Source: Bacteroidota bacterium (GTDB lineage Bacteria; Bacteroidota; Ignavibacteria; Kapaibacteriales; UBA961). Taken from it: 59,184 bases of DNA. Position 1 is the first letter of the stretch. Each line of letters begins with the position of its first letter. The stretch covers positions 1 to 59,184 of the forward strand of contig JAFDZU010000016.1 in NCBI GenBank assembly GCA_018266765.1. The letters are read 5' to 3'. Below the pieces are notes generated by a model, which did not search any database, was not told the DNA's origin, and was given only the letters and a program-made list of their open reading frames with translations. Of this stretch, positions 1-59,184 are shown piece by piece. Position numbers and translations under genes: made by a program.

Positions 1-63
1 TTTAACCACATAGGTACATAGGTTACATAGATTTTAAGCCCGCGAGTTTTTTCGTGGGCTTTT
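1..63 (+). repeat. ACATAG-triplet repeat plus hairpin, copy 1
   Basis: Three ACATAG units spaced 8-9 bases apart (11-30 region) are followed by a GC-rich hairpin. The same 62-63 bp unit recurs at 58800-58861 in the same orientation and differs only by one missing A before the hairpin. The copy touches the window edge, so its left limit is unknown. A looser relative of the ACATAG part, in front of a different hairpin, lies at 17117-17150. Confidence 0.85.
36..61 (-). terminator. Hairpin terminator after the OmpA-type barrel gene
   Basis: A 10-bp stem (AAGCCCGCGA paired with TCGTGGGCTT, one G-T pair) with a T-rich loop lies directly beyond the stop codon of the minus-strand gene at 65. T-rich sequence flanks both sides, so it could act in both directions. 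Confidence 0.65.
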
Positions 64-64
64 A

Positions 65-2089
65 TTATTTTACCGCAGTTTCCACTTTAATTATTACCGT
101 TCTGTTGTAAAATCTGCCTTCGGGTGTGGTGTTTGAGAAGTGCTGTTCGCTTTTGCTGTTTGCAACACTTGGCTTTAGTCCCAATGCTTGTGCGGCGGCA
201 GTTGCACGCATCAAAGCAAGTCGGGAATTATGTTCTTCGTCGCCTGTTTGGTCGGTAAATCCTCGAATAGAAACACGAGAATTTGATGAAATGCGCTTTT
301 TAACAAAGTTGAGAATAGACATATTACGTCTGTCAATAACCGCTTTATCAAAGTCAAACAGAATCAGATTATAGAGGTCAATTGTTTTGTCGGTTAGTTT
401 TTCCTCTTGCTTTTTTTTGAGGGTAATTCGCTCAAGCGGAACGAATCCGACCGCCGTTGTTTCTTGCCCGTAATTATCGCGAACATCAAGTTTATAGGTA
501 ATCGTATCGCTAATTTTATCATTATTGATTTGATTCGTAAGTTGCCAGTCAATTGAAGTTTTAATGTCGGATTTACCTTCGTATTTCATTGCGACGGTGT
601 GATGATAAAGAGCAGAGATGCTCCACTCTGCGAGTCCTGTATCGGTTTTGACATGAGGTTGAAAGCGAAGTATCGGCGGTGTAACCGACCGCAAAGTATC
701 GCTAAGAACAATTGCAGTAATAATTTCACCTTCATCAGAAGAAATTTCTACACGACGGTTTTCCTCACGCCCGTAATCAACCGAAGAATTCGACGGCTTC
801 ACGGGTAAGTTTCGTTGTTCCACAATGAGGCGTTTTGGAGCAATTCCCCATGTTTCCACAAGATATTTTTTTACATTCTCAGCACGCAACCGAGAAAGTG
901 CGCCATTGTTTTTTTCATTCCCTTCATTGCTATTGCATCCTGTGAGTGTAACGGTAGATTTCGGTGCAGTTCTCATACGGTAGCCCACGATATTGAGCAG
1001 TCCGTAATACACTTCCATCGAGTTTTCACCAATATAATCCAAGAGTGAGAACTTATTTGTGTTTTCCGGTGCTATTCGAGAATATTTTCGGGGAATTTCT
1101 GCAGAATTTTCATCAAAAAACACATATTGAAGCAACGGATGAAGTGCAGTCGAGGCAAATTCTTCAATTTTAATATGGTCAATCGGCTGTTCAACGCCAT
1201 CAGAATTTACACCAACTGCTGTTATAGAAGCTGATAACATTGGTTTTTTCTTTTCTGGAATTGGTGGTGGGATTGTATCCTTTTTGACAATAACAGGAAC
1301 TTGCTTTAGTGAATCATCGGGAATTATTGGAGGGATTATAGCCGAAGGTTTGGGGGCGTATTTGAGTGCAATGCCAAAATGTATACCTCGCGCTTGCCAA
1401 TCATACCCGCTAATAATCGGAAGCAACCCAAGAGAAAATTGAAATTCAGGAACAAGAAAAAGTGTTTTGGATGAATTAAGCGGCAACGAATAACTGATGC
1501 CCGAAAGCAGGTTGAGTGCTATTGTATTAGCATTGGGAATAATCCCCGAAGTATCATTTCTAAAGCTCTTTCCATTGGAAAACACTCCGTTATCAGTCGG
1601 CTCCACGATTACTTCAATTTGTGAATAATTCTTTTGGACAACAACTCCACCGCGAACACCAATCTGAAAATTAAACTGAGGAAACAGCTCATAACCAAGC
1701 CACGATTCTGCTCCGACCGAAGCAAGTTGTGTAGCAATTCGATGCTCAAACTGACCTTGAATTCCACCGGCAAGAAGTTCGGATTCGCGGGTTAGTAGAT
1801 TTGCACTATAATTTTCATAGCCGGCTCGGAGTGACATAAACCATTGCCGCGAAAAGGGTATTTCATACAATACGCCGAATGACAAACCGCTTCCGCTTCC
1901 TGTTTGAAATTTCGGACAGCAATTAGGAACACCCGGAAAAGCTCTGAAATCTGCTGTGTGTGAAGTAAACCCGATGTTTCCATACACTCCATATCGAACA
2001 ACTGATGAATCTTTACCCTCAGTTGGTGTTTGAGCCCAAAGTGAAAGCGTAGAAAAAACAAGACAGATAAGCAGAGTTCCAAATTTCAT
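65..2089 (-). CDS. Outer-membrane beta-barrel with two OmpA-like domains
   Basis: Predicted outer-membrane protein of 674 residues. A signal peptide ends near residue 20 (...SLWAQ). Residues ~30-245 alternate polar and aromatic strands typical of a beta-barrel. A proline-rich linker follows (~247-285). Two C-terminal OmpA-like peptidoglycan-binding regions come next: one near 320-455 (TLTGCNSNEG, NRRVEIS) and one near 570-674 (LFDFDKAVIDRRN, GFTDQTGDEEHN, NRTVIIKV). It lies 18 bp downstream of the giant T9SS protein gene on the same strand, so they are probably one transcript. The barrel part looks homologous to the barrel at 26512-27294, which also follows a T9SS cargo gene. I infer a role in surface anchoring or export of the partner; function is not known. 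Confidence 0.8.
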   Translation of the reverse strand: MKFGTLLICLVFSTLSLWAQTPTEGKDSSVVRYGVYGNIGFTSHTADFRAFPGVPNCCPKFQTGSGSGLSFGVLYEIPFSRQWFMSLRAGYENYSANLLTRESELLAGGIQGQFEHRIATQLASVGAESWLGYELFPQFNFQIGVRGGVVVQKNYSQIEVIVEPTDNGVFSNGKSFRNDTSGIIPNANTIALNLLSGISYSLPLNSSKTLFLVPEFQFSLGLLPIISGYDWQARGIHFGIALKYAPKPSAIIPPIIPDDSLKQVPVIVKKDTIPPPIPEKKKPMLSASITAVGVNSDGVEQPIDHIKIEEFASTALHPLLQYVFFDENSAEIPRKYSRIAPENTNKFSLLDYIGENSMEVYYGLLNIVGYRMRTAPKSTVTLTGCNSNEGNEKNNGALSRLRAENVKKYLVETWGIAPKRLIVEQRNLPVKPSNSSVDYGREENRRVEISSDEGEIITAIVLSDTLRSVTPPILRFQPHVKTDTGLAEWSISALYHHTVAMKYEGKSDIKTSIDWQLTNQINNDKISDTITYKLDVRDNYGQETTAVGFVPLERITLKKKQEEKLTDKTIDLYNLILFDFDKAVIDRRNMSILNFVKKRISSNSRVSIRGFTDQTGDEEHNSRLALMRATAAAQALGLKPSVANSKSEQHFSNTTPEGRFYNRTVIIKVETAVK

Positions 2090-2107
2090 AAGTATTCCGG
2101 TGTCCCT

Positions 2108-5100
2108 TTACTTTACTATGCTCATTCTGATGGTTTTTGTTACGTTCGGACACTGCAACATTAAAAAATAAATTCCAACGCCTGTATTTGTAAACTCAAC
2201 GTTCCGTTTGTATGTTCCCGGTTTGCGAATTGCCTCATCAATTACCATAACTTCACGTCCCAACATATCCATCATTGTTACCTTTATAGGTGATTCTTCG
2301 CGAAGAGTATATTCAATTTCAGCACTTCCGTTTGTAGGATTCGGAACGACATTCAAACTAACACTTTTTGTTGGATTATACAGCCGAACTCCGCCTTCGA
2401 AACACAGATTTGTCAAACGAAATTCTCCATCTTGGCGAATAACTTCAACGGGTTTATTCCCATTTAACCACTTGAAAGCTACAAGTTCTAATTTTGTACT
2501 TTCAACTGCTCCAAGCGTTGCTTCGGCAGAAAAAAATGCAATTGTATCTTGTCCGAACTTGTATTCTCCGCTAATATCCATTTCACAAATATCGGGAGAT
2601 GTGCCACTCAAACATGACAGGGTCGGGTCGGTAGCGTGGATAATTGTTCGATTAAATCGCACGGTAGCACTAAATTTCTTTGCACCTGACTTGACTAAAC
2701 CAACTTCTTTTTTGAGAATCAACGCTATCTTAATGTTGTCGCCTGTTTCAGCTTCCGCATCTGCTATGGTAATAAATGTCGAGTCGGGCGTACTGCAATC
2801 TTTTCCGATTCCAATTAATTCGGTTGAATCTCGAATCAAGTCGGTAATCCAAACAATTCGCGCCGCTGTTACTCCCACAGCCAAGGGCATACAGCCAACA
2901 TCTACGCTCATATCTTCACTCGGAAGAAGTGTACGAGGTGCGAAGTTTTTCAACGAATAATCACCTGTATTTCCGCTCAGAACAGCTTGTAGAATTTGCA
3001 AGGGTACACCGCCATCATTGGTTAGCTTAGCTGTTAAAATTTTCTCTACTCCCACACAGACGCTGTCGAAATTAAGTCGTTTCGTAATAGAAATAGATGG
3101 TTGCGGTGTGTCCGTTCCTTCACCTTGAATGATAACGCTATCAACAACAGCACAGGGAATCGTTCCAAAAGCGAGAACAGTGGATGTTTGAATGCCGTCA
3201 ATTGCAAGATAAGTAACCGTAACAGTCAGTTTTTCGTTTGGCAATAATTCAGCGGGAAGCGGCGGTAATATATTCGTTATAGAAAACGGCGGTGCAAGAT
3301 TCGGAACACTTGTAATGGTGAGCTTTGTACTTCCTGTATTCGTAAAAACTACGGGAGCAGAACGGTTTGTACCGTTTTGAATTTTCCCGATATTCACACT
3401 CGCTACATCAGCTTTGAAGCCAACATCTGTTCGCCGACCTTTTACAAATACCGTCTTGGTAATACCGCAAGGATTAAAAGTAATGATCAAGGAATCAACA
3501 AACAAACCATCGTTTTGAGGAGTAACTGTAACATTGAAATTGAGCGGTGTTTTGTTTGGTAGTGCTGTGCCGCTCATAAGCGTCGTTGAGAGAGAATTAC
3601 CACTTTTTACCGAAAGAACGCTTCCGTCGGTTGCATTACTACTCGTGTTTTCTATTTGTAATGTGACCGTAGCAGAACCATTGACACACTTTATTATTTC
3701 ACCGGCATCAAGCGTATCACTAAGGGCAAAACTCACACCTTGCTTTTCACCCGAAAACTTCGCCGAAATAATCTTATTACAAGGACTAAAAGCAAATTGT
3801 AGAGAATCATTGATAGTTCCAGAATTTTTCGGTTCAAAACGAACTTTGAATTGGAGTTTATCGCCTGATTTTATGAATGTGGGTAATACCGGAGATAGTA
3901 TTTTGAATAGTCCATTCCTGATAGTTGAATCAATCCTACATTCCATAGCACTTGGATTTTCAATAGTTATAACTGTATCGCGAAAGACATCACAGCCAAT
4001 AAGCGTTGGGAAAATTGTCATCGGCGGGCTAATAACCAAATTTTGTGAAATACTCTCGCCATTCATTGAAATGGTCACTGTATCATTGCACGATCCGGCC
4101 AGATATGGAATGCCAATAGTTTGATTGTAATTCCCATCAACTGTAGGAGCGTACCGAATTCTAATTTTAATACTGTCACCAACGTTTACCGATTGCGGAA
4201 ATCCCGGACTAACTATACTGTAAGGCGACTGAATCGTTGGCGCAGAAAGTGACAGTACGGTAAGTCCTGTGTTATGAATTGTAATTGTAGTGTCGGTTAC
4301 TTTATTTGTACAACTAATACTTTGTCCGAAATCCACAGTCGCAGGAAAACTTTTTACGGCAAGATTTAGTTTCTCGCCACTCACCTGAATTGGCAGTACT
4401 ATTCCACAAGGCGAACCCTCAAATGTTATCGTTCCCGAGCTTATTCCCGTTGAAACAGGTGCGTATTTTATTTTTATATCAGTTTTCCCGTTTGCTCCAA
4501 TTATAATTGGAAAACCGGTAGTTACGCTAAACGAAGGATTGCTTGGAATTGCCTTTGTTAATTTAGCGACAAGAGAACTATTATTGAAAATTGAAACAGT
4601 TTTTTCTAATGAAGAGGTACAGCTGTTTAATTGTCCAAAATCAATAGAGGACGACGAAAATACAAGAGATGGCGTTGTTATTACTTGAACGAAAACAGTA
4701 TCTTGTGCTTTACATCCTTTTGCATCGGTAACATGAAAAATATAATTATTACTGACAGTTGGTGTGAGAATTGGATTTGTAATTGTAGTAGAACTTAATC
4801 CTGCCGTCGGTGTCCATTGAATAGTATAAGGAGGAGTACCTCCTGCGCTCGAATCAGCAGAAAGCAAAACGCTTTCACCCCGACAAACGACCAAGTCCTT
4901 TCCGGCAAAAGCGATTGGTTTAGGATTCATAATTACTCGCATAGAATCTTTTGATATACATCCTCGCGAATCTGTAGCTGTCAGAAAGTATTGAGTTATT
5001 GGCTGCGATGGCTTTACCGAAGGTCTTAAAAGTGTCGGCGATGTTATAAAAGTAGCCGACGGAGTCCACGAATATGTTAAATTACCGATTCCACCTGAAG

Positions 5101-7855
5101 CTGAGCTGAGTAATACCGCAACAGAATCTTCACATATTTCTATATCCGGCCCGGCATCTACGATAGGCAACGGCGAAACTTCGACAAGAAGCCGAGCACG
5201 AGCCGAACATCCAAATCCATTGGTTACCGTCAGATAGACCGTGTCAAGACCGACGTTTGTCCAAACTACGGATATCGTTTGGAGAGTATTATCCCCTATA
5301 ATTACACCACCTCGCGCTTCCCATCTGAATTTGTCGTCGGATTTGGGCGAGGTATAAACACCCGTCAAGGAATACGAACCAATAGTTCCAATACATTGCG
5401 GGGGTGGAATAGTTGAAGCTGTAACAGTCGGGCCGGGCTTTACAGTAAGAACAACGGTATCTCTTCCGTAACATCCGGTGGCATCCGTTGCAAGAACATT
5501 ATAGGTTAGAGTCGTTTGGGTTGTTCCTGTGTTTTTAGGGAATACTTTTGGATTTGCGATTGTAGAGTCGGAAAGGTTTGCGCGTGTATTCCAACTATAT
5601 GAAACTCCACCAATAGGAGCAGAACCAATTTGAATTGTATCACCGGAGCATAAAACTGAATCTGGACCTGCATTTGTATTCACGCCGGTTGTCGTACAAA
5701 TCTTTGCAATTGTAATGCTATACGGCGTTCCAATTCTGCGGTCAGTCGGAACGGGAAAAGTAGCGGCATTCCCTTGGTGAAATGAATTTATTCCGAAATA
5801 CAACCCAGAACTGCCAAACGGAAGAGCATATCCGCCATAATCTTGGCCGATTGAACCGAATAGTGAGCAATACTGAATATTTCCAGTAGCTTTTTCAAAT
5901 TGAGCAAAAAATCCATCGGTACTTCCACCTTTGTAGGTTTGTTGGATAGTATAAGCCCATGATGGAACGGAAGTGTTTGTCGTAACGGGAAAATCAGTGC
6001 ATTCTGCCGCCAAACCGCCTATCCACAAACCACCGCCACTGTCAAAACCGATGTTCATTCCGTAGTCAATATAGCCGTATTGCCAACTCCCCGCCTGCCC
6101 TGTTCCTCCCAAAAGCCGTGACCACGAAGTTGCGTTTCTATTACCCGTACCATTATCAAGTGTGAAAATACAAACATCAGCCGCACCTTTTATTGCATTT
6201 GAAAAACCCGATGTTACTTCAAATGTTCCTTGATGTCCACTTGTACCGACGACGTAAAGATTACTATTATCGCAAATTATATCATTACCAATTCCACGAC
6301 CGTGAAAGGTTGCCCACACTCGCTGTCCGTTTGCGTCTAACTTCGTAACAGTGATTTTACTTCCAAAAGAATTATTGGTAGGTTGAAAAGTGCTGCTCGT
6401 GGTGGGAAATGTACCCGTTGTACTTCCTGTTGTATAAATATTACCCGAGTTATCAGTTGTTACCGCGGCAAGATAATCGGAATTCGCGGCGTTGGCAATA
6501 TCTCCGCAAAACGTAGCCCATTGCCGTGCGCCATCGGGATTAAGTTTGATAACAACTCCAGTACCTCCGCCCAAAGGATTTGCCGGCTGAAAAACAGCTC
6601 CAAATGTCGGGAAATTTATTGACACACTGTACCCTACAATTATTACCTTACCCAATGGATCTACAGTTGCACCGGTTGCAATATCATCATTCGAGCCGCC
6701 GTAATACGTTGCCCATTCTCGTGTACCATTCGAAAATAGTTTAATAATAAACATATCTACCGTGCCGCCGCCATATACATTTTGAGTGGCATTTTGTCGA
6801 GGAAAATCTGTGCTTGCGGTTGCGCCGACATAAACAATATTATTATTAGCATCAAGTGTCAGGCAATTCGTGAATAAATCACCAAAAACAACGGGTTCTC
6901 CCCCACTACCACCATAATAAGTTCCCCAAATACGGTTTCCATCTTTATCAAATTTCGCTAAATAACAGTCGTTACCACCGCCATATGTTTGTTGAATTAC
7001 GCCCGGAGTTGTCGGGAACGTAGATGTTGGCGCAGAACCTGCAATGATGACATTACCACCACCATCTACTTTCATTCCTAAAATTCCAAAATCCGAAAGT
7101 ACTTCATTTTGATACACGCCCCACACAACCATCGGGTCAATAATAAGTGTTTGTGTCTTATCATATTCTCCAACGGAAAAACCATACGTTCCTTCGGTTT
7201 GCTGAAAGTGAGTTTCTACTTCTGATCCGTTTTGAAAGGAAATCGGAGATTCATCTTGAAGAGAGCCAAAGGGAGTTATCGCAGTAATCAATGTAGAATT
7301 TTGCTCGACACGTGCACCTTTATATCGCATTGCAATTTGGTGATAATCGCCTCCCGGTCGAACGATAAATTCATTCTTAAGTCCGCGTTCGGTAGTTTGC
7401 CACACAACGTCTATGTTAGGATAAAGATCGTGAACGACAAGTTTTCCAAACGTCGGAACATGAGTAATTCCTTGTGGGCAGTGGGCTAAGTAATAATTCG
7501 TGTATTCTGCAGTTTGCTCTGTTCCCGTGATACGAGCATTTGGATTTGCTCCTATATATTCTACATCCATTCGATAGAGTTCGGTAATGTTGGCTTGGGT
7601 ATTTGGTATTTGTGGCGTAGGTTTCTTTTCTGTTTTGGGGAATACATAGCTTACTTGCGCTGAAGTAAAATATGCTTGAACTCCTCCTTTTGTTCCTGTA
7701 TAAAATTTCACATCAGGAATCGGTTGGTTGTCAATGCCAATAATTTGTCCTTGATTTTCAATAAATCGTGAGGACGAAGTATTGAATTGCGCTTGAATTT
7801 CTTCGGCGTATGAAAGTTGAAAAACAACCAGCACAATGAAAAATAAAGTACGCAT
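2108..7855 (-). CDS. Giant T9SS-exported surface protein (SBBP, Ig/PKD, choice-of-anchor D, cohesin-like)
   Basis: Secreted protein of 1915 residues. A signal peptide (to ~22) precedes a conserved N-terminal region (FIENQGQI). SBBP-type beta-propeller repeats (YYGGS, VGATASTDFP, SSNDD-like units) run to about residue 720. Ig/PKD-like repeats with NAGPDSVLCSGD, DAGPDIEICED and FAGKDLVVCRGE signatures follow. A series of choice-of-anchor-D domains with SIDFGQLNSC and VDFGQSISC starts comes next (~1085-1640), then a cohesin-like domain (~1690-1800). The protein ends in a T9SS type A sorting domain (VVPNPTNGSAEIEYTL to the end). It is the first gene of a probable two-gene unit with the OmpA-barrel gene. 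Adhesion or surface display is inferred; ligand unknown. Confidence 0.85.
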   Translation of the reverse strand: MRTLFFIVLVVFQLSYAEEIQAQFNTSSSRFIENQGQIIGIDNQPIPDVKFYTGTKGGVQAYFTSAQVSYVFPKTEKKPTPQIPNTQANITELYRMDVEYIGANPNARITGTEQTAEYTNYYLAHCPQGITHVPTFGKLVVHDLYPNIDVVWQTTERGLKNEFIVRPGGDYHQIAMRYKGARVEQNSTLITAITPFGSLQDESPISFQNGSEVETHFQQTEGTYGFSVGEYDKTQTLIIDPMVVWGVYQNEVLSDFGILGMKVDGGGNVIIAGSAPTSTFPTTPGVIQQTYGGGNDCYLAKFDKDGNRIWGTYYGGSGGEPVVFGDLFTNCLTLDANNNIVYVGATASTDFPRQNATQNVYGGGTVDMFIIKLFSNGTREWATYYGGSNDDIATGATVDPLGKVIIVGYSVSINFPTFGAVFQPANPLGGGTGVVIKLNPDGARQWATFCGDIANAANSDYLAAVTTDNSGNIYTTGSTTGTFPTTSSTFQPTNNSFGSKITVTKLDANGQRVWATFHGRGIGNDIICDNSNLYVVGTSGHQGTFEVTSGFSNAIKGAADVCIFTLDNGTGNRNATSWSRLLGGTGQAGSWQYGYIDYGMNIGFDSGGGLWIGGLAAECTDFPVTTNTSVPSWAYTIQQTYKGGSTDGFFAQFEKATGNIQYCSLFGSIGQDYGGYALPFGSSGLYFGINSFHQGNAATFPVPTDRRIGTPYSITIAKICTTTGVNTNAGPDSVLCSGDTIQIGSAPIGGVSYSWNTRANLSDSTIANPKVFPKNTGTTQTTLTYNVLATDATGCYGRDTVVLTVKPGPTVTASTIPPPQCIGTIGSYSLTGVYTSPKSDDKFRWEARGGVIIGDNTLQTISVVWTNVGLDTVYLTVTNGFGCSARARLLVEVSPLPIVDAGPDIEICEDSVAVLLSSASGGIGNLTYSWTPSATFITSPTLLRPSVKPSQPITQYFLTATDSRGCISKDSMRVIMNPKPIAFAGKDLVVCRGESVLLSADSSAGGTPPYTIQWTPTAGLSSTTITNPILTPTVSNNYIFHVTDAKGCKAQDTVFVQVITTPSLVFSSSSIDFGQLNSCTSSLEKTVSIFNNSSLVAKLTKAIPSNPSFSVTTGFPIIIGANGKTDIKIKYAPVSTGISSGTITFEGSPCGIVLPIQVSGEKLNLAVKSFPATVDFGQSISCTNKVTDTTITIHNTGLTVLSLSAPTIQSPYSIVSPGFPQSVNVGDSIKIRIRYAPTVDGNYNQTIGIPYLAGSCNDTVTISMNGESISQNLVISPPMTIFPTLIGCDVFRDTVITIENPSAMECRIDSTIRNGLFKILSPVLPTFIKSGDKLQFKVRFEPKNSGTINDSLQFAFSPCNKIISAKFSGEKQGVSFALSDTLDAGEIIKCVNGSATVTLQIENTSSNATDGSVLSVKSGNSLSTTLMSGTALPNKTPLNFNVTVTPQNDGLFVDSLIITFNPCGITKTVFVKGRRTDVGFKADVASVNIGKIQNGTNRSAPVVFTNTGSTKLTITSVPNLAPPFSITNILPPLPAELLPNEKLTVTVTYLAIDGIQTSTVLAFGTIPCAVVDSVIIQGEGTDTPQPSISITKRLNFDSVCVGVEKILTAKLTNDGGVPLQILQAVLSGNTGDYSLKNFAPRTLLPSEDMSVDVGCMPLAVGVTAARIVWITDLIRDSTELIGIGKDCSTPDSTFITIADAEAETGDNIKIALILKKEVGLVKSGAKKFSATVRFNRTIIHATDPTLSCLSGTSPDICEMDISGEYKFGQDTIAFFSAEATLGAVESTKLELVAFKWLNGNKPVEVIRQDGEFRLTNLCFEGGVRLYNPTKSVSLNVVPNPTNGSAEIEYTLREESPIKVTMMDMLGREVMVIDEAIRKPGTYKRNVEFTNTGVGIYFLMLQCPNVTKTIRMSIVK

Positions 7856-8156
7856 TGAAGATTTCTGAGAAAATAATGGAGAGTGAATTTTTGCTTATCA
7901 GTTCCAATTAACAATAACTTACAAAAAAATCGGTTCTTGCCCAAATAAGTACTTGTCCATGAAGACAATCAACTGTATAAAACTTTACTTGTAGACATTT
8001 AAAACTCTTTGGGATTGAACAGTTTTCGGGTGGTTATTGTTTGTTGATTTTGCAGGTAGAATAACACGAGTGCTGGGGTTACGTTGCAGTCGGTGCTTAG
8101 TGTATATGTTAATCCACAATTAGGTTTAATCGGGTATTGATTCGATGGTTTTTAGA
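7856..8156. other. Intergenic stretch with one unassigned open minus-strand frame
   Basis: No convincing gene. On the minus strand, 7999-8151 stays open for about 50 codons between two stops without a start codon (contains YTLSTDCNVTP and ends NPKEF). It could be a remnant of a protein tail, but I cannot assign it. The 5' region of the giant surface protein gene, including its promoter, must also lie here. Confidence 0.3.
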
Positions 8157-8183
8157 GGGTGTGAATCATTTGGATTCACACCC
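8157..8183 (-). terminator. Hairpin downstream of DUF4234 gene
   Basis: An 11-bp perfect stem (GGGTGTGAATC with GATTCACACCC) and 5-nt loop sits 10 bp beyond the stop of the DUF4234 gene. The T-run precedes rather than follows the stem on the minus strand, so it is not a textbook intrinsic terminator. It may instead protect the transcript end. Confidence 0.5.
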
Positions 8184-8193
8184 CAAAAAAAGT

Positions 8194-8580
8194 TTATCGT
8201 GGCATTCCACTTCCTGCATACCAATCATTCATTTCACTTTGTTGAATTGCCTTTGAAACAATTCCTAAACCAAAAATTGCAAGCAATAAGCAAATCAACG
8301 GTAAACTACTATTAACATTAAAGCCGTTTTCTTGCTGAATAGCGTTTATGGATACAGCCATTTTATATTCGATGTAGATATAATAGATGCCGCACGTAAC
8401 AACCGAGAGAAAAAGCACCATCCAAAAACTATATTCTTCTCGATTGAGCCACGCATTGATAGCTTCCATTTGTTTGTACCACCAATACAATCCATATACT
8501 CCGCACGTTACCAATGTGAGAATAATACTGATAACGATGTCACGGCGTCCTTCATCAATCGGAAACGGGTATTCTTTCAT
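8194..8580 (-). CDS. DUF4234 domain-containing membrane protein
   Basis: Small integral membrane protein of 128 residues. It shows the DUF4234 signature twice: a hydrophobic helix ending in a TCG(V/I)Y motif (LTLVTCGVYGLYWWYKQ at ~22-38 and VVTCGIYYIYIEYK at ~60-75), each followed by an aromatic/basic segment. A third helix lies near residues 90-108. Cytoplasmic-membrane location is expected; no biochemical role is established for the family. It stands alone on the minus strand between two long non-coding stretches. The start is the first ATG and gives a typical family length. Confidence 0.75.
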   Translation of the reverse strand: MKEYPFPIDEGRRDIVISIILTLVTCGVYGLYWWYKQMEAINAWLNREEYSFWMVLFLSVVTCGIYYIYIEYKMAVSINAIQQENGFNVNSSLPLICLLLAIFGLGIVSKAIQQSEMNDWYAGSGMPR

Positions 8581-8862
8581 AACTAATGTACCTCAATACT
8601 ATAAATATGTTCTGTGTTGCAATCGAATTGTTCGTCGGTAACTTACACAATCGTTTGTTACTATACAAATAAATCAAGTGACGTTACAAAAGTACGAACA
8701 TAGTTTGAAAAGGTTTCCGAATATTGTTGGGACATGTAATAAACTTTGTAGAAATCTATGAACTACACTCTACTTTTCAACAGATTGCTGAAATAAAATA
8801 AATCTATAAAAAAGGAATAATTTGCTTTTGTTTTTATCGATTCATCACAAGATAGTGGTGCA

Positions 8863-9303
8863 GTGGCTCTCACAGTTCACGTAGATGAAGAAATCATACA
8901 AGGAACATTATCAACTTGTTTTATCCATGCAAGCATCGGGGAAATAATTGTTAAAGAGATTGGTGATCAGGAGTTTGCAAGGCAAGTGTTTCGTCGTAGC
9001 GAAGAGTTTGCTCGTGGATTTGATGACCTAGAATGTTTGGCGGGCACTATACGGCGCAGTTTAAAGGATAGAATTTGGTCTAAACGTTTGAGAGCAGAGG
9101 CAAAGACATTAAACAGAAGTAAATTGTTCTCAGAGTTCGGTAACTGTCCACAAGTGCCCCATTCACCTATATGGTTGGGTCATTTTTCATTTACAACTGC
9201 TTTTTATTCTGATACAAGATGTTATCTTTGCATTATCTTTTTCTGTTTAAAAAAAATCTACAATTGCAAATCTATACGAATATTTAGGTACTTCCATCTG
9301 TGA
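8863..9303 (+). pseudogene. Doubtful open frame, possibly a decayed gene
   Basis: A 146-codon frame starting with GTG and lacking a clear ribosome binding site. The first ~95 residues read like protein (IGEIIVKEIGDQEFARQVF, then a basic SLKDRIWSKRLRAEAKTL helix). The remainder (CYLCIIFFCLKKIYNCK) looks like translated non-coding AT-rich DNA, as if a frameshift had removed the real C-terminus. The frame stays open about 14 codons upstream of the GTG, with no ATG. I do not recognise a family. It may be the 5' part of a dead gene or chance. Confidence 0.25.
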
Positions 9304-9338
9304 AACTCAGATTAAAAACTTAGAGGAGAACAATTACT

Positions 9339-10187
9339 ATGGGCGAAAAATTTGTAACTATACTAGGAAGCTTAGTCGGAAGTTTTTTACTGCTTTCTTT
9401 ACTGAGTGCGCTGTGGTCACGGCACAAAGTTCGTAATGCAATCAAACGTTTGCGCAAACGTGAATACGGTAAAACTCTTACAAAAACCTATCAAACATCT
9501 GCCGTTTCATCACTTCCGCCTATTGTACAGCAATATTTTTCAACCGTTCTGACCGATGGACAACGGTATATAGATTTTATCGAAATGTCTCAAGAAGCAG
9601 ATTTTCGTACTCAAGTTGATGGTGATTGGTCTCATCTATCTGCTGATGTCTGGTTTAGCGCTAATGAGCCGGGTTTAGTATGGAAAGCGCGGTTTGGAAC
9701 GTCAATTTTGCCATATAAAACTGCATCGCTCGAATTTATTAATGGGAAAGGACATGGTTTGGTACGACTTTTGGGGACAATTACCCTATTAGAAACGCAT
9801 GGATTCGAGGCAGACATTACCCTGCTTTCACGGTATTTAATGGAAGCGGTATGGTTTCCAACGGTTTTGCTGCCGAGCAGGCAAATTGAATGGTCGTCAG
9901 TAAGTGAACTTTCTGCAAAAGCCGAAATTAAATTTGAAGGTCTCTGTGCATCAGCCGTTTTTACTTTTACGCCCGACGGACTGATTGAAAACATAGTAAC
10001 TCATGATAAATTTCGAGATTTCAAGGGGTCGTACGAGAAGGAACAGTTCACATTGCATTGCAGTAATTACAGGCAATTCCAAAAAATAACAATTCCAACA
10101 AAAGTTGAGTTTGTATGGAATTTACCCGACAAAGATTTTTTGTATGGTAAATTTCGTGTAGACAATGTTCGGTATGAATTATCATAA
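9339..10187 (+). CDS. DUF6544 family protein
   Basis: Protein of 282 residues with an N-terminal membrane helix (~7-27). The DUF6544 pattern follows: LPPIVQQYF near residue 58, W-x-LSADVWFSANEPGLVWKARF near 98-120, and LLSRYLMEAVWFPTVLLPS near 168-186. The family is widespread in bacteria and has no defined activity. A good AGGAGA Shine-Dalgarno lies 8-13 bases before the ATG, and a TATCTTTG element resembling the Bacteroidota -7 box lies about 110 bp upstream (9223-9230). The transglycosylase gene follows 44 bp downstream and may be co-transcribed. Confidence 0.8.
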   Translation: MGEKFVTILGSLVGSFLLLSLLSALWSRHKVRNAIKRLRKREYGKTLTKTYQTSAVSSLPPIVQQYFSTVLTDGQRYIDFIEMSQEADFRTQVDGDWSHLSADVWFSANEPGLVWKARFGTSILPYKTASLEFINGKGHGLVRLLGTITLLETHGFEADITLLSRYLMEAVWFPTVLLPSRQIEWSSVSELSAKAEIKFEGLCASAVFTFTPDGLIENIVTHDKFRDFKGSYEKEQFTLHCSNYRQFQKITIPTKVEFVWNLPDKDFLYGKFRVDNVRYELS

Positions 10188-10231
10188 AAACAGGTTGACA
10201 GAGTAGTTTAATGGCAACCTTACCTTAGCTT

Positions 10232-11209
10232 ATGAAGAAAAAATCGTTGCCAAAATTTAATATTCCTTTTCTACTGCTTAACACTACAATTGTTTTTTCA
10301 GTATTGTTACTCTTTTCGTCCTGTTCGACAACTCCGGCCGTTCATTTGAATACGTCCATAACAACCAAAACCGAGCAAGAATCTTCATCTTCATTATTAA
10401 GTTATAAGCACACCGAATTTTCTGCCGTTGCCGACACTCTTCTTCGCCGTGGAATAGATACTACTTTTCTTTTACAACTACTGAATGAAGAGCGTTTGCA
10501 CTTCGAACCGAACCTTGTCAAAATAAACGTTGCCGGAACCAGAAAGAAGCCGGACTATTCTAATCATTACAACAAACTATCCGTAAAAAAAAGCCAAGAG
10601 TTTCTCGAAAAACATCGCCCTATTTTACAAGCCGCGGAACAGCAATATGGCGTACCCAAAGAAGCAATTACCGCAATTTTGTGGATAGAAACTAAGTTTG
10701 GCGGTTATTTAGGAAGAAATTACATTCCATCAATATTTTTTAGCGTAGCACTTGCCGCTACTCCCGAAAACATTACAAAGAACAAGGAAGTCATGCGTGC
10801 TGAATATGAACCGGCTGATTCTGTAGAGGTACGAGAGTTAGAATTAAAAATCGAACAACGAGCAAAGCGAAAGTCAGCTTGGGCAATTGGTGAATTACTG
10901 GCTTTGGATACTCTTCGGAAAATTTCTCCTATTTCTCCGTTTGAATTATACGGTTCGTCGGCAGGTGCGTTCGGTCTGCCTCAATTTTTACCATCGAGTT
11001 ATGTTCGGTGGGCTGTTGATGGAAACGGCGATGGAAGCGTTAATCTTTTTGAAGTGGAAGATGCTATTTTTAGTGTCGGGAATTATTTGAATGTGAATGG
11101 TTGGGGAAATGCTCGCGAAGCGCAAGAGAAAGCGGTGTTTCACTACAATAACAGCAAAGATTATGTGGATGCAGTTCTAAAATTGGCAGAGAAATTGAGT
11201 GAGCATTAA
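10232..11209 (+). CDS. MltB-like lytic murein transglycosylase (lipoprotein)
   Basis: Cleaves the beta-1,4 MurNAc-GlcNAc bond of peptidoglycan with formation of the 1,6-anhydro product, acting from the periplasmic face. A lipoprotein signal ends in the lipobox LFSSC (Cys31). The SLT-type domain contains the catalytic Glu in AILWIETKFGGYLG (Glu153), a SAGAFGLPQFLPSSY motif and the VDGNGDGSVNLFEVEDAIFS segment. The C-terminal NYLNVNGWG and VFHYNNSKDYV motifs are as in the MltB family. At 325 residues it is close to family length. Its physiological partner is unknown; it probably shares a transcript with the upstream DUF6544 gene. Confidence 0.85.
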   Translation: MKKKSLPKFNIPFLLLNTTIVFSVLLLFSSCSTTPAVHLNTSITTKTEQESSSSLLSYKHTEFSAVADTLLRRGIDTTFLLQLLNEERLHFEPNLVKINVAGTRKKPDYSNHYNKLSVKKSQEFLEKHRPILQAAEQQYGVPKEAITAILWIETKFGGYLGRNYIPSIFFSVALAATPENITKNKEVMRAEYEPADSVEVRELELKIEQRAKRKSAWAIGELLALDTLRKISPISPFELYGSSAGAFGLPQFLPSSYVRWAVDGNGDGSVNLFEVEDAIFSVGNYLNVNGWGNAREAQEKAVFHYNNSKDYVDAVLKLAEKLSEH

Positions 11210-11290
11210 ATAAAGACTTTAAACTGTTTGAGCAATTTTAATTCTTTCTCAGACTTTAGCGGTAAAAAGACTTTAAACCGTAATAATATA

Positions 11291-11331
11291 AAAATATATT
11301 CAGTGTGTGATTTCAGCACTGAATATATTTT
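11291..11331 (+). terminator. AT-rich hairpin after the transglycosylase gene
   Basis: A 15-bp inverted repeat (11291-11305 with 11317-11331) and an 11-nt loop, partly followed by T-rich sequence. The short direct repeat AAAGACTTTAAAC occurs twice just upstream (about 11213 and 11269). It is a likely transcript end for the 9339-11209 unit. Confidence 0.5.
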
Positions 11332-11416
11332 CATCTATTCTTTATTTACCGAATCTATTAAAACCAATCAAATGCCAAAAATGATGTAAATAAGAAATAA
11401 TTACAATAGAAAAAAT

Positions 11417-11453
11417 AAAAGTGCCCTAATTTTTGAAATTACGGCACTTTTTT
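11417..11453 (+). terminator. Rho-independent terminator upstream of mraZ
   Basis: The stem AAAAGTGCC / GGCACTTTTTT is extended inward by TAATTT/AAATTA around a TTG loop and ends in six T residues. It is a classical intrinsic terminator that insulates the mraZ promoter region from the genes to the left. Confidence 0.75.
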
Positions 11454-11533
11454 AGTTTGTATAACTATTGTAATATTTTTTTGACAGAAAGTTTGCTGTT
11501 TAAACGGCTTTTTGGTTGTTTCGCACTGTAATT

Positions 11534-11587
11534 GTGGGTGAAAGTGGGGCAAAGAAGTAGATTTTTTGCAAAAGTGGGTGAAAGTGG
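11534..11587 (+). promoter_or_regulatory. MraZ operator: two pairs of GTGGG boxes
   Basis: Boxes at 11534 (GTGGG), 11544 (GTGGGG), 11574 (GTGGG) and 11584 (GTGGT) are spaced exactly 10 bp within each pair and 40 bp between pairs, so all fall on one helix face. This matches the known MraZ target of GTGGG repeats separated by about 5 nt, found upstream of mraZ in other bacteria. It lies 49-102 bp before the mraZ start, so autoregulation is expected. Confidence 0.85.
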
Positions 11588-11635
11588 TGGAAGAAAATTT
11601 GTAGTGGTACTTTAATAGTTATTCAGCAAAATCAA

Positions 11636-12079
11636 ATGTCGTTCTTCAAAGGTCAGGAAGTTTTTTCCATAGATAATAAAGGTCGGGTGAACATCCCAGC
11701 GAAGATGCGCAAGGCAATTTCGCCGGATGCAAACGACACGTTTATTATCACACGCGGGGCTGATAAATGCGTAGTCGCTTATCCCTTGAATGAATGGAAA
11801 AAATATGAAGAACAATATTCCGTACTTAATCAATACGACGAAAAGAACAGATTCTTCCTACGGGTGATTTTAGCATGGAGTGAAGAAGTAGAGATAGACG
11901 CTCAACAAAGAATTTCTCTCTCTAAAAAATATCTCGACTTTGCAGGAATCGAAGGAAAAGTAACTATCGTAGGAATGATTGACCACATAGAATTTTGGAA
12001 TCCTGAAGAATTCGAGAATTACATTTCTAATCACGATGAATCGTATGAAAATGTGGCGGCGCAAGTGATGAGAAAATAA
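11636..12079 (+). CDS. mraZ: Transcriptional regulator MraZ
   Basis: AbrB-like DNA-binding regulator of the division and cell-wall cluster, forming ring-shaped oligomers that bind GTGGG repeats. The protein has 147 residues, the usual family size. It carries two SpoVT/AbrB-type halves: FSIDNKGRVNIPAKMRKAI (~10-28) and VEIDAQQRISLSKKYLDFAG (~84-103), each followed by the conserved strand (FIITRGADKCVVAYP; VTIVGMIDHIEFWNP). Four matching boxes lie upstream. The rsmH reading frame follows almost immediately. Assignment is firm. Confidence 0.97.
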   Translation: MSFFKGQEVFSIDNKGRVNIPAKMRKAISPDANDTFIITRGADKCVVAYPLNEWKKYEEQYSVLNQYDEKNRFFLRVILAWSEEVEIDAQQRISLSKKYLDFAGIEGKVTIVGMIDHIEFWNPEEFENYISNHDESYENVAAQVMRK

Positions 12080-12103
12080 CATTTGCCATTAACGCCACTC
12101 GAT

Positions 12104-13063
12104 ATGAAAAAACGATACGTAAAAAAAAGAGATGGTGAACGTAAAAGTGAGAGAGTAATTCAAGAGTATGATTATCATATTCCGGTAATGCTCGAAGAAG
12201 TATGCAACTATTTAATTACGGATACCGACGGAACATATATAGACGGAACACTTGGTGGTGGAGGGCATACCGCAGAGATTTTAGAGCGGCTTTCGACTAA
12301 CGGAAAAATTATAGCATTTGATGCTGACGAACAAGCAATCGAACATTGCACACAAAAGTTCTCAGCAGAATTAGAGAAAAGTAACAGCAGACTTGTTCTT
12401 TATAACGACAATTTCATTCGGGCATGCAGCATAGGGGAACTTCGGGGGAAGGTACTCGGGCTTTTGTTGGATTTAGGTGTTTCATCGCGACAGTTAGACT
12501 CTGGCTCGCGAGGAATCAGTCATCGCGTGAACTCCCGCCTAACGATGAGTTTCGGTTCACGTGGAAATACAGCAGAAGACCTCCTGGATGGTGCGGACGA
12601 AAGGGAAATCGAATCCATTCTCAAAAAGTATGGTGAAGAGCCTTTCGCTAGGGTTATTGCGCGGCGGATCGTTCAACGTCGCCGCGCTGCCCCTCTCCGC
12701 TCCACCTACGACTTACGCTCAGTAATCGAAGAAGTTGTACCGCCTCATATCGCTTCCAAATCAATCACTCGTGTATTTCAAGCAATCCGTATCGCTGTAA
12801 ATGACGAACTTGGTGTATTAGAAAAAACGCTTCGCGGCATTATTCCGGTTCTTGCTCCTCATGGGAGAATAGCAGTTATTTCTTATCATTCTCTCGAAGA
12901 TAGAATTGTCAAAAATGTATTTAGGGAATTAGCCGATAAGAACCAAGATACTCCACCCGAACTAACTATTATTACTTCAAAACCGCAACCACCGACTGAC
13001 GATGAAATTCACCGTAATCCACGCGCTCGCAGTGCAAAACTCCGTGTAGCAGAGAAAATCTAA
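12104..13063 (+). CDS. rsmH: 16S rRNA (cytosine(1402)-N(4))-methyltransferase RsmH
   Basis: SAM-dependent methyltransferase of 16S rRNA C1402 (MraW). Motifs seen: YHIPVMLEEVCNYL, the SAM loop DGTLGGGGHTAEIL, IIAFDADEQAIE, LLLDLGVSSRQLD, and the C-terminal IAVNDELGVLE and ISYHSLEDRIVK. The usual GFSF-x-DGPLDMRMD stretch is replaced by GISHRVNSRLTMSFGS, which is unusual. The ATG at 12104 gives 319 residues; a TTG at 12083, 3 bp after mraZ, would add seven. No ftsL, ftsI or mur genes follow, so the cluster ends here. Confidence 0.93.
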   Translation: MKKRYVKKRDGERKSERVIQEYDYHIPVMLEEVCNYLITDTDGTYIDGTLGGGGHTAEILERLSTNGKIIAFDADEQAIEHCTQKFSAELEKSNSRLVLYNDNFIRACSIGELRGKVLGLLLDLGVSSRQLDSGSRGISHRVNSRLTMSFGSRGNTAEDLLDGADEREIESILKKYGEEPFARVIARRIVQRRRAAPLRSTYDLRSVIEEVVPPHIASKSITRVFQAIRIAVNDELGVLEKTLRGIIPVLAPHGRIAVISYHSLEDRIVKNVFRELADKNQDTPPELTIITSKPQPPTDDEIHRNPRARSAKLRVAEKI

Positions 13064-13129
13064 AAAACAAAATTATATTAAAATCAAAACTATGAAAACA
13101 GACTTCAAAAGCAGATTAAAATCAATTAC

Positions 13130-14371
13130 TTAGTCATCAATGGTTGTTTTGGGTAACGATTTGACAGACAAAGATTCTTTATAGAAAGAATCTATTTTAG
13201 TATGAAGCAAAATAAGTTCTTGTTCCGTTAGTGATTCCTTATGTATTGCATTTTCAATTCCAAAGAATAAAGCACGAACTTTAGTAATATCAACACCAGA
13301 CTTCCCTGCTGTTTTATAGAGAAACTCCTCAGTAAATTCATTCGTACGAACAAAATATGTGCTGCGAATATGTTCCAAAAAATATTGAATTTTCTTGTCG
13401 GCAAGGTTTGCATGGTTATTCTGCTCGTAATACATTCGCCCAACTGTTTGCACAAAATCAAGGGTTGAATTCCGCACCGGCTGAATAACAGGTATAATCC
13501 GTTGGTTTCGTTTAGCACGGAATAGCACAAATAATACTGCCCCCACAAGAATCAAGTAATAGGCATACCGAAGCGACTCTACTGATAATATATATCGAAA
13601 TGGACTCGTTGCTTCTTCACGACCAACCTTGTAATACTCGTCCCAAAGAATACGGTCAGAATTTATAAATGAAAAAGATTTAGAAATAAAATCTCTATTC
13701 CATTTATCCAATATAGAATAATTGGTAAAACAAAGCGGAGTGGAAGACAAATAAAAATATCCCTTACCGAATTTCATACGAAGTAGGATGGGGTCATTGG
13801 TGAAGTTGGTTGCAATAATTGTTGATTTTACTGTATCAAATGTGTGAAAATAGTGTGTCGTTGTTCCTTTTTTGAATAACCACTGTTTACTGTTATTCGA
13901 AAAGGCAGTGGACGTAAGGTGAATAACATTAGAGTCACTGTACGACATTGAATAATTTACAGAGGTAGAGAATTTGAGTGTGTCTGCTAATTTACCTTTG
14001 AACGTTTCTGCACTTGCAAATACTGTTCCACCTGAATTGACAAACTCAAGGAGCGTTTTAGTATCAAGGTCATCAGGACTAAACTTTTCATTGATAAACA
14101 CATAGAGTGGCGGCGAACTATCTTTCCACTCGGCAGAATCGGCTGTGATACTTGGAAGCGCATTATATATCGGCTCTCGGACAATCTCCACAGACGATTT
14201 TGGAAAAAGGCGAGGTAGCATTCTATACAGTATAAAATTACCATACGGTATTTTATCCTTCTGAGAATATGTATGTGCCCAATTAATAGGAGTTGGTTTG
14301 AGCATTTCCAGAACAACCATTGCCACAAATACTACCGCAAGAATTATAATGAATTTTCGTTGTGATTTCAT
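13130..14371 (-). CDS. DUF4350 domain-containing membrane protein
   Basis: Protein of 413 residues with an N-terminal membrane helix (~7-25) and a second near residue 275 (YAYYLILVGAVLFVLF). The large extracytoplasmic part begins with the DUF4350 hallmark HTYSQKDKIPYGNFILYRMLPRLFP and continues with a Rossmann-like core (PPLYVFINEKFSPDD, FVNSGGTVFASA). Its start overlaps the DUF4129 gene stop by 4 bp (ATGA), so the two are translationally coupled. In Bacteroidota these families are often found beside MoxR, DUF58 and stage-II-sporulation-M-like genes, which are not in this window. Molecular function unknown. Confidence 0.8.
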   Translation of the reverse strand: MKSQRKFIIILAVVFVAMVVLEMLKPTPINWAHTYSQKDKIPYGNFILYRMLPRLFPKSSVEIVREPIYNALPSITADSAEWKDSSPPLYVFINEKFSPDDLDTKTLLEFVNSGGTVFASAETFKGKLADTLKFSTSVNYSMSYSDSNVIHLTSTAFSNNSKQWLFKKGTTTHYFHTFDTVKSTIIATNFTNDPILLRMKFGKGYFYLSSTPLCFTNYSILDKWNRDFISKSFSFINSDRILWDEYYKVGREEATSPFRYILSVESLRYAYYLILVGAVLFVLFRAKRNQRIIPVIQPVRNSTLDFVQTVGRMYYEQNNHANLADKKIQYFLEHIRSTYFVRTNEFTEEFLYKTAGKSGVDITKVRALFFGIENAIHKESLTEQELILLHTKIDSFYKESLSVKSLPKTTIDD

Positions 14372-15162
14372 AATGATTGCGCCGGTGTAACTGCAACAGA
14401 AAATAACTGAACCGCTGATTGATACTTATCCTTGTCAATTTTTACATTTCCATACCACACATATTCAAAGATAATGCTCGCCTGACTAAAGCCAAGATGA
14501 ATCTCCGGTAAGCGAATCTCATTGCGATAATCACGGTTGGTTTTGTTGATTTTCAGTTGAATAATTTCATCATCAGAGAGTCGTTTCAACAACCAAAGAT
14601 AGTGTAATCGTATGGCATGACGATAGTCTGAACGAGCTTCGGCAGTGGCAATCAGTTCGGGGAAATTTAACTCGTGAATATTTTCGTCAAAAACGGTAAA
14701 ACAAACGTTTGCATTCGCTTTTTTACCACCAAACAAACCACCGAGTTTACTTCTGAACAATATAATATTGACAATTGCAATCGCAATGACTATTAGAACA
14801 TACATCAGAGCTTTGCCGACTTTTGCTCCAATTTGAGTTCCAAAAAATTGTTCGAGCATTGACCAAAACCAACGCTTAAACATTTCCCATAGTGATGTTT
14901 GATCTGGTGTTTCAAGGTCGTAGTCGAATGTTTTATCGTTGAGATATTCCTGCAAATCATTCTGAGAAATGATTTTTTCCACTACGGAACTGCTATCGTA
15001 ATTAGGCGTGGGTTTTGGAGGTGCATCAAAAAGCTGAACCCGGGCCGAACCGTAATAATCATAATCTTTTACAGTGGTATCAATAACTGAAACGGAATCC
15101 ACTTGGGCAACAGCTACTGAATGAGCCAATACAACTACAAATATAGCAAGAAAGTTACGCAT
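14368..15162 (-). CDS. DUF4129 domain-containing protein
   Basis: Protein of 264 residues from the ATG at 15162. That start makes a TGATG overlap with the manA stop and places a clean signal peptide (MRNFLAIFVVVLAHSVAVAQ) at the N-terminus; a longer frame from 15189 would spoil it. A central membrane helix (VLIVIAIAIVNIILF) follows a tryptophan-rich amphipathic stretch. The C-terminal ~90 residues carry the DUF4129 pattern: AIRLHYLWLLKRLSD, NRDYRNEI and IFEYVWYGNVKIDKDKY. The family is usually the membrane partner of transglutaminase-like or MoxR/DUF58 systems. Here it is coupled to DUF4350. Confidence 0.8.
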   Translation of the reverse strand: MRNFLAIFVVVLAHSVAVAQVDSVSVIDTTVKDYDYYGSARVQLFDAPPKPTPNYDSSSVVEKIISQNDLQEYLNDKTFDYDLETPDQTSLWEMFKRWFWSMLEQFFGTQIGAKVGKALMYVLIVIAIAIVNIILFRSKLGGLFGGKKANANVCFTVFDENIHELNFPELIATAEARSDYRHAIRLHYLWLLKRLSDDEIIQLKINKTNRDYRNEIRLPEIHLGFSQASIIFEYVWYGNVKIDKDKYQSAVQLFSVAVTPAQSL

Positions 15163-16139
15163 CAAGAATTGCTCTGGGGAAAAGCACAAAGAAGTGTTGC
15201 TGTGCCGATTGGATGAAGCATATACTCACTGACTCCTGCCGGTATTAGTGCAGATTGACCGCACTCAAGCCTAACGCTGGTAAATTCTCCGCGAACCTCA
15301 AGTGTGCCTTCGATAACACTTAATAAATGCGGTGTGGTTGATTCGGTATTAAGCCAAAACTGCTTGGAAAGCATTATTTTATCTAATCCAAAATATTGCC
15401 CGCGAAGAAGTGACACGAGGGAAATTCCATCGGTAATAAGTTCGGTTATTTGCTTACTGACTGCTGTGCTGTTTACCTCGAAATGACTGCACTGCAAGCC
15501 CTTGTCAATATGCAGTTCTCTGGGATTGCCGTCCAATCCTGTGCGTTCCCAGTCGTACAGCCGATAGGTTGTATCGCTTGTTTGTTGGAGTTCATACAAC
15601 ACGATACCCGGGCCGATTGCATGAACAGTTCCCGCAGGTACGTTTACAAAGTCGCCTGCCTTTACCGAGACAAATTGGAGACAGTTTTTGGCATTTCCGT
15701 TTTCAATTGCAGTGCGGAAATCATGCTTATTCATTTCAGTGGAAAATCCATAAATAATCTCAGCATTCGGAGCGGCATCAAGGATATACCAGCATTCCGT
15801 TTTACCTCTCGGTTCTCCTTCAAGTATTAATGCAAGTGTATCATCAGGATGAACTTGCACCGATAGCCAATCTTGTGCATCCAAAAATTTAATTAAAAGC
15901 GGAAAGCCGTTTTCAACATTACAACTTCCCACAATTTCATTTGGGAATTGAGCTGTTACTTCACCTAAGGTAAGCCCTGAAAACTCACCATTTGCAATAC
16001 GATTTTCTGAGTAAATTTCCCATGATTCGCCGACGGGTTCATTCGGTGGAAGTGATTTATTCAAACTAATTTCCATGGCTCGACCGCCCCACACTTTGAT
16101 ATGAAGAGACGGCTCGAATAGTAATGGATAAGGATTCAT
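15162..16139 (-). CDS. manA: Mannose-6-phosphate isomerase, class I
   Basis: Interconverts mannose-6-phosphate and fructose-6-phosphate, feeding GDP-mannose and exopolysaccharide synthesis; cytoplasmic zinc enzyme. The 325 residues include the N-terminal KVWGGRAMEISL, VGESWEIYSE, the zinc-site motifs SVQVHPDD and GKTECWYILDA, AGTVHAIGPGIVLYELQQ, and the substrate-site segment TTYRLYDWER. This short class I form is typical of Bacteroidota and Firmicutes. It is translationally coupled (TGATG) to the DUF4129 gene downstream, an unexpected link between sugar metabolism and an envelope-protein pair. Confidence 0.92.
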   Translation of the reverse strand: MNPYPLLFEPSLHIKVWGGRAMEISLNKSLPPNEPVGESWEIYSENRIANGEFSGLTLGEVTAQFPNEIVGSCNVENGFPLLIKFLDAQDWLSVQVHPDDTLALILEGEPRGKTECWYILDAAPNAEIIYGFSTEMNKHDFRTAIENGNAKNCLQFVSVKAGDFVNVPAGTVHAIGPGIVLYELQQTSDTTYRLYDWERTGLDGNPRELHIDKGLQCSHFEVNSTAVSKQITELITDGISLVSLLRGQYFGLDKIMLSKQFWLNTESTTPHLLSVIEGTLEVRGEFTSVRLECGQSALIPAGVSEYMLHPIGTATLLCAFPQSNS

Positions 16140-16178
16140 AGGTTTCCCTAATAAGTAGAGTTGGACGAATGGAAAAGT

Positions 16179-16397
16179 TTAATTTTCTGTATCCGATTTT
16201 TTCTTTCGTGGAATTTTCGGTACAAACTCAGCACGGTGATTTTGGACTTCATCACGAATAGTTTGGGCTAATTGGCGAACTTCCTGCATGTTTTTACGGA
16301 GTCGAACTCCTGCTTCACGATTTTCCTTATCGTAGAATTTACGGAAATCCGACTCGAAAGACTGAACAAGGGTAAGTAATTCTTGATAGCGATTCAT
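16179..16397 (-). CDS. Histone H1-like small basic protein
   Basis: Protein of 72 residues with a helical N-terminal part (YQELLTLVQSFESDFRKFYDKENREAGVRLRKNMQEVRQLAQTIR region) and a Lys/Arg-rich tail (PKIPRKKKSD). The FYDKENREAG-x-R-x-RK-x-MQ pattern matches small proteins annotated histone H1/Hc1-like in Bacteroidota. DNA compaction is inferred from family naming, not shown here. It lies between manA (39 bp) and cutA (22 bp) on the same strand and is probably co-transcribed. Confidence 0.7.
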   Translation of the reverse strand: MNRYQELLTLVQSFESDFRKFYDKENREAGVRLRKNMQEVRQLAQTIRDEVQNHRAEFVPKIPRKKKSDTEN

Positions 16398-16419
16398 GGA
16401 TTTTATGATACAAAGAAAT

Positions 16420-16749
16420 TTATACTGTTAATGTTTCTACCATCCAATTCAAATACTGCGACGAAGCACCTGAAAGAGGCAATGAAATAATCTCGGGAAC
16501 ATCATACGGATGAAGTTCGCGGATACGTGGCTCAAGAAATTCAATCTGCTCTTCAGATGTTTTAATGAACAACATTACTTCTAATGATTCACGGATTGCA
16601 CCGCGCCAACCGTAAATTGAATATGCGCTTAACATTATATTACAACATGCGGCAAGTCGTTCTGAAACAAGGATGCGTGCAATGTTTTGAGCGTTGTCGA
16701 AAGAGTTCGTTGTTACAAGAACAAGTCGAAAGTTTGAGGCATTTTCCAT
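16420..16749 (-). CDS. cutA: CutA1-family divalent cation tolerance protein
   Basis: Small trimeric protein with a ferredoxin-like fold. Motifs: LVLVTTNSFDNAQNIARILVSERLAACCN, SIYGWRGAIRESLEVMLFIKT and ELHPYDVPEIISLPL, all classical CutA1 signatures. The ATG at 16749 gives 109 residues, the usual length; the frame could start five codons earlier at 16764. Linked to copper tolerance in E. coli by genetics, with the molecular role unsettled. Its start region lies close to a divergent membrane-protein gene at 16808. Confidence 0.92.
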   Translation of the reverse strand: MENASNFRLVLVTTNSFDNAQNIARILVSERLAACCNIMLSAYSIYGWRGAIRESLEVMLFIKTSEEQIEFLEPRIRELHPYDVPEIISLPLSGASSQYLNWMVETLTV

Positions 16750-16807
16750 AGTTTTGCAGTTCAATTCAATTGTTAATTTACTTTATCTTATATCGAAATT
16801 ACGAAAA

Positions 16808-17098
16808 ATGATTATCAATGCCATCTTTCTTCTTCATATTGTTGCCGCTTTGTATGGTTTTACGAAGCGTTGGCAAGAAGCAAATATCCGCGAAGGATTA
16901 CTTGCTGTGCTAATTTTTGGACTTGCCTTTACGATTTTATGGGCTATTACCGGACAAGTAGCTCGGCTTATTTCTCCGCAGGGAGGATTTTCGTGGTGGT
17001 TCGACCGAGATACAATTTCGCTTGTGTTGCTCGGTATTCTCGATGGCATTTTCTTTTACTTTTTCTTTCTGAAAGAAAAACCTGCCGAAAACAAATAA
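16808..17098 (+). CDS. Small membrane protein of unknown function
   Basis: Protein of 96 residues from the ATG at 16808 (MIINAIFLLHIVAALYGF), the first start not antisense to cutA. Three hydrophobic segments are visible: ~2-18, ~30-50 (GLLAVLIFGLAFTILWAIT) and ~70-90 (SLVLLGILDGIFFYFFFL), with a GGFSWWFDRDT loop between the last two. I do not recognise the family. It is divergently oriented from cutA and ends before a strong bidirectional terminator at 17155. Confidence 0.65.
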   Translation: MIINAIFLLHIVAALYGFTKRWQEANIREGLLAVLIFGLAFTILWAITGQVARLISPQGGFSWWFDRDTISLVLLGILDGIFFYFFFLKEKPAENK

Positions 17099-17116
17099 TT
17101 GTGATTCTTTCTTATC

Positions 17117-17150
17117 ACATAGGCACATAGAGAACATAGAAAGATTTAGA
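17117..17150 (+). repeat. ACATAG-triplet repeat, divergent copy
   Basis: CACATAGG-CACATAGA-GAACATAG followed by AGATTT resembles the ACATAG part of the 1-63 and 58800-58861 repeats. Like them it sits immediately before a transcription-terminator hairpin, but the hairpin here is unrelated in sequence. Confidence 0.6.
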
Positions 17151-17154
17151 AACA

Positions 17155-17188
17155 AACAGCCGCCGAACCTAAAGATTCGGCGGCTGTT
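17155..17188. terminator. Strong bidirectional terminator between convergent genes
   Basis: A 13-bp perfect GC-rich stem (AACAGCCGCCGAA with TTCGGCGGCTGTT) and 8-nt loop between the plus-strand gene ending at 17098 and the minus-strand gene ending at 17212. Short T/A runs lie on either side. Confidence 0.8.
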
Positions 17189-17211
17189 CTATTGTGATAC
17201 CTACTTCATTA

Positions 17212-19539
17212 TTATTTCAATTTCCACACACGAACGGAAGTCGAATAATTACCTGAGCTGGGATATAAAATACCGCTTAAATAACGACTATCGGTCGTAT
17301 AATTAAAATTTGTGAACTTCGAACTCACCGTCGGTACTGCCAATATCTTCTGAATTGCTCCGTTTGGAATTGTATAAGTCGTTGGCGGAACCGGAGATTG
17401 CCAGTCGGAGATTGCCTGAATAACAAAGGTGTTATCATTAGCTACACCAATAATAGCTGTCTGTTTCCGATTGATACTGTCCGGTACTGAAAAAGGAGAT
17501 GAATTAAGTTTTGCACCTGTTGCAGTGTTGAAGAAATTGACTGTACCCGGATTATTCCAATCTTGTATAGCCATAACAGAACAGTCGGGAGAAAGAACGG
17601 CACTATTATAATAATTCAGAGCAGGCACTGTAATATCACTTGTTTTTGTATCGGATATAAAATCCCAAGCATATAATCTCGACAAAGTATTTGACTGTAG
17701 AATTAATAGAATTTGGCTTGAGCCGAGTAAACCACCCATTGTCGGATTTCCCTGCTCGGCGTACGATAAGTCTTTAATCTTAGAGCCATCTACTCCCGAG
17801 TACATTGATAACTTAACAGGATAATTATATTTGTCCATCGCAATAATTGCAGAGCCGTCGGGAAGCATTCTGCCGTCATACGCTTTTCCTATTTTGTAAA
17901 GAATTACTCCTGTTTGAGGGTTCACCACACACATCGTATCATATCCATAATGAATAAGCAGTTTTGAGCCGTCAGTTGTGAAATTAACGGCTCCTGTCGA
18001 GCTGTCTTTCACAGGTATATTCGTAAGTTTTATTCCTGTTTTCACATTATACACCTCGATAAAATTAATGTTATTGTGATAACCACTCATTACTACTAAC
18101 GAGCCATCTGGTGAGAGAAGAGCATTCTGAACTGATGAATTATTTATAGTTGATTCGAGATTAACATCATAATACTCGGCACTGATACCGTTTTCACAGC
18201 CCGAAATTACACCAATATCAATTTTATCTCCCGAATTAATCATCGGAATAGAAACGGGAAGCCCTAATCTACCATCGAATGTAGTTGCCTCTACCGTTAA
18301 TGCACTGCCCGATGGAACACGTATTTTGAATTTACCGGTCATTGTGAAATATATACTATATCCACTGCTGTGTGTAACGACAACTGTTCCTGCCACGGGT
18401 GCAGAGTTACAATCAACTATCGTTCCTGTAATCATAGCAGGACAAACAGTTAATTGAATGTCGGCAAGTGTGCGGATTTCATTGGGTGAAAGACCTGTTA
18501 CGTTTATATCCGGTGCGGTTAAGCCACCATTATCACTCGGAGTAATCGAAACTGTAAAATCTACATTCATCGGTACACGGCGTGAATAATACCCACCTGA
18601 ATCTGTAACTACTTTTCGTTGTCCTACTGTTACATACATGCCTGCTACACCTTCTCCATTGCAAACTACTCGACCTTTGATTGTTCCTGTTCTTTCGGGT
18701 ACATCACAGTTCCATTCTGAAAAATGGGAAACTTCGCCCGTGTACGTATTACCAGTTTTCGTTGCAATGCCTTCTTCTTTCCACATTCCGAGTGTTTCGT
18801 TGAAATGCCAGAGTGGTATTGAAGCGGGCGCATCTTTTTGCATTGACACAGCTATCGGATATGTTAGTGTAGCCGTTTTACCGGTCGCAAGTTTTAGTTC
18901 ATTACCCGAAGCATCTTTGATTTCTACTCGCAAGACACCAAAAGAACGAAGTTCGGTCTGGCTGCCGTCTGTGCGAGTAGCGGTCATGTCGCCGGCAAAT
19001 GAATTATAAAAAGTAGGTTTTGTCGGATCGAGGAATTTCGCTGATATATTGGCAGTAGAACCTGTAAATGCTGTTCCTGATGACGTTACAAAAGCATTTG
19101 GAGGGAAACTGACTGTTGCATTTCCTACGCTAATTGTGCCGCCTGATGTGGGGTTTACTGTATGAGTGGTTGCATTACTTTGCATCGTCAGCCGCATTTC
19201 TGTAATTCCACCTGCATTCGGAATTTCTGCACGGCTTCCGGTGAAATAACCACTTTTCTTGCATAGGATAAAGCACCGTGAGGACGGAACATTAGCGTTC
19301 AGCATCATAAACGAACCGAATTTATTTGTTTTTGTAGATATTTTGACTGTTCCATTGACGCTTACAGCAACATCAACACCGGCAAGCGGTTGTCCTAACT
19401 CATCGGTTATCACACCGGCAATGGTGGTAGAGATAGTTGTTCCGTCTGTGCCGCTTGTCGTTGGAGAATCAGACACTTTACATGCTGAAAACACAAGCAT
19501 CAGCAATGGAAGTATCGAAAGAATACGTATATATTTCAT
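17212..19539 (-). CDS. Surface lipoprotein with carboxypeptidase-regulatory-like domains and WD40-like propeller
   Basis: Protein of 775 residues. The lipoprotein signal peptide ends at LVFSAC (Cys20). Residues ~40-120 form a carboxypeptidase-regulatory-like domain (GVITDELGQPLAGVDVAVSV, KSGYFTGS). A middle region (~130-280) has FPPNAFVTSSG and LTYPIAVSMQ segments typical of ZU5-like or GPS-related surface modules. Two further regulatory-like domains start at GTIKGRVVCNGEGVAGM and ITGTIVDCNSAPVAGTV. The last ~320 residues carry WD40-type repeats (LLSPDGSLVVMSGYH, NFTTDGSKLLIHYG, VLSPDCSVMAIQDW). No T9SS tail is present. Outer-membrane anchoring is inferred; substrate unknown. Confidence 0.8.
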   Translation of the reverse strand: MKYIRILSILPLLMLVFSACKVSDSPTTSGTDGTTISTTIAGVITDELGQPLAGVDVAVSVNGTVKISTKTNKFGSFMMLNANVPSSRCFILCKKSGYFTGSRAEIPNAGGITEMRLTMQSNATTHTVNPTSGGTISVGNATVSFPPNAFVTSSGTAFTGSTANISAKFLDPTKPTFYNSFAGDMTATRTDGSQTELRSFGVLRVEIKDASGNELKLATGKTATLTYPIAVSMQKDAPASIPLWHFNETLGMWKEEGIATKTGNTYTGEVSHFSEWNCDVPERTGTIKGRVVCNGEGVAGMYVTVGQRKVVTDSGGYYSRRVPMNVDFTVSITPSDNGGLTAPDINVTGLSPNEIRTLADIQLTVCPAMITGTIVDCNSAPVAGTVVVTHSSGYSIYFTMTGKFKIRVPSGSALTVEATTFDGRLGLPVSIPMINSGDKIDIGVISGCENGISAEYYDVNLESTINNSSVQNALLSPDGSLVVMSGYHNNINFIEVYNVKTGIKLTNIPVKDSSTGAVNFTTDGSKLLIHYGYDTMCVVNPQTGVILYKIGKAYDGRMLPDGSAIIAMDKYNYPVKLSMYSGVDGSKIKDLSYAEQGNPTMGGLLGSSQILLILQSNTLSRLYAWDFISDTKTSDITVPALNYYNSAVLSPDCSVMAIQDWNNPGTVNFFNTATGAKLNSSPFSVPDSINRKQTAIIGVANDNTFVIQAISDWQSPVPPTTYTIPNGAIQKILAVPTVSSKFTNFNYTTDSRYLSGILYPSSGNYSTSVRVWKLK

Positions 19540-20235
19540 TGATATATCCTAAAAAGTATGAAAAAGAAATTGATTATCTCTTACAAAGACACAAAATACA
19601 TAAAAGCGTCTCAAACTGAATGAAATTAATTGAATATTAAAGGAAAAATTAGTGAAAAATGGCTTGTCGTTCGGTAGGTTGTTACATCTGATTTGTCCTT
19701 TAAATTCTAATGACAATGTATTAGTCTCGTCACCGTAAGTATCTTTTTTTTTTAAGTCTATACAAATATCTCTTGGGTATGGTAAGTATTCATTTGAACT
19801 TTGTACCGGGTGTTCTTTAATTCATTGTTCTATGGATTATTAATTGTATGATTATTTTGTGCCTGTACCTACTATGAAAACTATATTGAATATAGGTGAC
19901 AAGGTTACTTTTTAATAGTTTTTCTTTGTTGGAATTACTCCCCTTACACCAAAATTACAACCCGTAGTAATTGGAATAAAGAAGTAGAAGAAAACGAATA
20001 GAATATGATGCAACCGCCTAATGTGATTTTTACAATGAAGAATTTTAGCAAACCACCTGAATAAGATGTGTGGGGTCTAAAATAATTCTATTTGTACAAT
20101 CAAACCAACCGAAAGCGTTTCTAAATTGGATCGCCTTTTATATTGCTGAATAGTTGGTGTTATTATATGAAATAAATAAAAAGAGTACAAGAAAGAGTAC
20201 AAGATAAAAATAATTTTAGATTTAGTGAAAAGTGA
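19540..20235. other. 700-bp non-coding stretch
   Basis: No gene is supported on either strand; all frames are short and AT-rich. It holds the 5' region of the lipoprotein gene at 17212-19539. The only small repeat seen is AGAGTACAAGA occurring twice in tandem near 20181-20204. Confidence 0.6.
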
Positions 20236-20270
20236 AAGCCCTTTGTAAGTGTTGATTTTACAAAGGGCTT
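20236..20270 (-). terminator. Terminator of tRNA-Arg
   Basis: A 13-bp perfect stem (20236-20248 with 20258-20270; AAGCCCTTTGTAA / TTACAAAGGGCTT) lies 8 bp past the 3' end of the minus-strand tRNA gene. Confidence 0.75.
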
Positions 20271-20278
20271 AGATTGTG

Positions 20279-20352
20279 TACGCCCGGCAGGAGTCGAACC
20301 TGCGACCCACAGCTTAGAAGGCTGTTGCTCTATCCAGCTGAGCTACAGGCGC
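20279..20352 (-). tRNA. tRNA-Arg (anticodon UCU)
   Basis: Complete cloverleaf on the minus strand. The acceptor GCGCCTG pairs with CGGGCGT (two G-T pairs). D-arm GCTC-AGCTGGATA-GAGC. Anticodon stem ACAGC/GCTGT enclosing CTTCTAA, anticodon TCT, reading AGA/AGG. T-arm GCAGG-TTCGACT-CCTGC, then discriminator A. CCA is not encoded. It stands alone with its own terminator downstream. Confidence 0.97.
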
Positions 20353-20448
20353 ATCGTGTTTCGACTGCAAAAATACGAAATGATAGTGGATTAGCAAATA
20401 GTTTCCTTATTCGGTCAATGAATATCTTTAAAACAAATACATAAAATA

Positions 20449-20478
20449 AATGCCCTACTCATAATCAAGTAGGGCATT
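20449..20478 (-). terminator. Terminator of the kelch/T9SS protein gene
   Basis: An 11-bp stem (AATGCCCTACT with AGTAGGGCATT) about 50 bp after the stop codon at 20530. On the minus strand it is followed by TTTATTTTATG, giving an adequate U-rich tail. Confidence 0.75.
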
Positions 20479-20529
20479 GAAAAATTTGTATGTTGCCTTA
20501 TAATAAAGACACCAACATCATTATTATTC

Positions 20530-22824
20530 TTATTGGAAACGAACCACAGTCATTGGCTTGCTGACGCTCTGACCGTTAAGCTTAAGAACGATGGTATAAA
20601 CACCTGATGGCAATGTTTGTATATCAAACGATACACTATGAACGCCTTCTGTATAATTTCCATTGACAATAGAAGCAACCTTTGTTCCGACTAAATTGTA
20701 TAAATCCATTACAATATGTCCCGATTTTGGAGCCGCATACGAAATTGTCGTAGTTCCTGAAGCAGGGTTTGGATAATTTTGTCCGATAGTTAATTCTGTT
20801 GAAGATTCGAGGTCTTCTGTTACTCCGGCAGGTCCTTCGGTAGCCCAACTTGAATTATAAACTTCGCGAGTTGTGGTATTCTGCGCCCACACAACAACTT
20901 CAAGATTTTCCATGTCTTCAATAGAATTCTCTGTTGCAAGATTAATACGATTTGCAGGTTGCCCATCTTTTGCTAAACGATAATTTCCAGGAACGGTAAA
21001 TTCGAGAGTTTTAGTAACTTTTTTGCCTTTGGTCATTGCAGTGATGTCCGTTCCTTTATCATCCGGTAACATTTTTTTTACAACATCTTCAAACATGGTT
21101 TCACCATTACTTTTTACATTCTTTTTTGTAGTTTTTTCCATCAATGCAACGTAAAGTTTCATGTTACTTTCGTTATAGTCTGCAAGCGGATCAAGTGAAA
21201 CTGTTACCGTGATTTTATTACCATCCCATACATAATTAGACTTCATATTCAACAAACAAATCTGGCTTGTAGCATCATTAAGCACTTGAGTTGAAAAACT
21301 TTGAGCATTTTGATCCCATCCGCCGTCCACTTCCATACGAGGAATACTATTTATACCATAGAAATAACGACGATTGAGGGTTTCATTGGTAGCGTACGGA
21401 TCACCGGTGCCGGGGAAATCTTGTTGGAATTTTAAAACTGTATAATTACTTCGATCAATAGGGTCAATAACTTTTTTGAGTTGCTCATTACCGGGTTTGC
21501 AAGGGCCACACGTGGATGAGGTAAATACTTCTAATAAAGGAAGACGTTTAGCTACAACATCTACAAGTGTCATTTTTACCGGAATTACAGCACTTGCATT
21601 TGTCGCATCATCGGAAGTGAGAGTAATGACAGATGTATAAACGCCTTCAGCCATGCCGGTTGAATTAACATTCATATTTACAGGAAATGTTGCACCCGGG
21701 TCAACAATGATTTCACCGGATTCGCTTGTGAGCCATTTATCTGTTTTAGGGACTGCAATCGTAACATTTAGTTCGGTAACGCCAAGATTACGAATATTAA
21801 GTGTTTTTTGCCCTTTATTTCCGGATTTTAGTTTGTATTCAATAGAATTTGGGGCAAAGCTAAGAATTGGTTTTGGCGCACCATCAACAAATTTATAGGT
21901 TTCAGGATTATCGGCACCATTAATAAAGTACAAAGAAGTACCGTCACCAACCATATTACCCACATAATAGGTAGCCACAGGCATGGTAAACGAAACACTC
22001 CATTTATCTTTTGAAGCATCATATTTATAGGTAGTTCCTGATGCACCGTCGGCATCACTTCCACCGGCTACAAATAAATTACCACCTAAAACACCTGAAG
22101 CCATAGCGGTAATTGCTTTTGGAAAATCACCAATTTTTTTCCAAGAGATATTTCCGGCTGAAACTGTTCCTTTGAGCACAGTAGCAAAAAGTCCGGTTGT
22201 TTGTCCACCTAACATGTAAATATCATTGCCAATTACCGAAGCTGTCGGATAGATTGCAGAATATAATGTATTGTTTTGAGAAGCCCATGTATCTGTTTCT
22301 ACATCATAGACTTGAGTTGAATTGGAATATGCTCCGCCGGCAATTCCGCTCATCACATAAATTTTACTTCCAATGACAGCACCTGCCATACCATAGGTAG
22401 CAGTCGGCATTGTTTTTTTAGTTGTATATTTATTGGTAGCAGGGTCATATTCAAGAACTTCAGGTGTAGTAACCCGAGTATTATTAGCTATATAAAATCC
22501 ACCAATAATGTAAATTTTGCCGTTTACTGCCGCCGCATAAGAACTGACACGCGGTATCGGCAATGAAGCTAATGTTTTCCATTGTGCATCTGGTGTTTTT
22601 GTGTCGAATGACCATGCACCGGCTGTTGCTTGGCTTAAGCCCGGCGCACCACCAAACATATACAATGTTCCGTCTAAATAAACCTGAGTAGCGAGTGCAT
22701 TATAGGTAACGATAGGTGTCGGCGCGTTAACCTTCGTCCACTGAGAATAAGCACCAATAACTGCAAAAAGAAATACAGCAACTAACGATACTGTTCCTTT
22801 TGCAAATGAGTTCCGAATGAGCAT
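20530..22824 (-). CDS. T9SS-exported kelch-repeat / Omp28-like protein
   Basis: Secreted protein of 764 residues from the ATG at 22824 (GGAG Shine-Dalgarno just upstream; a longer frame to 22887 lacks one). The signal peptide ends ...VIGAYSQ. Residues ~30-330 are kelch repeats (DGTLYMFGGAPG, NGKIYIIGGFY, GSKIYVMSGIAGG, GNDIYMLGGQ). A choice-of-anchor-D-like domain follows, then a thioredoxin-fold/Omp28-related region with the redox motif TCGPCKPGNEQ and PRMEVDGGW. The end is a T9SS type A sorting domain (IGQNYPNPASGTTTISY). A periplasm-independent surface redox role is possible but unproven. A Bacteroidota-type promoter is visible at 22898-22927. Confidence 0.85.
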   Translation of the reverse strand: MLIRNSFAKGTVSLVAVFLFAVIGAYSQWTKVNAPTPIVTYNALATQVYLDGTLYMFGGAPGLSQATAGAWSFDTKTPDAQWKTLASLPIPRVSSYAAAVNGKIYIIGGFYIANNTRVTTPEVLEYDPATNKYTTKKTMPTATYGMAGAVIGSKIYVMSGIAGGAYSNSTQVYDVETDTWASQNNTLYSAIYPTASVIGNDIYMLGGQTTGLFATVLKGTVSAGNISWKKIGDFPKAITAMASGVLGGNLFVAGGSDADGASGTTYKYDASKDKWSVSFTMPVATYYVGNMVGDGTSLYFINGADNPETYKFVDGAPKPILSFAPNSIEYKLKSGNKGQKTLNIRNLGVTELNVTIAVPKTDKWLTSESGEIIVDPGATFPVNMNVNSTGMAEGVYTSVITLTSDDATNASAVIPVKMTLVDVVAKRLPLLEVFTSSTCGPCKPGNEQLKKVIDPIDRSNYTVLKFQQDFPGTGDPYATNETLNRRYFYGINSIPRMEVDGGWDQNAQSFSTQVLNDATSQICLLNMKSNYVWDGNKITVTVSLDPLADYNESNMKLYVALMEKTTKKNVKSNGETMFEDVVKKMLPDDKGTDITAMTKGKKVTKTLEFTVPGNYRLAKDGQPANRINLATENSIEDMENLEVVVWAQNTTTREVYNSSWATEGPAGVTEDLESSTELTIGQNYPNPASGTTTISYAAPKSGHIVMDLYNLVGTKVASIVNGNYTEGVHSVSFDIQTLPSGVYTIVLKLNGQSVSKPMTVVRFQ

Positions 22825-22897
22825 ATTAAACTCCAAAAATATTTGAGAATACTGTGTGTTGTAAATGGTATCTTCTATTAGATACACACTGTAATTC

Positions 22898-22927
22898 CAA
22901 AAATATAATAATTATTGATACTAACAA
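22898..22927 (-). promoter_or_regulatory. Bacteroidota-type promoter (-33 TTG, -7 TATTTTTG)
   Basis: On the minus strand TTG, a 19-base spacer and TATTTTTG match the Bacteroidota consensus TTG-N17-23-TAnnTTTG. It lies about 75 bp upstream of the ATG at 22824. This is the clearest promoter of that type seen in the window. Confidence 0.6.
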
Positions 22928-22989
22928 ACATTTTTGAATTAATTTCCCAAAAAGGGGCAGGATTTCACCTGCTAATTCTCTTAATCTTG

Positions 22990-22997
22990 TATATTTG
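22990..22997 (+). promoter_or_regulatory. Possible -7 element upstream of nadC
   Basis: TATATTTG matches the TAnnTTTG -7 consensus and lies 55 bp before the nadC start. No TTG lies at the right distance upstream, so only half of the promoter is supported. Confidence 0.3.
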
Positions 22998-23051
22998 TGT
23001 ACGGCAATTCTTACTTGAAATTTCTTTTGTCATTTAATTCTAAAAAATACT

Positions 23052-23939
23052 ATGTTTTACGGACTTCACGACGCATCGGTCATACGCCTTGTTCAAATTG
23101 CTCTCCACGAAGACATCGGCGATGGCGATATCACCAGCGAAAGTATTTTCCATGAAGATTCACTTGCTTGCGCCACTGTACTTGCCAAGCAATCGGGTAT
23201 TATCTGCGGACTGCGGATTGCTGAGTTAGTATTTCAAGATTTATCTTCCGATGTTAATTGGTTCGCAACTGTAGAAGAAGGCGCAGAAGTTGAGGCAGGA
23301 ACTATCATTGCAAGGGTGGACGGTTCGAGCCGTGCCTTGCTTTCAGGTGAACGAACGGCTCTCAATTTTCTCCAACGAATGAGTGGAGTAGCAACAAATG
23401 CCAGACGTTTTGTGAAGGCAGTCGAAGGTACAGGTGCAACAATTCTCGACACTCGTAAAACTATTCCCGGCTGGAGAATTTTAGATAAATATGCAGCCAA
23501 AACAGGCGGAGCAGAAAATCATCGAATCGGACTTTTTGATATGGTTATGATTAAAGACAATCATATTGCCGCCGCGGGAGGAATTCGTGCGGCTATTAAA
23601 AAATGCAGAGAAGAAATAAATACTGACCGTATAAGAATCGAAGTAGAAACTCAAACTTTTCAAGATGTGTGGGAAGCCGTAGAATGTGGCGGTATTCATC
23701 GGATTATGTTTGATAATTTCACCCCCGACCGCATGAAAAAAGCGGTTGAATTTGTTGCTAATCGGTACGAAACAGAAGCATCGGGCGGTATTACGCTTGA
23801 TAATGTGCGCCAATATGCCGAAACGGGTGTTGATTATATCTCAATCGGTGCAATTACTCACTCTTCGACCGCTTTGGATATTTCGATGGATATTGTTGTT
23901 ACAAAACCAATGACATGGGAATCTTCGGTAAAAAGTTAA
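23052..23939 (+). CDS. nadC: Nicotinate-nucleotide pyrophosphorylase (carboxylating)
   Basis: Quinolinate phosphoribosyltransferase of de novo NAD synthesis: quinolinate + PRPP to nicotinate mononucleotide, CO2 and PPi; cytoplasmic. The 295 residues show ALHEDIGDGDITS at the N-terminus, SGERTALNFLQRMSG, the substrate-binding DTRKTIPGWRILDKYA, GGAENHRIGLFDMVMIKDNH, IEVETQT, IMFDNF and EASGGITL, plus the VDYISIGAITHS end. All family motifs are intact. nadA/nadB are not in the window. A TATATTTG element lies 55 bp upstream. Confidence 0.96.
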   Translation: MFYGLHDASVIRLVQIALHEDIGDGDITSESIFHEDSLACATVLAKQSGIICGLRIAELVFQDLSSDVNWFATVEEGAEVEAGTIIARVDGSSRALLSGERTALNFLQRMSGVATNARRFVKAVEGTGATILDTRKTIPGWRILDKYAAKTGGAENHRIGLFDMVMIKDNHIAAAGGIRAAIKKCREEINTDRIRIEVETQTFQDVWEAVECGGIHRIMFDNFTPDRMKKAVEFVANRYETEASGGITLDNVRQYAETGVDYISIGAITHSSTALDISMDIVVTKPMTWESSVKS

Positions 23940-24207
23940 GTTCAATTCGTTTGTTACTGAGATTATCAAGAATAATTCCCTGTTTAAATCAGTTAAGTAA
24001 CTTTTTTATAAAAACTTACGCACCATTGTTCTTCTGGGTGAATCTTCAAGTTAAGAATCCCCGTTAGAACGGACAAGAGTATAGTAATATATTGAGTTTC
24101 GATTTTTCACTGTCTTCAGAATTCAGCATTTCATATCAGCAAATTGGTTCAATGACAAAATCTTCCTTATATTGCGTCTGAAAATTGTATAACTAAACAG
24201 AAATAGA

Positions 24208-25566
24208 ATGACATACTATAACAATATATTAGGATTAATCGGCAATACACCGCTCGTAAAACTAAACACATTAACCGCCGGAATCGAAGCTACCGTTTTG
24301 TTAAAAATGGAAAGTAGGAATCCGGGCGGCTCGGTAAAAGACAGAATCGGCGTTGCAATGATAGAAGCCGCCGAGCGCGACGGACTTTTGAAACCGGGAA
24401 TGCTGATAATTGAACCAACAAGCGGCAACACCGGCATCGGTCTCGCACTCACAGCACGGCTGAAAGGATATCGTTGCTTATTTGTAATGACTGATAAAGC
24501 ATCAGGTGAGCGTATAAAATACCTCAAGGCACTCGGTGCGGATGTACTGATAGTTTCATCAGCAGCAAAGTCAAGTTCACCTGAATATTATTTTAATACA
24601 GCACAACGACTTGCATCCGAACTCCCTAATGCTGTCATGCTCAATCAATATGATTTTTATGCAAACCCGCAGGCGCACGAAGTGGGAACAGGTCCAGAAA
24701 TATGGCGTGATACTGATGGGAAAGTAACGCATTTTATTTCGGGAATCGGAACCGGTGGCACAATTACCGGAACGGCGAGATTCTTGAAAAGCCAAAACCC
24801 AGGTATTAAAGTTATTGCTGCAGACCCGACCGGCTCGTCAATTAAAACATTCAAAGATACCGGACGACTTGTGGAAGCATTACCCTATTTGGTCGAAGGC
24901 GTTGGTCAGGAGCGAATCCCCGGAAATTTAGATTTGTCGTTAGTGGACGAAGTTATGAATATTTCCGACAAAGAATCCTTCATGACGGCGCGTCGACTTG
25001 CGTTAGAAGAAGGGATATTCTGTGGAGGTTCTTCGGGAATGAATATAGCTGCCGCATTGCGTGTAGCTAAACTCTTACCAAAAGAATCAGTTGTTGTGGT
25101 AATTATTTGTGACACAGGTGAACGGTATTTATCCAAACATCATTCGGATGAATGGCTCAAAGAAAAAGATTTATTAGATGTAGATATTTCGCTCAAGATG
25201 GCAGTGTTCGGGAAATCAGTTTCCAAAAATATTCCTGCGATTGTATCGGTTTCACCAAGACAAACGGTTGACGAAGCATTGCAGTTGATGAGCAGTTATG
25301 AATTATCTGAGCTTCCGGTGGTCGAAGCAAATAAGGTAGTCGGTGCAGTTCGCGAGAATAAATTAATGGCAAAAGTGATTCAGAATCGTGAAGTGATGAC
25401 TGCTGCGATTTCTGAGGTAATGGAAGAACCGATGCCCGTTTTGGATGCAAACGAAGATGTTCAAGCGGGAATTGCTAAACTTAAAGAGCATCCGGCAATC
25501 GTGGTCAGAGAATTTGGTCGGCTTATCGGAGTGCTATCGCGGCATGATGTTTTAGGATATTTATAA
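24208..25566 (+). CDS. Cystathionine beta-synthase-type PLP enzyme with CBS domain pair
   Basis: PLP-dependent fold-type II enzyme of 452 residues. Residues 1-320 form the cysteine synthase/cystathionine beta-synthase catalytic domain: IGNTPLVKLN, the PLP lysine in NPGGSVKDR, PTSGNTGIGLA, SGIGTGGTITGTARFLK, GVGQERIPGNLD and FCGGSSGMN. The last ~120 residues hold two CBS modules (IVSVSPRQTVDEALQLM; MPVLDANEDVQAGI ... IGVLSRHDVLGYL). This architecture is that of cystathionine beta-synthase, condensing homocysteine and serine, although an O-acetylserine sulfhydrylase role cannot be excluded. It is monocistronic, with its own terminator. Confidence 0.9.
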   Translation: MTYYNNILGLIGNTPLVKLNTLTAGIEATVLLKMESRNPGGSVKDRIGVAMIEAAERDGLLKPGMLIIEPTSGNTGIGLALTARLKGYRCLFVMTDKASGERIKYLKALGADVLIVSSAAKSSSPEYYFNTAQRLASELPNAVMLNQYDFYANPQAHEVGTGPEIWRDTDGKVTHFISGIGTGGTITGTARFLKSQNPGIKVIAADPTGSSIKTFKDTGRLVEALPYLVEGVGQERIPGNLDLSLVDEVMNISDKESFMTARRLALEEGIFCGGSSGMNIAAALRVAKLLPKESVVVVIICDTGERYLSKHHSDEWLKEKDLLDVDISLKMAVFGKSVSKNIPAIVSVSPRQTVDEALQLMSSYELSELPVVEANKVVGAVRENKLMAKVIQNREVMTAAISEVMEEPMPVLDANEDVQAGIAKLKEHPAIVVREFGRLIGVLSRHDVLGYL

Positions 25567-25582
25567 TAATTATTTGCTTAAT

Positions 25583-25624
25583 AAAAAAAAGCGACTTTTC
25601 TTACACAAGAAAAGCCGTTTTATT
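25583..25624. terminator. Bidirectional terminator between convergent genes
   Basis: The stem with core CTTTTCTT / AAGAAAAG extends through G-C pairs to flanking A and T runs. It serves the plus-strand gene ending at 25566 and the minus-strand gene ending at 25649. Confidence 0.7.
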
Positions 25625-25648
25625 TTTTGTAATCGTTTGTATTTAATA

Positions 25649-26365
25649 TTACTTCGGATACACAGGCGATGTCGATTCAGCAACATTCCCATAGGCAGTA
25701 ATTTCGACAGTCGGGTTATCCGCATTTGATGTTTTCATTTTTACTGAACCATTAAAATAACCTTTTTCTTTTGGGGTTACGCGAGCAATTACTTCCACTT
25801 CAGAGCCACCCTTTACCACGATAGTTTTTTTAAGATTAATGCTTAGTCCATTACTTGCCTCAAAATCAGAGAAGGTAATATCTTCGGTTGTCGAGTTTTT
25901 AATTGATACTTTTGCTTCTGATGTTTGTCCAACCTTCAAATCACTAAACACAAAATATTGCGAAGGTGTAACTTGAATCGGACGTACAACATCAGCTTTC
26001 AAATAGAGAATTTTAGTTGGCATCGTTGCGTCATTGCTTGTTATCGTAACGCTTTTGGTCAGCATACCGTTAGCGGCTCCAAGATTAAGCGATATTTCTG
26101 TTGTAGCAATTTCACCGGGTTGCAATTCTTTTTTATCGAGTTCGGCAGTTTTGGTACAGCCGCACCCCGGATGTACATCAGCAATTTTTAATGCTTCAGT
26201 TCCCACATTTTTAATTTTAATTACTGCTTTCAAGGGGGATTCTTTAGAAGAAACTTTACCCCAATCGTGCGTATCTCCACCTACAATTTCAAGTTTGGGT
26301 TGTGCAATCATCGTTATTGCCATCCCAACAAATAAAGCCACACCCATTGCAAAAAAACGTTTCAT
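25649..26365 (-). CDS. DUF1573 domain-containing secreted protein
   Basis: Secreted protein of 238 residues with a signal peptide ending ...MIAQP (~22). It holds the DUF1573 hallmark near residues 32-75: GGDTHDWGKV, then IKNVGTEALKI and HPGCGCTKTAEL. A second Ig-like/anchor-D-like domain follows (YFVFSDLKVGQTSEAKVSIKN). The CGC-T motif is typical of the family, whose function is unknown. It is the last gene of the long minus-strand block, 146 bp after the barrel gene. Confidence 0.85.
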   Translation of the reverse strand: MKRFFAMGVALFVGMAITMIAQPKLEIVGGDTHDWGKVSSKESPLKAVIKIKNVGTEALKIADVHPGCGCTKTAELDKKELQPGEIATTEISLNLGAANGMLTKSVTITSNDATMPTKILYLKADVVRPIQVTPSQYFVFSDLKVGQTSEAKVSIKNSTTEDITFSDFEASNGLSINLKKTIVVKGGSEVEVIARVTPKEKGYFNGSVKMKTSNADNPTVEITAYGNVAESTSPVYPK

Positions 26366-26511
26366 TAAGCTAACTCCTTATATAATAAATAGTATTTAAA
26401 ATAATTGATTCTGTAATTCAACTGTAAATCTAACAAGAACAACAATTGTTGAGAAATTTTTTTTGTCGTTTTATTCTTTTGACGATTATTACCTTGCTTA
26501 TTGTATTACAA

Positions 26512-27294
26512 TTAAAAATGAGTTAAGACCACAATTCCCAGAGAATAGTCCCAACTTTCCCACGATGTTACGGGTGAATGACTCATAAGCGGTAATCCAA
26601 TCGTAACTTTAGGCGTGGCATACATTCCGCGACCAAGCTCTGCATCATACCCAATACCAAGTAATGGAGTTAGATAGAAAGTACGAATCCCTGCAAGCGA
26701 AGTTTGTCCGTATTGAATCGCTTGTGTAAATTCTATCGGAGTAAGAATAGTCTCAGTTTGCTCTACTGTATTTTTAAGTGCAAGTGTTCCGCGAACGCCC
26801 GCCAAGATATGAAAATGAGTAGGAGCAAATCGCCATTTAATACCACCTTGCATTTCAATTGTATGAAACTGAGCTTTCATCTGAAATTCACGAGAGAGGG
26901 CATATACCACACCGCCCAGTTTGAAAGGTTGCGACTCGGGAATTGAGCTAAAAGTCACCGAAGAAAATCTATATCCCGCTTCTCCCCAAACCGAAAGTGC
27001 ACCTGTTTCCCAGTATTCTCCTGCAAGTGCAAGAGAAAATCCAGTTTCTTTGCCTAATTTATAATCACCGCAACGATACTCCTCACCAAGAGTGTAAATA
27101 TCTGCTGAGTGAAAACCATAATTTACTTTTGCACCGCCACCCCAAAATAGTGTAGGTGAACCGCTCGGCAATCGAGAGGAATATTGCCAGTCGAACCCTT
27201 GAGCTCCTACATTTATAGCACAGAAAATTAGTACAATAAATGGCAATACAAAACATACAGCAGAATTTTTTGGACTAACTATTTGGTATATCAT
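26512..27294 (-). CDS. Outer-membrane beta-barrel paired with a T9SS protein
   Basis: Predicted barrel of 260 residues from the ATG at 27294, which overlaps the stop of the upstream T9SS gene by 4 bp (ATGA); a longer frame exists but ignores this coupling. The signal segment (residues ~8-29) ends ...NVGAQG. The rest shows alternating strands and ends in an aromatic residue (VVLTHF), as outer-membrane proteins do. Its sequence order (YGFHSADIY, EAGYRFSSV, GGIKWRF, LAGVRGTLAL, QTETI) parallels the barrel part of the protein at 65-2089. No OmpA domain is present. Probably assembled by BAM; role with its partner is inferred only. Confidence 0.75.
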   Translation of the reverse strand: MIYQIVSPKNSAVCFVLPFIVLIFCAINVGAQGFDWQYSSRLPSGSPTLFWGGGAKVNYGFHSADIYTLGEEYRCGDYKLGKETGFSLALAGEYWETGALSVWGEAGYRFSSVTFSSIPESQPFKLGGVVYALSREFQMKAQFHTIEMQGGIKWRFAPTHFHILAGVRGTLALKNTVEQTETILTPIEFTQAIQYGQTSLAGIRTFYLTPLLGIGYDAELGRGMYATPKVTIGLPLMSHSPVTSWESWDYSLGIVVLTHF

Positions 27295-29591
27295 CGAGCT
27301 ACCACAATGTTTTGCACAGCAGTAAATAATCCTGATTGCATTACACAATAATAAACTCCGGGCGAAAGTCCACCGACCGATATTGCCGCCTGATATGTGC
27401 CCGATTCGATTGTTCCATCGGCAATCGTGCCGACCTCAGTACCAAAAGAAGTGTACATTTTCACACTCGCAGTTGTGGTATAGGGCAATGAATATTCAAC
27501 CCATGCAATTTCATCCGATGGGTTAGGCGCGATAGAATGAAGTTGGAATGGAGTTCCGGCACCCAAAATTACTTGAAATGCTTTTCCGCAAAGTGAATCC
27601 AATACAAAAATTCCATTTTTGGGTTTCACTGGAAATACTTCACTACAACTTTGCGTTCCGGCTTTTGCTCCTACCACCAAGGACGAAGATGTCAATCTGC
27701 TGAGATACGTGTTAAATATTAAATAAGCAAGAGTGTCACGCTCGTAAAAATTTCTATCGGGTGCTGTAATCGTAAACTTTAATGTATTCCCATTGAGAAT
27801 TGGCGATTTGATTGTAGCTCCTTCGGAAGCCGTACCGAGAGAATTTAATCGAATAAATTCCAGTCCAAGAGTATCTTGAATAATAACCGACAACTCCATG
27901 TTACCTACCGAACTGATAGTCTTGCTTGTCAGTAGCGGAATAGAAATCTGCCTTCCGGCTCGTGAAGTAGTCCGTTCGGGAAATGATAGTGATACAACCG
28001 GCGGCTGGACAGATTTACCGCGAAGGTGAACACGAACAGTATCGCTTGGCTCATTTGATACACCCGAATTCGTTGCAATTAAAAGTTCAGCGGTAAAATT
28101 TCCGGTATCTGCCGGTGCTGTAAATGTAACATTTAAATTACGCTGTTGATTAGCAGGAATTTCGGCATCCGGAATTGAAGTCGTAAATACTCCAATTGGT
28201 CGAATTATTGCTGAATTTACCTTGAGCGGAGCATTACCACTATTTTTCATTTGCAAGGTAATTGTTTTGCTTAGTGAAGCGCATGATTTATCAATCGGTA
28301 AATACAATGAGTCAAAATCAATAGTTGAATTAGGTGCATTTAATAGTACAAGTGTCGGTTTGGCGGCACTCGCAATAATAGTCATTTTGTGCTGTTTTGC
28401 TGAATCGGGTGCCGTTACTATTCTACTACGAATATCACTCCCAAGCAGATAATTTACCGAAAAATTACCTGGTTCTTTGGGTTTAAAAACTATAATTGCA
28501 GTGTCAAGTTCGCCTGATTTATTTGCTGATTTTGGTCGTAAATCGTGGTCGTCTCTAAATTTTTTAAGGATATAAAAATATGCGGTATCGCCTGCTAAGT
28601 GTTGTGAAATCAAACCAAAAGGGATGTTTCCATTATTACGTATAACCAAACTGATGATGATAGAATCATCAACCCGTGCATTATTAGCAATAGAAACAAT
28701 ATTAGAAGTAACGATTTGAGCATTACCAGGAGTTGCAGAGGTTTGATTGTCAATATCAATAATTTGCTGAACACCAATCCCTCGTAACTTTACAGTAGCA
28801 GAATCAGTTTGATTGTCAATATTCGGTGAGTAAATTATACTATACTGTGCGCTGTCTAATCCTAATTCTAATGGTCTGAATTGTATTGGAAACGGTTTAC
28901 TGCTGAGTCCAACAAACGTAAATGAATCAATATTTGCCGGCGGAAAAAATTCCTTATTAAATCGAGTTACAAGTGGAGTAAAGTTCTGCTTGGTAACACT
29001 TACATTAAACTCAGTTGTGTTTTTCACGAGCCAATCACGTTGAACGGGCAACGGAACTCCTACATACACCGAATCAAAATCCAATATTTCACGCCGTGAA
29101 GCAAGAAAATCCTTGGTTTTTAAGACTGTAAGTAGAAAGTCATGTTTAGCTACCAGTGTTGTATCGCTTGGAAGAGAGAGAGCAAGTTTCAATAATGCTA
29201 CTCGATTACTAAGCGGATATTGTGAGGGTGAAATATCATTTTGAGGAATATACGATATGGTAAATGATTTTCTTTGTGAGGAATTCACTTGAAATGGAAA
29301 GCCCATCAAATATGAGTTAAATTCTGTGTATTCTAACGTAGCCGGATTAATTCTTAGAACAACAAAATGCGGTGCTTTGTTTTCGGCAATTTGTAGATTG
29401 GAAGTGCCACTATTATCAAGTGTTACCGAGCGAATAACAGGTGTGGTGTTTTTGTAGAAGACAATATCAAAATCAATCGTATCCGAACGATTTCCTGTCT
29501 CATTTGTGTAATAAATCTCACCTTTCGGCTGGGCAAGTGCCGCCGTTACAGCCGAAGCGAGAAGAATAAAGATGATAATTCCATGTTTCAT
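27291..29591 (-). CDS. T9SS-exported choice-of-anchor-D / cohesin-like protein
   Basis: Secreted protein of 766 residues. The signal peptide ends ...TAALAQP (~21). Several choice-of-anchor-D-type domains follow (VTLDNSGTSNLQI, ILDFDSVYVGVPL, TIDFDSLYLPID with MKNSGNAPLKVN). A cohesin-like domain lies near 540-660 (VVSLSFPERTTSRAGRQISIPLL, MELSVIIQDTLGLEFI). It ends in a T9SS type A tail (SIAPNPSDEIAWVEYSL). The order anchor-D, cohesin-like, sorting domain matches the C-terminal half of the giant protein at 2108-7855. It lies 47 bp after nuoN and is coupled to the barrel gene downstream. Confidence 0.85.
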   Translation of the reverse strand: MKHGIIIFILLASAVTAALAQPKGEIYYTNETGNRSDTIDFDIVFYKNTTPVIRSVTLDNSGTSNLQIAENKAPHFVVLRINPATLEYTEFNSYLMGFPFQVNSSQRKSFTISYIPQNDISPSQYPLSNRVALLKLALSLPSDTTLVAKHDFLLTVLKTKDFLASRREILDFDSVYVGVPLPVQRDWLVKNTTEFNVSVTKQNFTPLVTRFNKEFFPPANIDSFTFVGLSSKPFPIQFRPLELGLDSAQYSIIYSPNIDNQTDSATVKLRGIGVQQIIDIDNQTSATPGNAQIVTSNIVSIANNARVDDSIIISLVIRNNGNIPFGLISQHLAGDTAYFYILKKFRDDHDLRPKSANKSGELDTAIIVFKPKEPGNFSVNYLLGSDIRSRIVTAPDSAKQHKMTIIASAAKPTLVLLNAPNSTIDFDSLYLPIDKSCASLSKTITLQMKNSGNAPLKVNSAIIRPIGVFTTSIPDAEIPANQQRNLNVTFTAPADTGNFTAELLIATNSGVSNEPSDTVRVHLRGKSVQPPVVSLSFPERTTSRAGRQISIPLLTSKTISSVGNMELSVIIQDTLGLEFIRLNSLGTASEGATIKSPILNGNTLKFTITAPDRNFYERDTLAYLIFNTYLSRLTSSSLVVGAKAGTQSCSEVFPVKPKNGIFVLDSLCGKAFQVILGAGTPFQLHSIAPNPSDEIAWVEYSLPYTTTASVKMYTSFGTEVGTIADGTIESGTYQAAISVGGLSPGVYYCVMQSGLFTAVQNIVVAR

Positions 29592-29638
29592 GTCTTCTAA
29601 GTAATGGTGTTTCCTTTCGTTGTGGAGATGCGGAAAAT

Positions 29639-31081
29639 TTAATTTCCGAACAGCAATTTAATAACATCAAGCAAACCAGCCGGCATCAATCCAAGAAATA
29701 CAACTGCAACAGCTGAAACAGCAAGCGTAATACTTGCAATTCCCGGTAATTGTTGGGTTGATTCGCCCGACTCATTTGGTTCTGTGAAGTACATTTTTAC
29801 GATTAACCCGATATAAAAATAAACAGAAATAATCGAAGAAATAACTGCAATAATCGTTAGCCATGTATATCCTGACTCAATAGCCGCAGTAAAGAGATAA
29901 TATTTACCAAAAAAACCTGCAAACGGAGGAATACCGGCAAGAGACAACATAAAGATAGTCATAAGTGCCGCCAAAACAGGATGACGTTTGCTCAGTCCTG
30001 CATAATCTTCTATTTCAAGGTTTTTCTCTCCGCTTCGTTCGAGAATTGATACAATCACAAATGCGCCAAGTTGCATAAATAAATATGCAGAAAGATAATA
30101 GAGTATTCCACTTACTCCGCGGGCATGATGAGCAGATATTGCTACCAAACCCATCATCAAATACCCTGCATGCGCCACCGAAGAATAGGCAAGCATACGT
30201 TTGATATTGGTTTGGGTAAGTGCGCTAATATTACCGACAAGCATTGTTGCCGCAGAAATTATTGCGAGAATAATTTGAATTTTCATTTCAGTGTCAGCCG
30301 GAGATACGATAGCAACAATTGGCATAAATGCTGAAAATGCCGCTATCTTTCCTGCTGTACTCATAAATGCGGTTACCACCGTTGGCGCGCCTTGATAGAC
30401 ATCCGGTGCCCATTGATGGAAAGGAAATGCCGCCGCTTTAAAGCTGAGTCCGATAAGGAGAAGTCCTATTCCAATCATCATTAGTGACGGAAAACGGAGT
30501 TCATGTTGCGCCGCCATAAATATTTGATTATAATCAAAACTGCCGGTTGCACCATAGATGAGAGCCATTCCATACACAAGAAATCCGGTTGCAAATGCTC
30601 CAAGTAAAAAATATTTGAGGGATGCTTCCACAGAGCGAACCGAAGAGCGCATATACCCCGATAGAATATAAAAACAAACCGACATAATCTCTATACCAAT
30701 AAACAAAATAAGTAAACTATTGGCATGAGCCATTATCATCATTCCGCTGACTGCAAAGAGAATTAACGAGTGAAATTCATCGTGTTCCAAGTTCTCACGT
30801 TGCATATATGGACGAGCCGCTATCAACGTCAGCAATGCACCCATGCAAAACAGTATATCGAAAAACGCACCGAAACTACCGACTGTTATCATTCCGTTGA
30901 ATGCAGTTCCATTATGTTTGAGCGTCCAAGCCGCCAAAACGCCTGTGATTCCGAGTGTTAGCCAACTTAACGTAAACGTAATTTTAGAACTTTTCTTAAT
31001 AAGTGCATCCACTACCATCAGAATGGTTGCCATAATAGAAAGAAAGGTTATCGGCGCAGAAAGGAGGAAATCTTGTTCCAT
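29639..31081 (-). CDS. nuoN: NADH-quinone oxidoreductase subunit N
   Basis: Antiporter-like proton-translocating membrane subunit of complex I; 480 residues with about 14 hydrophobic helices. The key charged residues are present: Glu in GIEIMSVCFYILSGY (helix 5) and Lys in LSFKAAAFPFHQWAPDVYQGAPT (helix 7), followed by STAGKIAAF. The conserved NIKRMLAYSSVAHAGYLMMG and AGIPPFAGFFGKYYLF segments are intact. nuoM lies upstream on the same strand but is separated from it by two unrelated genes, which is unusual. Confidence 0.96.
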   Translation of the reverse strand: MEQDFLLSAPITFLSIMATILMVVDALIKKSSKITFTLSWLTLGITGVLAAWTLKHNGTAFNGMITVGSFGAFFDILFCMGALLTLIAARPYMQRENLEHDEFHSLILFAVSGMMIMAHANSLLILFIGIEIMSVCFYILSGYMRSSVRSVEASLKYFLLGAFATGFLVYGMALIYGATGSFDYNQIFMAAQHELRFPSLMMIGIGLLLIGLSFKAAAFPFHQWAPDVYQGAPTVVTAFMSTAGKIAAFSAFMPIVAIVSPADTEMKIQIILAIISAATMLVGNISALTQTNIKRMLAYSSVAHAGYLMMGLVAISAHHARGVSGILYYLSAYLFMQLGAFVIVSILERSGEKNLEIEDYAGLSKRHPVLAALMTIFMLSLAGIPPFAGFFGKYYLFTAAIESGYTWLTIIAVISSIISVYFYIGLIVKMYFTEPNESGESTQQLPGIASITLAVSAVAVVFLGLMPAGLLDVIKLLFGN

Positions 31082-31128
31082 GTAATATCCGTTAATAGTC
31101 TTTGATATTCGTAATAATTATCTGTTCA

Positions 31129-31392
31129 TTATTTTGCAACTGCAATCGGACGAAGCATAACCAATCCGACTGTGTATACTTCACCGCGAGTACCGTCAGT
31201 AGTTTGCCTGCGAATTTTTGCTTCCATAGTGTCGTTACTGACTGATTCTACAGCATAGGTTATACCTTCGGTCATTGTCATAGCAAATTCCACAATATCA
31301 CCCGTTTTTACCGATTTCCATTGGTCAGTTGTGTCATGTCCGTTCGGTTTCCAAACGTATTGCTTCGCAAAAAAATTCTTTATAAATCCCAT
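31129..31392 (-). CDS. Small protein of unknown function within the nuo block
   Basis: Protein of 87 residues, no signal peptide or membrane helix. It begins MGFIKNFFAKQYVWKP and reads as a small beta-rich domain (VEFAMTMTEGITYAVESV, MEAKIRRQTTDG, VYTVGLVMLRPIAV). I do not recognise a family. It lies 47 bp from nuoN and 46 bp from the glycosidase-like gene on the same strand. Regular spacing and an uninterrupted frame favour a real gene. Confidence 0.6.
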   Translation of the reverse strand: MGFIKNFFAKQYVWKPNGHDTTDQWKSVKTGDIVEFAMTMTEGITYAVESVSNDTMEAKIRRQTTDGTRGEVYTVGLVMLRPIAVAK

Positions 31393-31438
31393 ATTGAAAA
31401 CTCCGTCTTTATGTTCTGTTGAACGTTAATTTCTGAAA

Positions 31439-33295
31439 TTAATTCCTGCTCGTTATTGAATTACCACAAGCAACACTCCTCATGTATTGCATGCCGTCAT
31501 CTGTCGTAATTACCATAAAATAAACACCATACACATAATTTGATATTGGAATAAACGTGCTGTTTGTTTTGCAAACCACTTCTCCCATCACGTTATACAT
31601 CGTAATATTTTTAATTGGACGAGAAGCGTGCACTGTTACCGAAGTTTCATCTGAATTAATGGTAATTGATACGTCAGAATTACTCTTTTCTTTCTCTTCT
31701 ACTGCCGATGGTTGATTTATCAACTCACGGATTGCCTTCAACTTGAAATTTCTATCCGGCTTTGTGTAGTCATCCGTAATTCCCCAACAGCCATACCTGT
31801 TATATCCCGAAGTGATTGTAAAATAAAGAGCTAACCCGCCTCCAAGCTCTGACCAACCTCCTTTGTAATTGTATTGTATAACATCACCCATTTGCTTGGT
31901 TCTGTGAGCCAAAATTTGATTGCCGAGATTTGTAGTTCCACCACCCGAAGGAACTCCCGGGCCACCTTCATACGAGGTACAACCGCCTTTAAAACCCCAA
32001 TTTTTTGCTTTATTGATATGATTCAGCCGATATGTACTTGCCTTTGTATTTGTAATTTGGTCGGTAATATCTTCGTTCATACCTTGATTTATTACCAATG
32101 GATCGGCATTACCACTTTTTGTAGAACCAAAATATAACGCTGAACTTGTTGCATAAATATAGTCTTTTGGCTCACCGAATGTTTTCTTGATATAATTTAA
32201 GTGATTATCACTTCTGCCGTTATACGATGCTTGCCCCGAAAGAATCACTCTTATTTTATTATTAATTTCATCTTTACCGAATACCGTAGCAAACCAGTTT
32301 GATACTTCAACTGTTCTACGGGCATAGTTTTCGTCGAATGTAATTCCATTTGATACAGCTTGCGCTTGATTATACGGGCCGTGCGTTGCTTGAGTCGGAC
32401 TCCAAACTTCATTGCTGTTTTCAACATAAATATGAATCGAAGGGTCAAGTTTTTCTTTTAATAATTTTGCGAGATTCACCACATAATCAGAATCGCATGA
32501 AATATGAACGCAAATCCAAATATCTTTTTTGAGAATATTCGACAGTTCGATAATATATTCCCAGCACCAACCATCGCGTTTACCGTTTATTGTTGCTAAC
32601 GATTGCTGTGCCGCGTCTGCCGGAATTTTTCGTTTGTCCCACGTAGTTTTTGTCGGGAAACTCGGCTCTCCATTCCAAACATTCTGCACATTGTAATAGC
32701 GATAACAAGCAAAATCTGCTGATTTACAAAGAGTTATAAACTCATCGGTAAAAATTTTAGAAGTTCCGAGTTCGTATCCCGGACGCATCACTTTTAACTT
32801 CGTAATTCCCGAATTGAGCGTATCTTGCGGCGTTCTTTGGGTTTTTGTGAAATTCAAAAAAACAAGACCGTGATTCGCATTCGGATAGCCACCTACATTT
32901 ATATCAAAGTACGTTGTATTTGTGAGTGTGTCGTAAGATTTATTTGCAATAGATACACTTGTTCCCGACACATTTACTGTTGCAAATCCCGTAAAACTAC
33001 CTTTATACGTGCCGCTATAATCTATTCTATATTGTTCAGGGTCATCAATCGAGTTTATCCATTCCGGCACCGGTCTTCCGTCAAGAAGTACAAGGTCAAA
33101 ATCGCTTTTAGGCCAACCAAAACTATCAAATCCACTTGCTTTACTATACCTATTGGTATGATTGATGATATTAGTAAATGCGCCGTTATCATCAAGATTG
33201 ACACCCAATTGTACCGGCTTAATCTGGCTATAACTATTCTGCAAACCCAATAGGATAACTATGACAAGCGCAGATAATTTTGTAAAATTGAGCAT
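31439..33295 (-). CDS. Secreted glycoside-hydrolase-like protein with T9SS tail
   Basis: Secreted protein of 618 residues with a signal peptide ending ...NSYSQI (~24). The N-terminal region (ASGFDSFGWPKSDFDLVLLDG) and the motif IYVENSNEVWSPTQ resemble a group of large cellulose-binding/glycosidase-like proteins. The Asn-Glu pair in that motif and the Glu in TSYEGGPG are placed like the acid/base and nucleophile of clan GH-A enzymes; this is inference. The C-terminal ~90 residues (VTVHASRPIKNITMYNVMG) look like a T9SS sorting domain. It is inserted between nuoM and nuoN with 30-46 bp gaps. Substrate unknown. Confidence 0.7.
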   Translation of the reverse strand: MLNFTKLSALVIVILLGLQNSYSQIKPVQLGVNLDDNGAFTNIINHTNRYSKASGFDSFGWPKSDFDLVLLDGRPVPEWINSIDDPEQYRIDYSGTYKGSFTGFATVNVSGTSVSIANKSYDTLTNTTYFDINVGGYPNANHGLVFLNFTKTQRTPQDTLNSGITKLKVMRPGYELGTSKIFTDEFITLCKSADFACYRYYNVQNVWNGEPSFPTKTTWDKRKIPADAAQQSLATINGKRDGWCWEYIIELSNILKKDIWICVHISCDSDYVVNLAKLLKEKLDPSIHIYVENSNEVWSPTQATHGPYNQAQAVSNGITFDENYARRTVEVSNWFATVFGKDEINNKIRVILSGQASYNGRSDNHLNYIKKTFGEPKDYIYATSSALYFGSTKSGNADPLVINQGMNEDITDQITNTKASTYRLNHINKAKNWGFKGGCTSYEGGPGVPSGGGTTNLGNQILAHRTKQMGDVIQYNYKGGWSELGGGLALYFTITSGYNRYGCWGITDDYTKPDRNFKLKAIRELINQPSAVEEKEKSNSDVSITINSDETSVTVHASRPIKNITMYNVMGEVVCKTNSTFIPISNYVYGVYFMVITTDDGMQYMRSVACGNSITSRN

Positions 33296-33325
33296 ACGTT
33301 TTTACGAATATATCAACTATCCAAC

Positions 33326-34900
33326 TTACTTCTGGGCTTGGGCTTTCTTTTCAACAAGCGGATAGATTGTTTTTCCAAATTTCAATGTTTCTAACTTTCC
33401 TACCAATGCTTGTGTAGATTGTTCGGAAATAACCATGAATGTTTTCGGATAAACACCGAGCCAAATAATTAAAATAGTAATAGGAATTAACTGCCAATAT
33501 TCCGAAGCTGTTAAATCATGCAATCCATGATTTTTCGGATTGTCGTTTGTACCAAACATTACACGTTGGAACATCCACAGTAAATATACTGCTGCAAAAA
33601 TCACACCCGTAGCACTAATAATACTAAGCCAATGATTATTCAAAAACGGTGATGTAAATCCACCCAAAAGCGTAAGATATTCTCCCACAAAACCATTTAA
33701 TCCGGGTAAACCTACCGATGCCAACATTGCAATAGTAAAAAGAACCGCAAACTTCGGCATCACCTTTGTAATTCCTCCAAATTCAGATATTTCCCGCGTG
33801 TGACGTCGCTCATAAATAATTCCTACACAAAGGAATAACATACCTGTTGAAAGTCCGTGATTTACCATTTGAATTATTGCGCCTTGCAGTCCTTCGGGAG
33901 TCATTGAGCAGATTCCGAGTACAACAAATCCCAAGTGACTGACCGATGAATACGCTACTAATTTCTTTATATCTGTTTGTACCATCGCTACTAATGCGCC
34001 GTAGATAATCCCAACGACAGCGAGCCATGCAATCGGTGTCGCATATTCAAACATTGCCTGTGGAAACAGTTCTAAGTTAAATCGTATTAATCCATACGTT
34101 CCCATTTTGAGCAATACACCGGCAAGAATTACTGAGCCGGCTGTAGGAGCTTGAACGTGAGCATCCGGCAACCACGTATGAAATGGGAATAGTGGAACTT
34201 TAATACAGAATGAAAGCGCAAATGCAAGAAACAGCCATTTTTGAATTTCGAGTGGAATCGTGGGTGCAATTTCACGGAGTTTCATCAAATCTGCTGTGAA
34301 ATGTCCGCCCGGAAGTCCTTGTGCGTAAATTCCTAGCCAAACAATTGCCACAAGCATCAACAGCGAACCGACCAATGTATAAAGGAAGAACTTGACGGCG
34401 GCATAAATACGATCTTTTCCGCCCCAAATTCCGATAAGAAAATACATCGGAATTAAAATAAGTTCCCAAAAAACATAGAATAAGAATGTATCCATTGCTA
34501 CAAATACACCGAGCATTCCGAATTGCAACAACAGCATCCACGCATAATATTCTTTTTCGCGTTTTTGAATTGAACCAAATGAACAGAGAATTGCAATCGG
34601 CGTAATAAATGTTGTGAGGAGAACCATCAACAGCGACATTCCGTCCACTCCGACTCGGAAACCTGCGTCAAGCGTCGGAATCCACATTGCATTCATCGTA
34701 AATTGAAAGCTCGACTGCGTGTGATCGAATCCAAAATACAAGAACAGCGAAGCAAAAAACGAAAGAAGCGAAACTCCAAGCGCAGTATATTTTATACCCT
34801 TCGACTGGTCATTATTGATAAAAAGCACGGCAAGGAAGCCAAGCAATGGAAGGAAAAGAGTAACAAGTAACATTCCCATAAGTTTATCAGTTAAGTTCAA
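33326..34900 (-). CDS. nuoM: NADH-quinone oxidoreductase subunit M
   Basis: Antiporter-like proton-pumping subunit of complex I, 524 residues. Conserved features: Glu in FYVFWELILIPMYFLIGIWGG, Lys in LSFCIKVPLFPFHTWLPDAHVQAPTAGS, LAGVLLKMGTYGL, VQTDIKKLVAYSSVSHLGFV and the late-helix GLPGLNGFVGEYL. Length and helix count fit the family. DUF420 lies 29 bp upstream, with nuoL before that. The next gene downstream (30 bp) is a secreted glycosidase-like protein rather than nuoN. Confidence 0.97.
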   Translation of the reverse strand: MNLTDKLMGMLLVTLFLPLLGFLAVLFINNDQSKGIKYTALGVSLLSFFASLFLYFGFDHTQSSFQFTMNAMWIPTLDAGFRVGVDGMSLLMVLLTTFITPIAILCSFGSIQKREKEYYAWMLLLQFGMLGVFVAMDTFLFYVFWELILIPMYFLIGIWGGKDRIYAAVKFFLYTLVGSLLMLVAIVWLGIYAQGLPGGHFTADLMKLREIAPTIPLEIQKWLFLAFALSFCIKVPLFPFHTWLPDAHVQAPTAGSVILAGVLLKMGTYGLIRFNLELFPQAMFEYATPIAWLAVVGIIYGALVAMVQTDIKKLVAYSSVSHLGFVVLGICSMTPEGLQGAIIQMVNHGLSTGMLFLCVGIIYERRHTREISEFGGITKVMPKFAVLFTIAMLASVGLPGLNGFVGEYLTLLGGFTSPFLNNHWLSIISATGVIFAAVYLLWMFQRVMFGTNDNPKNHGLHDLTASEYWQLIPITILIIWLGVYPKTFMVISEQSTQALVGKLETLKFGKTIYPLVEKKAQAQK

Positions 34901-34929
34901 CCAAAATTCAATTTAAATTTTAACCGCAA

Positions 34930-35499
34930 TTAATGCGTATAATACGGCGATATCATCAAATAAACAACCACACCCGTTATCGTAACATAGAGCCATATCG
35001 GAAGAGTCCACCGAGCTATTTTTTTATGTTTAGCAAATTCGCCGCGCCATGAACGGCTAATCGTAAAAAGTGCAAGCGGAACAATAACTGCCGCAAGAAC
35101 TATATGTGTAATCAATATAAAAAAATACACTGCTTTTATCATTCCTTCACCACCAAAATGAGTGGAAGGTGCTTGCGAATGATACGTTATATACGACACC
35201 AAAAACAAGCATGAGAGAATAAAAGCCGAAAGCATAACCGTCTTGTGTTGCTTAAATTTTCTTTGTCTGATAAATATATAACCAATCGAAAGCAAACAAG
35301 CACATGTTCCGTTAATAAAGGCGTTCAACTTCGGAAGCATCGAAACATCAATTTTCCCTAATGAAAGAGTTTGCGGGAAATAAATTAGGAATGATACCAA
35401 TGCAACTACGACAATTGTCAGCGAATATATTACTACTGAAAGCGACTGTTCGCTTATTCCATGAATACCCGATTGCTTGTCAGCTTTTAATTCATCCAT
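34930..35499 (-). CDS. DUF420 domain-containing membrane protein
   Basis: Membrane protein of 189 residues with five or so helices, matching DUF420: LPKLNAFINGTCACLLSIGY, the basic stretch RQRKFKQHKTVMLSAFILS, SYITYHSQAPSTHFGG, and FILITHIVLAAVIVPLALFTI with HKKIARWTLPIWLYVTITGVVVYLM. DUF420 proteins are usually found beside cytochrome oxidase assembly genes. Here the gene starts 3 bp after the nuoL stop and sits between nuoL and nuoM, so it should be translated with complex I. The conserved His residues in helices could bind metal or heme; this is not established. Confidence 0.85.
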   Translation of the reverse strand: MDELKADKQSGIHGISEQSLSVVIYSLTIVVVALVSFLIYFPQTLSLGKIDVSMLPKLNAFINGTCACLLSIGYIFIRQRKFKQHKTVMLSAFILSCLFLVSYITYHSQAPSTHFGGEGMIKAVYFFILITHIVLAAVIVPLALFTISRSWRGEFAKHKKIARWTLPIWLYVTITGVVVYLMISPYYTH

Positions 35500-35502
35500 T
35501 CT

Positions 35503-37476
35503 TTAAGTTCCAAGTCCCAGCCAGACCAAAATCGCCACAATTCCAACCATCATCATAATAGCGTAGTTTTGTGCAATACCCGATTGTATTTTCCGCAAGA
35601 GTTCACTTGCACTTGCAATAGAACGAGCCGTTCCATTAACCACACCATCTACTATTTTCACATCAAAGATTTTCCAAAGGAAACCATTTGATATTGTATA
35701 AAAAACATCTACTATGAAATATTGATAAACCTCATCCAACATCCATTTACGCCACAAAAGTTTGTATATCCCGCTGAAACGATTTGCCATTGCCTGCGGT
35801 TGATCGGAAGCATTTTTGTAATATGACCTAGCAAGTAAAATTCCCAAAATAGCAATCATAAGCGAAGCCGCCATCAATCCATATTCAATTGCATGAACTT
35901 CATGAACTTCCGGACGACGGAGAATTTCCATTGCAGGCGCAAAAATCGGCTCAAGCCAATGTTCCAAAAGATTTGGAATACTTCCGCCAATACTAAGTGC
36001 GTAAGGAATTCCCAAAAATCCACCCACAACCGAAAGAAACGCAAGAACAATAAGAGGAAACGTCATAGTCTTGGGTGACTCGTGCGGATGAATGTGATGA
36101 TGGTCAAACCTCTCCTTGCCTCCGAAAGTAAGATACAACAATCTAAACATATAAAACGCTGTACAGAATGCCGCAATGACAGCCACCGCCCATAATACCC
36201 AATGACCTTGAGAAAATGCGTTCCACAGAATTTCATCTTTCGAGAAAAACCCTGCAAACGGGAAAATCCCCGCAATTGCGAGTGTACCGATAAAAAACGT
36301 TTTATACGTTATAGGCATATACTTTTTCAAGCCGCCCATTTTTTGAATATCTTGTTCTTCGTGCATTCCGTGAATTACTGAACCCGAACCCAAAAACAAC
36401 AATGCTTTGAAAAATGCGTGTGTCATCACATGGAATACACCTGCCGTGAATGCACCTACGCCGAGTGCAATAAACATAAACCCAAGCTGACTTACCGTAG
36501 AATACGCCAGAACCTTTTTAATGTCATTTTGTACCAAGCCCACAAGTGCGGCTGTCAGTGCGGTTGCAACGCCGATTCCTGCCACAACTGCCATCGTCGT
36601 CGGTGAGAGCGCAAACATCGTAGCATTACGAGCTATAAGGAAAATACCGGCTGTTACCATTGTAGCGGCATGGATAAGCGCAGAAACAGGAGTTGGCCCC
36701 GCCATTGCATCCGGTAACCACACACCAAGTGGAATCTGAGCAGATTTACCCGTACAACCCAAGAATAATAGTAATGTAATCGTTGTAATGAGTGTTGCAC
36801 CGGGCTGAAATCCTGCCGCGGCTTGGGCATTAACAGCAGTATAATCGAGTGTGTGGAATTGATTATACATCAAGAACATAGCCACAAGTACACCAAAGTC
36901 ACCGATACGATTGACGATAAATGCTTTTTTTGCCGCATCGCCTGTCCAGACGATAAATGAGCCGTCGAATTTGCGTTCATACCAAAAGCCAATCAGCAGA
37001 TACGAGCAAAGTCCCACACCTTCCCAACCGAGGAACGTAAGCAGGAAATTACTTGCCAAAACAAGATTAAGCATCATGAAAATAAACAGGTTCAGATAGG
37101 CAAAAAATCGCGGGAAACTTTTGTCGCCGTGCATATAACCGATAGAATAGATATGGATCAGCGTTCCTATTCCGGTAATAATCAGCGTGTAGAGAATCGA
37201 AAGTTGGTCAACTTGGTAGGATACATCAATAGTAAAACTTCCGGCTTGCATCCATGTAAATAGTCGTACTATATGAGAACGCTCCTCAGATCCATGACCG
37301 ACAAGCGTCATAAATATCAAAGCAGTAACGACAAATGCTCCGCCAACAGCGGCACTGGCGATTCCGCCAATAAGTGCCTCGCTTTTCTGTTTTTTACCAA
37401 AAAGTCCCGTTATGAAAAAACCAATAAGCGGCAGTAAAGGAACAAGGTAAATTAAATCTATCATACTTTTATTCAT
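35503..37476 (-). CDS. nuoL: NADH-quinone oxidoreductase subunit L
   Basis: Distal proton-pumping subunit of complex I, 657 residues with the long C-terminal lateral helix region. Seen: QVDQLSILYTLIITGIGTLIHIYS, FLGWEGVGLCSYLLIGFWYER (Glu of helix 5), GKSAQIPLGVWLPDAMAGPTPVSALIHAATMVTAG (Lys of helix 7), VQNDIKKVLAYSTVSQLGFM and IAGIFPFAGFFSKDEILW. The start could be the first ATG or the one four codons later. No nuoK or nuoJ lies upstream: the preceding co-directional gene is a lipoprotein 110 bp away. So nuoL opens a separate L/M/N group. Confidence 0.97.
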   Translation of the reverse strand: MNKSMIDLIYLVPLLPLIGFFITGLFGKKQKSEALIGGIASAAVGGAFVVTALIFMTLVGHGSEERSHIVRLFTWMQAGSFTIDVSYQVDQLSILYTLIITGIGTLIHIYSIGYMHGDKSFPRFFAYLNLFIFMMLNLVLASNFLLTFLGWEGVGLCSYLLIGFWYERKFDGSFIVWTGDAAKKAFIVNRIGDFGVLVAMFLMYNQFHTLDYTAVNAQAAAGFQPGATLITTITLLLFLGCTGKSAQIPLGVWLPDAMAGPTPVSALIHAATMVTAGIFLIARNATMFALSPTTMAVVAGIGVATALTAALVGLVQNDIKKVLAYSTVSQLGFMFIALGVGAFTAGVFHVMTHAFFKALLFLGSGSVIHGMHEEQDIQKMGGLKKYMPITYKTFFIGTLAIAGIFPFAGFFSKDEILWNAFSQGHWVLWAVAVIAAFCTAFYMFRLLYLTFGGKERFDHHHIHPHESPKTMTFPLIVLAFLSVVGGFLGIPYALSIGGSIPNLLEHWLEPIFAPAMEILRRPEVHEVHAIEYGLMAASLMIAILGILLARSYYKNASDQPQAMANRFSGIYKLLWRKWMLDEVYQYFIVDVFYTISNGFLWKIFDVKIVDGVVNGTARSIASASELLRKIQSGIAQNYAIMMMVGIVAILVWLGLGT

Positions 37477-37586
37477 GTCAACTACAAATTTTTGTAAATA
37501 AAACTAGTTAAAGAGTTTATGGGTTGTTCTGCATATTCAAATCATTACTTTCGGCTATCCAATGCTTTCTAAACCTAAAAACATAT

Positions 37587-38705
37587 TTAATCATCATGAG
37601 TAATCTGCCTCAAAAGCCGTCCGTCGGTCGTAATCTCCCACAACGGACAAAGTACATCGCCATCGTGGTGGCTTGAAACCGCAAGGGTTGTATTCGTGAT
37701 AAACTCTGCATCTATCGGACCACCACCAAAATTATACATACAAAATCGCTTTTGAAAATCTATCTTTTCTACTGGTGCAAAGGTTGGACGTTCTCGTAGC
37801 CACTTGTCCACATCAATCACCCATACAGATTCCCACTTTCTGCTCGCCATCAATGTAACGGCAAGATTCTTGCCGTCTGGCGACCAGCTTAAACGGCTCA
37901 GTAGATCTATAGTGTCTTCTGCAATTCTCAGAGGTATCCCATCTATAAATATATTGTTACCAAAAGGTGGAACATCCATCTGTTGAACTATTGTAGCACT
38001 ATGTTGACCGTTCGGACTAAATAAATAATCTTGTAAAAAACCATAGGAACCTAGCTTGTCAAACTCAGGAATTGATATTATCTTTTTCTCTTGAGGAATA
38101 ATAATACCGCTTAAGTACCATGAATTTGAGCCGTATAAAAGAAAAAGAGAATCTGCCATCGGAGTTGATCCCTTTAGCCAGCCATATAATAGTAATGTTT
38201 TAGGTCCCGCCTGTGAAGCATATGGCAAGTCGATTTTTTCAAATATATTTTCTTTACGATGCAGAATAAAGAGATTCTGACCATAAACTCCAATCCTACC
38301 TTTACTTGTTGTATCTATCCCTGTAACAAACATAAAACATAGTTTATTATCATCATACGGACACCATCGAAGGTCAAAACATCCACTAAATGACACATTT
38401 GGCGGCATCATTTTTTTAGGTTCGTAGGTTTCTACTGTACCTGTTTTTAGTGTAATAATTTTGATAATATTCTCATTGACAGTATATGCGATTTTTGTTC
38501 CATCAGTAGAAATTCGTTGTAATTTATGAGATTTAGTTGGGCGATTTTTTGGTCCCTGTCCGCCAAGTAGATACTCTGGATATGGGCAATCTAAGGTATC
38601 AATTTTCGGAAGTACTCCTCCTCCTATCGGGGCTATCCCCTCACCACATGAGCCAATAATGAGAAGTACAGGACAAAGCAAAATTAATAAAAACAAGTTC
38701 TTCAT
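37587..38705 (-). CDS. WD40-like propeller lipoprotein
   Basis: Protein of 372 residues from the ATG at 38705, which overlaps the subtilase stop by 4 bp (ATGA) and gives a lipoprotein signal ending LLIIGSCGEG. The body is made of TolB/WD40-like blades: RISTDGTKIAYTVNENIIKI, DLRWCPYDDNKLCFMF, YLFSPNGQHSATIV, RLSWSPDGKNLAVTLM and LWEITTDGRLLRQITHDD. The last motif is typical of PD40 repeats. Coupling to the subtilase suggests the two act together at the cell surface; no enzyme motif is present. Confidence 0.78.
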   Translation of the reverse strand: MKNLFLLILLCPVLLIIGSCGEGIAPIGGGVLPKIDTLDCPYPEYLLGGQGPKNRPTKSHKLQRISTDGTKIAYTVNENIIKIITLKTGTVETYEPKKMMPPNVSFSGCFDLRWCPYDDNKLCFMFVTGIDTTSKGRIGVYGQNLFILHRKENIFEKIDLPYASQAGPKTLLLYGWLKGSTPMADSLFLLYGSNSWYLSGIIIPQEKKIISIPEFDKLGSYGFLQDYLFSPNGQHSATIVQQMDVPPFGNNIFIDGIPLRIAEDTIDLLSRLSWSPDGKNLAVTLMASRKWESVWVIDVDKWLRERPTFAPVEKIDFQKRFCMYNFGGGPIDAEFITNTTLAVSSHHDGDVLCPLWEITTDGRLLRQITHDD

Positions 38706-41215
38706 TTTCCAACTCCTACCATAAAGGGTTGTACGTGAACCAAACCCATTGGAAGAGTCAGCTTGCAATAATATAGCCCTTGCACCAAGTTGGAAATATC
38801 AACTCTTTCGGAATATACACCAATCGAATTAGTTTGTACAATGGGTTTTATGATGTTTCTACCTAAAATATCAAGGATTTCAAGTGTAGTTGTAGTATGT
38901 GCAGTAAGTGAATATAAGATATGAATTTGGTCGAAAGCAGGATTCGGCTGAATGGTTAATTCTGATTGAATTGGAGCTTCGTCGGAGAGTTTGACAGATG
39001 TTGTAGTTGGCTTACCATAAACCGTGAAATGAAATTTAATTTCCTCATCAGTCGGCATTTTAATAATGTTTAAGCCCTTAGTATATTTGAATTGATAGGC
39101 TCTGCACGTAACGATTCTGTTATTATTATGGAAAATACCCGGAACATATCTGCCAGAATTATTTCCTCCCGTACCGCTAGTTACTTCAGTCCATGAATAA
39201 CGATGATTCGGGTTTGCCGCATTATATCCACCTGTTCCCTCTGTTCCACCTCGCCCCCAGACAAAAAGACTATTAATATTCCAATCTGCATCATCTAACG
39301 TGTATGTTGCCGTAATTTCACGTATTTGACCATTTGTGATAACAAGATCAGTATCTGTTACCCAAGCATTACTACTATCTTTCCTAAATTCAGAAGTAAA
39401 TACATAATTGTGAATATCTTCCCAATTGCTTGAGTCATATACTGCTCTGTTACTAATTGTATAATGTTTGGCACGAAACCCTTCTATGGCAGATTTAGTA
39501 TAAACAATATCTGCTTGTAGATGCCCCCAGCCTCTTTCTTGATTATATTTATTTTGGTTCTGACCAGCTATTCTTTCAGCAGTTGCTTGAAGTATTCCTT
39601 CGTAATCTTCTGGTTCAAGCTGTGTTCCTGACTGCGTAAAGAACAAAGAATCGCGCTGATTAGTTGAGCGCATAAGAGCTATTACCCCCGCAACATGAGG
39701 GGTTGCGGCGGATGTGCCACTCCAATTTTTATAAGTACTAAAGTCGGGAGGGAAACATTTATCAGTTGTAAAAATTGTGGCATCATCAGTGCTAGTATCG
39801 GCATCTCCTCCTGGAGCAATAAAGTCTAATACCCCATATCTTCCATTCATGGAGACACTATCAAGTTTTTCAAAACTTGAATAACTACTTCTTGTCTTAT
39901 TACGTTTTGCAGCACCAACACTTACGACCCAATTACCATCAAATGAAGATGGGTAGGCAGGTATTGTATTTGTATTTAAGGTATCGTTTTTTTCGCCATC
40001 ATTTCCTCGTGCAGCTACAAAAGAAACGGAATGACGATATGCTTCAAAGACTGCTCGACGAAATGTTTCACTAGGAGGAACATCACGCTTAACAAAGCTA
40101 GCATTAATTACATCTGCTTTGCTACCATAGCTAGTATTTGTGCTGTGTCCGCTTGCTTCTAAGATTGCAGGTATTAAATTGACTAAATCTGGATCACCAT
40201 CGGGTAAATTTTTCGAGGCACAACGATAACCAAGCAGAGAAACACCACTTCCTCTTGATGTATCTTGATTTAGTGTTCCCCATCCTCCAGCTATCCCTAC
40301 AACACCTTTCGGTTGGTCAATTCCACAGTTTCCATCCTCATTCGTAAATGCGCCTATTATGCCAGCAATCATAGTTCCATGATCTCTGCCTAGATAAATA
40401 AGCGTGTCGTTATTTGTAAAATTATAGCCACCAACGACTTTTGTCGTCGGGAAATGTGTAGAATCACCTATCCCACCCAAATCACAATGTCTGTAATCAA
40501 CTCCATCTGCATCAACTATTGCAACCTTAATTTCGGAATTACCCACCTCATACTGCCAAGCAGTTGGCATCCCGATGATGTTTGCAGTTAAACTTGTTTG
40601 TTTTGGTTCGTAATAATAATAATGGTCTCTTGGTTCGATTGAGGAAGACTCATACAGATAATCTAATTCAGCCACATCAACATATTGTCTGTAAAGCAGA
40701 TTCAGCATTATCGAGGCAAGTACAGCACTCGTATCATTATTTAATTCAAGAACCATCCAATTATGGTGGTCAATTTTTATAGTGTCACCAAGACGGGTTA
40801 TAGAAAGAGTATCGGCGCAGGGATTAGCCCATGTCATTCGCCGAAGATATGTTCCGCCTACAGACTTCATTGCACCTGCAAGTGGCGATGAAAGAAGAAT
40901 ACCACTATCTACGGGAAATTGCTGGGCAAGAAGTGACTGTTTGCAGGGATATGTTAATTCGTAGGATTGAGAACTATAAGCAGATAGAAAATTGTCGTTA
41001 GAAGCGCAAGTGTAACATAGTAAATCTTTATTCAGCGCACCTTCTTTAAATTTAATTACAATTATGTTGTGTATATACAAACTATCTGCTACAGGATATT
41101 TATAAGGAATTGAATCACCATGCACGTCCCTAAGAACGGGCATCCAACTTTGTCCAATTAACGGCGACAGCATCCCCATTAAAAGAACCAAAGAAAGTAG
41201 GATAAAGCGATTCAT
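38702..41215 (-). CDS. Subtilisin-like serine protease (S8) with T9SS tail
   Basis: Secreted protease of 837 residues. The signal peptide ends ...SPLIGQS (~22). A prodomain-like region runs to ~200. The S8 catalytic triad is visible: Asp in VAIVDADGVDYRH (235 or 237), His279 in RDHGTMIAGIIGA and Ser502 in SGTSAATPHVAG, with the oxyanion Asn near 405 (AARGNDG). A beta-sandwich region follows, then a T9SS type A tail beginning TIQPNPAFDQIHILYSL. It is first in a coupled pair with the propeller lipoprotein gene. Substrates unknown; surface or extracellular proteolysis is expected. Confidence 0.9.
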   Translation of the reverse strand: MNRFILLSLVLLMGMLSPLIGQSWMPVLRDVHGDSIPYKYPVADSLYIHNIIVIKFKEGALNKDLLCYTCASNDNFLSAYSSQSYELTYPCKQSLLAQQFPVDSGILLSSPLAGAMKSVGGTYLRRMTWANPCADTLSITRLGDTIKIDHHNWMVLELNNDTSAVLASIMLNLLYRQYVDVAELDYLYESSSIEPRDHYYYYEPKQTSLTANIIGMPTAWQYEVGNSEIKVAIVDADGVDYRHCDLGGIGDSTHFPTTKVVGGYNFTNNDTLIYLGRDHGTMIAGIIGAFTNEDGNCGIDQPKGVVGIAGGWGTLNQDTSRGSGVSLLGYRCASKNLPDGDPDLVNLIPAILEASGHSTNTSYGSKADVINASFVKRDVPPSETFRRAVFEAYRHSVSFVAARGNDGEKNDTLNTNTIPAYPSSFDGNWVVSVGAAKRNKTRSSYSSFEKLDSVSMNGRYGVLDFIAPGGDADTSTDDATIFTTDKCFPPDFSTYKNWSGTSAATPHVAGVIALMRSTNQRDSLFFTQSGTQLEPEDYEGILQATAERIAGQNQNKYNQERGWGHLQADIVYTKSAIEGFRAKHYTISNRAVYDSSNWEDIHNYVFTSEFRKDSSNAWVTDTDLVITNGQIREITATYTLDDADWNINSLFVWGRGGTEGTGGYNAANPNHRYSWTEVTSGTGGNNSGRYVPGIFHNNNRIVTCRAYQFKYTKGLNIIKMPTDEEIKFHFTVYGKPTTTSVKLSDEAPIQSELTIQPNPAFDQIHILYSLTAHTTTTLEILDILGRNIIKPIVQTNSIGVYSERVDISNLVQGLYYCKLTLPMGLVHVQPFMVGVGK

Positions 41216-41331
41216 ATCAATCTTTTTGAAAATATAACAACATCAAATTTCAAACAAAAATAACTATTCGATAAAATAAAATCGGATTTTTTAACGATAG
41301 TTTGAAAAAGCATTACCACTCATACTCACAT

Positions 41332-42225
41332 TCATACTTCTTCAAACATTGCTTTTTCAATTGGCAATTCTACATTTTGGAAACTAATTCGCATTGTTTC
41401 GTCCACAATCATCATCGAATTTCGTTCGGCTTTCATCCAGTCCGAGCGGCGATACGTGAACGGCTCGGAAGCAATGACTATCGTCGTTGGTCGCCCGAAG
41501 GTCGGCTCTATTTGGCAATGCTCATCCCTGCAATGATATTCTTTTCCAAACATATAATACAGTGTTGCCGGCTGAACACTCGGATTGGTCGTATAACGTA
41601 CAGCAACGATACTTGTACCGTTGGTTACACACAGATTCAAATATGAATGCGAGCGAATATTATGCTCTATCAGCAATTCGCTTACATCTTCGAGAGCTTT
41701 GTGCATTGCATACACCATTTCGTCGCATGTTACCTCGCCCGAGGGGTCATCAATATGATTAAGGAATAATCCGAATAAATGCTCCGAATCTGTTGAACCG
41801 AGGATAGCATCATACGCTGTATCATTTAATAATCGAAGGAGCTTACGGCGAATCTCCTTGAAGCCGCCCAACATTCCGTTGTGCATAAACATCAGTTTAC
41901 CGCAAGAGAACGGATGCGAATTAAATTCTTCCACCGGCAAACCCGGCGATGCCGCGCGAATATGCGCGAAAATCAATGGAGAATAAATTTTCTTGGCAAT
42001 ATTACGAAGGTTTTGGTCGCTCCACGATGGCTTTATACTGCGATAAATACATGGTTCGCTGTCAATTTCGGGCATATACCACCCTACCCCAAATCCATCA
42101 CCATTGACGGCAATAGACATTTCTCCTGCGTTCATACTTTGAGCGGTAATAATCGAATATTTCGGCTTGTAGAGCAAGTCATCCGCCAGAACGGGAGTCC
42201 CGATATACGCTATAAATCTACACAT
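41332..42225 (-). CDS. Class II glutamine amidotransferase
   Basis: N-terminal-nucleophile amidotransferase of 297 residues. Starting at 42225 puts the catalytic Cys at position 2 (MCRFIAYIG), as required after Met removal; an upstream frame of 20 extra codons would bury it. Motifs: NGDGFGVGWY, IFAHIRAASPG, NSHPFSCGKLMFMHNGMLGG and STDSEHLFGLFL, as in EgtC/YafJ-like proteins. The acceptor substrate is not evident; no ergothioneine genes are near. Its gene ends beside the divergent-looking 5' end of the subtilase gene region. Confidence 0.88.
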   Translation of the reverse strand: MCRFIAYIGTPVLADDLLYKPKYSIITAQSMNAGEMSIAVNGDGFGVGWYMPEIDSEPCIYRSIKPSWSDQNLRNIAKKIYSPLIFAHIRAASPGLPVEEFNSHPFSCGKLMFMHNGMLGGFKEIRRKLLRLLNDTAYDAILGSTDSEHLFGLFLNHIDDPSGEVTCDEMVYAMHKALEDVSELLIEHNIRSHSYLNLCVTNGTSIVAVRYTTNPSVQPATLYYMFGKEYHCRDEHCQIEPTFGRPTTIVIASEPFTYRRSDWMKAERNSMMIVDETMRISFQNVELPIEKAMFEEV

Positions 42226-42341
42226 AAATTTGCCCGTAGAGAATAAAATCAAGCTAAAATTACGAAACGTGCGCCGTTTGACCAACGGAAAAAATACAAA
42301 TGTTGAATCAGAGCACTCTTCGCAAACTGAATTTCTCTAAA

Positions 42342-42381
42342 AAAAATCCGCTTCGGACTTCTGTTGCCAAAGCGGATTTTT
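42342..42381 (-). terminator. Terminator of the CADD-family gene
   Basis: A 12-bp stem (AAAAATCCGCTT with AAGCGGATTTTT) about 30 bp beyond the stop at 42410, with A/T runs at both ends. Confidence 0.75.
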
Positions 42382-42409
42382 AATTATACTACGCTTATCC
42401 ATCAACAAG

Positions 42410-43102
42410 TTACATTGCTGTTAAATGTTTTGAACAGTAGTTTTCATACACGCCGTCCAATAACAAATTCAATGCGTCGGCGGCTTCGCGAGCGGCATCA
42501 AGTGCGGCTTCTTTTTCGTTATCGGTTTGGCAAAGACGAGCAAGTGCTTCGCGAGTAACTGTACGATGAATTTCATCAGCATGTTCGTGAACTTCAAAGA
42601 ATTCAAGCGCGTCTTTGGTATCTAAATTATAATGCTTTTTTAGACCTTCAATTTTTGTTGTGCTTACTTCGGGAATCTGCGATTCATACGCATACAATGC
42701 CGCTATTCCTTCATACGCATTCGGACGAGCCGAAAGTTCTTTGAGAATTCGTACTGAATCTTTGGTATGAGGCAAATATTTGCGCTCGACAATAGCAGAA
42801 CGCTGAATTCCTAATGAATCAGCAAATCTGCGCCAAAGTTCAGGATGGTTATTTGGGCCATGCTCTTCTTCGATAAGATTTTCCAAAAGCATTTGCCGAA
42901 CTTCAAAATCATCGCAATTTGCATGAGTAGCACTTACATACGTTGGAAAATTATGCACTTGAAGGTAGTACTCGTGTGCATATTCGCGGAGCATCTCAAG
43001 TGAGAGCTCACCGTTATTCCACATGATATAAAACGGATGCTGTAACATGTGGCGTTCATTAACAATTGCGTCTAAACGCTCTAAAAATTCTTGGCTTGTC
43101 AT
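42410..43102 (-). CDS. CADD-family self-sacrificing p-aminobenzoate synthase
   Basis: Heme-oxygenase-like dimetal protein of 230 residues, close to Chlamydia CADD: HMLQHPFY, GELSLEMLREYAHEYY, FPTYVSATHANCDD, LIEEEHG-x-NNHPELWRRFADSLG and YAYESQIPEVSTTKI. In C. trachomatis CADD, Tyr27 supplies the pABA carbon skeleton and Lys152 the amino group. Counting here puts the equivalents at Tyr25 and Lys150, both conserved. Candidate metal ligands are Glu79, His86, Glu140, His172, Asp176 and His179. It would feed folate synthesis independently of pabABC and needs oxygen. The gene stands alone with its own terminator. Confidence 0.88.
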   Translation of the reverse strand: MTSQEFLERLDAIVNERHMLQHPFYIMWNNGELSLEMLREYAHEYYLQVHNFPTYVSATHANCDDFEVRQMLLENLIEEEHGPNNHPELWRRFADSLGIQRSAIVERKYLPHTKDSVRILKELSARPNAYEGIAALYAYESQIPEVSTTKIEGLKKHYNLDTKDALEFFEVHEHADEIHRTVTREALARLCQTDNEKEAALDAAREAADALNLLLDGVYENYCSKHLTAM

Positions 43103-43358
43103 AAAAAAATACCTTTTAAAAATAGGAATTAAGCGACCGAACGATTACAAAGTTAAGTGCCACTTTTTAAGGAAAGCACAACGCGAAAATACGGGATTTT
43201 GAGAAAGTGTACAACATCAATTAATTTTTAAGGAATTTTCGCAGTTTTAATTGCTAAAAATGATTCGTTTCAACCGAAGTAGTTGTTAAGCATTTTATTG
43301 AAAATTATTTACTAATAAATTAAATAAGAACTACTTACAAATTAAACATCAATTTTTC
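43103..43358. other. Non-coding stretch upstream of the CADD gene
   Basis: Together with 43452-43527 this forms a 425-bp gap whose only recognisable content is the palindromic repeat at 43359-43451. I see no gene on either strand; the CADD promoter should lie here. Confidence 0.5.
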
Positions 43359-43451
43359 TGTCATCCTGAACTTGATTCAGGATCTCCGTGACCTATTTGG
43401 CCGTGCTTTTTCAAGTTATAGCGGAGATGCTGAAATGAATTCAGTATGACA
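43359..43451. repeat. Palindromic interspersed repeat, copy 1
   Basis: Two 30-nt arms in inverted orientation (43359-43388 starting TGTCATCCTGAAC, and 43422-43451 ending AGTATGACA) match at 24 of 30 positions and flank a 33-nt centre. The TCATCCTGAA...TTCAGGAT core is a repeat seen in many bacterial genomes. A more decayed copy in the opposite orientation is at 49795-49891. The element carries no gene and can fold as a long hairpin, like a MITE or palindromic unit. Confidence 0.75.
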
Positions 43452-43527
43452 AGGTATTTAAAATTCATTACTACTTTTTGACAATTAAATGTAAACACCA
43501 GTTTACGTAATAGGTTTTACAAAAATC

Positions 43528-44997
43528 TCAATGAGGTAATTCCTCAATTGTATATGAATCTTTACTATCCAAAACCGTAAAACCCAATTCACTGATTTTG
43601 AGACGCATTTGGTCAGCGAGAGCAAAATTTCGTTCTATTTTGGCTTGCCAACGTTGCTCGGCATAATTACGGACTTCTTCGGGAATTTCTACGTGTTTTT
43701 CGGGACGTTTGCTGATAACCCATACTTCAAAAATTGCATTTAATTCTCTAAAAAAAGCAATAAGATGATTCCGCGATTCCTCATCGAGAGAACCGGCAGG
43801 ATGAGCATTTATATAGGCAAACACTCGCTCTAATGCTTTGGGAGTATGAAGGTTATTGAGTAATTCAGCAAACACTTCTCTGCGAAATTCTGATATATAC
43901 GAACTTGTCAGAGCCGATGAATCCAACGGCGATTCATGCAAATCATGGATATAATCCTGAATCCGAAACCGTGCTTTTCGAGCCGATTCCAACCCGAAGA
44001 ATGTAAAATTAAATACAGAATTATACTGCGCCGACATCATCGCAAATCGAATGTCCATCGCATCCAATCCTTTATCCAATAAGTCTCGAAGCGTAAAGAA
44101 ATTCCCTTTGGATTTGCTCATTTTCGTTCCCTCAACCTCCAGAAACTCATTGTGGCACCAGAACGCCGATGTTTCAACTCCATACCCTGCTTTGCTTTGG
44201 GCAATTTCATCTTCATGATGCGGGAATCGCAAATCCACACCGCCGGTATGAATATCAAATGGTAAACCGAGTGTAGCATGTCCCATTGCCGAGCATTCAA
44301 TATGCCAGCCCGGACGGCCTCGCAGGTTTTTTCCGTTAAGTTCAAAATCCCATGATGGCTCACCTTCTTTGTGAGCTTTCCACAGCACAAAATCGCTTAC
44401 TTGGTCACGGTCATATTCGTCGGCATCAATCCGAACTCCAGCCCGGAAATTTTCAGTGTCAATTGTGAATAACTGACCGTATTTTTCTGATTTGCGCCAC
44501 TCAGCCAAATTGAAATACACGCTTCCGTCGGACTCATAACCGAAACCATTTTCGACAATTTTCCGCACAAGCGCAGTTATTTCTCCGATAAAATCCGTTG
44601 CTCGCGGGATTGCATGAAAATCACTGCGTTTGATTCCGATGATTGAAAGATCATTCAAAAATTCACGCTCATAAAACAAAGCTAACTTCGCGGCATTATC
44701 ATTCGGGTTATTGGTCTGAACTCCCATTTCCGGTTTCCAAGTTGCGCTTCCGAGTGAACTGTCGAGTATTATCTTGTCTTCGATGTCGGTAATATTCATC
44801 ACCCATTCCACACGATAACCGCACACCACACGCAAAACCCGCTGAAGCAGGTCAGGGAAAAGAAATGCTCGAATATTGCCAATGTGAGCATAATTATAGA
44901 CCGTTGGCCCGCAAGAGTACATTCGTACTACATCGGGTTTGAGAGGCGCAAACAGTTGATTACTGCGTGTAAGAGTATTATAAAGATGAAGTTTCAT
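43528..44997 (-). CDS. cysS: Cysteinyl-tRNA synthetase
   Basis: Class I aminoacyl-tRNA synthetase charging tRNA-Cys; cytoplasmic. The 489 residues include the zinc Cys in MYSCGPTVYNYAHIGN (Cys29, HIGH-type motif YAHIGN), VMNITDIEDKII, GRPGWHIECSAMGHATLG (zinc ligands), HTGGVDLRFPHHEDEIAQSKA and the KMSKS loop GTKMSKSKGN. The C-terminal anticodon-binding helical part is complete. Length is standard. It lies 54 bp downstream of the rpe stop on the same strand. Confidence 0.97.
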   Translation of the reverse strand: MKLHLYNTLTRSNQLFAPLKPDVVRMYSCGPTVYNYAHIGNIRAFLFPDLLQRVLRVVCGYRVEWVMNITDIEDKIILDSSLGSATWKPEMGVQTNNPNDNAAKLALFYEREFLNDLSIIGIKRSDFHAIPRATDFIGEITALVRKIVENGFGYESDGSVYFNLAEWRKSEKYGQLFTIDTENFRAGVRIDADEYDRDQVSDFVLWKAHKEGEPSWDFELNGKNLRGRPGWHIECSAMGHATLGLPFDIHTGGVDLRFPHHEDEIAQSKAGYGVETSAFWCHNEFLEVEGTKMSKSKGNFFTLRDLLDKGLDAMDIRFAMMSAQYNSVFNFTFFGLESARKARFRIQDYIHDLHESPLDSSALTSSYISEFRREVFAELLNNLHTPKALERVFAYINAHPAGSLDEESRNHLIAFFRELNAIFEVWVISKRPEKHVEIPEEVRNYAEQRWQAKIERNFALADQMRLKISELGFTVLDSKDSYTIEELPH

Positions 44998-45051
44998 AAA
45001 GATTAATCCTAAAGTAATTTTTAAAAAATATGTTGATACCGAAAAAGTAAA

Positions 45052-45726
45052 TCAGATTGTAATTGATTCGCTTTGACATCGCATCAGACGCATATTTTCT
45101 TTCAAATCACCCGAAAACAATCCTGAGCCACTCACTAAAATATTTGCTCCTGCATAATAAATTTGAGCAGAATTATCAATTTTAACACCGCCATCCACTT
45201 CGATTTCTACGTGAGCAAGTCCGTGCGTATCCAAGTGTGTACGCAATGTGTTGCATCTGTGTAAAAACGACGGAATAAACGACTGTCCGCCAAATCCGGG
45301 GTTCACGCTCATCAGCAAAATAAAATCGCAATGCTCGGCGGCGGAATATGCAAATTCAAGTGGTGTAGCCGGATTTAAGACGATGCCGGCTTTCTTGCCG
45401 AGTTCGTGAATCAGTCCGAGTGTGCGGTGCAAATGCTTGCATTCCTCCACATGAACCGAAATCCAATCCGCACCCGCTTCGGCAAATGCCGGAATATATC
45501 GGTCAGGATTTTCAATCATCAAATGACAATCAAATGGCAATGACGTTTTGGAACGAATAGCACGAACAATAAGCGGCCCAATGGTGATATTCGGCACAAA
45601 ATGACCGTCCATTACATCAATATGAAGAATATCCGCGCCCGCAGTTTCACAAAGCCGTACATCTCGCTCTAAATTAGCGAAATCTGCCGAAAGTAATGAC
45701 GGAGCAAGTTTGAGAGGATGATGCAT
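45052..45726 (-). CDS. rpe: Ribulose-phosphate 3-epimerase
   Basis: Interconverts ribulose-5-phosphate and xylulose-5-phosphate in the pentose phosphate pathway. The 224-residue TIM barrel shows LAPSLLSADFANLERDV, HIDVMDGHFVPNITIGP, CHLMIENPDRYIPAF, MSVNPGFGGQSFIP and IEVDGGV with the phosphate-binding VSGSGLFS. Catalytic Asp residues and metal-binding His are all in place. It is located between a TPR-protein gene (28 bp) and cysS (54 bp). Confidence 0.96.
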   Translation of the reverse strand: MHHPLKLAPSLLSADFANLERDVRLCETAGADILHIDVMDGHFVPNITIGPLIVRAIRSKTSLPFDCHLMIENPDRYIPAFAEAGADWISVHVEECKHLHRTLGLIHELGKKAGIVLNPATPLEFAYSAAEHCDFILLMSVNPGFGGQSFIPSFLHRCNTLRTHLDTHGLAHVEIEVDGGVKIDNSAQIYYAGANILVSGSGLFSGDLKENMRLMRCQSESITI

Positions 45727-45754
45727 AGTTATGTTGTAATTTTAAGACAGATAG

Positions 45755-46387
45755 TTAGTTCTCAATAAATTTTTGATGATAGTTTTTATAGGATGCACCT
45801 AAGTCATACGCTTCTGAAACATTTAATTCACTTGCTTTTGCAAAGTCGTAACATGCTCCATGTATATCTCCAAGTATATTTTTAATAACACCTCTATTAA
45901 AATAACCTTGTCCGATTGCAGAATCAGTTTCTATTGCTTTTGTATAGTCTTGAAGTGCTCCAAGATAATTTTTAAGTTTCTGTTTTTCCACCCCACGACA
46001 AATATAAGATAAAGCATCAGTAGAATCAATTGCTATTAGCTTGTCAAAGTCTTCTATTGCTCCAAGATAATCTCTGAGTACATCCTTCAGAATTCCTCTT
46101 TGAAAGTAAGGCGTTGGAAGCAAAGGATAGTTTGTTATCTCTTGGTCAAGATCTTTAATAGACCCGACTAAATCATGTAGATTATATTTAGCTGAACTTC
46201 TATTGAGATATACGCCCTTAATTTTTGGATTTATTTCTATAGCTTTACTGAATGCTTCAATTGCTCCATGATAATCTTTGAGATTTTCTTTTTCTATCCC
46301 GCTTTGTATAAATTCTTCGGAAGTTTGTCCAAATATTTCAGCATGAAAAGTAATTATAAGCATCAGAAATAACAACATTTTATTCAT
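45755..46387 (-). CDS. Secreted TPR-repeat protein
   Basis: Protein of 210 residues with a signal peptide (ending ...EIFGQT at ~22). About five TPR units follow: LKDYHGAIEAFSKAIEINPK, LHDLVGSIKDLDQEITNYP, LRDYLGAIEDFDKLIAIDS, LKNYLGALQDYTKAIETDS and LGDIHGACYDFAKASEL. The unit consensus L-x-DY-x-GAI-x-DF-x-KAI is well conserved, indicating recent internal duplication. Periplasmic protein-protein scaffold is inferred. It is upstream of rpe by 28 bp. Confidence 0.85.
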   Translation of the reverse strand: MNKMLLFLMLIITFHAEIFGQTSEEFIQSGIEKENLKDYHGAIEAFSKAIEINPKIKGVYLNRSSAKYNLHDLVGSIKDLDQEITNYPLLPTPYFQRGILKDVLRDYLGAIEDFDKLIAIDSTDALSYICRGVEKQKLKNYLGALQDYTKAIETDSAIGQGYFNRGVIKNILGDIHGACYDFAKASELNVSEAYDLGASYKNYHQKFIEN

Positions 46388-46506
46388 TTCATCTCCTTAC
46401 AAATAATTGATAAACTGTTTTGATGATTAGTTTTTGAAGCTAATTTCCCAACAAAACCCTCACCATAAATACATAGTTTCAACCATAGAACGATAAACTA
46501 AAGAAC

Positions 46507-47136
46507 TTATGGTAAAATACGGATAATATCATTCCGAATAATAATAGTACACGCCGGACGATGTTTCCGTACAAACAGACACAAATCTTCATAGGTTGGA
46601 TAATCAAATGTGCCGTCGAAACAACGAGCATCATCTATCAGAATAATATGCCGGAATGGAGATTTAAAAATCGCTTCTAATTCACCATAAATAGGACAAA
46701 AAACATCAGCTTGTGCTGTAATTCCACCACAATAATGACCGTCTAACCAAAAAACTGCGGATGTCGTAAGCGTGGGAACGAGTGTAGGAAGTACTGTACT
46801 GCTATCGCCTTGCAGAATACTAACAGCAGGATATTCTTTGAATCTTTTCACAGCTAATTTCCACAGATAATCGCTTAATTCAATCGAATACACTTTTTCA
46901 AAATATCCCAGCAAGGCATAGACCATATCGCCCATATATGTTCCTGTTTCGACCAAAACTGAGCATTTATATTCTTTGGCGTGGTCTTTTATTATGCGCT
47001 GTTTGAGAGCATGAGGCGGCGGTGAGGGCTTGCCTTGCTGTTCCCATTCCTCAATTGCATTTGCTTTGTTTGAATTAATTCGTTGCTTTATACTTTCCGG
47101 GAAAAGAAGGAATACTTTTCTAAAAAATGATCTCAT
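46507..47136 (-). CDS. Class I SAM-dependent methyltransferase-like protein
   Basis: Protein of 209 residues. The Rossmann SAM-binding core is visible: SVLVETGTYMGDMVYALLG (motif I), KVYSIELSDYLWKLAVKRF (acidic residue after strand 2), AVSILQGDSSTVLPTL (motif II) and AVFWLDGHYCGG (motif IV). The final FRHIILIDDARCFDG and PTYEDLC segments are found in small-molecule or sugar methyltransferases near polysaccharide loci. The substrate cannot be told from sequence. It is isolated by an 800-bp gap upstream. Confidence 0.75.
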   Translation of the reverse strand: MRSFFRKVFLLFPESIKQRINSNKANAIEEWEQQGKPSPPPHALKQRIIKDHAKEYKCSVLVETGTYMGDMVYALLGYFEKVYSIELSDYLWKLAVKRFKEYPAVSILQGDSSTVLPTLVPTLTTSAVFWLDGHYCGGITAQADVFCPIYGELEAIFKSPFRHIILIDDARCFDGTFDYPTYEDLCLFVRKHRPACTIIIRNDIIRILP

Positions 47137-47529
47137 ATATAAACATTTAAGTGGATTGAATGATTAATTGATGTTGTCTGAGTGCAATTTCTATAGACTC
47201 TAAACGCATGATTACTGTCGAAGTAAATTACAAAAACCGTGAGTGCTTACCAAAATAAAATTTGGCTGTGTATTAAAAAGTATGATAATAATTGAACGGT
47301 GAGAATAAAACGTTCGACAGTTCATGAAAACAATAACAAGAACTGATCTGCCCCCGATACTGTAGACACTATAAAAATAGAGTATAACGGTAAAAAAGCG
47401 TTAAATTTATAGAACAATAACTAAACAAGGGTGCGTAAATAGAAAAACAATCGAAACGAGTATTCGAACAAGAGTTCAAAATTAATACAGTTCGTTTGAT
47501 AGTAAGTAAAGTGAAGAAAAGATATCTGA

Positions 47530-47721
47530 ATGATTGAGAGAATTACGGAGAAAGAGAATATGCTCCACACATGGCGGAATCAATATCTTAAGGATGCAGA
47601 GTGAATGTTTCCGGGTAAGGGTCACCAAAAGCCCACAAGAGGAAGGGTTGAGTTGACTCCATGGAGAGAGAATCAGGTATATATTCCGTACAATCGGTTG
47701 CTTACCAACGTGCGGTGTTAA
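47530..47721 (+). pseudogene. Interrupted small frame, possible mobile-element remnant
   Basis: Two consecutive in-frame pieces separated by a single TGA: 47530-47604 (24 residues, starts MIERITEKENMLHTWRN) and 47605-47721 (38 residues, starts MFPGKGHQKPTRGR, contains VYIPYNRLLTNVRC). The TGA is immediately followed by ATG. The first piece resembles the N-terminus of group II intron-encoded reverse transcriptases (ERI-x-x-KENML), but the match is too short to be sure and the second piece is unrecognised. Confidence 0.35.
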
Positions 47722-47842
47722 GTAATAAAGCCGGAATAAAAGATTCTAACATCCATTTAATCAATTGCTTTAAACAAGACCAATAATACTGTGCAGAAAA
47801 TAACTGTTACTATTTATGCACGGAGGTAAACAACTCTTGTAT

Positions 47843-47902
47843 TGCATGCCCTGACGAGAATTGAACGTCAGATTTCTATGCTCTAATTGTTAGCTTGCGT
47901 TG
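47843..47902 (-). pseudogene. tRNA relic lacking the anticodon arm
   Basis: On the minus strand a D-arm-like AGCTAACAATTAGAGCA is followed after only 13 nt by a T-arm-like TGACG-TTCAATT-(CT)-CGTCA and GGGCATGCA. An intact tRNA needs about 27 nt between D-arm and T-loop, so the anticodon arm is mostly gone, and the T-stem has a one-base insertion. The 5' acceptor strand does not pair. This is a decayed tRNA, not a functional one. Confidence 0.5.
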
Positions 47903-47942
47903 ATAAATATTACTCTACTTCCTCCACAAACTACTCTTGAAT

Positions 47943-48734
47943 TTATTTCTTCGTAACATCTATAAACGGTGAAAGAAGTTGGTAACCTGCACGTTGTTTT
48001 TTAATGTCGGTAAATTCCTTTAAGCCATAGTTAATTTCATCGGGATTTACTTTGTGCCACGTTCCAAAAATTCTATCCCAAAATGTAAATACATCACCAT
48101 AATGACTATCGGTAAATTTTTGTTCGTCCGAGTGATGGATTTTGTGCCAGCCCGGTGTCGAGAAGATATATCGACCATATTTCTCAATCCAATCCGGGAA
48201 CTTAATATTACTATGCTGAATGATGACAAATATTAGCCCGATAGTTCCGTAAATAATAAACGAAGTCATCGAAACACCAAAAAGCATAATAGCAACACAG
48301 AAATATATTCCTTGAGAATAAACCACCTCAAAAGGATGGAACCGCAATGATGATGAAGTATTCAAATTGAGATCTGAGTGATGAATTCTGTGAAAACGCC
48401 ATAAAAACGATGCCTTGTGCATAAGATTATGATTACAATAACTGCCAAAATCTATGAGCAACACACTCGCAATTATTTCTATGAACTCCGGTAATTCAAC
48501 ATAATTAAACAGTCCGAGCCGGTGAGCTGCTGTATATTCAACGGCAAAGAGAACACCGACACCAACTGCTATATTCACTACAATCGAAAGGAACGTTAGT
48601 ATGAAGTTATGAACATCATGCTGTTTCTTGTTTGCTGGTATTGGCAAATACGGTATAAAATTTTCAATACTGTACATTGCAATAAGCAATCCTACAAGAA
48701 TAATCGGCTGTATATCAGCTAATGTTTGTATCAT
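47943..48734 (-). CDS. Sterol desaturase / fatty acid hydroxylase family protein
   Basis: Integral membrane di-iron hydroxylase-type protein of 263 residues with four or so helices. The eight-histidine pattern is present: HNLMH (~105), HRIHH (~118), and HKIHH (~200), with additional His in IIQHSN. The DRIFGTWHKV end is typical of the family. Members hydroxylate or desaturate lipids, sterols or carotenoids; the substrate here is unknown. Oxygen would be required. The gene stands alone on the minus strand, with the next gene 43 bp upstream. Confidence 0.88.
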   Translation of the reverse strand: MIQTLADIQPIILVGLLIAMYSIENFIPYLPIPANKKQHDVHNFILTFLSIVVNIAVGVGVLFAVEYTAAHRLGLFNYVELPEFIEIIASVLLIDFGSYCNHNLMHKASFLWRFHRIHHSDLNLNTSSSLRFHPFEVVYSQGIYFCVAIMLFGVSMTSFIIYGTIGLIFVIIQHSNIKFPDWIEKYGRYIFSTPGWHKIHHSDEQKFTDSHYGDVFTFWDRIFGTWHKVNPDEINYGLKEFTDIKKQRAGYQLLSPFIDVTKK

Positions 48735-48777
48735 AAGATTTTATGGATAAAATTTTAGAATATAATGTTAAATTCAC

Positions 48778-49527
48778 TTACATATTGGGAGGGAATATAC
48801 TAAGTTCCGTTTCTTTACCATTTTTACCTTTTACCAAAACTCCTACCAAGCCAAATTTATGATTCGCTATGTACGTAATCTTTTCAACCAGCGGGTCGTC
48901 TTTTGTTTCTTCTACTTTAGTGACTTTTATTTTAAAAAATCCAAGTACATAGTCATCAAATTCAGACTTCGATGCAACAGTACGCTTTACTTTGATTCCG
49001 TCTGAATTAGTAAATTCATATACATTCCCAACAGCCCAATCGTATTTAATGAGTGTGTGCGGTTTTGAAACGTCATTATTACTACTAAAAAACTCTTGGA
49101 TTCCTTCTGATGTGATTTTGGCTTTGTATTCAGCTGTCAGAACCATCTTAGCTTTGTTGGTTGTATCAAGCGTTGCACCAAAATGTTTGAGATAAGCATA
49201 TATTATAGGCAGTTTGAGTGAACTTGGCAGTGCCTCCATTCCAAGTGCTGTATCCAAAGCACGAACAAAAACTGAATCAAATGTAGAACGGTGATAGAAT
49301 GTAACCAATCCGTTATCATTTTGGGTAATAACCGTACTGTCATTAATACGTTCCAAATTTTTATTAAATGGCTTGGTTTCGACATAGATTGGGAATTTCC
49401 CTCCAACCTGAGTCAAATCAAGATTGGTAGTACCACCAATATCATTGGGATCGGTTGCACTTTGGCAAGCAACGAGATAGAGCAGAAGATAGACAATTGA
49501 AGCTAATGACGGATAAAAACGTTTCAT
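48778..49527 (-). CDS. Lipoprotein of unknown function
   Basis: Protein of 249 residues with a lipoprotein signal ending LLYLVACQSA (Cys21) and an Asp/Asn/Gly-rich linker. The rest is a soluble domain without a motif I recognise (MEALPSSLKLPIIYAYLKHFGA, YDWAVGNVYEFTNSDG, VEKITYIANHKFGLVGVLV). A weak Shine-Dalgarno-like GGAGG lies about 10 bp before the start. Possibly co-transcribed with the desaturase-like gene 43 bp downstream. Confidence 0.65.
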   Translation of the reverse strand: MKRFYPSLASIVYLLLYLVACQSATDPNDIGGTTNLDLTQVGGKFPIYVETKPFNKNLERINDSTVITQNDNGLVTFYHRSTFDSVFVRALDTALGMEALPSSLKLPIIYAYLKHFGATLDTTNKAKMVLTAEYKAKITSEGIQEFFSSNNDVSKPHTLIKYDWAVGNVYEFTNSDGIKVKRTVASKSEFDDYVLGFFKIKVTKVEETKDDPLVEKITYIANHKFGLVGVLVKGKNGKETELSIFPPNM

Positions 49528-49794
49528 AAGAATGCCCTCCTAAGATTAAATAATAGAACTCTACATAGATTTAAATTCTGAATTACTCAAATCATTAAAA
49601 TCAATACCCTTACCGGTAGTAGGCAATCCTTTGCATTGTCTAAGCTGAATAGTGAGGTGAATATATATGCAAAAGTAAATTCTTGTTTTATTATTTCCAA
49701 GTTTTTTTTTGTAAGGTATAAAATATTTTAAACGTTACTGATAAGTTGGCGTTTTCAATCAAACTTCAAGAAGAAATAGTCAGTTTTTATAATT

Positions 49795-49891
49795 ATTATG
49801 CTGAATTCATTTTTGATATCTCGGTAATACTTAGAATAAGCATGACAGAATAGAACAGCCATGGATATCCTAAACCAAGTTCAGAACGACA
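49795..49891. repeat. Palindromic interspersed repeat, decayed copy 2
   Basis: TATGCTGAATTCATTTTTGA... at the left and GGATATCCTAAACCAAGTTC... ending GACA at the right correspond, in reverse order and with several substitutions, to the arms of the element at 43359-43451. The copy is inverted relative to copy 1 and has drifted further. Confidence 0.6.
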
Positions 49892-49941
49892 GAAAACAAC
49901 TGATGTCTAATTAGTAATCCGGTACTTGTTATCAAATTTTG

Positions 49942-49975
49942 AGGTTGATATTTCCTTTCGATGGAATATCAACCT
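49942..49975 (+). terminator. Plus-strand hairpin with T-tail and no upstream gene
   Basis: An 11-bp stem (AGGTTGATATT with AATATCAACCT) and 12-nt loop, followed by TTTTTAG on the plus strand. The gene to the left is on the minus strand, so no annotated plus-strand transcript would end here. It may terminate a small RNA or act as an insulator before the nucleotidase promoter. Confidence 0.55.
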
Positions 49976-50136
49976 TTTTAGTATTCTCTCTAAAAAATCA
50001 CCAGACAATTCTTTGACAAAACCTTTACATCTTCATGACAAATAAAAGTTTTAATTGCCATATTTTTGTTGTAGTTAAATCGTAATTTTTTGTTTTATCG
50101 TTTCAGTTTTCATTTCTATATTATCTGGAGATTCTT

Positions 50137-51984
50137 ATGAAAAATCTTGTTCTACTTTTGGGTGTATTCTGCTTAATAAATATCGTTTCAAAAGCAGATA
50201 CTTTGACTATTGTTCATGTCAATGACACTCACTCAAACCTTGCTTCGGGAGGTCAGCGCGACGGCAATTTAAAGGGAGCTTTGGGTGGAATTGCCCGTGC
50301 CGCATCTTTTATTGGAATGGCAAAAGCAACAATGCCTAATGTTCTAACACTTCATGCCGGTGATATTTATGTGGGCGATTTATTCTTTCAGAGATATTAT
50401 GGTGTGGCAGAATTACAACTTATGAGCGCTTTAGGATTTGATGCAATGGCTGTTGGCAATCATGAATTTGACCTAACGCCAAGTACGCTCCAAACTGCTC
50501 TCGATACTGCTTTTGCTGCAGGTCAATCATTCCCGCTTCTATCTGCTAATCTCATCTTGGAAGATAATGCAGTAAAAGGATTGAAAAAGTATATCAAACC
50601 ATATACAATTAAACAAATTGGTGGAATAAAAGTTGGAATTTTCGGTATGACAACTCCCGAAACAAACCTTTTGTCTCAGCCCGCCCCTGCTATAATTGAT
50701 ACCAATATTATAGAAATAGCAACCGCAACGGTTCAAGCTCTGAAATCTCAAAACTGTACAGTGATTATCATGCTGTCACACCTTGGAGTTGCGCTCGATG
50801 AAGTTGTAGCTCAATATGTAGCGGGGATCAATCTTATTGTTGGTGGGCATGACCACTATGTTTTGGATAAACCGTTGGTCATAAACAGTACGCCGATAGT
50901 TCAAGCCGGTGCTTTTTATCACGAAATTGGTTTGGTACAATTAGATGTTTCGGGTGGAAAAGTAAGTGTTTTAAATGCAGAAGTAACACCGCTTGATGAG
51001 AATATTCTCGAAGAGCCAACTATTGCCGGAGCGGTTCAAATGTTGGTAGCAGACATTGAGTCGGTCTATGGAAACGTGTATTCGCAGAAAATCGCCGAAG
51101 CTGATAATGATTTCCATGAAGTGGCTGAAAAATTAACAGAAAATGGGAATAAAGATACCGAAGTCGGTAATCTTGTTACGGATGCTTACAGAGCCACACT
51201 CGGAACAGACATTGCAATTCAGCCGGGCGGTTCTACGGCTCAAATACTTTATAAAGGCGACATCGTTGAGGCAGATGCTTTTCGAGTTGTTGGATATGGA
51301 TTCAATACAATCAATGGATTAGGTTTTCGCATGGCGACATTTAATGTTACCGGTTTGGAACTCATGGCAGGGTTAGAATTTGGGCTTTCTTCTATCGAAT
51401 TGAACGATGAATTTTTGATTCAAGTTTCGGGTATGAAGTATTCATATAATCCGCTTGCTTCAGTTGGCCAGCGGCTTGAATCGGTGGAAATTGGCGGTAA
51501 AAGCATCAACCCTACAGCTTCGTATAGCATTGCTACGAATGAATTTGTACTTGCTTTCTTTGGTATAATCGGAATTCAGCCATCCAATATTAAGATCTTG
51601 GGGGATACAACTGAATTCGCAGTTCTTACCGGGTATTTACACGTAATTCAAAAAGTAGTGCCAAAGTCTGAAGGACGAATTGTTGCAACACCTATGACCA
51701 ATGTTGATGAAACAAAAAGTTTCAATGCTACTATTATAAGCGTAGCTCCAAATCCAACCAATTCGAAGGCAACGATACAATTCACAAACGACAGACCGGA
51801 AAAAGTACGGCTTGTGGTCTATTCAACTATTATGAAAGAAGTTGCTGTGCCACTCGATGGTATTCTTGAAGCCGGTACTCAATCAATAGTTATTGATACA
51901 ACATACTTACCATCAGGAGCATATGTATATAAACTGACAATTGGCGGGAAGTCATCTGTCGGGCAATTAATTGTAACAAAATAA
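50137..51984 (+). CDS. T9SS-exported 5'-nucleotidase / metallophosphoesterase
   Basis: Secreted UshA/5'-nucleotidase-type enzyme of 615 residues. A signal peptide (to ~20) is followed by the calcineurin-like domain with IVHVNDTHSN, LHAGDIYVGDLFF, MAVGNHEFD, IIMLSHLGV and LIVGGHDHYV (two-metal site). The C-terminal nucleotidase domain follows (GNLVTDAYRA, QPGGSTAQI, YSYNPLASVGQRLESVEIGG). The last ~80 residues are a T9SS tail (SVAPNPTNSKATIQF). It releases phosphate from nucleotides at the cell surface. The start has a TGGAG Shine-Dalgarno. Two barrel genes follow within 32 bp. Confidence 0.92.
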   Translation: MKNLVLLLGVFCLINIVSKADTLTIVHVNDTHSNLASGGQRDGNLKGALGGIARAASFIGMAKATMPNVLTLHAGDIYVGDLFFQRYYGVAELQLMSALGFDAMAVGNHEFDLTPSTLQTALDTAFAAGQSFPLLSANLILEDNAVKGLKKYIKPYTIKQIGGIKVGIFGMTTPETNLLSQPAPAIIDTNIIEIATATVQALKSQNCTVIIMLSHLGVALDEVVAQYVAGINLIVGGHDHYVLDKPLVINSTPIVQAGAFYHEIGLVQLDVSGGKVSVLNAEVTPLDENILEEPTIAGAVQMLVADIESVYGNVYSQKIAEADNDFHEVAEKLTENGNKDTEVGNLVTDAYRATLGTDIAIQPGGSTAQILYKGDIVEADAFRVVGYGFNTINGLGFRMATFNVTGLELMAGLEFGLSSIELNDEFLIQVSGMKYSYNPLASVGQRLESVEIGGKSINPTASYSIATNEFVLAFFGIIGIQPSNIKILGDTTEFAVLTGYLHVIQKVVPKSEGRIVATPMTNVDETKSFNATIISVAPNPTNSKATIQFTNDRPEKVRLVVYSTIMKEVAVPLDGILEAGTQSIVIDTTYLPSGAYVYKLTIGGKSSVGQLIVTK

Positions 51985-52012
51985 TTATCAATTTATCTCA
52001 TTTGGAGGCATT

Positions 52013-52609
52013 ATGAAACAGTTTATTTGTTTATTCTTCACTGTGCTTTGTGTTTCGCAATCTACTAATGCACAGTTTACTCTAAATTCTAACAGATCGA
52101 ATGCTGATACTGTAATGATTGCTAACCTTTTTGATAACTCGGTCGGTCTAAAGTATTCAAATTTTACGGGTTATGGTTTAAGTTTTTCCAAGATTATTTA
52201 CAAGGATTATTCACTTCATTTTTGTGGGGTGATAGAATATATCGAACATCTTTCATGGGAAGATATGAGTAAAGCAAAATTAACCACAAACCAAAAAGAC
52301 ATTACCTACAACTTTGGTTTGGAATTCAGGCGAAATGTAGTGACATATAATTATAGTAATCTTTATGTGTTAATTGGTGGTTATATAGATGAAAACAAGT
52401 ATTCAAATACAGTAGACAATGATGTAGTAACGCATAAATTTGCCGTTGGAATAGGTGTAGGTGCTGAATGGTTTTTAAGCAGTCATGTTTCCGGAAACTT
52501 TGATTTGGGATATAAATTTGACAACATAGAAGCAGTGGACTACAATAAACCGAGTGTTACGCGTAAAACCGGGGTTGGAGTTGGAGTCGGGCTTCAATAT
52601 CATTTTTAA
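52013..52609 (+). CDS. Outer-membrane beta-barrel protein (paralog A)
   Basis: Protein of 198 residues; signal peptide ends ...STNAQF (~21), GGAG ribosome site 8 bases before the ATG. Strands alternate through the rest and the chain ends in LQYHF, a typical outer-membrane C-terminal signature. Motifs shared with the next gene: NSVGLKYSNFTGYGL, YNFGLEFRRN and FDLGYKFDN. It lies 28 bp after the 5'-nucleotidase and 32 bp before paralog B, so the three form a likely operon. Function unknown. Confidence 0.75.
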   Translation: MKQFICLFFTVLCVSQSTNAQFTLNSNRSNADTVMIANLFDNSVGLKYSNFTGYGLSFSKIIYKDYSLHFCGVIEYIEHLSWEDMSKAKLTTNQKDITYNFGLEFRRNVVTYNYSNLYVLIGGYIDENKYSNTVDNDVVTHKFAVGIGVGAEWFLSSHVSGNFDLGYKFDNIEAVDYNKPSVTRKTGVGVGVGLQYHF

Positions 52610-52641
52610 AGTATATAATAACTGTTTAATCAATAAAAGTT

Positions 52642-53208
52642 ATGAAAATCTATCTGCTGACTGTTAGCATTCTGATTCTATTAGTCCCACTGACTTCATT
52701 TAGTCAAGAAAAAACTTTTGACAGTTTGTATAATGCCGTGGGGTTGAAGATGTCGAATATTTCAGGGTATGGGTTTTATTACAACAGAAAAGTTAGTGAT
52801 AGAGTGCGATTACAGGCAATGGGACTTATCTATTATTACTATAATCAATCAAAATCTGACAATGAAATTCATAAGAACTTCAACTATGATTTTGGGTTTG
52901 AAATTCAACAAGATATTTATCAATCGCCTTCGTTCAGGATGTTTCTGCTTGCCGGTTCTTACTATTATTATGATGATGATTCGAAAGAGAAAAGCACACA
53001 ATCTTTGCTTTCAATTAATAATTCTTTTAACGTCGGAGTAGGATTGTCGGGTGAGTATTTATACAAAAGGTTTGTGATTAGTTTTGATATTGGTTATAAA
53101 TTTTTTGAAGATAATATTGTGATAACAGAAGACTCCAAACGAACATATCCTGTTCTGAAACGGACAACAAAATTAGGTGCAGGTCTTGGCGTAGGGTTTA
53201 TGTTTTGA
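52642..53208 (+). CDS. Outer-membrane beta-barrel protein (paralog B)
   Basis: Protein of 188 residues; signal peptide ends ...SFSQE (~22). Same barrel pattern as the preceding gene, aligned by NAVGLKMSNISGYGF, YDFGFEIQQD, NVGVGLSGEYLYK and FDIGYKFFED, and ending in an aromatic residue (GVGFMF). It is a tandem duplicate that has diverged widely in the loops. It ends the nucleotidase operon; a terminator is at 53321. Confidence 0.75.
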   Translation: MKIYLLTVSILILLVPLTSFSQEKTFDSLYNAVGLKMSNISGYGFYYNRKVSDRVRLQAMGLIYYYYNQSKSDNEIHKNFNYDFGFEIQQDIYQSPSFRMFLLAGSYYYYDDDSKEKSTQSLLSINNSFNVGVGLSGEYLYKRFVISFDIGYKFFEDNIVITEDSKRTYPVLKRTTKLGAGLGVGFMF

Positions 53209-53320
53209 ATGTTGATGTTTTCGGGGTGAATGGTAAAGTAAAATTGAAATGGTTGTAATCTCCGACTTCAAGTACCATCGTCTTTAGTCAGTGGAAAAAC
53301 ATCTCATAACAGTTGTAAAT

Positions 53321-53354
53321 AAACGCCTTCCCGAAATTAATCAGGAAGGCGTTT
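53321..53354 (+). terminator. Terminator of the nucleotidase/barrel operon
   Basis: An 11-bp perfect stem (AAACGCCTTCC with GGAAGGCGTTT) and 12-nt loop, 112 bp after the stop of paralog B. Confidence 0.7.
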
Positions 53355-53384
53355 AAATTTAGAATTAACTTTATATTTTACACC

Positions 53385-53531
53385 TTACACTCCGAATGAA
53401 TTCAAGTGATGGTTGAGATGTTTCCACATCAAAAAACCAATCTCTTCTCTTGATATTTTGCCCCAACTCCCATCAGGTATAAATTTGTAACTCTTATCAG
53501 TAGAACAAAATTTCTTTACTTTGTACTTTTT
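53385..53531 (-). pseudogene. Remnant of a DUF1569 (DinB-like) gene
   Basis: A minus-strand frame without a start, open for 48 codons, encodes GSWGKISREEIGFLMWKHLN followed by HHLNSFGV and stop. This is the characteristic C-terminus of DUF1569/DinB-like proteins (SxEEWG...KHLDHHLxQFG). The N-terminal ~100 residues are missing: upstream the frame meets a stop and unrelated AT-rich sequence. It is a decayed gene end. Confidence 0.55.
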
Positions 53532-53625
53532 TTAATAATAGTACATAAATTTTCATTAATTTTGAAGATATAAATATCTTTTTGTTTTAATTCTCTGTTC
53601 TTATCATTATTTAATAGGTGTCGTT

Positions 53626-54186
53626 ATGAAATCCATTATTCGCTATTCGCTACCAGCACTATGCTTGTTGGTACTTGTATCGTGCTCCAAGGAAAACTCC
53701 GAATCCGGTAAGTCTCAGGAGCAGCCACAAAATCTTGGAGGAGGACAATCTACAGTTGTTGATGATGTTTCGCAAAAAGACATTGTTAAGGTTGCTGTCG
53801 GGTCGAAAGATCACACCACTCTTGTTGCTGCAATTAAAGCGGCGGATTTGGTTAATTCGCTTGCAAACGCCGGCCCATTTACGGTATTTGCCCCAACAAA
53901 TGACGCATTCTCAAAATTACCTGCCGGCACGGTTGATAATTTACTTAAACCTGAAAACAAAGAAAAACTCGCCGATATACTGCAGCATCATGTGACGGTT
54001 TCTGTATTTACAGATGACATGCTAACCGACAACAAAGTGCTCAGTATGGTAGATGGCAATAATGTAAAAGTAACGGTTAAAGATGGCTCGATTTTCATTG
54101 ACGGAGCAAAAATAATTGGTTCGGTACGCGCATCTAATGGTATTGTACACGTTGTAGATGCTGTGATATTACCGCAAGCCAAATAA
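53626..54186 (+). CDS. Fasciclin-domain lipoprotein
   Basis: Lipoprotein of 186 residues: signal ends LLVLVSCSKE (Cys20), then a Gln/Ser/Gly-rich linker. One fasciclin (FAS1) domain occupies ~55-185 with HTTLVAAIKAADLVNSL, GPFTVFAPTNDAFSKLP (H1 motif), LQHHVTV and NGIVHVVDAVILP (H2/YH-like motif). FAS1 domains mediate adhesion. It stands alone, flanked by its own terminator. A TAATTTTG -7-like box lies about 70 bp upstream. Confidence 0.92.
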   Translation: MKSIIRYSLPALCLLVLVSCSKENSESGKSQEQPQNLGGGQSTVVDDVSQKDIVKVAVGSKDHTTLVAAIKAADLVNSLANAGPFTVFAPTNDAFSKLPAGTVDNLLKPENKEKLADILQHHVTVSVFTDDMLTDNKVLSMVDGNNVKVTVKDGSIFIDGAKIIGSVRASNGIVHVVDAVILPQAK

Positions 54187-54216
54187 AAGTTTATAAATTT
54201 AAATATCAGTTTGTTT

Positions 54217-54252
54217 AGCACGCTTTTGTGAAAAAAGGCGTGCTATTTTTTT
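54217..54252 (+). terminator. Intrinsic terminator after the fasciclin gene
   Basis: The stem AGCACGC/GCGTGCT, extended inward by TTTT/AAAA, is followed by ATTTTTTTT. It begins 31 bp past the stop codon. Confidence 0.85.
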
Positions 54253-54265
54253 TAAATAAATTCAA

Positions 54266-54294
54266 TTGAAAGCATTCAGATTATAGCATATAAT
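54266..54294 (+). promoter_or_regulatory. Sigma70-like promoter upstream of the cytochrome c gene
   Basis: TTGAAA and TATAAT separated by exactly 17 bases. It sits between the fasciclin terminator and the cytochrome gene, giving a leader of about 130 nt. Housekeeping promoters in Bacteroidota usually differ, so the match could be fortuitous in AT-rich DNA. Confidence 0.4.
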
Positions 54295-54430
54295 TTAAAA
54301 ATCTTGTATTTTGCAAACAGAAATTCTTCGTTCAAATTCAATTGATGAAAAGTTACTACTTAATTACTTGGTCAATGTATTGTTTGGGCGCGATTTGCGC
54401 TTTAGTTTTTTACATTTTGGAGGATGTTCT

Positions 54431-55663
54431 ATGAAGAAGTTTTTAAAGTACTTGTTGATTGCCGTCGGGGGGATTATTCTTATCTTGGGAAGTGTGGCTC
54501 TTTATATAAATATGAGTGGCTTGCCGACCTACGACACGCCTAAAATTGACTTAAAAGTGGAAGTTACCCCACAGCGAGTCGAGCGCGGGCGTAAGATTGC
54601 AAATATGCTGTGTCGGAACTGTCATCAAAATCCGATTACGAAGCAACTTACGGGAAATTTAATGGTAGATTTACCCAAAGAATTCGGTGATATTCACTCT
54701 CGAAATATTACCCAACACCCAACCAAAGGAATCGGTTCGTGGACAGACGGTGAGATTGCCTATTTGCTCCGAACAGGTATTCGCCGTAACGGACGGTATG
54801 CGCCTCCCTATATGATTAAATTGCCTCGCGTTCCTGACGAAGATATATATTCTATTATAGCTTACTTGCGTTCGGACGACCCGACCGTCAAAGCCGCTGA
54901 TGTGGATAATATAGAGCCGAAGGAATCATTCTTGACCAAAATACTTTGCCGTGTTGTTTTCAAGCCGTTTGAGTATCCTCAGCAAAAAATAGCAGTACCC
55001 GACACAAATAACAAATACGAGTACGGCAAATATCTTTCTAATGATTTATTGGGCTGTTATGAGTGTCATTCCGCAGATTTTAAAACTATGGACGACCATT
55101 TCCCCGAGAAATCCGAAGGTTATTTTGGCGGTGGTAATGCCATGGTTGATTATAATCAACGCATCATTTATACTTCCAATATAACACCCGATAAAGCAAC
55201 CGGAATTGGTAATTGGACAGAAGCTGATTTTATACGCACCATGCGAACCGGCTTTAATCCTCAAGGAAAACCGCTTCGTTACCCAATGCTTACCGAAGCA
55301 GATTTAACCGATAATGATTTGAGCGCGCTGTATGCGTTTATCAAAACTGTTCCCGCTATCAATCATCAAGTTCCGACTTCTGTTTTATTTGATGCCGCAT
55401 CGGATAAAACAGAAGGGCAGAAAATCTTTCATAAATATTCGTGTCAGTCGTGTCATGGTGAGTCGGGTGCGGGATTTGCCAATTTAACCCAAGCAAATAT
55501 TAAATATCCAACCAATGATATTCTGAAAGACGTTATTCAACATCCAAAAAATTATCTTGGTGAATCTACAAAAATGCTTACATGGGCTGGTGTTATTAAA
55601 GACGAAGAATTCGAGCCGCTCTGCAATTATGTTCGTGAACTTGGTAAAAAATATAATAAATAA
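54431..55663 (+). CDS. Membrane-anchored triheme cytochrome c
   Basis: Electron carrier of 410 residues. The ATG at 54431, with GGAGG just before it, starts an N-terminal membrane anchor (YLLIAVGGIILILGSVALYI). Three c-type heme sites are visible: CRNCH (61-65), CYECH (209-213) and CQSCH (338-342), dividing the protein into three cytochrome c domains. SWTDGEIAYLLRTGIRRNGR and NWTEADFIRTMRTGFNPQGK resemble the cytochrome subunits of quinoprotein or alcohol dehydrogenases, but no dehydrogenase gene is adjacent. Faces the periplasm; partner unknown. Confidence 0.88.
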   Translation: MKKFLKYLLIAVGGIILILGSVALYINMSGLPTYDTPKIDLKVEVTPQRVERGRKIANMLCRNCHQNPITKQLTGNLMVDLPKEFGDIHSRNITQHPTKGIGSWTDGEIAYLLRTGIRRNGRYAPPYMIKLPRVPDEDIYSIIAYLRSDDPTVKAADVDNIEPKESFLTKILCRVVFKPFEYPQQKIAVPDTNNKYEYGKYLSNDLLGCYECHSADFKTMDDHFPEKSEGYFGGGNAMVDYNQRIIYTSNITPDKATGIGNWTEADFIRTMRTGFNPQGKPLRYPMLTEADLTDNDLSALYAFIKTVPAINHQVPTSVLFDAASDKTEGQKIFHKYSCQSCHGESGAGFANLTQANIKYPTNDILKDVIQHPKNYLGESTKMLTWAGVIKDEEFEPLCNYVRELGKKYNK

Positions 55664-55684
55664 CAGTCGAAAATAGTGATAGAA

Positions 55685-55719
55685 AGAAAGCCGACGAACA
55701 GATAGTTCGTCGGCTTTCT
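55685..55719 (+). terminator. Strong intrinsic terminator after cytochrome c gene
   Basis: A 15-bp perfect stem (55685-55699 with 55705-55719, core GCCGACGAAC) and a 5-nt loop, followed by TTTTAT. It begins 22 bp past the stop codon. Confidence 0.88.
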
Positions 55720-56049
55720 TTTATAGGAAGCAAACACCACACTGAGTGGAAAATTTGACACTTCGTTACTTCTTTATTCTAGTCATATAACTGTTTATAA
55801 TCAAGCACAAAATATTTAAGCTGTATTTTTCTGTACTAATATAATTTTGCTTTACTTACAAAAGTATTGGCATGAAATTTTTCTCCAATAATTTCATGAA
55901 AAATTTCAAGCGACGTTTGCTATTGTTTAGTGTCATTACAATACTGATATAAAACTATTATATTTGTGGAACTTTACTGTTGCCTAAAGAGTATAATAAA
56001 GAATGTGATGTACATCTCTGTTTTTCCTCATTTTTTTACCGGAGTTTTT
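55720..56049. other. 330-bp upstream region of the IgGFc-binding protein gene
   Basis: No gene is supported. The stretch is very AT-rich and includes a small inverted repeat around 55873-55909 (ATGAAATTTTTC / GAAAAATTTC). Promoter elements are probably present but none fits a consensus well enough to call. Confidence 0.5.
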
Positions 56050-58794
56050 ATGAATGTTCGTTCCTTGTTTGCTGTGGCAGTTATTATCCTGCTGACGACC
56101 ACTTCTCTTTTATCGAAAGAGTTGGATACTAAAACACTTCCCTCACGGTTCAGTGCTACTAATGCCGGCACCGAGTTTTATTTTTCATTTCCTCCGTGTT
56201 ACGAAGAGGAATCCGGTGCGAATAATAGCTGTCGTGTGTTTGTTGCTTCACTTTCAAAGCAACTTATTACCATCGAAGTCCCCGGAAGGGGCTATAGAGT
56301 AACCAAACTTTGCCAAGCTAATGACGTTGTAGAATTTGTTTTGGGTACCGGTGCTGCCCAGCCATTTTTGAAATCAGGAAAAGCAAATGCACCGGAAGAG
56401 CAAGTATATCAAGGAGCCGCTATTCATGTAATTGCCCAATCTCCGATTATTTGCTATGGTGTAACTCGTTATAACTATACAAGTGACGGCTTTCTTGCTG
56501 TGCCCGTTTCGGCACTTGGCGATGAATATATTGTAGCATCCTACCCGCAATATACGGCTCTTGGTTCGGGATATCAGCTCACCAGTGAAACGACTATTAG
56601 TGCCGCTTACGACGATACAGAAGTAACATTTGAAATGGGAGGAAATTCAATATCAGAAACCTCCGGCGGACTCAAACCCGGCAAAACTAAAAGTTTTGTA
56701 TTGCAACACAAGGGTGATGTCCTCTGCTTTTCGAGTAACGGAGATATTCAAGACCTTTCGGGAAGTCGTATTACCAGCACAAAACCAGTTGCAGTTGTAT
56801 CGGGGAATCAATGTGCCAATGTTCCTGCAGGTGTGTATGCTTGTGACTATATGTCCGAAATGGAACTCCCTACCTTTACTTGGGGTACTGAATATCATGT
56901 AACCCCTTTTTGGGGACGTAAAAATAATCCTGTAATCCGCATTTATGCTAAAGAAAAAGATACAAAGGTCTATCGTGACGGTCAAGAATGGTTTACACTA
57001 TCAGGTGCTACTCGCAAAATAGACGAAGGGTATGCAGACCGTCGTTCGTCTGACGGTGTCCCACGTGCAGTTGTTATCAGTGCCGACAAACCGATTTATG
57101 TAGAAGAATTAAATCCCGGTCAATCGGATGATAATGTTGCGAGTGACCCCTTTATGCTTGTACTTTCGCCACTTCAGCAATATCAAAAGGAAATAGTATG
57201 GTGTACTCCCGGCGCAATCACAAGCAATAATAATTTTAAGAGTCATTATGTGAATTTGATATATCAATTATCACCCAACGATTCTATTCCCGATGATTTG
57301 GAGTTTGCTATTTCTGTCAATGGTCAATTTGAATGGAAAAAAGTAAGCGAACAATTTGGCAGTAACACCGGATTGATATTTTCAGTTCCGGTAAATGATC
57401 AAAAATATGCCTGCAAACAAATCAAACTCCCGGGTGACAATGTCTATCGCCTTCGCGCCGCCACGCCAATTTCTGCATATTGTTACGGCTTTTCTAACTA
57501 CGATTCGTATGGAATGCCCGCCGGTGGTGGACTCCAAGATTTAATAACCATAGACACGCTCAAGCCCAATCCAACTTGGACAATGGAATCTAACGGTTCT
57601 GTCGGTAACGGCTTGATAACTGATTCTCCCGATAATACTACGTTTCGCTCGAATTTAGGTCTTATTTATATGGATAATAATTCAAGCAGTAATTACCAAT
57701 TCAGTTATGATTCCAAAAAGGAGTTTATTGCCGGAAAAACGCAAACTACCGATTGGAATTTAAAAGTTATTAATCCCGATATTAATGCTCGTGCAGTGTT
57801 GGTGTTTAGTGACCGCGCCGGAAATGATACAACTATTCTTGTGGAATATAAATCCTTTGGTTTGACAATAGATGCAAAAGATACCATTGACTTCGGTGTG
57901 CTCAAACGTGGACAAGGAATAACCATGAGGTTCTATATAACCAATACAACTACAGCACCGATATCATTAGAGCGTTTAGAACTAAAAGACAATACGAAAG
58001 GATTCTTTGTATTGTTATTACCATTGCCGGTTGTGATAGCTCCGTCAAGCAGTAGCCCTTATGTCTATGCTGATTTTAGTAATAATCAAGTAGGAGTGTA
58101 TATTGACCAAATTGGCATTGGCACTTCAAATCAATTCGCATATAAAAACTACCTTAAAGCAGAAATAGCTGATCCCGTGATCGTAGCAAGTGATTATGAT
58201 TACGGCACAAAGACGGTCGGCACACGAACAAGCTCTTTGCAAATTCAAATTAAAAATACCGGAAAAGCCGATTTGGTTCTTATGGGCGACGACCACTTAA
58301 CAGCACTTGCCGGAACTCCGTTTGAAGTAAAAAACTGGCCGATGAGTTATCCTCTATTAATTAAGCGAGATGATTCTGTTGCTGTTACTGTAGATTTTGT
58401 TCCTGTCAAAGAAGGTACATTCTCGGCAAAAATTCATTTTTCGAGTGATGCAGTGTTAAGCGATAGTGTGGTAGAATTACGCGGAAGTTCAATTATGACG
58501 GATGTTACGGAAACCGAAGCAAAACCATCGGGAATTCTGACGAAATTAACGCCTCAGCCGACATCAGGAACTGCTACTCTTACTCTAACAATGCCAAGCA
58601 GTCAAATAGTTTCAATTACTATTATCAATATGCTTGGTCAGCGTGTGGGAACGATAGTTGAATATTCAAAACTTGAAGCAGGAGAGCATACATTCCCTAT
58701 TCCAACCGAGGGATATTCTTCGGGAAATTATAGTATCTCCATACAACCGGAAAACGGAGAACCGATTATTCAAGCAATGACAATTGTAAGGTGA
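56050..58794 (+). CDS. IgGFc-binding-domain protein with anchor-D domains and T9SS tail
   Basis: Secreted protein of 914 residues from the ATG at 56050, preceded by GGAG; the longer frame to 55966 has no ribosome site. Signal peptide to ~22 (...TTSLLSKE). Residues ~30-480 match the IgGFc-binding N-terminal domain (GTEFYFSFPPCYEEE, FVASLSKQLITIEVPG, IHVIAQSPIICYGVTRYNY, FLAVPVSALGDEYIVASYP, VAVVSGNQCANVP). Two choice-of-anchor-D domains follow (TIDFGVLKRG; YDYGTKTVGTR). It ends in a T9SS tail (LTPQPTSGTATLTLTM). Despite the name, antibody binding is not implied; an adhesin-like surface role is inferred. Confidence 0.87.
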   Translation: MNVRSLFAVAVIILLTTTSLLSKELDTKTLPSRFSATNAGTEFYFSFPPCYEEESGANNSCRVFVASLSKQLITIEVPGRGYRVTKLCQANDVVEFVLGTGAAQPFLKSGKANAPEEQVYQGAAIHVIAQSPIICYGVTRYNYTSDGFLAVPVSALGDEYIVASYPQYTALGSGYQLTSETTISAAYDDTEVTFEMGGNSISETSGGLKPGKTKSFVLQHKGDVLCFSSNGDIQDLSGSRITSTKPVAVVSGNQCANVPAGVYACDYMSEMELPTFTWGTEYHVTPFWGRKNNPVIRIYAKEKDTKVYRDGQEWFTLSGATRKIDEGYADRRSSDGVPRAVVISADKPIYVEELNPGQSDDNVASDPFMLVLSPLQQYQKEIVWCTPGAITSNNNFKSHYVNLIYQLSPNDSIPDDLEFAISVNGQFEWKKVSEQFGSNTGLIFSVPVNDQKYACKQIKLPGDNVYRLRAATPISAYCYGFSNYDSYGMPAGGGLQDLITIDTLKPNPTWTMESNGSVGNGLITDSPDNTTFRSNLGLIYMDNNSSSNYQFSYDSKKEFIAGKTQTTDWNLKVINPDINARAVLVFSDRAGNDTTILVEYKSFGLTIDAKDTIDFGVLKRGQGITMRFYITNTTTAPISLERLELKDNTKGFFVLLLPLPVVIAPSSSSPYVYADFSNNQVGVYIDQIGIGTSNQFAYKNYLKAEIADPVIVASDYDYGTKTVGTRTSSLQIQIKNTGKADLVLMGDDHLTALAGTPFEVKNWPMSYPLLIKRDDSVAVTVDFVPVKEGTFSAKIHFSSDAVLSDSVVELRGSSIMTDVTETEAKPSGILTKLTPQPTSGTATLTLTMPSSQIVSITIINMLGQRVGTIVEYSKLEAGEHTFPIPTEGYSSGNYSISIQPENGEPIIQAMTIVR

Positions 58795-58799
58795 GAGTT

Positions 58800-58861
58800 T
58801 TTAACCACATAGGTACATAGGTTACATAGATTTTAGCCCGCGAGTTTTTTCGTGGGCTTTT
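58800..58861 (+). repeat. ACATAG-triplet repeat plus hairpin, copy 2
   Basis: Identical to 1-63 apart from one missing A before the hairpin, and in the same orientation. It starts 6 bp after the stop of the IgGFc-binding protein gene. Confidence 0.85.
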
Positions 58862-58864
58862 TTT
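58835..58864 (+). terminator. Terminator of the IgGFc-binding protein gene
   Basis: A 9-bp stem (AGCCCGCGA with TCGTGGGCT, one G-T pair) followed by TTTTTTCG. It is the hairpin part of repeat copy 2. Confidence 0.85.
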
Positions 58865-59120
58865 CGTCCTAAAATGGGTTGATAAGCTTTTATTTAAAGT
58901 TGGTTGAAACAACTGATTCGACTGTAAAATACCCTCGTAACTATCATATTCTTTCTTCCATGAAAATACTTCTTGTATATGTCGAATAATCTGTATAATG
59001 TTGCACCCGAATACTTTAACATTACCTGATTTCGCTGTCGTCCTGAAAACTAAAAAGAATACTACTAATAGCCAATAGTGTCGGTATAATTTTTTTATTT
59101 CCTATCTTTCTGGAGTTTAT

Positions 59121-59184
59121 ATGAAACACTTTTTTAGAGCGGTTTCCGCAGACCGCCTTGGCCGCAGACCGCAGACCGCAGACC
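59121..59184 (+). CDS. Start of a gene cut by the window edge, containing heptamer repeats
   Basis: The ATG at 59121 is preceded by a good TGGAG ribosome site 7-11 bases upstream and an AT-rich leader like those of neighbouring secreted-protein genes. The first residues MKHFFRAVS could begin a signal peptide, but from codon 9 the sequence turns into CCGCAGA heptamers and the frame reads basic and polar residues. The rest is missing. The GC content of the last 45 bases is far above the surroundings. Confidence 0.45.
   Translation, partial: MKHFFRAVSADRLGRRPQTAD
59162..59184 (+). repeat. Heptanucleotide tandem repeat (CCGCAGA)n at the window edge
   Basis: Three full CCGCAGA units and two more bases run into the window end; one further unit sits at 59146-59152. 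The array must continue beyond the window, so the copy number is unknown. Confidence 0.8.

Follow-up and report, generated by a model that had tools for sequence, protein, structure and literature searches.

In the bacterial order Kapaibacteriales, genes for an outer-membrane barrel fused to OmpA-like domains (barrel-OmpA, BO) are paired with genes for T9SS cargo, and this cargo/barrel pairing is real, general and far above chance in the order. We propose, with a probability of roughly 0.55, that BO proteins are dedicated docking partners and peptidoglycan anchors for their own cargo, which they would bind, retain at the surface and connect to peptidoglycan. Surface retention of T9SS cargo without attachment to LPS is still being worked out, and to our knowledge cognate pairs of cargo and partner are known only for type B C-terminal sorting domains (CTDs) and FadL-type carriers.

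Two cargo/barrel pairs in the window

The analysis started from a window of 59,184 nucleotides, positions 1 to 59,184 of contig JAFDZU010000016.1, which contains two cargo/barrel pairs with the following features:

2108..7855, minus strand: T9SS cargo, 1915 aa, with signal peptide, DUF7948 (residues 31-242), SBBP repeat, PKD/Ig-like and choice-of-anchor D repeats and a CTD
2111..2356, minus strand: CTD of this cargo, predicted seven-stranded beta-sandwich of the type A CTD kind
2144..2152, minus strand: Cys-Pro-Asn turn between the last two strands of the cargo CTD, at the position that marks barrel-paired CTDs
65..2089, minus strand: BO gene, 674 aa, with its start codon 18 bp past the cargo stop
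1358..1996, minus strand: predicted 8-stranded outer-membrane barrel domain (residues 32-244), matching the barrels of OprF (Z 16.8) and OmpA (Z 15.9)
1913..1924, minus strand: Asn-Cys-Cys-Pro in barrel loop 1 (probably extracellular), within the best-conserved barrel segment; C57 in 96 and C58 in 86 of 121 proteins
725..1147, minus strand: OmpA-like domain 1 (residues 315-455), matching Pal (Z 12.2)
416..691, minus strand: beta-rich Ig-like domain between the OmpA domains (residues 467-558), from the structure model
77..382, minus strand: OmpA-like domain 2 (residues 570-671), with the GxTD and N-R motifs kept
27291..29591, minus strand: second T9SS cargo, 766 aa, with Por_Secre_tail
26512..27294, minus strand: second barrel, stand-alone, 260 aa, without OmpA domain; its ATG overlaps the stop codon of the second cargo as ATGA

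The original prediction described a 1915-aa surface protein with a T9SS tail that is followed after 18 bp by a barrel with two OmpA-like domains, and the open reading frames, their exact coordinates and the domains were all confirmed. A hydrophobic signal is visible at the N-terminus of the cargo, and its C-terminus matched PF18962 (Por_Secre_tail) with 25.9 bits in the protein scan, just below the cut-off of 27 bits, and with 31.1 bits in the genome search, above that cut-off. With a signal peptide and a predicted Por_Secre_tail beta-sandwich, the protein has these two attributes of T9SS type A cargo, while TIGR04183 gave no match to it at E 0.1. Pfam assigned residues 31-226 of the 674-aa BO protein to a PF13568 barrel and also detected two stretches of the OmpA kind.

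Homology between the two barrels of the window had been proposed by eye. A profile that was made from 20 relatives of the first barrel, with the second barrel excluded, found the second barrel at E = 3e-16, so this homology is correct and the similarity is significant. The coordinates 27291-29591, to which the proposal referred, are those of the second cargo itself, and its barrel is encoded by the next open reading frame (26512-27294). Separately from both pairs, a T9SS cargo gene at 31439-33295 was found within a run of NADH dehydrogenase/antiporter-type subunit genes (window positions 29639-37476).

Pairing, CTD subtype and co-divergence in the order

Barrel matches were present in all 41 genomes searched in the order, with 2 to 21 per genome and about 17 BO paralogues in the genome of the window (3.7 Mb); the relatives that carry names are Ignavibacteria and Candidatus Kapaibacterium MAGs. 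From about 35 genomes of the order, 122 non-redundant BO genes were picked by similarity of the barrel protein and not by neighbourhood, and pairing was scored on the stretches around these genes, ignoring small open reading frames. The upstream neighbour was known for 119 BO genes, and 68 of these (57%) had a CTD gene on the same strand directly upstream. This number is a minimum, as the CTD profile missed the CTD-like C-termini of a few upstream proteins. At the same loci, a CTD gene took this position for 18 of 457 control genes (odds ratio 34), so the suspected dedicated pairing is widespread and homologues of the barrel adjoin T9SS cargo genes far from rarely. The two genes overlapped in 34 of the 68 pairs (19 times by exactly 4 bp), lay within 70 bp of each other in 29 and within 300 bp in the remaining 5, i.e. 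63 pairs had an overlap or a gap of at most 70 bp. A CTD gene downstream was found for only 12 of the 122 BO genes. Pairing was present in all nine families sampled.

Around 43% of the BO genes had no detected CTD gene upstream, and their upstream neighbours were mostly unrelated housekeeping genes. Conversely, the majority of cargo genes had no barrel partner. Paired cargo was larger (median 1237 versus 723 aa), and a DUF7948-like N-terminal motif was rejected as the feature shared by the cargo, since it was found in only 7 of 48. Three genomes (loci L076, L115 and L146) share a block after an endonuclease III-like gene in which one cargo gene is flanked by two different BO genes, and at L134 (G004:C69, 36658-46860) tandem cargo reading frames of 498 and 1175 aa with nearly identical CTDs are followed by a BO gene after the second only.

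In the model of the CTD of the 1915-aa cargo, which is a beta-sandwich (pLDDT 83), the Cys-Pro-Asn turn connects strands 6 and 7. Among solved structures, its best matches included CTD-bearing PorU (Z 10.6) and the CTD of mirolase (Z 9.4, rmsd 2.2 over 77), with generic Ig-like folds scoring close. TIGR04131, which represents type B CTDs, had no match in the cargo, and none in the 41 genomes in a search in which the positive control was silent as well. A type B CTD was therefore rejected for this cargo, given its Por_Secre_tail-like CTD and the type A-like model; the CTD is predicted to be type A-like, and not type B as in SprB-type cargo.

The CTD of the 1915-aa cargo shares the predicted beta-sandwich of type A CTDs (TIGR04183/PF18962). 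Paired CTDs differ from these in the turn between the last two strands, which tends to be [T/S/C]-P-[T/N/S/A] rather than glycine-containing. In the genome of the window, a barrel of this family followed 5 of 9 CTDs with this proline turn, compared to 4 of 118 other CTDs. Since the motif was first noticed in this genome, the fair test lies outside its genus, where 29 of 61 paired and 3 of 31 unpaired CTDs had the proline turn (p 4e-4). After clustering at 45% identity, the proline turn occurred in 26/56 paired versus 6/141 other CTDs and glycine in the turn in 8/56 versus 95/141, and the clustered tests outside the own genus still held (p 0.004 for proline, 2e-4 for glycine). Paired CTDs thus tend to belong to a subtype marked by a proline turn in the terminal hairpin, with the turn itself found in only about half of them. 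The export signal of CTDs is known to reside in their last 22 residues (PMC4804311), and the proline turn falls inside this segment. The near-invariant C-terminal lysine of type A CTDs also seemed to be lost in paired cargo (12/71 versus 74/155; 9/56 versus 65/141 after clustering), a difference that we do not claim because it had a p of 0.16 outside the own genus.

Barrel and cargo have diverged together. In 67 pairs, CTD distance correlated with barrel distance at r 0.59 and with the distance of the OmpA module at r 0.46 (Mantel), and the partial values were 0.45 and 0.20, respectively. When near-orthologues were removed, the 54 diverged pairs still gave 0.38 for the barrel and 0.20 for the OmpA module. 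The cargo segment just before the CTD co-varied with the barrel too (r 0.53), so co-divergence is not specific to the CTD. These correlations support co-inheritance of cargo and partner with an emphasis on the barrel, and they are not proof of a CTD interface.

Fold of the barrel and relation to known T9SS partners

An AlphaFold2 model of the BO protein, calculated from 5 sequences and of modest confidence (mean pLDDT 66, pTM 0.33), shows 8 barrel strands followed by a linker and by two OmpA domains with a beta-rich domain between them. NspA was among the best structure matches of the barrel together with OprF and OmpA, and the first OmpA domain had the Pal/OmpA fold. The barrel is accordingly a predicted 8-stranded barrel of the OmpA/OprF type. 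BO proteins have the predicted N-terminal 8-stranded barrel, the linker and a C-terminal OmpA domain in common with the OmpA/OprF major outer-membrane proteins, from which they differ by the duplicated OmpA domain with the Ig-like insert, the large paralogue family, the conserved, Cys-Cys-containing loop 1 and the linkage to cargo genes.

Conservation within the barrel is highest in loop 1, which contains Asn-Cys-Cys-Pro in most members; this loop would be extracellular if the chain is arranged as even-stranded barrels with a periplasmic C-terminus usually are. The adjacent Cys-Cys pair (window positions 1916-1921) occurs in the majority of BO proteins from the order. We considered that it might pair with a cysteine in the CTD and dropped this idea, as any cysteine was found in only 21 of 76 paired CTDs.

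The original prediction compared the barrel to SprF, and neither kinship with SprF/PorP nor kinship with PorV held. TIGR03519/PF11751 (PorP/SprF) did not match the window barrels in the Pfam and NCBIfam searches, NF033709 (PorV) did not match BO, and the cargo CTD is type A-like and not type B. Since PorV and PorP-like carriers are 14-stranded barrels of the FadL family (PMC9143113), BO with its 8 predicted strands does not belong to that family. The genome of the window contains SprA, PorU and five PorV-family proteins whose genes are distinct from BO. A second PorU-like match was located in a 1954-aa frame near SprA (G000 C43:65881-69546, L255), below the PorU family cut-off.

Despite the unrelated fold, BO might act as a carrier, i.e. 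it might be needed for export as SprF is for SprB and take the cargo over from the SprA translocon, with the OmpA domains being secondary. In type B systems, the cargo gene lies directly before the gene for an SprF/PorP-like carrier, several paralogous pairs occur per genome and the carrier is believed to keep its cargo on the cell surface (PMC9143113, PMC12618676). The BO locus resembles SprB-SprF, PG1035-PorP and Fjoh_3952-3951 in its order of cargo gene and then barrel gene (18-bp gap in the window, 68/119 in the order) and in the number of paralogous pairs, and this gene order as found for type B cargo with SprF/PorP shuttles (PMC12618676) speaks for a carrier function. The same can be said of the difference of paired CTDs in the very hairpin that carries the export signal and of the search for PorP/SprF, which gave no match in the genome of the window and none above the cut-off in the 41 genomes, a genome-wide absence that is less certain because the control genomes were silent. 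However, SprB-SprF and PG1035-PorP combine a 14-stranded FadL-family barrel with a type B CTD, whereas BO combines a predicted 8-stranded OmpA-type barrel with a CTD that keeps the type A fold, and five PorV-family proteins are present. Moreover, attachment to peptidoglycan would make the barrel a poor shuttle to translocons and back. We consider a shuttle function unlikely, yet it is the best of the alternatives to a docking partner and anchor.

Somewhat less probable still is that BO is a generic OmpA-like envelope tether which is merely co-expressed with cargo, so that adjacency would reflect shared regulation and not binding. The OmpA/OprF architecture is ubiquitous, and both the many BO genes next to housekeeping genes and the number of copies per genome would fit such a role. 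On the other hand, the enrichment of pairs is strong, directional and translationally coupled, and it is accompanied by a CTD subtype and by co-divergence of the barrel in particular. The extracellular loops of a generic tether would also be expected to be variable, in contrast to the conservation of loop 1.

PorE is the other T9SS component with an OmpA domain. BO resembles it in its OmpA-like C-terminus (two stretches with Pal/OmpA fold and predicted peptidoglycan binding), but NF052230 (PorE) scored 28 bits against a cut-off of 600 bits, with the best stretch inside one OmpA domain only, and neither TPR and propeller domains nor a full-length NF052230 match was found in BO. At one locus (G000 C97, 7547-11413; L036) a split form was observed, which consists of a separate 304-aa barrel gene and, after it, an 893-aa gene that combines PD40-like repeats with the double-OmpA module of the BO family, and thus resembles PorP plus PorE. 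That BO is an accessory part of the T9SS machine, which replaces PorP/PorE in tying rings or translocons to the wall and lies near cargo by operon history, is improbable. In its favour are the OmpA domain of PorE, the association of small amounts of PorE-PorP with PorK/N (PMC9143113), the absence of PorP matches above the cut-off in the 41 genomes (with silent controls) and the split form, but many divergent paralogues per genome, each with its own cargo, fit better to cargo-specific partners.

Proposed anchoring of cargo and the wider family

If BO is the docking partner and anchor of its cargo, the cargo would leave through the cell's own T9SS, of which SprA, PorV-type and PorU proteins are present, by means of its variant type A CTD. 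At the surface, the BO barrel may then capture and hold its own cargo by the CTD or the C-terminal part through conserved extracellular loops, such as the Asn-Cys-Cys-Pro-bearing loop 1, and the two OmpA domains may clamp peptidoglycan, whereby the giant cargo would be fixed to the cell wall. The presence of two OmpA domains makes the predicted role as peptidoglycan anchor plausible, with the limit that some paired barrels, such as that of the second pair in the window, lack an OmpA domain. BO would unite in one chain the tasks that PorP and PorE share in the case of the type B protein PG1035. PorE-PorP-PG1035 and the Fjoh_3950-3951-3952 operon were proposed to form static, wall-anchored complexes (PMC9143113, PMC12618676). 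As BO is predicted to do, they offer a barrel and a peptidoglycan-binding OmpA domain to one cargo as a proposed anchor for non-moving cargo, but they consist of two proteins with the TPR and propeller domains of PorE, whereas BO is one fused chain with two OmpA domains, and the barrels are unrelated. A similar arrangement is known from AtaA-TpgA of Acinetobacter, where the gene for a giant trimeric autotransporter adhesin is followed in the same operon by that of an OmpA-domain protein, which binds peptidoglycan and supports surface display (PMC5861075). This system likewise has the gene for a giant surface protein before that for an OmpA-domain protein, and differs in using type V secretion and in TpgA having no barrel.

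Next to type A/PorV and type B/SprF, the pairs could represent a third way in which T9SS cargo is handled, where a proline-turn CTD subtype is kept after export and bound by the loops of a cognate OmpA-type barrel, tying the cargo to peptidoglycan, and the same family could serve ice-binding-domain repeat proteins in other Bacteroidota as a general family of adhesin anchors. We regard this extended scheme as tentative, at slightly less than even odds. The BO family itself suggests that, for type A-like cargo, a lineage in which PorP/SprF was not detected relies on an unrelated barrel that carries a cell-wall anchor in the same chain. The turn of the last CTD hairpin provides a sequence handle, and dozens of natural pairs are available for recognition tests. 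A likely function can be named for a family that was so far annotated only as OmpA-like. Our literature search on T9SS in Kapabacteria or Ignavibacteria with OmpA partners found nothing relevant and, among the papers covered, no description of the BO pairing.

In a survey of the phylum, the barrel was found in 32 of 198 genomes. It was present in many copies in Kapaibacteriales and in two other families of the class, whereas genomes outside these groups had one or two. BO relatives that are paired with ice-binding-domain proteins lack the Cys-Cys pair of loop 1. No T9SS CTD was detected by the CTD profile in the seven proteins concerned, which have Big_5 or InlB repeats and a C-terminal Ice_binding (DUF3494) domain. 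In three other Bacteroidota families, these distant BO relatives were located directly downstream of such ice-binding-domain repeat proteins at 7 of 7 loci (L241, L242, L243, L244, L246, L247 and L249), which supports a general role of the BO family beside large surface proteins.
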